Assembly: GCF_032118995.1 (NCBI RefSeq)
Contig: NC_092651.1
Location: 11,185,285 to 11,249,284 of the forward strand
Reading direction: 5' to 3'
Source: Asterias amurensis
Lineage: Eukaryota > Echinodermata > Asteroidea > Forcipulatida > Asteriidae
Length of the DNA stretch: 64,000 nucleotides
Of this stretch, positions 1-64,000 are shown in pieces. The notes below the pieces were generated by a model. It was not told the DNA's origin and did not search any database. It saw only the letters and a list, made by a program, of their open reading frames with translations. The position numbers and the translations under genes are program-made. Each line of letters begins with the position of its first letter. The stretch's first letter is position 1.

Positions 1-312
1 AAATAACTTACAGGGTTTACAGAAGGTAGTGGTGAAATACTTCTCTTGAAATATTATTCCATGAAATGCTTTACTTTTTGAGAAAACAGTAAAACAATAT
101 CAATTCTCGTTAACGAGAATTACGGATTTATTTTAAACACATGTCATGACACGGCGAAACGCGCGGATACAAGGGTGGGTTTTCCCGTTATTTTCTCCCG
201 ACTCCGATTTGAGCCTAAATTTTCACAGGTTTGTTATTTGATATACAAGTTGTGATACACAAAGTGTGGGCCTGGGACAATACTGTTTACCGAAAGGGTC
301 CAATGGCTTTAA
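1..312. mobile_element. MITE family C, truncated by the window start
   Basis: Matches the copies at 34297-34667 and 35284-35641, with the shared end ACCGAAAGGGTCCAATGGCT followed by TTAA at 309-312. It contains the small palindrome TTCTCGTTAACGAGAA. Non-coding. Confidence 0.75.
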
Positions 313-1089
313 TTCTTCAAAGCAAGCTATTGATGATATTATATTTCCATAATCAAACAAAACAAATGAGTAGGAGTTAATATTAAGGATCAAACGAGTT
401 TAATAAATAACAATATTAGCCGGAGGTACTTTGATATTATACAGACTTTTATTGGGTTCTTTTGTAAAGCAAGAATAAACAACCTGGTCTTAAGTTACAT
501 TTCCATTTAAATATGCACGTCTAGTTACATGATAGTTAGTGATAGTGTTTCAAAAATGAATAATGAAAACACAACATTTTAATTACAAAAACACGCAAGT
601 GCAACCGAACACACTTCCACTATCAGTGCATACTGGCTCTCTACTTCATTTAAAGTGATTAGGGGATTACAGTAAAAGTTTAAAAACAAATTAATTGTAG
701 AGAATAAATTAACCCTGTGTGTGAATTTAGTGAAACAGATTAAACAACAATTTAAAACCTCAAAGGAAACACACACTATCTATCAAATATTGTGATTAGT
801 GTTTTCGACCATTCAATTCAACGTTGTGGTAAAATAAATTTTCTTATTTTCTAACAAATGTCTGGCATTGAAATACTGAACATTAGTGTTAAACAAAAAC
901 CTACCATAATATAAAATATAAAAGTAAAATGATATTTCAAAAAGTTTTCTTAACAACTATTTTTCCCATTCTGGTTATAGGGAAGTCTAATTGATAAGGT
1001 ACATCATTTTAACAAATGACCAAAGCCTTACTTCTGGTCTGCTAACTCTGCATACTCTTTTAAGTCAATAGAAGTTGCATTGTTAAGAC

Positions 1090-1905
1090 TGAAAAAACTG
1101 CTGCAACCAGTAATTTACTTTCTTTTGATTTAAGATAAAAAAAAAATTGTGTAATAAGCAAACCCAATTCTCGTTAGTTTTCAAAATCAAAATATGCTAC
1201 ATATCCGACTCCTAGCATCACTGCTGTAACCAGTAGTTTATTCAAGTCTATATGGAGGTAGAAACTACCTCCATGTTTGAATCAAGATATGGAACATATT
1301 TGTACCATGAAAGAAGTTCATTTGTACCACTAGCATCACTGCTGTAACAATAGTAGTTTATTCAAGTCTCTTTGAATCAAGATAAGGAACATATTTGTAC
1401 CACTAGCATCACTGACGTAACCAGTAGTTTATTCAAGTCTCTTTGAATCAAGATATGGAACATATTTGTACCACTAGCCAACTGTTGTAACCAGTAGTTT
1501 ATTCAAGTCTCTTTGAATCAAGATATGGAACATATTTGTACCACTAGCCAACTGTTGTAACCAGTAGTTTATTCAAGTCTCTTTGAATCAAGATATGGAA
1601 CATATTTGTACCACTAGCCAACTGTTGTAACCAGTAGTTTATTCAAGTCTCTTTGAATCAAGATATGGAACATATTTGTACCACTAGCCAACTTTTGTAA
1701 CCAGTAGTTTATTCAAGTCTCTTTGAATCAAGATATGGAACATATTTGTACCACTAGCCAACTGTTGTAACCAGTATTTTATTCAAGTCTCTTTGAATCA
1801 AGATATGGTACATGTTTTGCATGGTACATGTACTACTAGATAAAGTGCTGCAACCGGTAGTTTTCTCTCTTTGAATCAAGATAAGGTACACAATATTGTA
1901 ATGCA
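1090..1905. repeat. 70-bp tandem array
   Basis: A unit containing CCACTAGCCAACTGTTGTAA and CAGTAGTTTATTCAAGTCTC recurs exactly every 70 bp between about 1403 and 1820 (for example at 1471, 1541, 1611, 1681, 1751). More degenerate units lie on both sides, one of them carrying a small palindromic insertion (about 1250-1275). It lies downstream of the SH3D19 stop. Confidence 0.92.
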
Positions 1906-3461
1906 AACAGAACTGCTGCTTTATGTTGGCTTACTCTCTATGAAACACGATACATACATTATGAATACTTGTAAATATTCTGGGAAACCTCTACAACATT
2001 TGTACAGGTGTTTTAACATGTGTAAATTTTGACAAATTGTAGAATAGCTTGTTTTATAATTAACTCATACACAAGGAAGTTGTGGAAGCAAGCAGGGTCA
2101 ACTCAAACTGGTATTTGGGCCAGCAACCTTATTCTATTATGCATCATTCTGTTGTGCTCAGCTATGTTTTCGTGTAAAATTTGCATCAGGGATGAAGAAT
2201 ATTCATATCCCAGATGCAAATTTCAATCTACTAAATTTCAATCTATGTAAACAGTGAGTATACAATGCTGACACACATCAGTGTAATGGGTAAAAAAGAA
2301 CAAAAATTAATATGTTTGTGTGCTTGATCAGCTCTATAAAATTGGGCCCAGTGAAGTAAATCGCCCCAGCACATGACGTTCATGAAAATGCAATTTAAAA
2401 GTCAAATTACAGTATGCCTCAACTGCTCCAGCAATGCCTGCATGATTGGAATCACCGTTTGCCTGTGGTAACATTTATGACCCAATTTCACACAGCTGCT
2501 GAAGCAGAAAAGTATGGCTTACCAGATTTCCTCTAAGCAAAACTGAGCAGGGTACCAAGCACAAATGGTACATATGTGGCATGGTGTTTTGGCTGGTGAC
2601 CTAAATCTGGTTTAGTATAAATGGTTCATGGCTTAGCTCTATGAAATTGGACCCAGGAGAAAGGCTTTCTAAAGTAAGCTCCTCCAAAGACAAAGTAGTT
2701 ATTTTAAAGGTATATTCCCTCAGTGTTTTTTTTTTTTTTTTAAAGAAAAACAGCGCTCCGCACTGATAGAAGCTCTGCTGAAAATAGAAGCCAAGAACTC
2801 AGCAAGCATGTGAAATTTGCAAGCTTACATGTCCATGTTTTATGTGCGTGTAGTGTGTAGTTTGGCATGTCCATCCAAACTATAAAACTTCACCATAAAG
2901 CGTAGGGGGGGGAACACACACACAAACATAAACCACAAAATGTGGTTTGTCAGGGACTTTGTGTATCTACACAGGAAAAAAGTATCAATGTAATGTAATT
3001 TAATGATACTAACTTCCTTGACTTTAACACTACATTTCATGTTTGTGTTCTGGAAAAACCATTCCAGTGTTTTGTCTGTAAAATTTACCAAAAATACATA
3101 ATGAAGCAATAGTGCTGGGATGAACTTAAACAAGTGAGCTTTTAGACGGTTGTTTTCTTCTTTTGTATTTGGTACAGTAGTTACTAATCATGTAATTAAA
3201 ATTAAACGGCGCACTTAAATAGGAGCCCATTTTGAGACAAACCTTTCAGCTTAACTATGCAGCTTTGTGCTTACAGCTTAATGAGCTTTCAAATTGGACT
3301 TAAATTTTCTTTTCTTCTTCTGTGTTTGGTAGTTACTAGGTCGTACTTCCACTTTAAATTGCGCAAAGAAATAGGAGCCCTTTTGAGACAAACCATTCAG
3401 CTAAATTATGCTGCTTAGTGCTTACATAGCTTTTATTCTATAGCTCTCTGCTCAATGTAAG

Positions 3462-3810
3462 TTAAAGACACTAGACACTATTGGTAATTGTCAAAGACTA
3501 GTCTTCTCTTTTGGTGTATATCAACATATGCATAAAATAACAGACCTGTTCAAATTTGGGCTCAATCGGTTGTCGAAGTTGCGAGATATTAACACGGAGT
3601 TGTGTGCTTTCAGATGCTTGATTTCGAGACCTCAAATTCTAAATCTGAGGTCTCGAAATCAAATTCGTGGAAAATTACTACGTCACTTCAGAGGGCAGCC
3701 GTTTCTCACAATGTTTTATACTATCAACCTCTCCCCATTACTCAAATTCAAGAAAGGTTTAATGCTAATAATTATTTTCAATAATTACCAATATTGTCCA
3801 CAGCCTTTAA
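3462..3810. mobile_element. MITE family A copy 1
   Basis: Ends are TTAAAG-ACACTAGACACTATTGGTAA and its inverse, with a central palindrome of GAGACCTCAAATT / AATCTGAGGTCTC. It shares its right TTAA with the family B element at 3807. Confidence 0.85.
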
Positions 3811-4169
3811 AGGGTCTATGTAACTTTTGCAGGACAAAAAACACAATGTCCACAGATTTACACTAAACTTACACAGTTTGAAGATAATGATAGTAGAAAG
3901 CTTCCCTGAAAATATTACGTGCTGAGGTGCTGTAGTTTTGGGGAAATGAGTAAAACAATGTCATGAAAATAATTTTTGTCTCATGAGACGAAAATTATTT
4001 TAATCATTTACAAATGTATTTTCATGACATTGTTTTACTCATTTCTCAAAAAACTACAGCACCTCAGTAAGTAAAATTTGAAGGGAAACTTTCCACTATC
4101 ATTATCTTCAAGCCCTGTAAGTTTAATGTAAATCTACGGACATTTTGAAAAGGTACCCAAATCCTTTAA
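3807..4169. mobile_element. MITE family B (foldback) copy 1
   Basis: Nearly the whole element is a long inverted repeat: GAGTAAAACAATGTCATGAA on the left and its inverse on the right, meeting at a TCTCATGAGA centre. TTAA lies at both ends, the left one shared with the neighbouring family A element. Non-coding. Confidence 0.87.
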
Positions 4170-5353
4170 GCAAGGTGTGGATTACTTAGAATGGCATTTG
4201 GCAAGCAAAAAAAGGACACAGCGATTCACACTTCATCTTGAATTCAGTTTTCCCAAGAAACTTTTCCTCTAGTTTATGCATTTTTAACATTTTCTACAGA
4301 GATACATAATTTTGTGGTCATCTATATCGGAAAACTCATTTGTTTAAAGCTGTTTTTTGTAAGTTGCTTATTTGTAATTTGTATCTTTCTCTCATTGTAC
4401 ATTTGATTGTTCTCTTTATGCCATTAGAGGCTTATCGCATTAGGCGCTTTACAAATGTCTTTTCTTCATTATTATTATTTTTATTATTATATTTAAAGTA
4501 ATACTTAATTTTAATAAATTGTTTTACATTAAATAGTGAGTATCCTAACCAAAGCCCATGCAATGCAGTGTTTACCAATAGACCGTGCTTGGGATCAGTT
4601 TAAGTGTGCAAGTTTGTTTCCTACATGAGTTTAAACAAGCCAGTGCAAGAGTTCTTAACACCTCCATAAGGCTGCAGCCATTTTATGTCATCTTCAAGTT
4701 CAAATCAACAGCGCTTTTTCTAAACCATGGCTCGGGGCTTTTTAGATAACATGCACTTTCCTTACGGAGCTTTCATCAGGCAGACAGAGCCTGAGCCCAA
4801 AGCCCAAACCAAAACCGCAGTTTCAAAAACACCCCATGTATCACCAAACCAAGGCTGCAAAACAAAATAGCCTGGCTCCTGCTTTGGTGCAACGAGGAGT
4901 ATCATTGACACAGTCAGGGTTGTAGACAAAGATAGCTGCAGCATCATCTGGGCCAAATTTCATAAGCGCAAAAACTTACTAATCAGAAACAGGTTACCAG
5001 CCAAGATGCCAATGTCATATGATCACTTTAGTGACTGGTTTCCTGCTAACTTTTGCTAAGCAGCAATTCTTAAAGCAGAAAAAATTGGGTCAAAATGTAA
5101 CAGGTGCCAAACTGTAACTCATAAAGTAAGTACAGTGTTTGCGCGCAGTGCATAAAAAGGAAAATAAATAAACAATTAACACCTTGCTTGGTAAGTTAGT
5201 ATTTTTAAGTATTACTGGTTATTCTTCAGAAACATGCACGTTAATTATTCATCACAAAATACTCAGCAGGAATGGGGTAAAAATATATGATAAATAAATT
5301 GCTATTTTGCATATTAAAAAATGTACATAACCATGACGATTCAGATGATGACA

Positions 5354-8300
5354 TCATCTGATATCGACGAATGCTTTGGGGAACTTGCCCGTCTTTCCTT
5401 TCAGTCGTCCCTTCAACCAATCAGCACTCACATGCTCCAAGATCTCAATCACATCACCATTCTGTGAATAAAAAAAATAAAAGTGATTTTTCATTGAAGG
5501 GTTTGGGTACTTTTTGTCCGACACAAAACACAATGTCCACTGACTTTCATTAAACTTAAACGATTTAAAGATAATGAAAGTAGCATTATTCATTGCTTAG
5601 GTGCTGCAGATTTTGAAAAATGAGTAAAACAATTTCACTAACATTATTTTTTTTCCCAGTGAGAAAAAATTATTTAAGAATGTACAATGGGTTTTATTTA
5701 TGATAAAACATTGCTCTGTGATTGTGATTTCTTCACTTTATCTTGAAGCTAGGATAATTCTAGTTCTTAATCTGATATTATGATTGTCTCGATCCATGAA
5801 AACTAAAGGGTCTAAAAATGCCTTGAACTTGGATATAACTTAATATTGTATAATCTTGATCTGGGATGTTCTTAACCTAATAATGGTCTCAACTTATGAC
5901 AACTAATAGTTCTTAAAATGTCTTGGTCTGGGATATTCATAACTTAATCTTATATAATCTTGATATGAGATGTTCTTAATCTGATATGGTCTCATCCCAT
6001 GAAAACTAAAGGGTCTAAAAAGAATAATATTAAATTAATATTTTATAATCTTGATCTGGGATGTTCTTAATCTGATATAATCTTGATTAGAAAAAGTCTT
6101 ACAACAATAGTGAGCTCATCCGCCTCTTCAGCATAGAAGTCATACAAGGCCTTGCATGTAGGATTGCTCAATGCTGTGCCAGATGCATTACCTGTATATT
6201 AAACAAAATGTAATAAATATTATATTTTTATTTGTTGACCAAATCTGAAAAAAAAACAATAATCTGCAGTTTCGGTCGGTCAGGTTGATGTAGTGGTGTC
6301 TTGCCTTGCCTTCCTCCTCTGGGACCCCGGTTCTAATCCCATTGAGGGCACTATGTGGATTGGGTTTTCAGTCCCTACTTAACTGCATGTTTTTTTCCAA
6401 ATAATAATTCTCTGGGGTTTTCCCTCCATATCTAACACTGAAATTTCTTCACTGGCTTCTATCTTTTTGTTAGCTGGTTCTAACAAGAGCGTTGAGAATA
6501 TATATCCAAATCAAAAATGCAGTTCTTATATTGCACTTAATCACACCTGACTTGCGCCTTCAAGTCGTCATCAATTTGGAGATCATTAATATAAACATAA
6601 ATATCTTCCATCTCATTTTAAAATTTATTTAACTCAGATCTTTTTCCTCTTGAGAAAAAAAATCTTGTGCACAATTGATGAACCACTATTTCTGTAGTAG
6701 TCCTGAGGGCCGGATTAACCGAGTATTTGAAAACTGGTATTCGCAACTTGACTAGGCACTAGTAGCCCAAGCTTAGAGTGGATTATGCTGTTTGTTTAAC
6801 CGGAATTACGACAGAACATTGGAGTTCCCGTGTTTATGCTTTTTGTGAATTACCAGAAAAACAGGCGGCCTCTTGTCATGGAGAGATATACTGATAAGAA
6901 CTTACCCATCTGCTTCCCCACAATGTCCACGAATGACTTTGGGAAGATACCATCCCTAAGACCCAAGCGCCCTCTCAGCCAATCATCACCGATGTACTCT
7001 AAAAGGGTGATACGATCCCCAACCTTCAGGGCTAGCTCACCCTCTGCAGCAGGCTCAAAGTCAAACTTTGCAATGCATTCGCCAATCTGTCAGATCACAT
7101 ACAATAGACTCGTAAGCTTGTATTTGTTAATGGGAAACTTTGCATGGTTTAGAAGCTTTTTAGAACTGTACACGGCAGCCGCACTGCTTTCTTTGTGTCC
7201 ACCAAAAAAAGGGCTCTATCAATAATGCCTCCAGAATTCTTTAAAAGGGAGGTTGTAACGCAATACACCAAAGTCCTTAAATACAATTTTGTTTCAGCTT
7301 AGTAAGACTGGAGATAAGTATAGTTGGTATGGTAGGGATTTAATCTAGTTTTATCATTAAGTTTGTGGTAACACAATGTAATGAGTAGGATTTGAAACTT
7401 TGCAAGGTGGGGATACAATCTAGTAAGGTTTGCAGTAACACCATGTACATGGGTAGGATTTGAAACTTTGCAAGGTGGGGATACAATCTAGTAAGGTTTG
7501 CAGTAACACCATGTACATGGGTAGGATTTGAAACTGTGCATGGTGTAGATACAATCTAGTAAGGTTTGCAGTAACACCATGTACATGAGTAGGATTTGAA
7601 ACCTTACATGGTGGGGATACAATCTAGTAAGGTTTGCGGTAACACCATGTACATGAGTAGGATTTGAAACCTTACATGGTGGGGATACAATCTAGTATGG
7701 TTTGCAGTAACACCATGTACATGAGTAGGATTTGAAACTTTGAATGGTGGAGATACAGTCTAGTAAGGTTTGCGGTAACACCATGTACATGAGTAGGATT
7801 TGAAACTTTGCATGGTGGAGATACAATCTAGTATGGTTTGTGGTAACACCATGTACATGAGTAGGATTTGAAACTTTGCATGGTGGAGATACAATCTAGT
7901 ATGGTTTGCAGTAACACCATGTACATGAGTAGGATTTGAAACTTTGAATGGTGGAGATACAGTCTAGTAAGGTTTGCGGTAACACCATGTACATGAGTAG
8001 GATTTGAAACTTTGCATGGTGGAGATACAATCTAGTATGGTTTGCGGTAACACCATGTACATGAGTAGGATTTGTAACTTTACATAGTGGAGATAAGGTC
8101 TAGTAAGGTGGGATAGTTGGCTACATTACCTCTGATGGACTATCAGTGAAGGCAGGTAGATTGGCCGGGATGTGATCCACAAATCCTGAAGGGAAGTTCC
8201 CCTTGGAGCCTCTGACTTCCCCATGAAGCCACTCAGCGTTGACTTGCCCAAGAATGGTGATCCGATCGCCTTCCTATTCATGTAAAAATAGTGGCATGTA

Positions 8301-11300
8301 CTTGAGATTGTAGTAATAATAATAATTACATGTATTTGTATAGCGCTTTATACACTAGAAGAACGTCTCAAGCGCTCAAACATGCAGTATTTTATGCAAG
8401 GTACGGGACTACATTTTGAACTGTGAGATTTACTCCTACAAAAGGACACTCCTATTGTTTTTCAATAAAGAAACTGTTCAACCAAGTTTGAATATTTCAT
8501 CGCAATCTGTGATGGCATACTCTAGAAAACAACAATGTAATCAAATGTAATAATTAAATCAAGGTTAAGAACATTGTTTTTCTTTGCTCCTTCGGGACAT
8601 TTTAACTCACCTTTAAACTTATCTCGTTGCTTTCAGCGGCTTCGAAGTCATACAGAGCGGTCGCTACATTCCCTGCCAGAATGAAAAGTCGGTCAAATTA
8701 GTCTAGGGGTTACATACCACAGAGAAAAATTGCCTTGGTTTTTGCCCTTTCAAAAACAAAGCATACAGACCTGTGCTATAATATTGGTTTAGTTTCCGAT
8801 GCTTCTGACTCTTTTTAATATTGTAAAGCGCTCTCTGTGACTGGTTTGATGTTGGACGCTATATAAATCCTACGTATTATTATTATTATTAAGGACTCGG
8901 TTAATTACACTTTGACTTTTAAGGCCAGTCATAACACTATATTAAGACCCCCAACAGTTTGAGAGTTTAATTAAAATGTAGCATTGGACACTTTTAGAGT
9001 GAAGAAAGATCTTAGCCGATAACTCTATTGAGGATATATGATTTGAGGCATTGCATGGTGGGGTATCAATATATATTTGGTTTGCGGTAACACCATGTGT
9101 GTATCTACTTGCCAGGTAGAGTTGTTCTTAGGGAACTGTCTTGCTTTATTCTACTGCCGCGGAGTAGATAATCGGACGTTCGGGAGACTTCTCAGTTCTG
9201 AAAAGAACTGTCCTGCTGTATAACTATTACCAGGGCGGATGGTATAGAAATTTGACTGGACTACTACTTTAGCTTATAGGATCGTAATAACTGTACTGCC
9301 GCGGAGTCAGTTTGGAATTGGTCTCAACATTTCGACTAGCTTGCTCTAGTCATCGTCACTCTATTGAGGTTGTGTTTATACTTCCAAACCTAAGTACATA
9401 GAAAATGCATTAACTCAAAAAGCAAATTTACTTTTCTCCTCCCTCTAAAAATAATTAATAAATATCGAACAAACAAAATAATGCCTGTGTGTGGAGGTCA
9501 ATAATTGTTGACATATAGAAAGCTTTGTCTTGTGTAAATTTGCAAAGTCCATTGAATGCTGCTGGTGTGTTTGTAGCCATGCATCAATCTTTTCCTTGAC
9601 TGTGAACTGAATTTAAAATGAATGAAGGAACTTCAATGCATTGAAGAGGGGCTCCAAGACCAAATACAGTTTTGTGGTCAGGGTTGTTGCCACAGCGGGC
9701 AGCGCTGGGCGGACCTGCCCAGGACTCACAACCTTCGCCCAGAACTCATGAGCAAAATAGATAGTGCCGCCCAGGACAGATTAAAAAATATTGTCCACTG
9801 TGCATTGATCTGAGACACAGCTAATGGGACGTAAATCTGTTGGTCCCGTAATGTGTAATTCACGTAAAAGATCCCAGTAACACTTAGGATGAGGGGTTCG
9901 CCCGGTGTTCCTGGCAGTGGCTGCTGAATGCGCCATGACACCTTTTCAAACCTTGGAAGGTGCTACATAATTGGGTCTCAGAATTTCATAACTTTTTCAA
10001 GAATTTCATATACTAAGCGCCTTGAGAACCTTGTTGGTAGATCATTAGATATGTGCGCTATATAAGACTTCAGTATTATTACCTGAGTTGCCGTTCATGA
10101 TGCTGGTTGGCTTCTTGGTAGAGGGAAGAGCTTCAATGATGTCAACATACGAATCTGGGAAGATCCCCGTCTTGCCTTTGTGTTGTCCCTTCAGCCATTG
10201 AGGGCCCGCGTTATCTAGTAGCTTGATCACAGAGCCCTCTTTGAATGTGAGATCGCTCGGATTAACGCTGTCGTAATCGTACTTTGCTATGCATCTGGGT
10301 CCACTACTACCAATTAGAACAAACAACCAAGTAAAAATAGGTATTAATGCATTGAAAGAAGACCTACAAGTAGCAGCTTCCCCTCTTTCCACCCACCCCC
10401 TGAAATAGTGGATTGTGTCAGGTCTGGCCGAGCGGTCAAGCACATCGGACTCTGGTGTTTCTGGTGTTTCTGACCAACAGAGTGTGGGTTCGAGTCCCAG
10501 TCATGACACTTGTGTCCTTAAGCAATGCACTTAGTCATTATTGCTTCGTCCTACGATTTGGACGTAAAGCTGATGTTTGTCCCACGTGTTGTGTAATGCA
10601 CGAAAAAGAACCCAGTTCACTTAAGAGAAGGGGTTCACCCTGGTGTTTCTAGCAGTGGCTGTTGAGTGCGCCGCAGAACCTTGTAAACCCTTGTTAGGTG
10701 AACACTTCATAACCTGTGCTTAAAACAAGTGTATTGAGCAACTAAGAGGGGGATATGTGCGCTATATTAAAGACTACATTATTATCATTATCCAATACTG
10801 AAGGAACTTATACATTTAAATACTAATGATGTGAACAAGAATATACCTGACAACATCACTTTTCGTTGACTTTGCCGGAAGGTCCACCTTATAGATGATG
10901 AAAAATAAGGAAAAGAACAGATGTTTAAGAAATGAGGTGCCACACAACATTCGATCAGCCTAAGGAAAATCTGGCCTTTGAACATTTGTATGAAAATATG
11001 TAAAACATTTCACAAATTCTTATCATTTTCACCAGTTTTTCTTTGAAAGGTATTAAATAGTAGCAATAACAGTGTGATGACAATGGTAGTGACCTTGGCT
11101 CGATACATTCGCAGCAGCCATCCACCACCCCGGTCATTACCACACAGTAAAGACCGGGTCATCACACAGTTCTTCCCTAAATAAAGCACTTACAATGACT
11201 TTGACGTGGTTAGCGGGGAAGATGCCCGTAGATCCTCTACACTGTCCTTTCAACCACTGGTCTCCAACTCTGTCTAGCAGTATGATGTTTTCTCCTTCAT

Positions 11301-14300
11301 TAAATCGTAGCTCGTCAGAAGCCGCGCCCTCAAAGCTGAAAACGGCTACTGCATTCGGCTCATCAGATTTGGACTGTAGGAGGGTTGGATTGTGTAAAGA
11401 AATCTATTGTAAAATATTACTCAGATTTTCAGCACAGAACATGTCCTCTATTGGTATGTTGAACGACAATACAGCACATGTTCTGTATACAATGTCCAGC
11501 AACTTTGCATAGCAAAAATTTTAGACTGAACTTGTTATGTACAAACTGAATGCTAATACTGAGTAGCAATCATTGTTTTTGTGTATACAAGGGAAATCAT
11601 TTACAGTACTACCAATCCATCAAGATCACAGCGGTTTGTGATGATACAATCTGAGCAAGGGCAATACAAATCTATATGAAAATGTATGCAAACAGCAAAC
11701 AATTAATATGGGAAAATCGTGTGTTTTCAAGTTTTTCTTTAAGACCGTACATAATATTTCTATGATACATGTATGAAAAAATAAACAAGATTTACAATGA
11801 ATTCTACGGGCAAACTAAGCTTGGAGAAATCGTCCATCTAAGATTAATAAACCTTTCTGTAATACCACAAAAATTATGGCTGCAATTTATCAACCCCCCC
11901 CCCCCACAATGACAAAGACCTACACAATACGAAACAGCCCGGCTGAAACATAACATGCAAAGAGATAACGTACTTTACTCCCCGTCTGTGGAATGTCTTT
12001 GATGATTTTCAGGAAGGCCGCTGGGATTAGACCTTCCGAACTGCCGCAGCGACCCTTCAGCCAATCAGCATCAATACGCTTCAATAGGAGGATCATATCG
12101 TTTGTCTGCGCAACAAAATTTGGGGGAAAAAATGTTTACAAATTTAGTCGCCAATTTCAACTTTTGTTTTTGCTTAGTTACATTTTTAGTTGCATTATAG
12201 ATCCAGGTCCTATTTCTGTCCAATTTGACCAGAACATTTTAGATTTGTTTTTTGTTCATCGTTCAGGAAAGTAAGGTATTTTTTTCAAAAACATCTGCCA
12301 TTGATTAAGTGGTAGTGAATTAAAAACTAAAAATTAACTATTGTCTGGATCCCGGAATTATGTACTTTGTGCATATATTTATTGGGGCATTATGCCAGCC
12401 TTTTTTAATGTTTTGTTTAGAAATGGTAATAGCTGTCAAAATTCGTTCAGAGAAAGGTAAATTTTGTCTTTAATGTAGCACCTTGTGAGGGTTTACAAGA
12501 TGAAGTTGTGCAAACTCCAACCAATCATGCCAGAAACACCAAAGTGAATCCTTTCTCAAAGTGTTTTCAAATTGATAAGTATTCTCTCATGTGCATTACA
12601 CAGCACATGGCACCTTCTGCTTCATGTCTCATCCAAAGGAGGCCAAAGCAATTACAATTACTGTGGAGTGTCTTGCTCAAAGACACTTGAAGTTCCTTCA
12701 ACAGGACTCAAACCCACACTCGTGACCTTGTGACAAAAGCAGAGCTTAAAGCCACTGCAGTAAACTGTTTAGCCATGACACCCTAATGATGGCAAACTAC
12801 AATGCACAATCCTTGCTTGCCATCACAATATTCATTAGTATAATATTTTTATGTTGGTATACCTGCTAATCCACCAATCAGATGCTCGAACTGGAGGGGG
12901 ATAAAAACCTACTACTCCCTCTTTTTTTATTACACAATGCGTATTGCCAGTGTCAATGCGTCACTTTAAGTATACGGACAGTGCAATAAATACATTCTAG
13001 TTTTTGTGTGCGTGCATGCTGTTCGTCGCGAAATAACGTTCTGAAATTTTAAATTTTGCGCGTTGCACCTGAAGATAAATTCGTTATAACAAGCGCGCTC
13101 ATGGAATACGAAAAAAAAAAAACACATCTGTACTATATTTTTCCGTATTCCACTCGCTCTTGTTTGTAAATGTAAATTCAATAAACTTTTTACCTTAAAT
13201 CCTAGTTCATCCGGTTGGATTGGTTTGTAATCGTACAAGGCAATCCCATGAGGTTCTGAAACCTACAAGGAAGAAATAATCAAAAAGTATACAAGTTAAA
13301 AAAAAAATGATAATAACTTATCTATTTAGCTTGTATTGAACAGTTAGGTGGGTCACTGATCTGTAAGGTTAACGAGGGTCAATTTCATGGCTCTGCTTAC
13401 CGCAAACATCTTCGCTTATGATCACCATTCTCCGCTTGCAGGACAAGCGCCAAATTTCTAAGCAAACTGTGTAAGTGAAAATGCCTAGTAACATGAAGTA
13501 CGCATGGGCACAAGCCAAACTTCCCTGCTAAGCCGTGAAATAAGCTTGACATAAGCACAGAATTCCTTGCTTCCGCAAGCGCTGATTCTTTGCATACGGT
13601 AAGCAGAGCCATGAACTTGGGCCCTGGTGATGTCAGGTAATCACTTTAACCATGTACGGACAAGCAAAGTATTTACCATTAAACGTTTAGTGATGTCAGG
13701 TAATGACTTTACCGTGTACGGTCAAGTAAACCGTTTACCTACCATGTATTTATTATACAGTGGATGGCCAGGTCCTGGTCTTGGTGGAAGTGTGTCAGAC
13801 GGGGAGGGTTTCTTGCCTTGTGGGGCCCCTGGCTTGGCAGGGGCCTTCCTCTTGGGTTTCTGGCTGGAGGAGGAGGACTTCAACTGGTTACTTGGGGCGT
13901 TGGGTCTGGTCGGGGCAGCGCCTTTAGTTTTCCCTGGTCCAGCGGAGGGCTAAGTGGAAAATAAAACATCATGTTAGCACGCTGCTGTGATTTTTATATT
14001 ATTTTGCTGAACTGTAAATCGTCATGGTTGTTTCCCGATATCAAGATTTTTGTTTTTTTATGGTTCTTGCTTTGCCGGTGTGGCAAGAGATTCTGTACCC
14101 CCTGGAGATCCTACCTCCCTGTGTGGCGATTTGTTTATAAATTCGTCTGAATTTTGAATCACCTTCCTGTAATAATTAAACTGTACGGGAGGTACACACC
14201 GCTGGGCAAGTTTCTCTGTGACCAGTAGAGAAAAAGTTGTGGCCCTGGTGATGTAGTAATAAAAAACCTTCAAAGCATGACATGCAGAAGGTTTCAATTT

Positions 14301-17300
14301 TGTTAAAACAGGATATAAGATATACAGAGTATGAAGGCAACTATTGGGAAGTCTTGGGTTCCCAAGAATGTTAAATTGATGTTCAAGGAAGAAATAACAT
14401 TGCACACTTAATGGTATTCAAACTTGTGACTATGCGCCACATTTGCCCAGTTTATTTTGAATGATAGTCTGTCTGTAATGGCAGTAGATATTTTGTGCAC
14501 ATGTGTTTATAACTGTGAACATTTTTGTTAAGGCAAACTTGGTCAATGGCAAAACTCACCCTGGGTGGTGGCACCTTGCGTTTGACATCAGGTGAACTGG
14601 TCCGACTGTTGGGTTTGGACACTGGCTTGTCAGCTCCTGGTCTGATGATAGTTGGTTTGGAGCGAGGCCCACCTTCTGCCTTTACCGGCTCAGTAGATAT
14701 CTTAAACTTTGGCACTGGTGCTGGTCTATGCCCACTTGCTGTGGCTGGCTTTGGCGTTGGTTGCACGGGTGTCTTAGGAGGTGGCATAAGACCCATCAGG
14801 CTGTTCATGCTGAATCCTGACCCGCTTTGCTGCCCCTGGTTTTTTGGTCTTGCCCTTGCGGAAGGGTTTTGCGCAGCGGAATTTTTTTGCGATTCGTTCA
14901 CTTGGTTCATACTTGATTTGGCGATACTGAAGATCGACGAGGCTGCTTTGCGCCCTTGCTCGGATTTTGCCACGGCCATACCAGCCTTGCCTACATTCTT
15001 AGCGTCATCAGCGGTGACGTTTTTTGCAGCTGAACTGGCTACCTGCCATTTGAGGTCACCAGATGACGAGTCGGATGATCTAACATCAGATGCTGTGCTT
15101 TTGGCTATACGTGAGAAAGAGCTCACAGCCTTGTGACCATCTTCGGATTTCCTCAACTCCTCCATAGCTCCGCCAATGTTATTCACGTCCTCGGCTGTTG
15201 TGTTCTGCGCAACCGCACCAGCATACTGAAATGCCTGCGCCTCATTCTTTGATCTAGTTCCATCGGAAGCAGCTGCATTTGCAGCCAGACCGCCAAACTT
15301 GAGGGCACTCTCAGTGTTTGCATTTTTTGCAGCAGCACCACTAGTAGTTTTGTTCTCTGGTTTGGAATTCTTTTGAAAAGTGTTGTCGAACAAGGACAGT
15401 ATGTCTGATCTGGAGTACTTGTTACCAGCAGCGGGGGGTTTGAGAGGCATAGTTGGTCTTGGGGGTTGACTCACAGAGTGTTTATGTGAATCTGCAGCAG
15501 GTTGGTTGTCAGTAGAAGCCTCTGAATTGTTCACAGATCGCTGTGACGGTTTGGGAGGTGCAATGGGATGAGGTAGTGAAGGTTTTTCTGCAGGCTTCAG
15601 AGCCACCACAGGGTGTTGGGGCACAGCTGGTTTCTCCGCAGGTTTTGGACGAACAGATAGATTGGGCACATGCGATTTGAACTGACTCACTCCTGGCTGG
15701 CTAGGCACTGCTGATACGTCATGGGGTTTGTTTACAGGCTCAAGTTTAGGAGCAACTGGTACAGGGGGAAGCACTTTCACAGGCTTTTCACTGTTGGGTA
15801 CAACAGGCTTTGATGACTGAACCGAGGTATGATTCACAGGTTGTGGAGGTCGGCTCGGAACTGCCTGGCTACTACCATGGCGTACTTCCTCAGGGCCTGA
15901 TTTGACTTTCTGAAGCCTTGGCTTAGCAAATGTTTCAGAGCTCGGCTGACTGGGATCAGGATTATTGGAGCCCCCTTCTGTAATTGAACTAGAGGACACC
16001 GACCCAGGATGAACGTAAGCTGCTTTGGGCCTTGAGCTTGGCAGGGGAGGGGGGATATAGGGGCCTTTCGGCCTGTTTGATGGGAGTGGTGGGGGTGGAC
16101 CAGACATGTTGGTTGCACCAGTAACACCAGGTGGCTCTGAGAGGTTAACAGTGAAAGGAAAAGAAAATCATAAACACAGGGCGTACAACAGCATGCTTAC
16201 AACATATCAAACGTACACACAAAAGAAAGCTGCAAAAAAATAGTTAATGTCCTGAAGTTAGCAGTCTTTCTCGTCATGAAGCATTCGAGAAAGCCTCTGC
16301 TAGGGTCAAAAACGTCAGGCCATTAACTATTTTTTCCGGTTATACCATAGGTCCTTCCGGTTGGTAAGCAGTTTGCAATTGTTTTCTCACAAAAGAAAGC
16401 CGACAGCTCAAACTAAAAATCCCTTCATGCAGGCAACTTCCATTGAAAATAACATTAATTTTAATGTTATCACACTGTTATGACATAACTCAAACATTTA
16501 GGATGCAATGCATGCAACTACAAGCCACTGACACATCCCCTTCTCTGTATACTACAAGGTTCTCCCCAGGATCTTTTCTAGGGTCGATTTTCAAAGTATA
16601 GTCCTAACTTAGGCCTTCGAGTTATTGAAAACTTAAAGGAACACATTGCCTTGGATCGCTCGAGTTGGTCTTTGAAAATGGTTTGTTATAAAATGCATAT
16701 GATTGGAAAGATATTTTAAAAGTAGAATATCTTGATCCACATAAGTATCACTTGAAATTGCCTGGTTTTCCTTTTACCTCGTCGACAAACACGGTAGGAC
16801 ATTTATGGGAGTCAAATTTTTGACTCCCATAAATGGCCTACCGTGTGAGTTCGCCAAGTAAAAGGAAAACCGTGCAATTCCGAGGCATGTGTGGATCATT
16901 GTACATGTATTCTACTTTTACAACATCTTTCTACCCATATGCATTTTATAACAAACGGCTACAAACGCTTTTCAAAGACCGACTCGACCAATCCAAGGCA
17001 ACATGTTCTTTTAAGGCTAGTCCTACCACACAAGTTAGGACAAGTAACTCATCCTTAACTCGAGATAAGACTAGTCTCAACTCTTTGTGAAATCCACCCC
17101 TAGACCTAAATTTGTGGATGTTTGGCCAAAGCATGCTAAATTGAAACAAGGTCTTTGAAATGTTTTCCACCAGATGGTTTTCTCTTGATAATTTCTTTTC
17201 TCCCTTTTGTTATTTTAAAGCAAAAGCCCATGCACTGAATGTTTATTTGTTTCTATAAAACTCATAGCATTTTAACCGAAACTTGGGAGCACAGCACTTG

Positions 17301-20300
17301 ATTAAACTGACCTGATCTGTTTTCTACCGACAGTGGGTTCGATCCCGAAGCTTCTACATCCAAGTTTGCAGCACGTCTTGGAGCGGCAACAGGATGATTT
17401 GAGGTACTGTCTACAGCAGATGGCTCTTTGGGAGCTGCAGGGGTTTTCAGGGCAGGTGAAGGGACTGAGTAAGATGTGTCTTTAGAGAACCCACCAACCT
17501 CACTGAGTGGTCTGGCAGCGAGGATGGTTATTTCAGGTCGTCTGGTGGTGGAATTAAAATGATATTTTAGCATTTGAGAAAGAGTCTGCTAGGGGCGAAT
17601 TGTCAGGCAATTAGTTATTTTTATTTGCATACGTGTATATACCATATGTCCTTTTGGTTGGTAAGCAGTTTGCAACTGTCTATTCTATTTTCTCATATGA
17701 TATATGTTACACATTACTGTACAAGTTTCTAGGATCTTCTTTAATAATCAAAAATGTAAGAATATATTCAATAGTTTGGGGTACACCATCTATGTTTAAG
17801 ATGATATTTAATAGATATTAAATTTGCTTCGTAGATAAAGAATATTCGTTTTGGTTCTACCAGCCGAAAATTGTACATGTGACATGTTAGTTTGGCTGGT
17901 AACCTTATTCTAGTAAGCAACATTGAATGTTCATTTTGGCTCTACCAGTCGAAAATTGAACATGTGACATGTTAGTTTGGCTGGTAACCTTATTTTAGTA
18001 AGCAACATTGAATATTCATTTTGGTTCTACCAGTAGAAAAATTTTACATGTGACATGTTAGTTTGGCTGGTAACCTTATTCTAGTAAGCAACATTGAATA
18101 TTCATTTTGGTTCTACCAGTCGAAAATTGTACATGTGACATATTAGTTTGGCTGGTAACCTTATTCTATAAGCAACATTTGGTTGTGCTTGCTTTTAAGC
18201 AGCTCAATTAAAATTGGGCTCAAAATTAGGAGTCTTTAAATCTATTTCCGATCCTACTTTTTCTGGGTTGTGCTTCCAGTGGATGGTTTATCCTTGATGC
18301 TAGGCGCCTGGGACAGCGGGAGATGTACGCTGGCTGGTCTGGTGTTTCTCTTGACCTCGGGTCTCAAGTGAACACTAGCCGGTCGAGGTTTGACTTGGAC
18401 TGGAGGTCTTCCGGGGCCTGTACAAGGGGATGGTCAATTCAATAGTTAATCAAATAATGAATACAGCGCTTGAGAGATGTTTCCAATTTTGTTTCCATTA
18501 TTTCTTGAAGTAATGGGAAATGCTGAGGTCATAGCATAGCCAGAGGGTGTCTTGTATTTTATGTATTAAGGTAATTGAACAATTTGGACACCAAATTTTT
18601 TAACTACCAGCAAATTCGTACACCCTTTTACCAGATCCTGGCTAAAACCTTGACTGAGGCCATGTCCTGATAGGCACTGTCCTGGAAATGTGCCGCACTC
18701 TACCTTTAAAGGTAATTGGTAATTACTCAAAATAATTAATAGCATAAAACCTTATTTGGTGACAAGTAACGGGGAGAGGTTGGTGGTCTAAAACATTGTG
18801 AGAAACGGCCCCCTCTAAGGGCACATAGTTTTCGAGAAAGAAGTAAATTTCCACGAATTTGATTTTGAGACCTCAGATTTAGAATTTGAGGTCTCGAAAT
18901 CAAGCATCTGAAAGCACACAACTTCGTGTGACAAGGGTGCGTTTTTTCTTTCATTATTATCTCGCAACTTAGACGACCAATTGAGTTCAATTTTCACAGG
19001 TTTGGTATGTGACAATAACCAATAGTGTCCAGTGTCTTTAAAGAATTTTACATTTTATTTTTTACAGGGACTAAGGAGTTTAGACCATAAGCAACAATCT
19101 GTTTAATTAGGACCCCACCCCACTATTGCCTGTGATCTTTGTTTCACAGAGCTTGGGCAAAGTACTGAGTATGCAGTGATAACACACATCGTTGTACACG
19201 GGTAAAACCAAAATTAATAATCTGTTTATTGCTCTCTGAAAAGGTGACCTCAACTTCTTCCAAGAAGTGTGGATAATAATAATAACACCGAGCTGCCAAT
19301 TTTTATGCATCTTGTTATCAGGGGGATTGTGTCCAATAATCAGGGAGATATATTAGAATTGCATTCAACGTAATAGGGAAAAAAGTTTCCATATTACAGA
19401 GATTTTCAAATTCACTCCTCAGAACATGGAAAGATTGCTTTATTTTTAAGGAACTTTCTGCAGAATCAGGGAGAGGTGGCAGCTCTGGAAACATCATGCA
19501 CTTTAATAGATTGCACCATCTAGTGGCATCCTGAGGCGCATGATGAAGGAAGATACATTACCGGCAGATGGTCTTGCTGGAGGCTGGCGTCGAATCACAA
19601 CACCACTGTGGAAACAAATTGAAAAACAAAAAAAATTAGAAGTATTCAGGTCAACCCTTTCCTACAGCAATCACAAACCTTACCCAATGTTAATTTGTAA
19701 CTCAGTGAAAGCATCTCTTTTATCTCGTTCTGAAACGAACCAGTGGTTAACGACTCAAAGTTTTTGATCAGTATGCTCTGATCGTCTTCAGGAGAATGTT
19801 AATTTGTTAATTTTTAAAAAACAATTCAGCAATGAACAATTATAATCTAGATTTATCTCTACATTTTTAGACCTTCATATTATGTTTATTATGCCATTTT
19901 GTTTGTTGCCACTCAAATAAATGAAATAAGACCAAGACTGGTTAGTGGTAGCCTGATGCCTTGGTAGCCTGATGTCTTTTTGATAAAGCAAAAAATAGTA
20001 ATCATTACTTTTAAGTGAAGACAGGGAATTTGAGCATCATGACAAATGTTTACAAGTGAGGAGATTATGAAGTATGCATTGCACTCTCAGTTAAACCCAA
20101 AGTGCATTCTTCAAATGTCTCAGCATCTTCATACGCTATATGCCAAGACACAAGCAATATTCTGCAAGAAAAAGATGTTCATTTAGGGGCCATTCTGAAA
20201 ACCACTGTAAAATATTTGGATTTGTTTTTGCTTTTGGTTTGACCCAATGACACGCCCCGAATTCTGGTTTAAAAAGTATTGACCGACTACTCAATACGTG

Positions 20301-22355
20301 TATATCCTGATTGACAAAGTGATGCCTCAAATGAATTAAGATATTAAGATTATCTCTATCCAAGCTCATTACATTCAACAGATTCTCTAGGCTTTCAGCA
20401 AGAGTTTTTTAGATTACAACCAAAAATGCAACTTTGTCAAATCACCAAAAAAACAGGAACCTGTCAAAAACAAAAAAACTGAATTACCCTTCTGTAACCA
20501 ATGGTTTTTCTGAATAGCCCCCTTCATGCAAGTACATTGGTAACATTGGCTGCATCAACATGCTACTTTTAAATACAAAGGTTTTAGAAGGAAACAACGG
20601 AAAACATCTGCAAATTCTAAGGTAATTTGGGGATTCCTCCCACAATATAGTTAAAAGCAAACGTTTGCAAGTTGTTAAAGAGTAGGCTACTGTTTAAATT
20701 CAAAACAGCCTATCGAACAAAACAAACATGTAAACAGAAAGTGTGGTACTTATGTGTGTATATTTTTGTACTAGAGAACATTCAGATGGCATTGCTGTGA
20801 TAGTATGATTATTCAAAGCGGAGAGCAACTTTGATTGTTATGTACTTATGTGCAAGAAAGGGTAGTTCTATGAACTTTGGTCCAGGGTCCAATTTCATAG
20901 AGCCAATTGAAAAGCGAAACAAAAATACTTTTCTGCTTAGCGGAAATGAGCAGGATACAGTCACAAATGGTAAATTAAACATGCCACATTGGTTGGTCAG
21001 GTAACCATATTATAGTAAGCATACTTTTCTGGTGCTTAGTACTACTTTTTCTGTGAAAAAACATTGGACCAGGTCTTTTAGCTCATAACTTTTACTTGAC
21101 CATTGTATTGTTTATGTCCACTTCTGCGGGGAGCTTCAGTCTGCAAATTCAACAGGGTCTACAAAATACAAAGGTGAAAGGTAGGGAGGAAACCACAGAG
21201 ATAACCTGACTGTTTCTACAAAGAAGGAATAGGGCCGAGTGTTTACTTGTTGAGAGTCACACAAACTTGAACTATGTACCTGTTATCAGCAGGCTGCGAA
21301 ATTGGATCTCCCTCAGGTGCCGAGTTAGAACTCTGGTTAGAAATTTCCTCGTCAATGTTAGTAGATCCTACACATGCATATGAAACTAATGTTTAATCAA
21401 TACTGCGCATGCAAACCAAATGGGTGTGGTGGTGTAAACACACAAAAAAAAGAAAACAACAAACTCAAAACTGGGCCGAGCCAAAAAAATTTCATGTCAT
21501 GCGTTTTGCTATATGCGATATTGTAACACTCCTCCCGCTGTCGGGATAACGTAACACTCCTCCCGCCGTTAGGAGGAGGGTTACATGTACGTTATCGCAA
21601 CTACAAACTAGCGTTTAACCAGGTACTTTCGGTTTGACTTGAGCAAAAAATACAAAACACCAATTGCCACTTTTTGCTCATTACAACCAACAACATAATC
21701 TTGGGTTAAAATGAGCTATTTTTGGTCGAAATAAGTGAAAAGGGGGAAATCGGATCAACATGATTTACACATTCAACTTGAATTTCAAGAGGAAAAAGAC
21801 AATATTTCTCACAATGGTACAGGGTACAGCATGAATACAACATGTAAAACAACAAACTTATTGCTTCAAATTTCAAAAGTTCGCAACCCCTAACCCCCTA
21901 ATAAAACTTGATTAAAAATTTACTTATTTTAAGTATTTATTATTTGGTAGCTGGGATGGGAGGTGAATTACCAAAATTTAAAAAGTAGAACAAACTTTTT
22001 TAGTATAAAAAAAATAGCCTCTGTTATATAGGTTTAAAAGGTCTGGAACTGTTTGGAAAGTAAAACTTAAAGCTCCATGAAGATGGTGAAAATGACCCAA
22101 AATACACATTCCATTACGGCATCTGATTATTTAAAACGTCGTTGACCTTAATGTTGATATGTCGGAAATAGACGTAAAATAATAACAACACTTGATGTTT
22201 ATCTGATCAAAAGGGTGTAGCGTAACCGTTTGCGTAGTTTACTTTTTGACCGATCAAATAATAATAAATTGATTAAATTTACCAGATTTTGTTCCAGCAC
22301 GTATGATTGTAGGCCTCTTAACTGGGACAGAATTTCCAGTTGGTTGCTCACTCAT
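5354..22355 (-). CDS. SH3D19: SH3D19-like multi-SH3 adaptor protein, 17 coding exons, 1202 aa
   Basis: Coding exons in transcript order: 22355-22283, 21367-21280, 19605-19562, 18417-18258, 17541-17312, 16136-14560, 13949-13743, 13262-13194, 12105-11974, 11373-11194, 10887-10847, 10306-10083 (acceptor could be 3 nt further in), 8672-8611, 8273-8130, 7086-6906, 6191-6103, 5461-5354. All introns are GT-AG and the lengths sum to 3609 nt in one frame. The start [10 protein letters not shown] has an in-frame TAG 27 nt upstream and a purine at -3. Residues 1-793 are proline-rich and disordered, ending in [15 protein letters not shown] just before the first SH3. Six SH3 domains follow, at about 794-860, 861-920, 935-995, 1009-1070, 1078-1137 and 1150-1202, each with an ALYDY-like start, a WL(K/R/H)G core and a G-x-F/I-P end. 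Known family role: human SH3D19 (EBP/Eve-1) binds ADAM cytoplasmic tails and endophilin-type partners. Human has five SH3 domains, so six is unusual. The 3' end was not located. Confidence 0.9.
5490..5710. mobile_element. MITE family B, partial copy
   Basis: Matches the left half of the element at 3807-4169 (ACACAATGTCCAC, GAGTAAAACAAT). It lies about 30 bp upstream of the acceptor of the last SH3D19 exon. Confidence 0.7.
5760..6085. repeat. Degenerate ~30-60 bp repeats
   Basis: Loose repeats of ATCTTGATCTGGGATGTTCT and CATGAAAACTAAAGGGTCTA fill the intron next to the exon at 6103-6191. Copies are diverged and the period is irregular. Confidence 0.6.
6278..6480 (+). mobile_element. tRNA-like SINE S4, SH3D19 intron
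   Basis: CAGGTTGATGTAGTGGTGTC, a box B-like GGTTCTAATCCC, then CACTATGTGGATTGGGTTTT and TCTCTGGGGTTTTCCCTCC. A reverse copy lies at about 43795-43975. Confidence 0.65.
7370..8110. repeat. 68-bp tandem array in an SH3D19 intron
   Basis: About ten copies of a 68-bp unit (core AACACCATGTACATGAGTAG, GATTTGAAACTTTGCATGG) repeat with CCATGTACAT at 7441, 7509, 7577, 7645 and onward to 8053. The array fills the intron between the exons for SH3 domains 4 and 5 and stops about 20 bp short of the exon at 8130-8273. The same core occurs once in dispersed copies near 9050 and 61735. Confidence 0.93.
9040..9380. repeat. Dispersed repeat Q
   Basis: Homologous to 61725-61920: GGCATTGCATGGTG, GGTAACACCATGTG, CTTGCCAGG-AGAG, GGGAGACTTCTCAG-type segments in the same order. 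It contains one copy of the core that forms the 68-bp array at 7370-8110. Confidence 0.7.
9785..10082 (+). mobile_element. SINE S1, 5'-truncated copy abutting an SH3D19 donor
   Basis: Only the body and tail are present (GTTCCTGGCAGTGGCTGCTG, GGAAGGTGCTACATAATTGG, TATTATT). The tail runs directly into the minus-strand splice donor of the exon at 10083-10306. Confidence 0.7.
10414..10795 (+). mobile_element. tRNA-derived SINE S1
   Basis: The head carries a Pol III box A-like TGGCCGAGCGGTCAAGC and box B-like GGTTCGAGTCCC. The body has ACTTGTGTCCTTAAGCAATG and GTTTCTAGCAGTGGCTG, and the tail ends in ATTATTATC repeats. It sits ~50 bp from the small SH3D19 exon at 10847-10887. Confidence 0.85.
12480..12783 (-). 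mobile_element. SINE S1, reverse copy
   Basis: Read on the minus strand it has the tRNA-like head ending at the TGTCATGGCTAAAC side, box B-like GTTTGAGTCCTG, and the body CTTGAGCAAGACAC, TTTGGCCTCCTTTGGATGAG. Confidence 0.7.
13371..13625. mobile_element. Foldback element E2 (CATGGCTCTGCTTACCG type), SH3D19 intron
   Basis: The left arm TTTCATGGCTCTGCTTACCG is mirrored by CGGTAAGCAGAGCCATGAA on the right. It is homologous along its length to 41976-42235. It lies between exons 7 and 8 of SH3D19. Confidence 0.85.
14560..16136 (-). other. SH3D19: SH3D19 giant proline-rich exon with Ala-rich repeats
   Basis: This single 1577-nt exon encodes residues 199-724, almost half the protein. It opens with SH3-ligand-like proline runs ([21 protein letters not shown]) and repeated KPAEKP units. 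Near residues 466-608 (14908-15336) the composition switches to Ala/Ser/Lys-rich, predicted helical sequence that contains two alignable ~39-residue repeats at residues 508-546 and 568-606, sharing N-x-TA(E/D)D, KSE-x-G-x-KA and SS-x3-IAKS. The acceptor is a pyrimidine-rich tract ending at 16137; the donor is AGG followed by GTGAGT at 14559. An internal Met at 16107 could be mistaken for a start, but the frame runs through from the upstream exon. The 203-aa ORF on the opposite strand here is a shadow. Confidence 0.85.
16633..17014. mobile_element. MITE family D (foldback), SH3D19 intron
   Basis: TTAA-bounded. Terminal repeats are GGAACACATTGCCTTGGATC and GATCCAAGGCAACATGTTC. The element folds on a near-perfect central palindrome, GGGAGTCAAATTTTTGACTCCC. 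Confidence 0.9.
17850..18235. repeat. 85-bp tandem array inside a foldback-type element, SH3D19 intron
   Basis: Four copies of an ~85-bp unit (TTGGTTCTACCAG, GTACATGTGACATGTTAGTT, TGGCTGGTAACCTTATTCTA) are followed by a tail ending in AAATTGGGCTC. The unit matches the interior of the dispersed element at 34074-34252, so the array looks like an internal expansion of a member of that family. It ends about 20 bp before the exon at 18258-18417. Confidence 0.8.
18706..19042. mobile_element. MITE family A copy 2
   Basis: TTAA-bounded element with CTCAAAATAATTA near the left end, the central palindrome around GAGACCTCAGATT, and ACCAATAGTGTCCAGTGTC at the right end. It lies in an SH3D19 intron. Confidence 0.88.
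20877..21078. mobile_element. Foldback element E-type, SH3D19 intron
   Basis: Left end GGTCCAATTTCATAGAGCC, right end ACATTGGACCAGG, with interior GGTCAGGTAACCATATTATA. A diverged relative of the other E-type elements. Confidence 0.6.
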
Positions 22356-24453
22356 CGCTGACAAGGAAAGGTTTTGAAGCTAGTTTAGATTGTTTTTTTG
22401 TACAGGATTTTGTCGTGATCGTTTGTCGTTGAATCGCACGCAGAGCGAAATCGCTTCCGCATCGGTCAAATACGGCAAAGAATAAGACTTGTGTCAGTCC
22501 TTTGTTGTCATCATGAACATGTGTAATTTTCAATGGTTTACAATTCCACTGACTTGTGGTAAGCAGTGGGTGCTTTCAAAAGGTACCATGGAATGTTGGA
22601 ATCTGCTTTTATTTGTTCGGGTGCAATCTTTTTGCTGCAACCTTGTTTTGTTTACACCTGTTACTAAAATGCTTGGTCGACTTTACCATGTTTAGGTTCA
22701 AGGCACTTTCGTAGTCTGTTTCCGGTACACACATTCTTTCACACACAACATACGCGTGGGGGATGCGCACACATGCGAGGCCAATACCAGACTTCTGAAA
22801 AAAAGGCTATTTCAAACCATATGCAACTCAGACAGCGTAAGCTAAATCTATTGTTTTCGTCTTAATTTTTAAATTATTCGAGTTCAGGTATGCTTTCTAG
22901 AGAACCATAGACCAGTGGTAAACTTCCACTGACATTTAATGGGCAACAAATTGGAGTTTGGAATAATTTCAACCAGTTTGACCTAAATTCACTTTGTCGC
23001 TGGTGCCCCACGCACTGCAACCCTCTGACTTTACAAAGCAAGAATCCGTCAGTGATACGACCAGTCGGATACCAGTGTGAAAATCCACCAACACGATGAT
23101 GGCGCCAAATACCTAGGGAGTGCTCATTGCAGAAAAAGCCGTGGTTTTTGACCAAATGATACCGTGAGTATGGTACGATTTGCTAGAATCTAGCAAGCTA
23201 GAAAGAAGAGTAGAGTGCAGTTGTTTGAGAATGTGTCATTTCAGACGTAATTGGAAGCCATTAAAGTGAAGAAATCAGCCGGTGAATATTTAATTAGAAT
23301 TAGAAACTCGCTTGCTAAACGAGCGTGGTTTGTGTGTATTTACACGGATCAGTTCAATATGAACTTTACAACACAGATTCAGTTCGGGCCTACATGTTTT
23401 ACATTGTGTGTGGATAAATTTGCAAATCATGTCATAATAAGTCTTCTGTGCATGTATTGCTTAGTGTGTTCTTGCTGTTTTTGTAAATTATATGTTGCAC
23501 TATCCTGCTGCATTTGTTTGTTATAAAATATATGTTGATAAATGATAGTGTTTGTTTAAACAAAAAATATAATTAAATCAAACTAGTAGGAAAAAAGGTA
23601 TACAACCAGAAAACAATTCAACAAATTATTTCTGTTTCAAACAAGCATCTGTCTGAGTGTCTGTATTGTTATTTATACCTAAATTTTGAAATTATATTCA
23701 GATTGTTACTGTATTTTTTGTAAACGACAAAGTATAGACTACATAAACAAGTTTCTCTGTAGCGAGAGAAATGTTTGATTGAACCATCAATTGCCTTAAA
23801 TAGTTGACACACTGACAGACAACTGTTCTCCAGCAGGCCTATTTTTATCTATCTTAATTGAAGTAATTTAGATTCCTAGATATAGGACAAAATACTTGTT
23901 AAAATGGAAAGATACTTGAAAGATTTTTTTTAAATAGATAAAATAAGAAAGCCGCACTTTGTTGCAAAGATTTTCCCCACCACAGTTTTCACTCGGTTAC
24001 TATTGCTCAACACTTTATTAAAACAAAACTTTTTTATAAAACATCTCTCAGCCCAGCTGACAATCACTCAATTAAAAACATCAGTTACTCAGTTAGTAGG
24101 GATGTCACATTGTCAGACAACTTGGCCAGCGGACAACTTGATGGTTTGGACAATTCAATGGTTGAGACAACTCAATGGTTCGGACAAATCGAGAGACTCG
24201 ATAGTTTGTCCGTTCAACCGTCAGACAACTCGACTCATGGCCAAGACAAGTCAACAGATGTCCGAACCGTTGAGTTGTCCAACGGACAAGTTTTCTGAAC
24301 TTCATCCATTAGTAGAAAAATAGTGGTATCGATTGTCATCTTTTCCTAATATTTCATAACCATTATTTGATTTCCAGATGCTGTACCTAAGTGCAATTGT
24401 CAACCTACTCCACAAGGTGTGAGCTTGTTCACATCAAGTCACACACGACCATC
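22356..24453. promoter_or_regulatory. Divergent intergenic interval between SH3D19 and JADE
   Basis: The two genes are transcribed away from each other with start codons about 2.1 kb apart, so the promoters and 5' untranslated exons of both probably lie here. A clear acceptor (TTTGATTTCCAG, ending 24377) opens the JADE first coding exon, implying at least one upstream non-coding JADE exon. In-frame stops lie 5' of both starts. No TATA box or CpG-rich island stands out. A cluster of GACAACT-type repeats occupies 24107-24298. The promoter call is an inference from gene orientation, not from a recognised motif. Confidence 0.35.
24107..24298. repeat. Cluster of GACAACT / AGTTGTC words 5' of JADE
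   Basis: The words GACAACT, GACAATT, GACAAAT and their complements recur about ten times in both orientations within 190 bp (for example GTCAGACAACT twice, TTGAGTTGTCC against GGACAACTTGA). The copies can pair with each other. Short ORFs on both strands here follow from the repetition. Confidence 0.65.
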
Positions 24454-27400
24454 ATGTTTAGTCCAACCATGGCGGGAACCAGTGCAAATCATGGGCACCA
24501 GCCTGCGGAGGTAGGACCCCAACAAAATAGATTTTAAAGACACTGGACACTATTAGTAATTGTCAAAGACCATTCTTTTCACTTTGTGTATCTCAAGATA
24601 TGCATAAAATAACAAACCTGTGAAAATTTGAGCTCAGTCGGTCGTTGCAGTTGCAAGAAAACAATGAAATTAAAAGCAACCTTGTCACTCGAAGTTGTGT
24701 GCTTTCAGATGGTTGATTTCAAAACCTCAAACTCTAAATCTAAGGTTCCGAAATCAAATTCATGGAAAATTACTTTCTCGAAAACTGCACTTCAGAGGGA
24801 GCCGTTTCTCACAGTGTATTATACTATCAACAGCTCCCCATTACTCTTTACCAAATAAGGTGTTATGCTAATAATTATTTTGAGTAATTACCAATAGTAT
24901 CCACTGCCTTTAAGCATTATGTATAAAGTGTTTGAGCTTTTCCCAACACTTCTTTGTCCCGGCCATACCCCTAGTTGTAGGGTTTTCCCGGGTGTTTCCA
25001 GCAGCAGCTTCTAAATGTGCCGCAGCACCTTGTAAACCCTTACAAGGTACTCAATAATTGGGTCTAATAGTTATTATGGGTGCATTCGATTAGCTTCCCT
25101 GGGTCTACCCCGCTGTGCTCACTACCCCTAAGTGACCCACTCTGCAAGCAGGGCACTGGGGGCTGACCTGAGTGAGCCCCTGGAACGATGTCAAAGCTAT
25201 TCGAACGCACCGGGGTAGACCCAGGGAAGCTAAATGAACGCACCCAATGATAAGTGCTTTGAGACGCCCATAGATATAGTACTAGATACAAAATCGTTAT
25301 TATTAACACGAAACACTTGGTGATGATTTTGGCTTTGGAAGAAGGTATCTAACTTGTGGCCCTTGGCACTTTTTCAGCTGGTTCTATTTTATTATGAGTA
25401 CATTCCTTGCCAACTAATCTAGACCTTGTGGCTACGCTTTTTGTAAAGTATTCCACCTAGTAAAATCTGTATTTTTCCTTGCCTCCAGGAAGATTTAGTA
25501 GCCCATATTTTGAACAATGATCACGAGGAAGTACCCCTAAAACTTTCAAGCGAGAACAAGTTTTATCAGGTTTTATTGGAATGGGAAATTCAACTCCTCG
25601 AAAAGCCCAACCCCTTGCAAGCAACCTGTTTGTAATCGTTCGTGATCACTCGATCCACATAGCCGTAGAAATTACAGCAAACCAAGGAGTTTCGAGGGCT
25701 CTTCGGGGATCACTTACCCGTGAAGACAAAGTTGATTTCTAATTGACGATCAACCCAATGGAAGACAGTGCCACACAGCTGCTCTGGATGTTTTATCCAA
25801 ATTCTGCTCTCTCATTTGTTGTGAAATCGTCATGTTTGTATCCGTAGGTTTTCCGCAAGGATCTGATCAGTGCCATGAAGCTGCCTGACTCCTACCAGCT
25901 TCTGCAAGACGAGTACATGGTCATCACGGACACATGGAAACAAGAATGGGAAAAAGGGGTCCAGGTACCGGTTAACCCTAGTAGCATCCCGTCAGTGACA
26001 TGTGAACAGAGCAAGGAATGGCAACCAGTGAACTTTAAACTGTAAGCACACCTTGAGTCTATCGTTATGGCCGAGCGGTTAAGAGCACCGGATTCAAGCT
26101 CTGGTGTTTGATCAGCAGAGTGTGGGTTCGAATCCTGGTCATTACACTTGCTACTTAAAATTAGGGAGGTAGTGCTCTCTGCTCTACCGGCCAGGCTTCG
26201 GACTGATGATACCCAACCCTACATCCATATGGACTGAAAAAGGGGTAACCCAGGTTCAGTCCTAGGAGTAGGTTGCAACGGCCTCTGGGATAAAATAAAT
26301 GTAGCCCACACCTTAAAGTGGCCTTCTGGCCTTGTGTGTCTGGCGACTTTGTATAATAAGTTTCAGGCATGGAATGACATGCAGGCAATGGAGGCCAAGG
26401 TCTTGGTGCCCTCTCAAAAATTTCCCATTGACTTTCACATTTTCAAATGGAAGTGCCCTTTGCAAAATGAAAACCGCCTTGCCCTTTCAATGATGAAATT
26501 CCAGGTATGAAGTTTAGAGTTATATTTTTGAAAGGGCAAGGTCTTTTTCTTAAAAAGGGGGAAAGAGCGCTAATTGTTTGACAAAACGTAGTATGTCTGA
26601 AGGAATATTTTGAAGGAGCACCAAGGCCAAGACTAGACCACAAGAAGCAATGGTCTTGGTGACCTCAATTTAATTCTATGCCTTTTGATTATCCCTTTTT
26701 TCACATATTGTGTTGTCCAAGCAATTATTGGGTCTAATTTAGCGCTATGGATTACTCTACATCTGTTGAAATATTTGCAATTTTTTGCACAATTGATGAC
26801 AGTAGAGACACAAATTTATGGCTATTTCCCTCGATAGAGCGGCGTGTAGGTACACAAAGAGATAAATATTTCCCAAACCAGAATGAACCTAGCTGATACA
26901 AACAAAATGTTGTCAGTGAACCCTATATTATCACTCTAATCATTGAGCAGGCCTGTATGCTTCGTTTTGAAAGGGCTGGGGCACCAAGGCATTTTCTCCT
27001 TGGTAAAGGGCACCCTATGATGAAACTGTCAATTTATACTGGGCACCAAGGAAATCACCAGGTGGCACGGAGGTATTATCACTCTAATCATTGAGCAGGC
27101 CTGTATGCTTCGTTTTGAAAGGGCTGGGGCACCAAGGCATTTTCTCCTTGGTAAAGGGCACCCTATGATGAAACTGTCAATTTATACTGGGCACCAAGGA
27201 AATCACCAGGTGGCACGGAGGTATTATCACTCTAATCATTGAGCAGGCCTGTAAGCTTCGTTTTGAAAGGGCTGGGGCAATGTGGCATTTTCTCCTTGGT
27301 AAAGGGCACCCTATTGGGGAATTGTCAATTTCTACTGGGCACCAAGGAAATCACCAGGGGGCACGGAGGCAATACGTGTAATTGCCTTCATTGCCTGTGT

Positions 27401-30400
27401 GAAGTATCAGGCCTAATTGGTCGTGTAATTTTCTTCAGAATTTCAATCTGTTTTTCTTAGATTGGTCTGTATATTTTCTTAATTTGCTTAATATTTTTAA
27501 CCTCTGTGAAGCGCCTCGGACCCTTTTGGGGTTTATGGCGCTATATAAAAACCATTTATTACTATTATTATTTTTTATTGATAGAGAATAACTTTACACT
27601 ACATTGTGACTCGCAGGCCAAGAAAGTTGATCTGTATGTCAGGAGGTACAGCTGAGCAGGAGGATTTTGCCGATGCCCACCTCAAGAAGCTGGAGTCGGT
27701 TTGTCTTTATGACCTGGATGAGGTTGATGAGCAGTGGCTAGAGATTGTCAATCAAGAGAGAGATGAGATGGGTAAGGAGATTGCCAAAAATATTAGATTT
27801 GGTTTTTACAGATGTGTGATAGCACCGTATACTCAGTGCTTTCCCTGAGTACTGTGAAAATATCACAGGCATGTTACTCGGGTGGGATTTGAACCCATGC
27901 CCCTTGCAATTCTAGAGCAGTGTCTTACCAACTAGACTACCAAGATTGTCCGGTAGCTAGAGGCAATTTGAATCCTATGTTTTGGCAGTGAGTTGAGATT
28001 GCCAAGGTTGAAAAACAACATCCTTCAATACAGTGTCAAGTTTGAACAAAGACCTATGCTTAAAGCCCAGTTCGACTTAATGTGAATGTGAAGCTAATTT
28101 TTACATCTCATGGCTGTTTTCACAGCGAATGTTTCTTATGAGTTGAAAAACACATGACAACTGTTGTGAATTGTGTTGTCAAAATTTGTATCGCATTCTC
28201 AGGAAATATGAACCAGGCTTTACAAGTGCATGCGCACAGACGAAGCAACTCTAGTCATGTTGTCCACTGAACCGGCTATTTTCGCATGTTATCATTTTCG
28301 GCAATAGCCCAAATCAGCTAGTGTAGACCTCATCCTAGAAGTTGTCGTCTGGCATTATGATGTAAGGCAATTTCTCATTATTATATTTTGTCTGTCTGTT
28401 CATTGTAGCTATATATTAATTATGCATACGTTTCTCTCAGGCGATCCGCCTATTGATGAGTTTACCATGGAACAGATCATTGAAGAGTGCGAGATGCAGG
28501 TGAGTACGTGTTGTGTATCTCTGTTTGGTTGTAAAGAAGAAATCAGTGAAAGATTGCTCGTAAATTAACTCATCTTAAAGGCACTGGACACTATTGGTAA
28601 ATTAATCAAAATATCTGTTATCATAACAACTTACCTGGAAACAGGCAATGGAGAGCTGTTGATAGTATAAAACATTGTGCGAAACAGCTCCCTCTGAAGT
28701 ATTTTTTTAGAAAGAGGTAATTTCTTACTCAAATAATAATGTCGGGCCTGAAGCCTTTTCGATTCTTAATTCTAATTCTAAAGCAAATTTTTTCATTCAA
28801 TCGTCTGTTTGTTTTTGTGACTCTACAGTGCCATAAGAACATGGATCATGCCATGCAGACCGAGGAAGGACTGGGTATTGAGTATGATGATGATGTCATC
28901 TGTGATGTATGCAGAGCGGTAAGTGCCGAATTGTCAGTGTTATTGTTTGTAGTTGTTTATTAGCGGCACTGAACACTACTGGTATTAACTCAGTGTCAGC
29001 ATACAATCTTAACTTGGTAACGAGCAATGTAGAGCTGTTGATAGGATACAAATATTGACTGCTTCGAGTGCTATGGTTAAAACTAAGACTCTCGAGGTGA
29101 TCCCGGGAGCGTGAGCGTTCGACCTTAACGCTGGTCCGCTGGCCAAATGCCAGTAGAAATCGCGGCGGACCAGCTGAAACACCTTGCCAACTGGTCCGGC
29201 TGACCAGTCAAAAATATCGGCAGCGGTACTACAGAACTATGACCATTTTTAAAATGTTTTCAGTCTCGAATAAAACATAACAATATTCACTCAAGGTTTG
29301 GATAAAACGTAAAAAAATCACTCGAAGTGCCGCTGAATGCTGGCAAACTTCCGACGAACACACAATACACAGCGCAACAGCCCATCATGCAACGCAAAGG
29401 CTTGTTGTCTTCGTATTAGTTCACGTGTAAGAAACATTGAACGCTAGTGGGCATTTCAGAATATTCGATAGCGTGAGAATAGACGCCCTCTATTGGTGAA
29501 AGTACGCGATAGCTTACGAAACTAGCTTCAATGGCCTTGACAAAAGACCACAAAGCAAAACACATTCTGTCGGCAGCATGGTCGTCAACGGAGCAGATTT
29601 CCGTGGGTCCTTTCCGTGTGGGAATAAGAGTCTAGCGTGTTTACGGAAAACAAGGCGTTGAGGCTTCATTCTACAAAAATTACCAAGTTGGGAAACTCTG
29701 GATGAGCAAAAAGGAGTATTTAATTGTGTTTCTTAAGGTTCTTCCATACTGATTTTGTTTAATTTTTTTTTGGACATTGTGTTTTGTGTTACAAAAGCTA
29801 CTAAAATCCATTAAAATGTTTAAATACAAAATTTCAAGAAGTTGACTGGTATCTTGTTTCTTTACAGCCGGACTGTGAGGAGGGTAATGAGATGGTCTTC
29901 TGTGATAAGTGCGACATTTGTGTACACCAGGTAAGTTTTCTGAATCCAAATTGTTAGATGTCAGTGTTTGGCGATTGTGGGGTACTTGATTTGAAGGGTT
30001 ATTTGGTTTGTTGTTCCAAGAAGCCTTAGTAGCATTGCCAGAACTGTGGACTGGTTGTCCTTAGCTGTCAGGTCTGGAATCTTTGAGAGGGCAAGGCCAT
30101 CTTCATTTTGCAAAGGCCACTTCCATTTGAAAATCTCAAAAGTCTAGACGAAACTTTTGAAGGGGCACCAAGGCCAAGACCAGGGCATGGGAGACTATAA
30201 CTTTTGTACCACCATATATTTCCAGACCTGTAGTATTCTAATATTAAAAGCATGTGAGGGCATTGACACAATGTGATTATAGGGTGAAATCTGGACTATT
30301 TGTAGAGTGAAATGGAAAATCCAGCTTGCTGCATGTATCCCTATCAATGTCACTTAAGTTTGTTCTGTGTTTAAATAATATTAACCTCATGCCCAGGGGT

Positions 30401-33400
30401 GATGGATCTCGCTGCGCCATTTTTTTCCCAGCATGCGTTGCTCGATCATAACCCCTGGAAGTGTAACTCGAAAATATCAAAACATAAGGGATATTACAAT
30501 TAGTCCTGTGGTTGATCCGTTCTGTGTTGGGCATAAGTTGCGCATACGCTGGATGCGCTGTGTGTAATTAAAGTCATAAACTTGCCTTGGCGTTCAGCGT
30601 TGCATGACAAAAAAAGTGAATACAGACATCTTTGTACGCACGCGTTCGGAGTATAGAGCTTTTTGGAGACGCACGGCATTGCAAATTTTTCGTGTATATG
30701 ATAGCCAATCAAAGACACGGATCGGAGTTTCCCTCCCAGGGGTTAGAGACGTACGCAGAGCTAGCATGATACGGCGCGCTGCCCATGGTAGCGAGGTTGG
30801 GTTAACATAACCAGACAAGTATTGTCATGTTTTGTGTTCTTTTATTTTTATACATTTAGGCATGCTACGGCATTGTGAATGGTGGTGACAAGAGTAGATG
30901 GGTTCTTATATTAATCAAACTAGTAGTGTGATATGTTGTGTTCCTTATTTGTACACTTTCAGGCATGCTATGGCATTGTGAAGGTACCTGAGGGGTGCTG
31001 GATGTGCCGTACCTGTGCTCTTGGGATTCAACCCATTTGCTTACTGTGTGGTGTCAAAGGCGGAGCCATGAAAAGTACAAGGTGAGGTTTGATTCTCAAT
31101 GTCTTTCTTTCTTTTGTTTTGATGACATTCCATTCGAGGAAACTTTGCAAACTCCCACAAGGGGATTTAAATGCCAAGCTGGCACAGCCAGTCTCTCTCA
31201 TAGAAGCGTTGGTTTGTTAACCATTGGTTTATCGTCTATGATTATTCAGGCATGACATTCTTCCTTCCTAGCTTGAAAATATATTCAACCATGCACATTA
31301 TACAAGAAAGTCGGGCCCTCGTGCTCAAAAATTATTTTCCTGCTTTTTTTTCCCAAGGACCAAAAGTTGTGCCTGGGTTATTGTTCTATGTTATTATGTA
31401 CTCTCCAAAACGCAATGTGAAAAGCAATAATAGAATCTCTCAACGTTAAAATGTCAATGTATCTTTGAGAAAGTAAAAGAATATGTTTTGGGTTTTTGTT
31501 TCTGTTGAACAGGAGTGGGACGAAGTGGGCCCATGTAAGCTGTGCTCTGTGGATCCCTGAGGTTAGCATAGGATGTGTAGAAAGAATGGAACCCATCACT
31601 AAGATATCACAGATACCGGTAAGATTATAATACTGAGTATATGTATATATATATATTTTTTAAATGATTTAGGATTGAACAAAGAAAAATTGACTAGAGC
31701 GGGATTTGAACCAACGACCTCCGGTTTAACGTGCCGGCGCTCTACCAACTGGGCTATCTAGCCCAATGTTGGTGGTCTCCCAATTTTGTCAATATCTTTG
31801 TTCGGGGGTGCCTGTCAGAAGCCATTAAACCGCAAACTGTGGTGTAGCCAGGGATCACACCCGGGTAACGATACAATCTGGGAAGCGGCAGACAGGGGAT
31901 CACCTTAAGGGGATGCAACTTTTTATATCAGATATCAAATAATAAACCACAAGGGAAACTGACTGGGTACATTTTTACATGATTTAGGATTGAACAAAGA
32001 AAAATTGACTAGAGCGGGATTTGAACCAACGACCTACGGTTTAACGTGCCTGCGCTCTACCAACTGAGCTATCTAGCCCTATGTTGGTGGTCTCCCACCA
32101 ACATATATATATATATGTTAATTTTTTTATGCCAGTCGCCAGACACACAAAGCCTGAAGGCCACTTCAAGGTATGGGCTACAATTATTTTTATTCCAGAG
32201 GTCGTTGCCACCTGCTCCTGGGGTTGAAACAGGGTTACCCCTTGTACAGTCCATACGGACATAGGCTTGGGTATCTCCAGTTGGAAGCCTGGTCGGTAGA
32301 GTACAAAGCACTACCTCCCCAATTTTACGCAGCAAGTGTCACGACCAGAATTCGAACCCACACTCTGCTGATCAAACATCAGAGCTTGAAGCCGGTGCTC
32401 TTAACCGCACGGCCATGACATGATGGTACAATTTATGGAAAGTAGCCATTGTGTGACGGTCTAGCTCGATCAGGGACTGAACACTAGGGCCACTGTGATA
32501 AGGTACAGTCAGTGGTGATGTGGGCAGCTGTTTGGAGGGCAGCTCCACACTCACAGACTGGACTTGCAATCTGGAGCATGTCTGCCTGACCATGACTAGT
32601 ACGAGGACTTGGTCACTACTCTTTTTTTTGTTCCTATTCTTAAATGTGTTTAGATTTTTTTAATGGCATATTGGGAACATCACAAGGCCACGCAGAAAGG
32701 TTTCTCAGATTGAAATGTATATTGCACAGGTTATCAGAAATAATTGCTTGTTCGCATGTGATGCTACTCCACGGTTCTAGCGTAGAAATTAAGGGCGTGC
32801 CCTGCAAGCAGAGAATGGTGAGCGTAAGGGCAGAATAAACCGTGCCAGGCATCGCATTTATTAATATGTTTTCAACACGCTTTTTTTCCAGGGAAGTCGA
32901 TGGGCGTTGATATGCAATCTATGTAGGGTCAGAACCGGCGCATGTATACAGTGTTCGGTAGGTAGACATTTCAGTGTTGAGTTTAAATTTTTAATAATGT
33001 TCGACGCTTTGCATGGTGTGAATAATAAGATCTAACTATAAATTAATATTTTATTAGATGTTAAATTTGCAGAATGATAATTTTGGTTTTACCCTTACAC
33101 CGATGTGTTAGACCACTGTATACTCAGTACTTTCCCAATTACTGTTGAACAAAAATCACAGGCATATTACTCGGGTGGGATTCTAACCCACGACCTTTGC
33201 AATTCTAGAGCAATGTCTTGCCAACAAGAGAAGAACAGATGTAGTCCTGGCGATTCCAACATTGTTTTCTGCTCTTCTTCGTGTAACAGTTGTGTAAAAA
33301 AGAAACTTAGATTGTTTTCATTGGATTATGACTTAAGCTCTTACCAATATTTTTCATATTCTACTCTATAGGTTAAAACCTGCAAAACCGCTTATCACGT

Positions 33401-36400
33401 CACGTGTGGTTTTCAGAACAACTTAGACATGAAGACGTATCTTGATGACGAGGTTGAAGTTCGATTCAGAGTAAGTGTTAGGCAGCGTTGTAGCCACGTT
33501 GGGCAGGCAGGCCTGCTCGGCACTGCCCAGAACTAACACATTTCGCCCAGCACTCTGATCAAAATACACTGTGCCGCCCTGCACAGATTTCCCCCAGATT
33601 GCAATTCAGCAATGACAGACCATTATCTAAACATGAATGTTTTTGTTGTTCCGCTCATCCTTGGTGGATTTAGAGCCCCCCACTATAATTTGGGATAGGA
33701 AGACAAATATCTGACGGAAAGTAAAGTGCCCCCTATGAGGAAAATGTAATTTTCCACTTGAGCATGCCAAGGCCACGACCATGGGGCATGGAGACAAATG
33801 CCTTTTCATTCATTCGAATGTATATTTATTTCCATACTTCATTGCCTCCATGAAGTATCCGGCCTGTGGTCAATTTGTGGAACCTGTTATGAATATATTA
33901 TTACTTTTTGTCTCTCTCTCTTGAAGTCGTTCTGTTTGAAGCACAGCAAGAAACGGAACCCTGATTCAGATACTGACGGTACGCCCCAAAAGAACTCGGC
34001 AACGGGAACCCCAAAGAAAGAGAAATCTTTAGAAGAGAAAGACAATGAGCGTGCAATAAGGTAAGCAATACCTTTCATAGAGCTGCTTAATTAAGCATAA
34101 GAGTTGCTAAGTAGTAATTAACAGGGTACCAGTAAAAAATGTACATAAGACATGGTAGTTTTGGCTGGTAACCTTATTCTGGTGAGCATAATTTGATTGC
34201 ACTTAGCTACTTTTTGTGCCTAAGCAGATCAATGAAACTGGGCCCAAATTAACTTGTTTAAGTTATCTTATTATGGAGTATTAAAAACACCGGTCCTTAA
34301 TGCCATTGGACCCTTTCGGTTCAGAAAAAAATAGAAGTTCACAGATTTTCAAATAACTTACAGGGTTTACAGAAGGCAGTGGTGAAAGACTTCTCTTGAA
34401 ATATTAGTCCATGAAATGCTTTACTCTTTGAGAAAACAGCAAAACAATATAAATTCTCGTTAACGAGAATTACGGATTTATTTTTATACATGTCATGACA
34501 CGGCGAAACGCGCGGAAACAAGGGTGGGGTTTTCCGTTGTTTTCTCCCGACTCCGATGACCGATTGAGCCTAAATTTTCACAGGTTTGTTATTTGATATA
34601 GAAGTTATGGTACACAAAGTGTGGGCCTTGGAAAACACTGTTTACCGAAAGGGTCCAATGGCTTTAAAGTAAAACTGCTTATCACAGTGCCATACAAATT
34701 TTGTCCAAGTCCAAACATTTTGGCATGGAGTGACCATCCACAGGGTCGACGCAGTAAAGATTAAGGTTATCGGAGGGTAAATCGTGCTAGTAGTCATTTT
34801 ATTTTTACATGTGCCTCTGTCTTCTTCAGAATTCAAAATGTGACGGAAGATTTCTACAAGTACGCCAAAGTAAAAGAGGTTTGCACAAACCTTAGCATGA
34901 AGGACGACATTGACGTTGTGGATCTTGTGTTTGAGTACTGGAAGCTTAAAAGAAAGGTTAGACAATTTTGAATTAACTAATGATTTTGATTTCAATCATG
35001 ATAATATTTGAGTGTTGTTCCTAGAAAGGAGCTGTTCAATTATTCCATCAAGATCAATAATAACATGTAGCGGCCAGATATATTGTTGGTACCTTCTGTC
35101 GCTTGCTTAAGTGGATAGGTTCGACGTTCTTGTGAAAATACCCAGAGAGCTTTTTGCTTTCATCTCGGCAAGAAGACACTATAGTCATTTAAAACAGTGA
35201 CTTTTATTGTATGTTTCTTTCTAATTTTGCCTAAAAAAAAAATAAGCATTTTATTTGTCAAAAACTAGTGTATGACCCTGCCCTTAAAGCAGACCCTTTC
35301 GGTACAGGGAAAAAAAAAAAAAGTTCACAGATTTACCAATAACTTACAGGGTTTACAGAAGGTAGTAGTGAAATACTTTTCTTGAAATATTGTTCCATGA
35401 AATGCTTTACTTTTTGAGAAAACAGTAAAACAATATCAATTCTTGTTAAAGAGAATTACGGATTTATTTTAAACACATGTCATGACACGGCGAGACGCGC
35501 GGATACAAGGGTGGGTTTTCCCGTTATTTTGACCGATTAAGCCCAAATTTCCACAGGTTTGTTATTTGATTTAGAAGTTGTGATACACGAAGTGAGGGCC
35601 TTGGACAATACTGTTTACCAGAAAGGGTCCAATGGCTTTAACTCAATGGTGATATTTTTATGAAAGGAATTTAAAACTTATCTTTTTTTGATTTGATATC
35701 AGTCTTGTTTCAACAAGCCGCTGGTTGTTCTTCAGAAAGAGGAATCGCCGAGTTCCAATGAGGAATACAACCTCCACGCTAGGATGAGAATGTTTGTTCA
35801 TCTACGTCAAGACTTAGAGAGGGTAAGATGTTGCCTTGGTCTGAGGGGATAGGGGTTGGGGGTGAGGGTTTGTACAACCTCCATGCTAGGATGAGGATGT
35901 TTGTGCATCTACGTCAAGACTTAGAGAGGGTAAGATGTAGGCTTGGTCTGAGGGGATAGGGGTTGGGGGTGAGGGTTTGTACAACCTCCATGCTAGGATG
36001 AGGATGTTTGTTCATCTACGTCAAGACTTAGAGAGGGTAAGATGAAGGCTTGGTCTGAGGGGGATAGGGGTTGGGGGTGGGGGTTTGTACAACCTCCATG
36101 CTAGGATGAGGATGAGGATGTTTGTTCATCTACATCAAGACTTAGAGAGGGTAAGATGTAGGCTTGGTCTGAGGGGATAGGGGTTGGGGGTGGGGGTTTG
36201 TACAACCTCCATGCTAGGATGAGGATGTTTGTGCATCTACGTCAAGACTTAGAGAGGGTAAGATGTAGGCTTGATCTGAGGGGGATAGGGGTTGGGGGTG
36301 GGGGTTTGTACAACCTCCATGCTAGGATGAGGATGTTTGTTCATCTACGTCAAGACTTGGAGAGGGTAAGATGTAGGCTTGGTCTGAGGGGGATAGGGGT

Positions 36401-39193
36401 TGGGGGTGGGGGTTTGTACAACCTCCATGCTAGGATGAGGATGTTTGTGCATCTACGTCAAGACTTAGAGAGGGTAAGATGTAGGCTTGGTCTGAGGGGA
36501 TAGGGGTTGGGGGTGGGGGTTTGTACAACCTCCATGCTAGGATGAGGATGTTTGTTCATCTACGTCAAGACTTGGAGAGGGTAAGATGTAGGCTTGGTCT
36601 GAGGGGGATAGGGGTTGGGGGTGGGGGTTTGTACAACCTCCATGCTAGGATGAGGATGTTTGTTCATCTATGTCAAGACTTGGAGAGGGTAAGATGTAGG
36701 CTTGGTCTGAGGGAATTGGGGTTGGGGATGGGGGTTTGTACAACCTCCATTCTAGGATGAGGATGTTTGTTCATCTACGTCAAGACTTAGAGAGGGTAAG
36801 ATGTAGGCTTGGTCTGAGGGGGATAGGGGTTGTGGGTGGGGGTTTGTACAACCTCCATGCTAGGATGAGGATGTTTGTTCATCTACGTCAAGACTTGGAG
36901 AGGGTAAGATGTAGGCTTGGTCTGAGGGGGATAGGGGTTGGGGGTGGGGGTTTGTACAACCTCCATGCTAGGATGAGGATGAGGATGTTTGTTCATCTAG
37001 GTCAAGACTTGGAGAGGGTAAGATGTAGGCTTGGTCTGAGGGGATAGGGGTTGGGGGTGGGGTTTGTACAACCTCCATGCTAGGATGAGGATGTTTGTTC
37101 ATCTACGTCAAGACTTAGAGAGGGTAAGATGTAGGCTTGGTCGTTGGGGATAGGGGTTGGGGATGGGGGTTTGTACAACCTCCATGCTAGGATGGGGATG
37201 TTTGTTCATCTACGTCAAGACTTGGAGAGGGTAAGATGTAGGCTTGGTCTGAGGGGATAGGGGTTGGGGGTGGGGGTTTGTACAACCTCCATGCTAGGAT
37301 GGGGATGTTTGTTCATCTTTGTCAAGACTTGGAGAGGGTAAGATGTAGGCTTGGTCTGAGGGGATAGGGGTTGGGGTGGGGGTTTGTACAACCTCCATGC
37401 TAGGATGAGAATGTTTGTTCATCTACGTCAAGACTTAGAGAGGGTAAGTGATGTCCCTTCAAGAGTTAAACCTCTCTTTTATGTGAGGAATTTTGTATAT
37501 ACACATATATTGTTGCAAGTCCTAGAAATAGTGTGATGAACTTCACCCGAGCCAGTCCCAACCAAGCCTGATGCAATTGCCTCAATGCCCCTGGTCATTG
37601 CCTTGGTGCTTGGAATGTTCCCAGCGTAAGTTGTATTTTCCCCAAACAGGTGCACCTGTGAAGACCGAAGCATCGGGATGTCAAACTCTTCACAATCCAA
37701 CTGCATGCTATGTTTATAATTGAGTTGGACTGCACTAATTAACGTTTAATTCTCTGCCTCTGATCTTGCAGGTGCGGAATCTCTGCTACATGGTCCAAAA
37801 ACGCGAGAAACTAAGTCGTCAAATGGGTACACTGCGAGAGGAAATCTTTTTGAAGCAGAAACAGATCTTCAATAGTGATACGTCGAGTTTCTCACAAGAG
37901 GATCTGGATTTCGCAGAACAAGCCGCTGCCCTTAGTTCTCAAGTCACTGAGAAATCTGAATCCACGTTTGACCTTTTTTCAGAAGTCAGTGTCGACGAGG
38001 ATAAAGTAACTGAAGAGGTTAAACTTGTGGAGGACCTCGTGATGAGTAGCAGTGTCGTCAAACCTAAGAAATATTTTGAATCCAGCGAGAGTTCGTCTTC
38101 GGAGACGGAGAGCTACAGCGAATCGAGGAGTAGCTCCAGAACGGAGTATTCAAAGATTTCCTCGGAGTCGGACCAGAAGCCATTGAATCTACTCGCTGAT
38201 TTGGACTTCAATGCTGCGAATGCTGACAGGGACGTTAAGCGAAGTGTAGTGGTTGAAGGGAGCGATCAAAGGTTGACGGTGGAAAGTAGTGAACCAAAGA
38301 TTGCTCAAACGCCGTCTGGCAGTACCCTAGAACACAATGTCAACCATTCTGTGAACCTGAATAATAACAGTTTATTAAGGCAGAGACAACGAGGCAGTCA
38401 GTTAAAACGAACTGCATCTGATGTTGACCAAATCGATCATATACAAACGAAACGCATCTCCAGAAACGGTAGACACACGCAAAATTCATTAGTGAAATCA
38501 AAAATAGCTTCTTACCTCAAATCGTCAAAGTTAGACTTGCCGAAGCAAGACGTCAAACCTACACAGGGAAAGTTTATAAATAGTCCGGAATCAGCGGAGA
38601 AGCCACGGTACCCACGTCCGTCGCTGTCGCCAAGACAACTTCAGATGCAGGAGGAGGCAGCTCGTCTCCGAGAGCAGATGTTTGCCTCCAGTCCCGCATC
38701 CCGATCCCTCCTCAGTGGCTACCGCATCCCTAAGAAGAAATCCATCCCATCAAGCGAATCCTCACCCCCCGCTATCGAGGCAGACATCGCCACGACGTCG
38801 TCACAACCTGATAGGGAGGACCGCATCCTAACTGCGACCCCGGAAACGCGCAGCGTGCGTCGGAGAATCGAAGATGAACTCGACCGGGAGAGCAACTGTA
38901 GCGACCGACAGTTCGAGAATATCGACTCGGAGGTCAGTATTTGTCTCAAGGGGAAAGAGTCACCCGGTTCGGGCGACTCTGAGGATGACATCATCATCGT
39001 CGACGACGACCACCAGGAACAAGTAACGAAGCAGCTGCTATCCCAGGGCCTGAGCAGCTCAGGCGCAAAACTCACCAAAAGCCAAAGTGTAGATAGACCG
39101 GACGTGAATAACAGAGTGAATGACAACAAACCGGTTACTACAAGGTTATACGACGCAGCGTATCGTTTGCTCAACAGTGCTATTCCACTCTAG
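24454..39193 (+). CDS. JADE1: JADE-family PHD-finger protein, HBO1 acetyltransferase scaffold, 14 coding exons, 936 aa
   Basis: Coding exons: 24454-24510, 25848-26041, 27617-27771, 28441-28499, 28829-28918, 29868-29930, 30963-31081, 31513-31618, 32892-32957, 33372-33470, 33927-34060, 34830-34956, 35703-35822, 37772-39193. All are GT-AG and total 2811 nt in frame. An EPL1-like N-terminal region ([23 protein letters not shown]) is followed by PHD1, with cysteines at 180, 183, 197, 200, 208, 221 and 224 and His205, then a zinc knuckle (C232, C235) and extended PHD2 to about residue 343. A conserved helical segment ([18 protein letters not shown]) precedes a ~420-residue Ser-rich acidic tail. Family role: JADE proteins scaffold KAT7/HBO1 with ING4/5 and MEAF6 in the nucleus; the PHD module reads the histone H3 tail. 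An in-frame TAA lies upstream of the start; a second Met at 24469 has better Kozak context. Assignment to JADE1 rather than the JADE1/2/3 ancestor is uncertain. Confidence 0.93.
24534..24913. mobile_element. MITE family A copy 3
   Basis: TTAA-bounded, with ends ACACTGGACACTATTAGTAA and ATAGTATCCACTGCC. It begins only ~24 bp after the first JADE coding exon, in the opposite orientation to copy 2. Confidence 0.88.
25078..25245. mobile_element. 168-bp MITE F with ~36-bp terminal inverted repeats, JADE intron
   Basis: GGGTGCATTCGATTAGCTTC, CCTGGGTCTACCCCG at the left pairs with CGGGGTAGACCCAGGGAAGC, TAAATGAACGCACCC at the right. The centre is GC-rich. It interrupts an older SINE-like tail (AATAATTGGGTCT to GCTTTGAGACG). 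Confidence 0.87.
26062..26350 (+). mobile_element. SINE S1 subfamily with long body, JADE intron
   Basis: The head TATGGCCGAGCGGTTAAGAG, CACCGGATTCAAGCTCTGG and box B GGTTCGAATCC are clear. The body matches the reverse copy at 32130-32424 down to the end CCTTGTGTGTCTGGCGAC. Confidence 0.85.
26927..27375. repeat. 147-bp tandem triplication in a JADE intron
   Basis: Three copies of a 147-bp unit begin with TATTATCACTCTAATCATTG at 26927, 27074 and 27221. The first two are nearly identical and the third is slightly diverged. The unit body (GGGCACCAAGGCATTTTCTC) belongs to a dispersed repeat also seen at about 26390-26650, 30070-30200, 33710-33860 and 58325-58490. Confidence 0.9.
27815..27960 (-). 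mobile_element. tRNA-derived SINE S3, JADE intron
   Basis: The minus-strand reading contains TAGTCTAGTTGGTAAGACAC, GGGTTCAAATCCCACCC and the downstream segment CACAGTACTCAGGGAAAGC. Copies recur at 33100-33232 and 57640-57765. Confidence 0.7.
28575..28745. mobile_element. MITE family A, truncated copy
   Basis: The left half only, from TTAAAGGCACTGGACACTAT through GAAACAGCTCCCTCTGAAG. It lies in a JADE intron. Confidence 0.75.
30832..30986 (+). repeat. Short tandem duplication of the JADE exon 7 acceptor and exon start
   Basis: The stretch around 30832-30884 (pyrimidine-rich tract, TTTAG, then GCATGCTACGGCATTGTGAA) is repeated about 101 bp later at the true acceptor (TTTCAG then GCATGCTATGGCATTGTGAA at 30963). 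The upstream copy diverges after the first ~21 exon nt and would read into a stop (TGA near 30930), so it is a decoy 3' splice site rather than a second coding exon. Confidence 0.8.
31672..31970 (-). mobile_element. tRNA-derived SINE S2, JADE intron
   Basis: Minus-strand head GGGCTAGATAGCCCAGTTGG, TAGAGCGCCGG, box B-like GGTTCAAATCCC, then the body TCAATTTTTCTTTGTTCAAT. The acceptor stem does not pair as in a real tRNA and the body follows directly. Confidence 0.75.
31982..32096 (-). mobile_element. SINE S2, second reverse copy
   Basis: Repeats the S2 head and the start of its body (GATTTAGGATTGAACAAAGA to GAGCTATCTAGCCC on the plus strand) immediately after the first copy. It is followed by ATATATAT. 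Confidence 0.75.
32130..32424 (-). mobile_element. SINE S1 long-body subfamily, reverse copy in JADE intron
   Basis: Reverse complement of the 26062-26350 type: starts GTCGCCAGACACACAAAGCC and ends at GCGGTTAAGAGCACCGG on the minus strand. Short ORFs here are SINE sequence. Confidence 0.85.
33100..33232 (-). mobile_element. SINE S3, reverse copy in JADE intron
   Basis: Same order as the copy at 27815-27960: GTATACTCAGTACTTTCCC, ACTCGGGTGGGATT, GACCTTTGCAATTCTAGAGC on the plus strand. Confidence 0.7.
34074..34252. mobile_element. Foldback element E-type, JADE intron
   Basis: Starts TTTCATAGAGCTGCTTAATT and ends GAAACTGGGCCC. Its interior GGCTGGTAACCTTATTCTGG matches the 85-bp array unit at 17850-18235. 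Confidence 0.7.
34297..34667. mobile_element. MITE family C, full copy in a JADE intron
   Basis: Bounded by TTAA at both ends, with terminal inverted repeats GCCATTGGACCCTTTCGGT and ACCGAAAGGGTCCAATGGC. It has an internal TTCTCGTTAACGAGAA palindrome. No ORF of note. Confidence 0.85.
35284..35641. mobile_element. MITE family C, copy just upstream of JADE exon 13
   Basis: Flanked by TTAA, with the same internal sequence as the other two family C copies. Its left terminus is eroded, while the right terminus GAAAGGGTCCAATGGCT is intact. It ends about 60 bp before the acceptor of the exon whose end became a minisatellite. Confidence 0.82.
35766..37449 (+). repeat. Exon-derived minisatellite: 16 copies of JADE exon 13 end plus splice donor
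   Basis: Copies of TACAACCTCCATGCTAGGAT begin at 35766, 35873, 35980, 36088, 36201, 36309, 36417, 36524, 36632, 36739, 36847, 36955, 37067, 37174, 37281 and 37387, a period of 106-108 bp with two copies lengthened to 112-113 by an extra GATGAG. Each unit holds the last 57 nt of JADE coding exon 13 (encoding [19 protein letters not shown]), the donor GAGAGG/GTAAG and ~50 nt of G-rich intron. Copy 1 is the real exon end. Copy 16 has the consensus donor GTAAGT and runs into unique intron. No copy carries its own acceptor. Confidence 0.97.
37772..39193 (+). other. JADE1: JADE terminal coding exon: coiled-coil end plus disordered Ser/acidic tail
   Basis: This 1422-nt last exon encodes residues 464-936. 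It begins with [17 protein letters not shown], which continues the conserved [10 protein letters not shown] segment of the preceding exon, then becomes low-complexity with Ser/Glu blocks and basic patches. Near residues 868-876 an acidic-flanked hydrophobic stretch (DDIIIVDDD) resembles a SUMO-interacting motif. The stop TAG is at 39191-39193. A 151-aa antisense ORF at 38719-39174 is a shadow. Confidence 0.85.
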
Positions 39194-39648
39194 TCCAGTT
39201 AGTTCACCTAGTGTCCTTCTTCGCTGTGTCTGACAAACTGTCATAGGGTTTTATTAATATTTTTTTTTTCCGGTGGAGGTAACTATTTGTTATTCAGGGT
39301 TTTTGTACTGATCATGTTTTGTTCAAATACTCCCCAAGAGTTGGAGCCACTTTTGTGTTTCTCGTTTGCTCTTAAAAGAGAAATTATGTCATAAAAAATA
39401 CTAGTTCCTAACATTCTAAAAACAGCTATAGAAAAATCAATTTGGAGTTGTTGGTAATCTCAAAATGTCCACATATTCGGCTTCAAATGATGTAGCATGT
39501 ACATGTAATAGGGAGAAATAGACAAAAATGTCACACACAAAAATTGTTGTCTCTAGAGAACTATTTTGGCATGTACAATGTATTTACGCGACTCTCCTGA
39601 AAACATGGCTCTGTGATTTCACTTTTTTCCCTCAAAAACTTGATGACT

Positions 39649-39654
39649 AATAAA
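39649..39654 (+). terminator. Candidate poly(A) signal of JADE
   Basis: An AATAAA hexamer lies about 455 nt after the JADE stop codon. It is a plausible cleavage signal, but no transcript evidence is available and other AT-rich hexamers occur nearby. Confidence 0.35.
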
Positions 39655-39898
39655 GCTGAAACTTCTATGGGTAAATTATATTACATACATCTTCATTCAC
39701 AGTGAGTAAGGATTTATGTCATTGCTATCTACAAAAGTATCAAAACCCTTTAAAAGCCCTCAAAAAGTAAAATTTGCAAATGTGGGACAATGACTTAAGA
39801 TCAACCAAATTGCTGCACTGTCATGCTGCAAATGGTCAAAAGCAAATTTGTTTGTTTTTTTCTTTTTGTGCGAAATACTTGATTGGTTTTGTATACTA

Positions 39899-40110
39899 CA
39901 ATGGACCGTTCTGGCTTTTCACCAAGCTCCGCCCACCGCGCACGTGAGCAAGACACGTGTACAAGCACTCCCAATGACATTCTGCACGATTCTGTCGCGC
40001 GTGCCAAATATACGCGCATGACCGAGTTTGTCCGACCACAATCATTGCTGTGATTGGTTAAGAGGATGAACGCGCACAGTTTGATTGACAGGCCGGATCG
40101 GTCCATTGGC
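39899..40110. mobile_element. GC-rich element with inverted ends, downstream of JADE
   Basis: CAATGGACCGTTCTGG at the left and CCGGATCGGTCCATTGG at the right bracket a CpG-rich stretch unlike its AT-rich surroundings. Likely a MITE, by structure only. Confidence 0.6.
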
Positions 40111-40439
40111 CCAAACCCTAGCCCCGCCTAATTATGAACGCCTAATTATGAATGGCAACCATATTATAACACTTGCTAACATTTGACTGAAATACATTAT
40201 TTGACTATAAAGTAGATTCATTCACCAGAGTCATTCCAAACCACAGTGAATGATATTACAGAGGTCGAACAGTAGGAGGGTTGATTGTGTATAACAAGAT
40301 TTATCCTTTAGTAGGCTTGAATCCTTGATTCTGATTTGTCGGTCCATAGCAACAAGGAGTGTGATATAAACCTATATTGCACGGCACATATCACTCCCTG
40401 CGTCTTGTGTGTTCTAGCTGGCGTCAAGTTTGCTTGAAG

Positions 40440-40590
40440 ATAAATACGTAATCACACATGCTCTCAAGGAATACAAAAAAATAAAGCGCTCTGCGTCCAA
40501 TATCCAACTCAGTCTTCGTCCTTGTTGGATATGGTACACAGAGGGCTATATATATTTTTTTAGTATTCCACTCGCGCTTGTGTGATAACT
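40440..40590. mobile_element. Palindromic element (GGAATAC... GTATTCCACTCGCGC)
   Basis: The arms CTCAAGGAATACAAAAAAATA and TTTTTTTAGTATTCCACTCG flank an inner CCAATATCCAAC / GTTGGATATGG hairpin. A shorter relative lies at about 13060-13180 in SH3D19. Confidence 0.55.
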
Positions 40591-41062
40591 TATAACATTG
40601 GCATCTGGTATATTTAATCTATCATTCAAAACCACAATTAATTCTGTTGAAAGGTCAGACAGTAGGAGGGTTGACTGTACAGTGAACATGCATTTATCAC
40701 ATGGTTTCACATTGGAGGCTGAAACAGTTTATCCTTAGTGGATAATTTCGGCCTACAATTGGACCATGACATGATGAAAGGTTGGGTACTGTGTACATGT
40801 AGATATGTATTCCCCACATGGTTGTTGTGGGCTTGATTCAAAACAACTGCATGGTATTGAATGGTCAGACAGTAGGAGGGTTACAAATTGTGTAATTTTG
40901 GTTTTTGGAAGGAAAATACATACAAGGTCCATGCACAAAATCTCTTATCGGGTATGCTTTGTAGGTTCTCTAACAGTATGTTCGCCAATTTTCTGGCTTT
41001 GTAACATTCATAGGCCAGTAAAGTTTGAAGCGTAGCATGATGTAGGAAGTAACTGAGTACGC

Positions 41063-41454
41063 TTAAAGGAACACAGTGCCTTGGATCCATCGAGTTGGTC
41101 TTTAAAAAGCATTTGTGATTGTTTGTTATAAAATGCATATGATTAGAATGATATTTTAAAAGTAGAATGTAATGATCCACACAAGTATCACTCGTAATTG
41201 CGTGGTTTTCTTTTACCTCGTCGACTAATACAGTCGGCCATTTGTGGGAGTAAAATTTTTTACTCCCATTAATGGCCGACCATGTTAGCTCGCAGAGTAA
41301 AAGGAAAACCAGACAATTTCGAGGCAAACTTGTGCGGATCATTGTATTCTACTTTTAAAACATCTTTCCAACCATATGCATTTTTTAACAAACGAATAGT
41401 ACAAATGCTTTGTATAGATCAAGCTGTCCGATCCAAGGCAACATGTTCCTTTAA
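41063..41454. mobile_element. MITE family D, second copy
   Basis: TTAA-bounded with the same termini as the copy at 16633 and a central GGGAGTAAAATTTTTTACTCCC palindrome. It lies between JADE and AADAT. Confidence 0.9.
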
Positions 41455-41975
41455 AGCCATGGTCATAGATACTCCAAAAAAGTAATGATGATAATTTATC
41501 AAATTTACTTGGTGAGTAGGACTGCAGCTGTTGATGGTATAAACTATTTTGAGACACAATTCCCTTCAAACTAATGTGGTTTGGTTTATCTGTCACCCCA
41601 AAACTATTAAAATCGTTTCTCAGATTTCTGTTGGTTGGTGTCCATTCATAAGTGCTGTGGCCAGAGATGCAGTTGGTACTTCGCTCAACGTGGATGGATG
41701 TGGCTTAACATGGATTTGACGTTCTTGTGAAAAAAACATAATAATTTTTTTTTTGCTGTTTGCTCAGCAAGCAGGACACTGTATTCAGCTGTGATTTTTT
41801 TTGTATCTTTCCTTACACATGTAATTGTGCTTACAAAAAATAAGCATAATATAATGTTGACAAAAACCAATGTATGACCCCTACTTCATCGCTCTTATGT
41901 GACCAAACAACTTTGTAACCAAACAAAGTACTGCACCAGACCTTGATCAAATCTTACTCGCAAGGATAGACCTTT

Positions 41976-42235
41976 TCAGGGTCCAATTTTATGGCTCTGC
42001 TTACCGCCGAATTCTGCGCTTACGATCACCATGCTCTGCTTGCACGGCCAGTGCTGAATTTCTGAGCTAGCTGTGTAAGCGTAGAATGCCTAAGAACATG
42101 GAGTATGGCTGGGTACGCACAAGCCAAAATTTCCAGCTAACCCATGAACAACACTTGACGTAAGCGCAAACTCATCACTGCTTCCGCAAGTGCTTATTCT
42201 TTGCTTGCAGTAGGAAAAGCCATGAAGTTGGCCCC
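41976..42235. mobile_element. Foldback element E2, second copy
   Basis: Begins GGGTCCAATTTTATGGCTCT, GCTTACCG and ends in an imperfect inverse of it (AAGCCATGAAGTTGGCCCC). Its body matches the copy at 13371-13625. Confidence 0.83.
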
Positions 42236-42984
42236 AGAATAATAATCAATGAAAATAAAACTTTATGGAAATTTGATTTATTGTTTTCCGGTTGATTCTC
42301 AAACTCTTATTATGGGCTTATTTTTGTGTGTTTTGTTTTTGTCTTTTTCATTTGCTTATGATCTCATCGCTAACTGCTTTTATTTTATTCAATTTTTTCG
42401 CAAAGTTGATTTGTACATGTGGTGTTTACATCATTGCTGATCTGACTATGAATGTGTAGATATCCTTTAAATAGTTCCTCCTTTTGCAATTTCTTTGTTC
42501 CTGAATAAATTTGGACTTGTATATAACGGAAATGATGACTGGTGTAACAAATTTATTCTCTTCATACAAACTGCAGTGTAATTTGTTTAGAACTTATATA
42601 CCTGTTTACATTTGTTGTCTTGTCATTTAACCTTTCAAGAAAGACTCTGCTAGGGTCGAAACGTCAGCACATTATATTTTTTTGTTTATTCGCATTGCCA
42701 GGAAGTTGAACCAGAAAATCCCCTTTCAATCCCCTTTTTTTTTTTAAAGATATTCTGCTTTGGGGGCACAATATTCATCAAATATAGGCACAAATATATC
42801 CCCCGAGGATAAATAATTTTAAATGCCTCGAAAATATAACATACAATCTCAAAAAATTAAATGTTTTTCTTCTGGTTACTTTTAATCTCAAAACTCCAGA
42901 TTCCAAATGGGGGGTGGGGGGGGCGAGGAATCATATACAAAATGGAGACGAAAACATTGCTTTGAAAAAGAGAAAAACCATTAC

Positions 42985-43095
42985 AAGGGTGCTGGCACGT
43001 TAATCCGGAGGTCAATGGTTCGAATCCCACTCTAGTCAATTCTTTGTTCAACCCCAAAAATTTTTTACAAATTTACCCAGTAAGTTTCCCTTGTG
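42985..43095 (+). mobile_element. SINE S2, forward partial copy
   Basis: GCTGGCACGTTAATCCGGAG, GTTCGAATCCCACTCTAGTC, then AATTCTTTGTTCAACCCC and a tail ending GTTTCCCTTGTGGTT. Confidence 0.7.
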
Positions 43096-43366
43096 GTTAA
43101 TATTGATATACCCAGTAATAAATATAAATAACATTTTTTAAGAAGTAAAAGCTAAATGTAAAATGGGACATAAACAAACAAATAACACAATTTAAATCTA
43201 CAAGTATACTTCAACAACCACGTAGGAACAAACCACGCAAAATTGAAAGCTAAGCATTTTAAAATGTATTTCAAAATTATTTATTTCCAATTTTTATTGC
43301 ATTTTTTAGGCAACAGAGGGCGCCATATAATGACACCGTTAAATACTGCGCGTCCCGTTACCATTC

Positions 43367-43499
43367 ATGCCAATGGGGGTGTGTGGTGGGTGTGCGCATT
43401 CCTATAGCTCTGAGACAACTCGACCTTCGTTCGGTGAACTTGTTTTCTCGTCCGTGGAGAGTAAAACTCAGCAGAGAACTTTGGCAAATACATTGAATG
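43367..43499 (+). promoter_or_regulatory. Possible AADAT promoter / non-coding first exon
   Basis: A slightly CpG-richer patch about 2.8 kb upstream of the AADAT start is followed by a donor-like GGTAAGAC at about 43499. An acceptor-like TTTTTGAGGTAG (ending about 46165) precedes the AADAT first coding exon. Together they would allow a non-coding first exon spliced to the coding one. This is weak and rests only on composition and splice-site likeness. Confidence 0.2.
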
Positions 43500-43794
43500 G
43501 TAAGACACCAATTTTTCTTGCAAACTTAATTCAGCATGACTATCGGGTTTCCCTGCCAGTTCAGCAGAACCTTTTTTCTTGAAAAGTTTAATGTTTAATG
43601 GTCAAACAATTCATTCGACATTATTTTTGTAAGAATAAGACTGTGTTTATAAAATTATAGTATCACTTCACTGTGTTATCAGGTTAATAAATGCTATTCA
43701 TGTGCTGACTACAGTACAGACGTCCATGAGAAGTGAGTCTGGCACTTCTTTTCTAGTGAGTAGTACTAGTAGGCCTACGATACATTCTTGTCAA

Positions 43795-43975
43795 AGCCTT
43801 TTAGAAGTGGGAGGAAACCCCAGAGAATTTTTCTAGGGAAAACCCACCAAGTCAAGGAAGTAGGGACTGAAAAACCCAATCCACATGTGACATAATAATA
43901 GTGCCCCGGTAGGATTCAAGCCGAAGGAAGGCGAGGCAAGACCAAGATACCATTGTGCCAACCTGACTTCTTATC
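43795..43975 (-). mobile_element. SINE S4, reverse copy
   Basis: Plus-strand order GGAGGAAACCCCAGAGAATT, GACTGAAAAACCCAATCCAC, GGATTCAAGCCG, CACTGTG-type end mirrors the copy at 6278-6480. Confidence 0.65.
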
Positions 43976-44070
43976 TTAGGTTTCTTTTTAGGAACCCCAC
44001 CCCACTAATTCACTTTCAAGTATCAGTGGAAAGAGAATGCTGCTAAAATCTGTTTGATAGCTGAAAAGGG

Positions 44071-44712
44071 ATGTCGGACACTTCGTACCTTTGCCACTTC
44101 GTACCTTCGGGACACTTCGTACTGAACCAAATTGGTCACTTCGTACCGTGGGCGGGGTACGAAGTGACCATCAGCTGAGTCACTGCGTACCTTCATTAAA
44201 GTGTGTATTCCTCAATAATTTAATGTTCGTTGAGATAAAATTAATAATACATAATGAATTTAATTTTTTGTTTATATATGTGAATGTCATTTTTAATGTA
44301 AAATTAATATTTTGTATTTAAGTTAATTATTACCGCCACGAGGACAACATCTTCCGCCAAAGTCAAACAATCACGCAATCGTCAAAATGGATCCTTGCAT
44401 GGTTCCAACAAAATAGTAACATTTGGTTTGATTTGCTTAAATTATTTCATAATCTTCCGATCACAAAGCACAAAATAATCATAAACAATGCAGAAATCCC
44501 GACTTTTTAGTACGAAGGTAGGAAGTGTCTTGTGAGAAGGTACGAAGTGTCCAAGGTACGAAGTGTCCAAAGTCACTTTGTACCTTGAAAAGGTACGAAG
44601 TGTCCAGGGTACGAAGTGGCAAAGGTACGAAGTGTCCAAAGTAATTTCGTACCTTGAAAAGGTACGAAGTGTCCAGGGTACGAAGTGGCAAAGGTACGAA
44701 GTGTCCTGACAC
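44071..44712. mobile_element. Foldback element built from TACGAAGTG repeats
   Basis: Starts GTCGGACACTTCGTACCTTT, GCCACTTCGTACC and ends with the inverse. The word GGTACGAAGTG (or its complement CACTTCGTACC) recurs about five times in the left arm and about nine in the right arm, with an AT-rich core of ~300 bp between. No coding capacity seen. Confidence 0.85.
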
Positions 44713-46243
44713 CGCTGAAACTATAGGGATGTTATGGTGAAAAGCCTCAATCAAATTAGGCGTTTTCTGTCTGTAGCCTATGCTGTAAAGTGTAAGTTTT
44801 CACTGGTGTTCAATATTACAAAACTTTATATTATATTGGGTGGCCATTGTTAATCAACAGCGTGTAGTGCAAAACTTGTTTAGGAAAACTAATATAGATT
44901 CGGACCAATATATCTCATAAATAGTGCCAAATATGCTTCTTGGCACTACGCCTATCTCTCTCAAGAGTCGAGGAGGTGAAATGTTTTTAAATGCCGATAT
45001 TTTCCCCCGGGAGGCGCGCCCAGTTGTAGGGCAGTTGTGGAGAGCTTAATATTTTAAAATTGAAAACCCTTGGCAATTGGAATTACTGAGGTGCCACTTT
45101 TGCTGTGGCGTCCTCTGCAAGTGCAAAGCCAAAGTACCAATCCAATTTTATCACTTTTATATTTTCCTCATAAAGAAAGAAGTGCTCCGCACCAGAGGAA
45201 AATTGCTGTGCTTCTTCAAAACAAAATTCAAGGCCTGGTGGCATGGAGTTGTTTTCTCGAGCTTGAAAAAACTATGGCCCGATTTCATTTAATCATAAAG
45301 CTGCTTGTTCAAATGTCACTTACTTGTTGTAAGCAGACAATTTGACTTACTTTTTGCTAAGCATTATTTTAAGCAGACAAATGAAATGGTGTACCATATT
45401 AATCTATAGGGTGTTTTACCTCACTCTGGTTTAGCATTTTGTAGTTTAAGCAGCCCTCTGAAACTGGGCCTACATTTAGGTGTCATCCAGGTATTTGTGT
45501 TCATTCCACGCACTACAATTCCTCCACAATCTCTGTACACAATTTAATACGATTTCTTTTTAATAAGTAATCACTGAAGTGTGGAACAACTGGTTTGGCC
45601 TTGTCCATTTTGAATCAACCAAAACTGTGCATTGTCATTGAGTATCAAAAGAGACTTTGGATGAAAGGACTTTACTTTTCAAAAATGAGTATTTCTGCAT
45701 ACGTATACTTTTTGGGTTCAGTTTCAAAATAGTACTGGAAAAGCCAGTACAAGCAGACGATGACTGCTCAATATTCTGACACCCCAACATGTATGTTTTG
45801 TGGGGGAAAAAACCTTATAATTTATATTTTTGGGTTAGGGTTAGAAAACGGAAAATTTACTAGGGGTGTCGCTACATGTATTAGGGGTTTGGGTGTCAAA
45901 AAGTACAAAAGTAGCTGTAAACCCAAGCAGATTGGGTGCCTGTCTAACGCGGGCGTTAATTACATTTTTTGAGAAGGTGTTTTTTTAATTATAATTTATT
46001 TCCTGTTGTATGGTAAACATATTAAAGCTGTATTTACCAAGGGAATTTGTCAACTACAGCCCCAGTTACAACCTGTTCACTTTTTTTAAAGTGTGTTAGC
46101 TCAATTCTATTACATTTTGAAGACTTTTGTTCATTTTATTTGTCTGTCTTTCTTTTTGAGGTAGCATATCCGCAGTACTGTACTCCACCCACCTGAACAC
46201 CAAGGGAGATTCTGATAGGGGAAGTAAGCAATAAGCATTCAAC

Positions 46244-49200
46244 ATGAACTACGCTCGCTTCTTGAACGCTGTCAGTAGAGCAAGACGACCGTCCCCCTTA
46301 AGGGGTCTGAGTAAGTTGTCTCACTCTGGCTGTCTCACTCTGGCTGTTAGTCTTGGTTCAAGACCGTCCTTATTAATAATTTCTCCTCATGACCCGTCAC
46401 CACAAGAGGGCGTGCTCTAACCCTAGCTCGCTGTCACTGGAGTCTGCTATCGCAGGAGGTAGCTCATGTGATGGTGGTTTTTGAGGTGATACATGTAGAA
46501 CCAGGAGTAGATCTTACTGGATAATAAACAACAGGAGCGTCTTGAATCAAGACTATATGTGTGTGTGTTAGTGACTCATGAGACAAATGTATACGTGAAC
46601 AAGGTCACATACAACTCTGCACTTTACACTTGAGGTTCTCTGTTTCAAGACAAGACAATACTGTACTTCTGTAGTAGCCCAAAGTTTCCCCCATGCCCAA
46701 GGTTTGTTTTTAAAACACAATGCTGATTAACTCTGTATTCACAAAAGCTGTCTTTTCTCTGTCTATTGAAAGTTTGATTTTTAAACTTTGCTTTGTTTTG
46801 AAGCCGAGATCCTCCAGCAGAGTCCACCTGGCACCATCTCTATGGCAACAGGTCTTCCCAATGTTGAACAATTCCCATTTGAAGATGCTACTTTCAAGCT
46901 GAGGTATGTCGATATTAGTCAGGGAATTAACTGCTTTTCAGTGGCGCGTTGTGTCCTAGCAGAGGTAAGAGCACCGGACTCAAGCTCTGGTGTTTCTGAC
47001 CCAACGAGTGTTGGATCGAGTCCCAGTCGTGACACCTGTGTCTTAAGCAAGACACTTGACCATGATGCTTTGTCCTTCGGATGGGACGTTATGCCGTTGC
47101 TCCCGTGTGTTGTGTCATCTGTGTCCTTTAATAGCAAGGCACTTAACCATGATGCTTCATCCTTCAGATGGGACATTATGTCAATGGTCCCGTGTGTTCT
47201 GTAACACACACAAAATTAAACAAGTGCGCTTATCATAAAGAGAAGGGGTTTGCCCCTGGTGTACCTTTGAAGACCAGTGTTCGATATGATCCATCCAATA
47301 ATTGGGGTGGGGTCCGTTGACAATTATACATTTTTTCAGAAGTGTACAAACCATACACTTTTTTCAATACCCCCTCACTCCCCCTTAAAAGTATACAAAG
47401 ACAAATGTTGGATTTTGATTAAAGGCAGTGGACACTATTGGTAATTACTCAAAATAATGATGATTAGCATAAAATCTTACTTGGTAACGAGTAATGGGTA
47501 GCTGTTGATGGTATAATAGACTGTGACAAACGGCTCCCTCTGTTGTGATGTAGTTTTTGAGAAAGAACTAGTTCCACAAATTTGATTTCAAGACCTCAGA
47601 TTTAAATTTGAGGTCTAGAAATCAAGCATCTGAAAGCACACAACTTTGTGTGGCAAGGGTGGCTTTTCTTTCATTATTATCTCGCAACTTAGATGACTGA
47701 TTGAGCTCAAATGTTCACAGGTTTGTTATTTTATGTATATGTTGAGATACAGCAAGTGAGAAGACTAGTCTATTACAATTACCAATAGTGTCCAGTGTCT
47801 TTAAACAACTGATTGAACAAAACATCTTCAGTAACTTTACTTCTTTTTTTGTTCTTCTCCTTTTTGTTTGCTGTAGAGATAACACCAGCATGCATGTCAA
47901 TGCACGAGACATGAAGAAGGCATTACAGTACACAGCAACACCAGGGTAAGTCCCGGAGAAAAATACAGAGAATTAGACAAATTTGCAATTAATTTTTCAT
48001 CAAATCAAATTTGTAGGCCAATTTACGTACATCAATTTATTGGTTGTAAACTATCCAGCTTTTCTGCTCTTTATTGCTGTGATAAGTGTTCACTTAGAAC
48101 TGCCATTTGTTTTACTGCAATATTTTATCATCAATAGCTCTGTAATACTTTTGTGATATTGTAGTTGTGGTGAAATCTATTTACTATTTTAAAGAAACAC
48201 GTTTGTTTTGGTACACTTGGAACTGTGATTATTACACTGGAATTTATCCTCCATAGCTCTGTGTGATATTTTGTTCGTGGTTATAACCTAATTGTTGACA
48301 TTTCTGTAATTATTCAAATATGTTTTAAGTCTGTGTTTTGTTTAGGTACTATTGTTGGTATTTCTCTAATAATTCTGTTATTGGGTTCTTTCATTAAAAT
48401 GTCATACTTCTTTTTCACATTGCTGTATATTGCTGAAGCCACTTGGCTCTTGTTTTAGTTTATTTGTAATTATGTGTATCTTTTAACTTTGTATGTTGAA
48501 GCGATTTTGGCCTTCGGCCACCTGTTTCAATTAATGTGTTGATAATATTATTTCATGCAAAAAAGTAGCTATGAAATTCATGTATCTTATAATACTTTTT
48601 GAAATACTTTTTGTAATACTTATTGTAATACTTCTTGTAACACTTCTTGTAGTACTTCTTGTAATACTTCTTGAAGTACTTATTGAAAAGTTTTGAGTTG
48701 AAACACATACTTCTTGAATATTTTCATAATCCTTGTTGCATACAATTCTCTTGTACTCAGTCTTCCCGAGCTAAGGGATTGGCTGATTGATATGCAAATA
48801 CAGCTTCACAATCCTCCGACGTTGGACAGTAGCGATCCAGACACCCAGATGGATCTGCTTGTATCTACAGGAAGTCAGCACGCCCTCAGCACGGTAAGCG
48901 CAAACCTTCCATCGAAGATCTGTCCAATTTGTGGGTGATTTTCACTGAAAATGTAAAGTTAATTTTGAAAACTTATTTTTTTTAGATTCCAGAATGGGGC
49001 TCCGGTTCTCCAATCTTTAATTATACATAAACTTTCACTTATTGCACGAAAGATCTTTCACCATTAAAGGCACTGTACCTGTTTGTTAATTAATCAAAAT
49101 ACAAACTAGCATAAAAACTTATTTGGTAACGAGCAACGGAGAGCTGTTGATAGTATAAAACATTGTGAGAAATGACTCCCTCTGAAGTAACGCAGTTTTT

Positions 49201-52200
49201 GAGAAAGTGATAATTTCTCACTGAAATAATAAAAGACTTCTGACCAGAAGCCTTTTATTACTGTCTGAAACCACACTTATTTGTACAAAAAGGGTGTTTT
49301 TTCTTTCAGCATTTTCTTGCAACTTCAATGACCAACTGAGTCCAAATTTTCACAGGCTTGTTATTTTATGCTTATGTTGGGATACACCAAGTGAGATTAC
49401 TGGTCTTTGATAATTACCCAACGTGTTCAGAGCCTTTAAGCGATAAGTGGTCTACACATTGTTTCATGTAAAGACGTCTTTTGGCAAACAATTTGGTCAT
49501 GCAACTTTAGCTTTTGTCCTAAATCTACCTTAAAGGCAGTGGACACTATTGGTAATTGCTCAAAATAATTATTGGCATAAAACCTTTCTTTGTGACAAGT
49601 AATGGGGAGAGGTTGGTGGTATAAAACATTGTGAGAAACGGCTCCCTCTGAAGTGCCATAGTTTTCGAGAAAGAAGTAATTTTCCATGAATTTGATTTCG
49701 AGACCTCAAGTTTAGAACTTGAGGTCTCAAAATCAACCATCTAAACGCACACAACTTTGTGTTGCAATGGTTATTTTTCTTTCATTATTATCTCGCAAGT
49801 TTGATGACCGATTGAGCTCAAATTTTCACAGGTTTGCTGTTTTATGCATATGTTGAGATACACCAATTGTGAAGGCTAGTGTCCACTGCCTTTAATCCAT
49901 TTCTTCTTTCAGGATTTTATTATTGTAACCTTTTATCTTAATTTGCATGCTTGTAATTATACAGGGTTTACAAAGACATTTTTATCAATTAATCTAGTAT
50001 TTTTGACTTTCTTTTTGCAGTCTTGTGAAATGTTACTATCAAAAAACGACAATGTCTTGACATCAAGCCCTCTGTATCCAGGCACAGTGGCAATCGTAAG
50101 TCAAGATTTATCAATTTATTATCTCTGCCCCTTGAATCGGTAAAGAAATTGTGGTGATTCAGAAACCCAGATGATTTGTCATAACTCAAAAGCTACAGTG
50201 ACCCAGGCTTACAAAAGCCTGATTCATACTTCCTGCGAATGTGAATGCGATACAAGTTTTGATGTCACAAATTTGCAAGGAATAATGGACCCTTCTCATG
50301 AAATATACTAATTACATTCACGCATGCGTACAGACCCTGTTGGTTGGCAAACGCCATAAAGTTGTGCACTAAGCAGACGCGCAATCGCGTCTGCGTGACG
50401 CACCCATTACCCAGGTACAAAACAGCGCGATGTTCCCACAAGTTGCCAACCAAAACGTTAGTGCGCACACGCTGTGTGCAATTTACATATTTCATGGGAA
50501 GGGTTTATTGGCATCAGTTGAAGTGTGCTCAACTCCTGTGAAACATTCACAGCGAAACGGGGCTGTGTTCAAAATTTGTATTACATTCGCAACATTGCCA
50601 TACCTCAAAAAGGCTAATTGCTGTGGTGCCCTCACTTTTGCTGTGGTTAATTTTCTTTTTAAAGTTCCAATACAAATTTACATTTTCCTCATAGAACTGT
50701 CCCTTGTTGGAGGGAAATTCAAAGTTCAACGCCTTTATTTAATGTCTGACTTCGATGTTATTATTTTTCCCTGCAGCTCCGTCCCATAGGAACCAAGTTT
50801 CTGACCATTGAGGTAGACGGGGATGGAATGAAAGTCGAACAGATAAAGGAAATCATGTCACATTGGGACCCAGCGGACGGCCAGAGTGAAAGGTAAGATT
50901 CTAGGTAGACTGGGCTCCTGTTTCATCCGCAAGGATAAAGACAGGTCCCTGCTACTTAGATCCAGTGATTCCATTGGACACAATGATATCATTGGATAAA
51001 CGTGCAGTGACATGAGCTTTCCATAGATGCCCAAACAGACACTCCTATTACGTCCGCCATAGAATTTCACTGCGTATCTCTATTTGAAATGAATGTAGGT
51101 CAAAGATGAAGTGAACATGCCAGCTACAGGCCAGTCTCTGGCATTATTCCTGAGCCTCGAAGTGCGACGTCAGATGTTCAGGCTAGATTCTAGGGTGTCA
51201 TGGCCGCATTTTTTACAGTGTGAGGACGCTCTCAATAGTATTTTTATCTATCACATCCGAGGGTATACGCGATTTGGCTTGCACAGTTTTAACAGGGGTT
51301 CTGTCACATAGTTTTAAGTTGCTTTGGAGGTGGATTATAACCGTTACTTTAAAGGTCTTATTTCCGCGATGGATAATTATACGATGTCTGTGGTGGGTAA
51401 TGTATTCCAGTCTTTAATAACTGTCTTGGGTATGAATGAATATACCCCACCGGAAGTGATACAAATCTGTAGAAAATAGGGTGCATTCAAGGTCTGTAGG
51501 CACAAAAACTCGCTAAGCACAGAATAGTATTGCTTAGCATAAACTAGATACCCAGCCCTTCTCAAATTTGCTTAGCAAAGAAATTTGTCAAGCAGTATTC
51601 TCTGCGCACCAGCTTTTTAAAATCGGGCCCTGGTGGTTGAAGGGTTTGGGTATGTTTTGTACTACACAAAACACAAATATCCACTTTACACAGTTTAAAT
51701 TATGAAAGTAGAAAGCTTCCCTTGAAATATTAGTTGCTCAGGTGCTGTTGACTTTGAGAAATGAGTAAAACAAAAAATAATTTTCATCTCACTGCAAAAA
51801 AAATATATTTTAGCATGTACAACAGCTTTACACAACTCTCCTGAAAATATTGACCTGTGAAATTATATTATAGATTTACAATCGTATATGACCACAATAT
51901 TTTTTTGCCCTACCCAGTTCCGACATTCCTCGGGTTTTGTGTGTTGTGCCAAACGGTGATAATCCCTCTGGTGCCGGGCTATCGCTAGAACGGAAGAAAG
52001 AGATCTATGCAATAGCGCAGAAATATAACATGATCATCATGGAGGACGATCCCTATTTCTTTATCCAATTCAACAAGGTGAGAGGTCATGACATATACGT
52101 GTGTCCCCTTATTGACTTTACGCAAATGCATTTATAACTGCTTGGGGTGTCGTGGCCGAGAGGTTCATAATAGAAAAACAAATTCTTGTATGTATAAACA

Positions 52201-55200
52201 CAATACACCAACGAGCTACCGTGGCACTCTGAAGGCTTGTTCATTCACTACAGTATAACAACCTCTACACTCGCAGGTACCCATTTATGCCCCTGGGTAA
52301 AGAGAAGCAATTATAGTAAAGTATCTCGCTCAAGGACAAAAGTGCCATGACTGGAGTTCGAACCCACCACCAGTGTGACTTAACCTCCGGAACTTGAATT
52401 GGATGCTCTTAACCACTTGTCCACGACACGCTAATAGAGTTCACATCACTAGACTCAAGCTCTGGTGTTTCTGATCAGCAGAGTATGGGTTAAAGAATCG
52501 TGACACTTATGTCCTGAAGCATGTTAAGCTTTGTCCTTAGGATTGGACGTAAATGCGTTGGTCCTGTGCTTTGTGTAATGCACAAAAAAAATCCCTGTTC
52601 CTGGCATTGTCTGCTGAATGTGCCGTAGCACCTTGTAAACCCTTATAAGGTGCTATACTTGGGTCTCAGAATTCATCACTTCAATAACCTATCTTTCTGA
52701 GAAAACAAATTATATATACTAAGCACCTTCGGAGTACCTAGTTGGTAGATCCGTGCACTATTATCATATATTATTATAGTTGATGTAACTGCAGGTTTTC
52801 TAAAAGTTGTTGTCACTTTCAAGTTCTGCAGAAAACAAATTAATAATAATGGTGGTTTGTGTTGAAAGTATTTCCACAGGACTTTCTCAGTAAAGTTTGA
52901 AAACTAAAAACGTTAAACTTGTGTATGAATTATCTTTTTTTTATATTTCCTCTTGTAGCCAAAGGTACCAAGCTTTCTCTCATTAGACATTGACGGTCGT
53001 GTTCTTCGGTTTGACTCTTTCTCCAAAATTCTTTCAGCAGGGTAAGAATATGTTCCTTGTTTCACTCTTTATGTTTATTTTGTTAATCTCTCCACACTGA
53101 TCATTTGGCTCAGTGTATGTAAGCTCCTGTAGGGAAATACTTCTCATCAATTTAATAATTATTATTATAATAATAATAATAATAATTGTGTCTTCTTATA
53201 AAGCGCACATGTCAGTCACCCAGTGACGCTCCTGGCGCTGTAACATTCAGTATTTCCTGCCAGATGTGAGACTACGTTTGAGTTATGAGACCTAATTCTG
53301 ATAGCATCATGTAATGTTTTACAAAGTGCTGTGGTGCAATTTGCTGCCGATTAGACCAGGAACACCGGGGCAAACCCTCTCTCTTTTCGATAAGTGCACT
53401 GGGTTCTATGCATTACATTGTTGTTACTTTCACATTGTTTCATTTCTTACTAATGCATTTAACTGAATCTATTGTTTCTTCTATTTTCACATTGTTTTCG
53501 TTTCTTATCTCTTTGTTATTTCCACCTTGTTTAGTTTCTTTCTAGTGCAATTAACTGAATCTACATGTATTGTTTCTAAATCTCTTTGTTATTTCCACAT
53601 TGTTTCATTTTGTGCTGGTGCAATTACTTAAATCTTTATTGTTTCTATGTGACCAACCTCTTTGTTATTTCCACATTGTTTCATTTCGTGCTGGGCAATT
53701 ACTTGAATCTTTATTGTTTCTATGTGACCAATCTCTTTGTTATTTCCACATTGTTTCAATTCGTACCGGTGCAATAACTTAAATCTTTATTGTTTCTATG
53801 TGACCAACCTCTTTGTTATTTCCACATTGTTTCGTTTTGTACCGGTGCAAATGCTTAAATCTCTATTGTTTCTATGTGACCAACCTCTTTGTTATTTCCT
53901 CCATGTTTTTTCACTTTTTGCAGGTGAATTGAAATATAAATTTCATGCTTTGTATGATACAGGATGCGTGTTGGGTTTGTGACGGGGCCTAAGTACCTTT
54001 TATCAAAGGTCAACATGCACATGCAGTCTTCTGTACTACACACCGGTGGGATGTCACAGGTAGGGATTAACACATTCCCTTTTTTGCATCCCTGTGAAGA
54101 CATCTTTTGTTCTTTCCATTGTCCCTTTACTGTAGATCTTCCCATAGACTGTGTACGCAAAACTCCTTGTGGAGCACCCGGGCCTAATTTCATAGAGCTG
54201 CTAAGCACAAAAATTTGCTTAGCATGAAATTTCTTCTTTGATAAAAACAGGATTACCAATCAAATTTCCGTTTTGTTGCATATTGCTTGTTACCTGATGA
54301 TCGGCTGTTGTTTGCTCGGCCTGAAAACCATGTGGAAATTTGGTTGGTAATCCTGTTTTTATCCAGGCAGAAATTTCATGCTAAGCAAGTATGTTTGCTT
54401 AGCAGCTCTATGAAATTGGGCCCAGGTCTTCAGAATTTCCATATGGAGTGCTTTATTTCCCCCTTTTTTTGTTTTGTCCCTGGTCTCCATAAGGCAGTGA
54501 AAATGAAAGCACACACTCAGAGCTTTAAAAAGACCACCGATCACCATTGTCAAGTGGTTAGACTTGCAGTCACAAGGTTGTGGGTTCGAATCCCACAGCT
54601 AACCGCTGATTACACAATGACTAGAATAAGTATTGCTGTTTAGTTAGTGAATCACAGTTTCTTGATTTTAGCAATTCATAATCATAGATGTTAAACCTAT
54701 GTTTGTATGAGAGAGATTGGTTGTTGCCAGCTTGGTGTTTATATCCCCTTGTGGGAGTTTTCTGAGTTCCCTTGATGGGAAGATCATCAAAACAAACAAA
54801 CAAACAAAACAGACCCCTTGTATGTGACATCTCAGTCTAAAAATTGCCCTCACTGGGGTCAAAAATCGCCCTTACTGGGGTCAAAAATCGCCCTCACTGG
54901 CGTCAAAAATCACCCTCACTGGGGTCAAAAATCGCCCTCACTGGGGTCAAAAAACCGCCCTCACTGGGGTCAAAAATCACCCTCACTGGGGTCAAAAATT
55001 GCCCTCACTGGGGTCAAAAATCACCCTCACTGGGGTCAAAAATCGCCCTCACTGGGGTGGGGTCAAAAAGTCCCCTCACTGGCCTGGGGTCAAATTAGGC
55101 AAATGATTGGACAATAGCTGTTGTGCATAAACACATGTCCATGAGGTCAGCGTTCCTGTAGCATTTCACGCTATGGAGAGGTCTACGCCAACAGAGTCAT

Positions 55201-58200
55201 TAAAATTATAATTTTAAATAGTAATTTTAAATAGTTGTTTTAAATAGTTACTTATTGATTGAGCTTGCACCCACTTTGATTCAGTAAATGACATCTGCTT
55301 TGATTGATTCCTCTAAACACAGATGTTGATTTTCAAGTTACTAGAAAAGTGGGGCATGGACGGTTTCTTAAGTCACACGGATAAAGTGGCAGCGTTTTAT
55401 GAAGAGAGACGTGACATTTTAATGGAATCTGCAGATCGATGGCTGAGAGGTGAGCGTAATAATAATAATAATACTCAACCAATTTTATATAGCCCCTTGG
55501 TTTACAAGGTGCTTGCTGCCTTTGAGAAAGGCCCCTGGTAAGTTACGAGACACAAATTAATCCAAGTGCGAACAGCTGCTAAATCGAGTGATAAAACATG
55601 TTCCTATGTATGCACCGTGGAGGAAATAAAGACAATGAAATACGCAAGATGTGCAAATAAAAGATACTTGAGATGTACTGGGTTTAAAACAAAAATGCAA
55701 ATGAAACTGGTGGAATAACTTATTAGAACAAAGATTTATAGATTAGATGGTTTGTAAAATTTCAACAATTATTTCAAATAAGATGGCAAAAAATTACAAA
55801 AACATTTGTATGCCAACAGCAACATATTTAATGAAATGCAAGAGTGACTCGGTAGCCAATGTAAAGCTGCGTCCGCATTGGACTGTTGAGTCTGGTAACT
55901 AAACAGCCCGGTAAGTTAACTTACCGGGCTGGTAAGTTTAGTTAACAGCTGTTCAGTTCACACTTGGATTAATTTGTGTCCGGTAAACTTACCAGGGGAC
56001 CTTCTACAAGGCAGCACCTTGTAAACCATTACATGGGTCTAAGGATTAGGTCTCATAATTCAAAACATAGTCCCACATACCTTGCAGGAAATGTTGAATG
56101 TATGTTATAGCGCCAGGAGCATCACTGAGTGACGGATAAGTGCGCTATAGACCGTAATGATTAACCCTTTTTGCTATGAAAAGTCGCCATCTTGTAGGGC
56201 AAACCGTATGCGCGTTCAAACGCCTACATCATCAAAGCACACAGCACGCAACATTCCCGGTTTGATTTTTACGGCAAGTGCACGCACGCACACGCGCACA
56301 GACGCCGTCTTGTAGGTCAGATATTTGAACGGTGACGTCATATTCAATACGGTCTATAGAAATGTGACCTATGTTTACATTCAAACCGCCCTCTACTGAC
56401 AAAATACTGGATACGTCATGTTTCGCCAGGCAAAAAGACGCGTAGTCATGGTAAGATTGCATACACTTTCTAGCTGGCTGCCAAAACACAAAGGTTTTGC
56501 CCGGCGGTATGCGCGCGAATCATGTTATGGTTTTCGAGTGACGTCAGAGGTCACTTCGTCTATATAAGAAGCCACTTTTATTTCTTATTCATTATAATGA
56601 TCCTCTTTGTCTACATTTACCTCCCAGGCATGGCTGAATGGCATGAGCCTCGTGGTGGCATGTTCCTCTGGATGAAACTCCTAGGTATTGAAGACACTAC
56701 CCCACTCATCATGAAGAGGGCTAGAGACAAGGGGGTACTCTTCGTACCGGGAGGCGTCTTCTACCCAGAGAGTGATAAGAAGTCTTCTCATATCAGAGCG
56801 GCTTACTCACTCTGTACGCCAGAGGAAATGGATAAGGTGAGACACTATCGATTTCTAGAGGTTTTGTTATTGACATAGGGATAAGCTGCAATATTGAACT
56901 CTGTAGATATTGTGCTTTATTTACTATGCTTTCGTGTGTGTGTGTGTATTTGATGTATGCTTTTACCCGTTTTTTTTGTTAGTTTATATTTTCTTAACAT
57001 TGTGAAACTTTGTAAATTTGAATGATGTCAACCTCTTGGTTGCTTTTTTTTTGGTCAAATGAATTAGCCATTTATTTTACAAATAATTTTATGAGTCATG
57101 GCGTGTCGTGGTTGAGTGCACTGGACTTGAGCACAAAAAACTTGCTGAACACAGGAGAATATTGCTTAGCAAAACCAGGTTACCAGTCATCATTCCATTA
57201 AGTTTACATTGTTGTGGCTAATAATAGTGGCTTCTCATAAAGCGCTCATACCCGTCTTTCAGTGATGCTCAAGGCGCTTCAACATTCATGCCTAAAGGCT
57301 GGGTCCCACTGGAGCAATAACCAGAAGGATAACGATAACAACGCTAAGAGAACGTGTTCTATTGGTTGAATTACTCCGCGCAGATTACGCGCACGCTCAA
57401 TCAACCAATAGAGAGCGTTCTCTTTGCGTCATGATCGTTATCTTTCTCTTAATCGCTGCAGTGGGACCGGGCCGTAAGGACGTAGTTGTCAGGACCATGA
57501 CTTGAACCCACACTCAGCTGTTCAGAAACGCCAGAGTTTGAGTCCGGTACTCAAAACCGCTCGACCACGACACGCCATTTGAAATATTCTATTGAAAGCT
57601 CTCTCTTAATATTTTTTTTTGATTCATTGTGTTTCAATTGCATTGTGTAAGACACTGCTCTAGAATTGCAAGGGTGGTGTGTGTGAATCCCACCTGAGTA
57701 ATATGCCTGTTATATGTTTTCACAGGACTCGGGAAAAGTACTGAGTATACAGTGCTAACACGACAAGTTTATATGCATTATGTTTGTTTCTCCTTTTAAA
57801 TAATACACTTAATTGTTTAACATTTCTTGTACATGTAGTTCTTTATTTACAACCACAAGCTCATTATTTTCCATAATTTTTAGATCTTGCACTTCATCTG
57901 ATTTGTGTATCTTTCTTTTCCACATTTCACATTTTTATTTTATGCATCTGTGGCAGGATTTATTATATTTTGAACCCTATGGGTTTAATGTCATATTCCT
58001 TGTGCTATTTGTGATGAATGTTGTCAGCTAATCACTGTTTTTATCACTACTAGTTAATAGATTTGCATCAGGGATATAGAATATTCATTTTGCTGTCCAT
58101 AATTATAATCAATTATAGCTAACCATTATTGCTTTGCCCATTAAATGAGACGTAAAGCCATTAAGGTCCTGTGTATTGTGTCAAATTGACATTCACTCTA

Positions 58201-59186
58201 TCGCTTTTATTATTATTATTGCTATATCTGTATAAAATTAGCCTGGTTTTCGTATTTCTTGCTCAATAAATTTATTTACTATAACACTGGTATTAAAACG
58301 TGCATACAGTACATGATATGTTACTACAGGCCTGATTCTTTGTTTTTGGGCAACCAGTTTTCTCCTTTGTAAAGATGTTAAAGCGAAGACGTTGTAAACG
58401 TTGGAAACATCTCAAGGGGCACAGAGGCGATGAGTAGGGACAATGGAGACAATTTCCTCTGTTGCCTCTTTGAAGTATCAGGCCTTATACTTAATGTTTT
58501 TGTACTTAATAATAATAATAATAACTTTCGATTTATATAGCGCCTAATAACTAACACTTAATTCTCTAAGCGCTTTACATTAGTGCCCTGGTCATAGAGC
58601 CAATAACATCCCTTTTTAATGTTTCTCAGCTCCCTTGGGAGTATACAACCTGGGCAACAGTTTATATCGCTCCAAAGGCTTTTTCATTCACAATATCAAC
58701 CTCTACCCTCGCAGGTACCCATTTATTCCCCTGGGTGAAGAGAAGCAATTATAGTAAAGTATCTTGCTCAAGGACACGAGTGTCACGACCGGGATTCGAA
58801 CCCACACTCCGGTGAATTAGCACCAGAACTTGAATTCGATGCTCTTAACCACTCGGCCATGACACTCTTCTTAGTATCTAGGTCTTATATAGATGCTGGC
58901 CTCTGTAAAGTATATAGCCTGTTACTACTTTTTTGTATTATAATTTGTATTTTATTTAGTATAGGCCTAATAATAATAAATGTGTAGGCATTTTGGCCCT
59001 GAATAATTATGTACTTTTAATTGAATTTTTGTTTTCTGTTTTGCAAGACTGAAGTTTTTCTTATCGTCCATGTATTGTCCATTATTTTCATGTAATTATT
59101 AATTTTACCTCTGTTTATTTTGTTCGAAGGGTATGGAAAGATTATCAATCATTGTCAAAGAAGAGTTATCCGAGCTGCGGCAGTAG
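46244..59186 (+). CDS. AADAT: Kynurenine/alpha-aminoadipate aminotransferase (KAT II), 12 coding exons, 430 aa
   Basis: Coding exons: 46244-46310, 46804-46903, 47877-47945, 48761-48893, 50021-50095, 50777-50892, 51918-52077, 52959-53041, 53963-54059, 55323-55449, 56628-56836, 59130-59186. All are GT-AG, 1293 nt in frame. The N-terminus MNYARFLNAVSRARRPSPLR closely matches human AADAT; an in-frame TAA 12 nt upstream and A at -3 support the start. This is a fold-type I PLP enzyme transferring the amino group of 2-aminoadipate or kynurenine to 2-oxoglutarate, giving 2-oxoadipate (lysine catabolism) or kynurenic acid; the human enzyme is mitochondrial. Visible active-site residues: Ser17, Arg20, Gly39, Leu40, Tyr74, Ser117/Gln118, Tyr142, Asn202, Asp230, Tyr233, Schiff-base Lys263 in DSFSKILSAG, and Arg399. 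These carry the same numbers as in the 425-residue human protein. Introns are full of MITEs, SINEs and tandem arrays, but the coding exons are intact. Confidence 0.96.
46935..47260 (+). mobile_element. SINE S1, AADAT intron
   Basis: Contains AGAGCACCGGACTCAAGCTC and TGGATCGAGTCCCAGTCGTG. An internal segment (TAAGCAAGACACTTGACCAT, GATGCTT...ATGGGACGTTATG) is duplicated once. Confidence 0.75.
47419..47804. mobile_element. MITE family A copy in AADAT intron
   Basis: TTAA-bounded full copy with GGCAGTGGACACTATTGGTA at the left and its inverse at the right. It sits upstream of the AADAT exon at 47877. Confidence 0.88.
48590..48690. repeat. 12-bp microsatellite-like array
   Basis: Variants of the 12-mer GTAATACTTCTT repeat about six to eight times just upstream of the AADAT exon at 48761. 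Confidence 0.8.
49064..49439. mobile_element. MITE family A copy in AADAT intron
   Basis: TTAA-bounded, with somewhat diverged termini (GGCACTGTACCTG) but a clear internal body (GAGAGCTGTTGATAGTATAA). The centre differs from other copies (AAGGCTTCTGG-type palindrome), suggesting a subfamily. Confidence 0.82.
49530..49895. mobile_element. MITE family A copy in AADAT intron
   Basis: TTAA-bounded full copy about 90 bp after the previous one, in the same orientation and of the standard subfamily with GAGACCTCAAGTTTAG at the centre. Confidence 0.88.
50214..50596. mobile_element. Foldback MITE J in AADAT intron
   Basis: GCGAATGTGAATGCGATACA, AGTTTTGATGTCACA pairs imperfectly with TGTGTTCAAAATTTGTATTA, CATTCGC. 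Inner arms (TCATGAAATAT / ATATTTCATGGGA; GTTGGTTGGCAAAC / GTTGCCAACCAAAAC) extend the hairpin. A diverged relative lies at about 28075-28235. Confidence 0.75.
51635..51875. mobile_element. MITE family B, partial copy in AADAT intron
   Basis: Shares GAAGGGTTTGGGTA, AGAAAGCTTCCCTTGAAATA and GAGAAATGAGTAAAACAA with the family B copies. It stops about 40 bp before the exon at 51918. Confidence 0.7.
52145..52436 (-). mobile_element. SINE S1, reverse copy in AADAT intron
   Basis: Minus-strand head GTGTCGTGGACAAGTGGTTA, AGAGCATCC, box B-like GGTTCGAACTCC, followed by a body with TACCTGCGAGTGTAGAGG. It abuts a forward S1 copy. Confidence 0.75.
52437..52775 (+). mobile_element. SINE S1, forward copy in AADAT intron
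   Basis: Includes AGACTCAAGCTCTGGTGTTT, CAGCAGAGTATGGGTT, CTTGTAAACCCTTATAAGGT and an ATTATT-rich tail. It sits tail-out against the reverse copy, giving a head-to-head SINE pair. Confidence 0.7.
53525..53905. repeat. ~77-bp tandem array in an AADAT intron
   Basis: About five copies of a pyrimidine-rich unit (CTCTTTGTTATTTCCACATT, then GTTTCATTTCGTGCTGG, then TTGTTTCTATGTGACCAA) lie upstream of the exon at 53963. Short ORFs here only reflect the periodicity. Confidence 0.88.
54179..54424. mobile_element. Foldback element E (GGGCCCAATTTCATAGAGCTGC type)
   Basis: The left arm GGGCCTAATTTCATAGAGCT, GCTAAGCACAAAAATTTGCT is mirrored by GCTTAGCAGCTCTATGAAAT, TGGGCCC on the right, arms of roughly 95 bp. 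Related but more diverged pieces lie at 2325-2660, 20877-21078, 34074-34252, 45275-45475 and 51480-51632. Confidence 0.85.
54530..54640 (+). mobile_element. tRNA-like SINE head (S5)
   Basis: GTCAAGTGGTTAGACTTGCA, GTCACAAGGTTGTGGGTTCG, AATCCCACAGC resembles D-arm to T-arm of a tRNA, but no 7-bp acceptor stem closes it. A similar single head (TCGTGGTTGAGGCAACTGCT, GGGTTCAAATCC) lies at 61433-61500. Confidence 0.5.
54840..55095. repeat. 22-bp tandem array in an AADAT intron
   Basis: About eleven copies of the 22-mer made of GCCCTCACTGGGGTC plus AAAAATC, with G/A variation at the first base and longer last copies. There are no spacers between units, so it is a minisatellite and not a CRISPR array. 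Confidence 0.93.
55529..56001. mobile_element. MITE H in AADAT intron
   Basis: Terminal inverted repeats of ~50 bp: GGCCCCTGGTAAGTTACGAG, ACACAAATTAATCCAAGTG against their inverse at 55945-56001. Near the right end lies a second palindrome (GCCCGGTAAGTT / AACTTACCGGGC). It starts 80 bp after the AADAT exon at 55323-55449. Confidence 0.85.
56145..56359. mobile_element. MITE I in AADAT intron
   Basis: CTATAGACCGTAATGA and TCAATACGGTCTATAG form short terminal inverted repeats around a GC-rich interior rich in CGCACGC. Moderately supported. Confidence 0.65.
57215..57576 (-). mobile_element. SINE S1, reverse copy split by MITE G
   Basis: The minus-strand head GGCGTGTCGTGGTCGAGCGG and box B-like GGTTCAAGTC lie at the high end. 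The body resumes beyond the MITE at 57215-57297 (AAAGCGCTCATACCCGTC). Confidence 0.75.
57298..57473. mobile_element. MITE G nested inside a SINE
   Basis: GGCTGGGTCCCACTG and CAGTGGGACCGGGCC form the ends, with inner arms such as TCTATTGGTTGAATTACTCC against TCAATCAACCAATAGAGAGC. The sequence on either side belongs to a reverse-oriented SINE body (57215-57297 and 57474-57576). Confidence 0.82.
57640..57765 (+). mobile_element. SINE S3, forward copy
   Basis: AAGACACTGCTCTAGAATTG, CAAGGGTGG, TGAATCCCACCTGAGTAATA, AAGTACTGAGTATACAGTGC. The first half of the head is lost. Confidence 0.65.
58500..58866 (-). mobile_element. SINE S1, reverse copy near AADAT last exon
   Basis: The minus-strand head GTGTCATGGCCGAGTGGTTA, AGAGCATCGAATTC and box B GGTTCGAATCC are followed by the body ACACTCGTGTCCTTGAGCAA and a tail of TATTATT. 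Confidence 0.85.
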
Positions 59187-59706
59187 AGGAAGACCGAACG
59201 TACTACAGGAATGTTAGTGACCTCCTTGTCTGAAATATTTGTTTATAGCCACCATTAACCCTGGGCGGCTAATGAAATTTACTACTCGACTAGTCACACC
59301 TCAAATAGTCTGGTCTTGGTGACTAGTTGTGACTAATTTTTTATATCTCAGGATGCATTGCGGCATAATGTTTACCGCAGGCGCAACGTCGTAAATTTTA
59401 CGCTGAAAGGATTGAAGGATTGTGTCCATTTATGTCTGATTGTGTTTCGAAAGCAAGTTATGTTGTCGAGAATCGTCGTGAGCGACACACGTGGGAAGTT
59501 GCGACTTGTTTTGTTGTAGCCGTGGCGAGAGGATTAACTGAGTAGTTGAAAAACAGAGTCGCGACTTGACTAGGCAATCAATAGTCACTGTTTGACACTA
59601 GTCGCACTAGTCGTTCAGACCTAGCCACCATCCATAGATTCACCACAATGGTGTGTCTTTTAACCAGGGTATATTGAAGAGTGAATAGTATACCCCCCCC
59701 CCCTGA

Positions 59707-59712
59707 AATAAA
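59707..59712 (+). terminator. Candidate poly(A) signal of AADAT
   Basis: AATAAA lies about 520 nt after the AADAT stop codon, just past a run of C. It is a plausible end of the 3' untranslated region, but several other A/T-rich hexamers follow and nothing here decides between them. Confidence 0.3.
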
Positions 59713-60070
59713 TGTACAAGTAACCTACAGATACTTATTATATTGCCAATACAACATAATACATACTTATAAAGTACAAAATGACACATTTATTATATTG
59801 TAGTATTTATACTTTGAATGGTAAACAAGTTAGATTAGAAAACTAGTAGTTAATAGTTCTGGTTCAAGGATTACTGCACAGAAAGGGCTTGACCTATTAT
59901 TACTCAGATTTGAACGAGGGTGTTTTCAACATTGTTTCAGAGTCTGTAGTTACGTAGATGGAGCATTTTGAATTTGGGGAGAGATTGTTCTTTAATTTGG
60001 CGGCAGTGATATCAGGGTTGTAGCAGACCAATTTCGGTGGTGGGCTATAAATCCAAGTCGCCTTCAACTC

Positions 60071-60458
60071 TTAAAGGCAGTGGCGACTATTGGTAATTAC
60101 TCAAAATAATTATTGTCATATAACCTTCCTTGGTTATGAGTAATAGGGAGAGGTTGATAGTATAAAACATTGTGCGAAACGGCTCCCTCTGATGTGAGGT
60201 AGTTTTTCAAGTAATTTTCCACAAATTTTGATTTTGTGACCTCAGAATTAGATGAGGTCTCGTAATCAACATGCATCAGAAAGCATACTACTTCATGTGA
60301 CAAGGCTGTTTTTTCTTTCATTATTACCTCGCAAATTCGATGACCGATTGAGCTCAAATTTTCACAGGTTTGTCATTTTATGCATATGTTGAGATACACC
60401 TACTGTGAAGACTACTGTAGACTACTGTAGGTGTACAGTAGGTGTCCACTGTCTTTAA
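60071..60458. mobile_element. MITE family A copy downstream of AADAT
   Basis: TTAA-bounded. The right end carries a small local duplication of GACTACTGTAG/GTGTACAGTAGG. Its centre is degenerate. Confidence 0.85.
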
Positions 60459-60727
60459 GCAAAAAAAAATAACAGTTGACGATGCCAGGATTTTTAACTG
60501 TTTTTGGTTATGGGAGCAAAAGGTTGAATGGTCTTTTGGCCGAGTTCTTTCTCTGTGACATTTGATACTCCTTATCGTTAGCTGTGTTTCAGCTCAATGC
60601 ACAGTGGACTATATTTTGATCTTTACTCCTCAGTAAATTGTTGTGGTACCCTCTGCTAGTTACAGGGTTCAAACTGGTCTCTTCTCACCAGTGAATACTT
60701 GTTGCTCCATATGTGGCTTGGTGTCCC

Positions 60728-61060
60728 CCCCACCCCCAAACCAGTTGTGTATTCAAGCTCTGCTGCTTCTGTTCAGCAGAGTGTGGGTTCGAATCCCGGT
60801 CGTGGCACTTGTGTCCCTGAGCAAGACACTTTACTATAACTGCTTTTCTCCACCCATGGGTGAATGGGTACCTATGAGGGCAGAGATGGTTCTTGTGGTT
60901 GGATTAGCTTAGTGTGCTACATATTTGGCGGCACAGGCTGTATACTCCCCAGGGAGCTGAGATGGTTTAAGGAATGAAATGGCCCAGTGATCAGGGTAAT
61001 TATGTTGGAAGCGCTTTGAGACTTTATAACGCGCTGTATAAAAGCCAAAAATTATTATTG
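60728..61060 (+). mobile_element. SINE S1, forward copy downstream of AADAT
   Basis: CAGCAGAGTGTGGGTTCGAA, TCCCGGTCGTGGCAC, GTGTCCCTGAGCAAGACAC, then CTCCCCAGGGAGCTGAGATG, ending in AAAAATTATTATTG. The first part of the head is degraded. Confidence 0.8.
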
Positions 61061-61724
61061 TGTTGTGGTAATTTCAGGAATTCTGTAGAGGATTTTAGGG
61101 TATTTCTGTACAAGATGGTAAACTCAGTCAGGGTTTGCCCTTGACCTTTTTAGTGAATGGCCATTGGGACCTGTTGGCTTGTCGACCATTTCACTCCACC
61201 ATTGGCCTTTTCACAGGTCAATATTTCAAATGAAATAGGGATGCTTTTCAACACTAAACTAGCTAGCGGGACCACTTAGAATGAATATCTACTGGTCCTC
61301 GTTTGTTTTTACTGGCATTTGGCCAGGGAATAACTGTTTTATTGAGAACGCCGGTTAAAGTATGGGAAGAAATTGTGTACGGGGGTTGGGGGGGGCCCTC
61401 TTCCTTACATCAGGCATGGTTTAGCAAGCACCCTCAGTGGTCTCGTGGTTGAGGCAACTGCTTTAGAGTGATAGGGTCATGGGTTCAAATCCTAAGTAGG
61501 CTGTGGATTTTTTCCAAAAGATTTCAGGGTAGCACCGAGTGAAAGGGTAATGTAAACTATATTAATAGGCTTTGTTTTTTGTGGTGTCTGGAGATGACTT
61601 TTTTTTTAGGGAAACTACTTTTGTTTTATTGAACAAGAATTAAACCTCTCTTTTGACAAAAATTCAGTTTATTTTCCATTCAGAACACACAGGGTTGCTT
61701 ATATGTCTAGCCTGTCTTATATTT

Positions 61725-61920
61725 ATAGGATTTGAGGCATTGCATGGTGAGGTATTAATATGTTGGTTTGTGGTAACACCATGTGTTAATCTGTACTTGC
61801 CAGGAAGAGTTTGTTCTTAGCGAACTGTCTTTCTTTATTATACTACCGTACAGTATATTTATCGGGTGATCGGAAGTCTTCTCAGCTCTGAAACGACTGC
61901 TTTTTAGCCTCTACTCGTCT
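61725..61920. repeat. Dispersed repeat Q, second copy
   Basis: Same order of blocks as 9040-9380 (GGATTTGAGGCATTGCATGG, TGGTAACACCATGTG, CAGGAAGAGTTTGTTCTTAG, GAAGTCTTCTCAGCTCTGAA). Confidence 0.7.
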
Positions 61921-62081
61921 TATGTTGTTATATTCCTGTTCAATTGAGTGTCTTATAACTGGCAGTATTGTTTCTTATTTCTCCCTGGTACATTCATGTG
62001 GGAATCTGTATTTTGAAGATGTGTTCTGTCTGAGAAGAGCCACGTGTTTTGTACTCAATAATTTGTTCAAAACTACATGTG

Positions 62082-62398
62082 GGGTGTCGTGGCAGAGCGG
62101 ATAAGAGCACCAAACTCAAGCTCTGGTGTTTCTGTGCAGCAGAGTGTTGGTCCGAGTCCCAGTCTTGACACTTGTGTCCTTGAGCAAGACACTTTTAAGT
62201 CTGTAGTTGCTTCTTTCCACCCAGGGGTAAATGGGTATCTGTGAGGGCAGATATGGTTTTTGTGATTGATTTAGCTGAGCAAATTTGTTGCACTGACTGT
62301 ACAGTATACTCCCCAGGGAGCTGAGAAGTGTTAAGGAAGGAATTTAATGGCTCAGTGACCAGGCGTGATGTGTAAGCCTAAAACCAAAATTATTATTC
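62082..62398 (+). mobile_element. SINE S1, forward copy
   Basis: GGGGTGTCGTGGCAGAGCGG, ATAAGAGCACC, a box B-like GGTCCGAGTCCCAG, the body GAGCAAGACACTTTTAAGTC and CTCCCCAGGGAGCTGAG, and the tail AAAATTATTATTC. Confidence 0.85.
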
Positions 62399-63159
62399 TT
62401 TATCGCAGATCCAAATGGGCAATTCCAAGCAAACATGGACATTACACCAAAAATCAAAAAATTTTCACAACTTTCTTTCCACTTGGAAGTTATAGCTAAC
62501 ATATGAAACCAATTTATTTTTAGTTGTTGAATGAACCAAATTTTGCCAACTAAGAACTCGGCTTATGGCTTGACTAAATTGACTGGAAAACTGCAGTTCG
62601 ATTGACCGTAATGCAACTGACAATGGTTTTTTCCATGGATACCTAATAGTTCAAGTTGCTGACCATTTATAAGTATCCTGCTGGATACTCATGTATACAA
62701 AACTAAGAGTTGTGTGTTACATGTAGTAAAACTTGCGAAAGTTTTATAGTTTGAGGAAACTTTTGAATTGTGAGTAGTTATATTTTTCCATGTTCTTTAT
62801 GTGTAATGCGACTGACCGCTTTTTTTACACCCAGAGCACGAAGCCCACAACATTTTTAATATCATCACTTCAAAGCCTCGTGTATTAAGTAGAAATCTAT
62901 AAACTTAGGGGAAAGAATAACTAACTTAGATTTACTAGCACCAAGATCAAGAAATGACACAGAAAAGTGTAATGCGACTGACCATGAAATTGCCCAAATT
63001 TAACATCTATTTAAAAAAAAAATTGAATGCACGTCTTACCATTACAAAAAAGCCTGTGTTAAATATTGATTTTTTCCCCAATTAATTTTGGTGTGTTTGG
63101 GTAGGGTATACACACTCAAACCGGGGACCTATTGGTATAGGTCCGTAGGTTGAAAGTGT

Positions 63160-63950
63160 GTGCAAAAAAAACAATGGAAACTGTTGCCAAAAAGTTACAC
63201 TACAAACAAAAGGGGGACACTGGAGATCCTCAATTGCAGGTGTTTACACTATGTGTATGAAATTAACTGTCCAAAAAGTCCAAGGGTTAAGATAATCAGG
63301 CTGTTTTTGCATGTCCCACACAGTGATGTGATTATTTAGATAATATTATTCAGATAATATGTGCAAAAAAAACAATGGAAACTGTTGCCAAAAAGTTACA
63401 CTACAAACAAAAGGGGGACACTGGAGATCCTCAATTGCAGGTGTTTACACTGTGTATGAAATTAACTGTCCAAAAAGTCCAAGGGTTAAGATAATCAGGC
63501 TGTTTTTGCATGTCCCACACAGTGATGTGATTATTTAGATAATATTATTCAGATAATATGTGCAAAAAAAACAATGGAAACTGTTGCCAAAAAGTTACAC
63601 TACAAACAAAAGGGGGACACTGGAGATCCTCAATTGCAGGTGTTTACACTGTGTATGAAATTAACTGTCCAAAAAGTCCAAGGGTTAAGATAATCAGGCT
63701 GTTTTTGCATGTCCCACACAGTGATGTGATTATTTAGATAATATTATTCAGATAATATGTGCAAAAAAACACAATGGAAACTGTTGCCAAAAAGTTACAC
63801 TACAAACAAAAGGGGGACACTGGAGATCCTCAATTGCAGGTGTTTACACTGTGTATGAAATTAACTGTCCAAAAAGTCCAAGGGTTAAGATAATCAGGCT
63901 GTTTTTGCATGTCCCACACAGTGATGTGACTATTTAGATAATATTGTAGT
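63160..63950. repeat. ~199-bp tandem array near the window end
   Basis: Four copies begin with GTGCAAAAAAAACAATGG at about 63161, 63361, 63559 and 63759, nearly identical over the whole ~199-bp unit. The fourth copy is incomplete, diverging after TATTTAGATAATATT, where the sequence becomes unique. Confidence 0.93.
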
Positions 63951-64000
63951 TATAATAATACAATACAGTTATACGAGGGCATCATGCAGGAGCCTCTATG

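Follow-up and report, generated by a model that had tools for sequence, protein, structure and literature searches.

The splice donor between the last two located coding exons of the JADE gene of Asterias amurensis lies within a real and remarkably clean boundary minisatellite, in which the end of the exon, its donor and, in all but the last copy, a short piece of intron recur sixteen times in tandem. The array is structurally a so-called mirage, as known from amphioxus, and it is one of several such arrays in the same genome. Most likely, it is a tolerated minisatellite that happens to span an exon–intron boundary, and not a regulatory device. The features discussed below are listed in Table 1. 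Positions refer to the 64-kb stretch of DNA that was analysed (64,000 nucleotides, referred to as the window), which is located on contig 4 of the 491.5-Mb, 23-contig assembly covered by our whole-genome DNA search.

Table 1. Coordinates of the JADE array and of related features. Positions are those of the window, except for the kinase loci (L047, L061 and L058), for which positions within the respective stretch are given. A slash marks the splice boundary.
Feature	Position	Strand	Basis or remark
Minisatellite across the exon–intron boundary: exon end in 16 copies, with 49–51 nt of intron behind all but the last	35766..37443	+	TRF, parsing, unit comparison
The 11th of 12 JADE exons located, with authentic donor 1 at its 3′ end	35703..35822	+	acceptor tttgatatcag/TCTT, donor GAGG/gtaagatg; frame runs on into 37772
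Donor 1, GAGAGG/GTAAG; alone gives full-length JADE	35817..35827	+	parsing, U1 pairing
In-frame TAG read by any transcript skipping donor 1	35850..35852	+	upstream of the junctions of donors 2–16
G-quadruplex consensus motifs (15), one per intron-bearing unit, ~22 nt past donors 1–15	35845..37382	+	15/15 of those in the 64-kb window
Copy 10: weak cryptic acceptor, CATTCTAG/G, 5.8 bits	36736..36756	+	acceptor matrix
Donor 16, GAGAGG/GTAAGT, followed by unique intron	37438..37449	+	parsing, U1 pairing
Last located JADE exon, acceptor CTTGCAG/GTGCGG	37772..39193	+	exon mapping and acceptor scoring
Second boundary duplication in JADE: ~51 nt of intron end and 20 nt of exon 5 (start 30963)	30808..30982	+	repeat comparison
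L047, CDK11-like: donor-bearing arrays in two successive introns	3269–3863 and 4212–4576		
L061, RSK-like: exon end and donor at a 41-nt period, at least 19 GTAAG sites	1006–1801		array reaches the end of the 1.8-kb stretch
L058, PAK-like: 47-nt, 13-copy array directly adjoining the acceptor	981–1591		

A single array was detected by TRF at 35766–37448, with a period of 107, 15.6 copies and 94% matches. Together with parsing of the individual units, this bears out the first-pass annotation of the window, which had described a minisatellite built from an exon end and its splice donor, i.e., 57 nt from the exon end, the donor and ~50 nt of intron in 16 copies at ~107 bp, with all sixteen donors reading GAGAGG/GTAAG (16/16 upon parsing). 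The exon part of the unit measures 57 nt, or 63 nt in copies 4 and 12 (which carry a 6-nt insertion), and units are spaced 106–113 bp from start to start (107 or 108 bp in 12/15 cases). Copy 16 continues into unique intron sequence instead of the ~50-nt repeated intron part. Moreover, GTAAG is followed by ATG in donors 1–15 and by TGA in donor 16, which makes the latter a better match to U1 (predicted pairing of –10.8 vs. –8.9 kcal/mol for the other array donors). The last copy therefore indeed combines the strongest donor (GTAAGT) with the only unique downstream intron, as had been proposed, and this unique sequence is probably the ancestral start of the intron. When a 301-nt query from the array was searched against the whole genome, at least seven matches were retrieved, every one of them at the JADE locus (the search passes over simple repeats and common words, and its counts are lower bounds). 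RNA hairpins in three of the copies were not convincing when compared with shuffled sequences (z of –1.7, –1.8 and –0.9).

The host gene was recognised as JADE from the best matches of its located exons (JADE-3/JADE-1, including solved PHD modules) and from the presence of the traits of this family, i.e., an EPL1 segment, PHD and an extended 13-residue junction. Twelve coding exons were located, all with AG/GT splice sites and in a single open frame; the mapping starts at the exon on which the EPL1 domain sits, so that the array-bearing exon, numbered 13 in the first-pass annotation, is the 11th of the 12 located and any exons farther upstream fall outside this count. Joining donor 1 to the exon starting at 37772 rebuilds a 14-residue string that occurs in 103 of 120 homologues (the best 120 of 614), and at least 12 of the 17 listed homologues without this string carry VRNLTYM at the equivalent place. 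The predicted JADE coding sequence contains no retained repeat, and protein conservation at the junction is compatible with donor 1 only. Since the donor 1 junction is intact, the earlier suggestion that the array interrupts a stretch required for the helix between the PHD module and the tail is not supported.

Full-length JADE can be obtained from donor 1 only, as had been claimed from the outset. The frame is lost with every later donor (0/15 keep it), because the intron part of copy 1 is 50 nt long and contains a TAG (35850–35852), which is the first in-frame stop. Stop codons located far enough upstream of an exon–exon junction lead to NMD (the 50-nt rule). With the junctions of donors 2–16 located 77 to 1591 nt past the TAG, this distance suffices by that rule, and transcripts spliced from these donors are predicted NMD targets. 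Donor 1 is most likely chosen via exon definition, in which the acceptor at 35702 would pair with the closest donor, at a distance of 120 nt, and the array would consequently leave as a ~1.9-kb intron. Under intron definition, by contrast, the preferred donor would be donor 16, which has the strongest U1 pairing and yields the shortest intron (328 vs. 1949 nt from donor 1). Transcripts from later donors would carry the premature stop and then be destroyed, or donors 2–16 might be ignored altogether.

The array had also been described as free of acceptors in any copy, which is nearly but not entirely right. The 143 AG sites in the array were scored on a small matrix built from JADE's 12 acceptors (the real ones of which score 0.5–7.8 bits leave-one-out). 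The highest value, 5.8 bits, belongs to position 36756 in copy 10, a mutated unit, and each of the five sites listed after it reached 2.0. Cryptic acceptors within the units might in principle turn a copy into a hidden cassette exon, and both the recurrence of TTGTACAACCTCCATGCTAG/G across units and the score of the copy 10 site, which falls in the range of JADE's real acceptors, point that way. However, the drop in score directly below the copy 10 site, and the fact that the exon it would open (36756–36795) measures 40 nt and would shift the frame, make such cassette exons highly unlikely.

Comparison of the copies provides some indications on how the array grew. At unit position 24, copies 1 and 16 both have an A, which is absent in all 14 inner copies (2–15), and the nearest relative of copy 1 is copy 16 (one exon difference), which itself is equally near to copies 3 and 13. 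This is expected if both edges are ancestral, and the shared variant, although a single site, suggests that edge units escape homogenisation. Inner copies do not look protected as coding sequence, given the amino-acid changes relative to the inner consensus in 6/14 of them (copies 4, 9, 10, 12, 14 and 15) and the 6-nt insertion in copies 4 and 12. The simplest course of events would start from the ancestral exon end and the intron now found downstream of copy 16, with the exon tail and donor becoming duplicated into the intron together with G-rich filler, and the resulting unit multiplying to 16 between the two edges by unequal exchange or replication slippage. Growth in this direction, from the boundary into the intron, would leave the real exon and donor 1 intact and the other 15 donors intronic.

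The intron-bearing units also account for every G-quadruplex (G4) motif of the window, as none was found on the + strand outside the array or on the other strand. The motif mostly reads GGGG-ATA-GGGG-TT-GGGGG-T-GGGGG, so that its loops are for the most part ATA, TT and T. Minisatellites are reported to be destabilised in yeast by G4 motifs whose loops are short and contain pyrimidines (PMC5491262). The JADE units each carry a motif with mostly such loops, the type reported as the most unstable one in yeast, and in this respect resemble CEB1/CEB25, which are human arrays assayed in yeast (PMC5491262). By analogy, G4-driven expansion is a plausible reason for array growth in JADE. As a general cause of boundary arrays it was rejected, because G4 motifs are absent from the RSK-like array (see below).

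Boundary duplications are not confined to this array. JADE itself contains a second one at the acceptor of exon 5, where two copies of ~72 nt (30808–30879 and 30912–30982) lie 104 nt apart and are 80.6% identical. The duplicated acceptor scores 6.7 bits, and the real one 7.1 bits leave-one-out or 12.7 bits when included in the matrix. Elsewhere in the genome, protein-kinase exons were surveyed from one family search with 136 matches, 58 distinct ones of which were examined: 30 matches as loci, 20 stretches with 22 short-frame matches (four of these among the 30), and 10 more stretches that were picked from the list blind to sequence. Some repeat of interest was present in 4/58 matches (L047, L061, L058 and L053; JADE is outside this count), in a survey whose first repeat screen needed an overlap of at least 10 nt with the match, such that abutting arrays could escape in the 26 matches outside the boundary comparison given below.

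A donor-side design like that of JADE was found in two of these genes, i.e., in the CDK11-like exon (L047) and the RSK-like exon (L061), both among the 32 short-frame matches. In L047, the exon end is present five times at 118–120 nt, with GTACGA as the authentic donor in copy 1, GTAAGA in copy 2 and no such donor in copies 3–5; in the preceding intron, GGTAAGCC of the apparent preceding exon's donor occurs five times in a 64-nt array. In L061, 18 of 19 GTAAG sites directly follow ATG and one (in copy 2) follows ATT. On the acceptor side, the PAK-like array (L058) multiplies TTCTAAC/TTCTTAC, which we take to be branch-point-like, together with CCCCTT and pyrimidine stretches, but not the AG. 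Finally, L053 shows a 33-nt copy of exon sequence (87.9%) located 124 nt upstream, without a clear boundary.

Whether splice boundaries attract such arrays was assessed on the 32 short-frame matches, where a nearby tandem copy was found for 3/64 boundary windows vs. 88/1375 windows of the same loci off the match (Fisher P = 0.79). Enrichment at boundaries was rejected on these numbers, which come from a small kinase-only sample in which HMM match edges only approximate exon ends and in which control windows may hold other exons and are not independent, as several can fall in one array. TRF arrays cover 3,250 of 140,020 bases (2.3%) of 20 seven-kb loci, and by this yardstick 3/64 is slightly high, with numbers too few to tell; a further yardstick, with looser criteria, is provided by 200 random 231-nt segments of these loci, 41 of which are accompanied by a direct repeat no more than 2 kb away. 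Minisatellites thus seem to hit splice boundaries about as often as other genic DNA. The similarity of these rates speaks against a special device, and just as much against any strong selective removal of boundary arrays.

Across the 15 full units, the longest stretch without any variation measures 14 nt and is exactly GAGAGGGTAAGATG, the donor, but selection on the donors was rejected as its explanation, since a run of this length arises in 25% of column shuffles (P = 0.25). This bears on the proposal that the array regulates JADE, with its sixteen U1 sites and G-runs/G4 motifs competing with donor 1 or buffering U1, and with a copy-number-dependent share of transcripts either entering NMD or encoding a shortened protein, in which both PHD modules are kept and the tail is missing. 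Such regulation would be in line with the intactness of all sixteen donors, with the exact coincidence of the invariant run with the donor, with the presence of a G4 motif downstream of each of 15 donors and with the stop at 35850 to which every misused donor leads, and there is a parallel in Bcl-X, where G4 ligands are reported to shift donor choice and a pre-mRNA G4 lies near each donor (PMC5778605). Nevertheless, the invariant run is readily reproduced by shuffling, arrays are not enriched at boundaries, arrays of other units occur in other genes, and the RSK-like array has no G4 motif. Neither AATAAA nor ATTAAA was found in the array intron, so that nothing points to a poly(A) site shielded by U1. 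We therefore consider a donor-competition or U1-buffering device, as put forward in the first-pass annotation, to be unlikely, and a regulatory function of the array to be possible but unsupported. It is likewise improbable that starfish contain many 5′-splice-site arrays whose copy number varies between individuals and sets the share of pre-mRNA ending up as premature-stop transcripts, as a heritable expression dial; if true, a fast-mutating minisatellite would tune host gene expression heritably. Tolerated noise, the third option raised in the annotation, is the best fit.

It is even harder to reconcile the array with the use of several donors to generate variable JADE protein. Stretches of 108-nt units do contain one open frame, for instance over 113 aa at 36162–36503, and there is a donor-bearing precedent in human IFI6 (6-16), whose minisatellite reportedly supplies multiple splice donor sites (as Turri et al. 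are said to have described in 1995) and is said to have a 12-nt unit of which the first few donors are used in frame. JADE shares with IFI6 a minisatellite that bears many donors, but its unit is ~107 nt long and its later donors lie behind the in-frame stop in the intron part of copy 1; with 0/15 of them in frame, an IFI6-type class was rejected for the JADE array and a variable protein is exceedingly improbable. A misassembly that inflated the number of copies is just as hard to credit. Tandem arrays are prone to such errors, but HiFi reads are comfortably longer than 1.7 kb, so that the 1.7-kb array falls well inside a single read; its units are also non-identical (11 distinct intron parts among 15), and the assembly contains comparable arrays at other loci. 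Moreover, although one amphioxus globin mirage is reported to have been aberrantly assembled in a draft (PMC3087553), the assembly statistics here fit those reported for a PacBio HiFi/hifiasm assembly of Asterias amurensis (PMC10625585).

The mirages of amphioxus are described as minisatellite-like tandem duplications of exon–intron boundaries that hold splice signals, reportedly without disturbing splicing (PMC3087553, PMC3902484). Those reported for Adh3, the globins BflGb6/BflGb9, TnC and PGBD5 are donor- or acceptor-side and contain many signal-bearing copies, as in JADE (PMC3087553, PMC3902484), and in the globin mirages inner units are reported to be homogenised and edge units excluded (PMC3087553). 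The JADE array likewise has exon and intron in its unit, retains a donor in every copy, and shows inner homogenisation with edge exclusion, the latter as judged from a single site. It differs from the amphioxus mirages by its occurrence in an echinoderm instead of a cephalochordate, by the intactness of 16/16 donors and by the G4 motif in 15 units, and its copy number, like that of the RSK-like array (16 and at least 19, respectively), compares with 6 and 3 units reported for two BflGb6 haplotypes (PMC3087553, PMC3902484). Internal tandem repeats of human segmental duplications are also reported at exon–intron boundaries, where they can change introns, but these vary among recent paralogues (PMC2812944), whereas the predicted JADE coding sequence retains none. 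No echinoderm boundary minisatellite was found among the best-ranked literature matches, in a search that covered mainly journals available without subscription; cryptic donors of echinoderms are treated in PMC2721852, where no occurrence of the word "minisatellite" was found.

With the JADE array, the range of boundary minisatellites would widen from lancelets to echinoderms, and the survey, although small, suggests that in this starfish they are not rare. Arrays in which 16 or more near-identical donors precede one acceptor also constitute natural experiments on 5′ splice site choice by the spliceosome when the candidates are equal; they bear as well on intron lengthening and on whether the growth of boundary repeats is deleterious.

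Other repeats were noted in the window as well. A JADE intron contains two copies (31657–32097; 96% identical over 126 nt and 315 nt apart) that are each tRNA-like on the minus strand, and a third tRNA-like match lies at 27874–27946; these are probably tRNA-derived repeats, and none of the three tRNA matches found with Rfam lies in the array. Further minisatellites are located at 1320–1817, 7361–8109, 17840–18179, 26926–27369, 53507–53899, 54835–55058 and 63159–63945, and TAGTAAG is present within the consensus units of those at 7361–8109 and 17840–18179.
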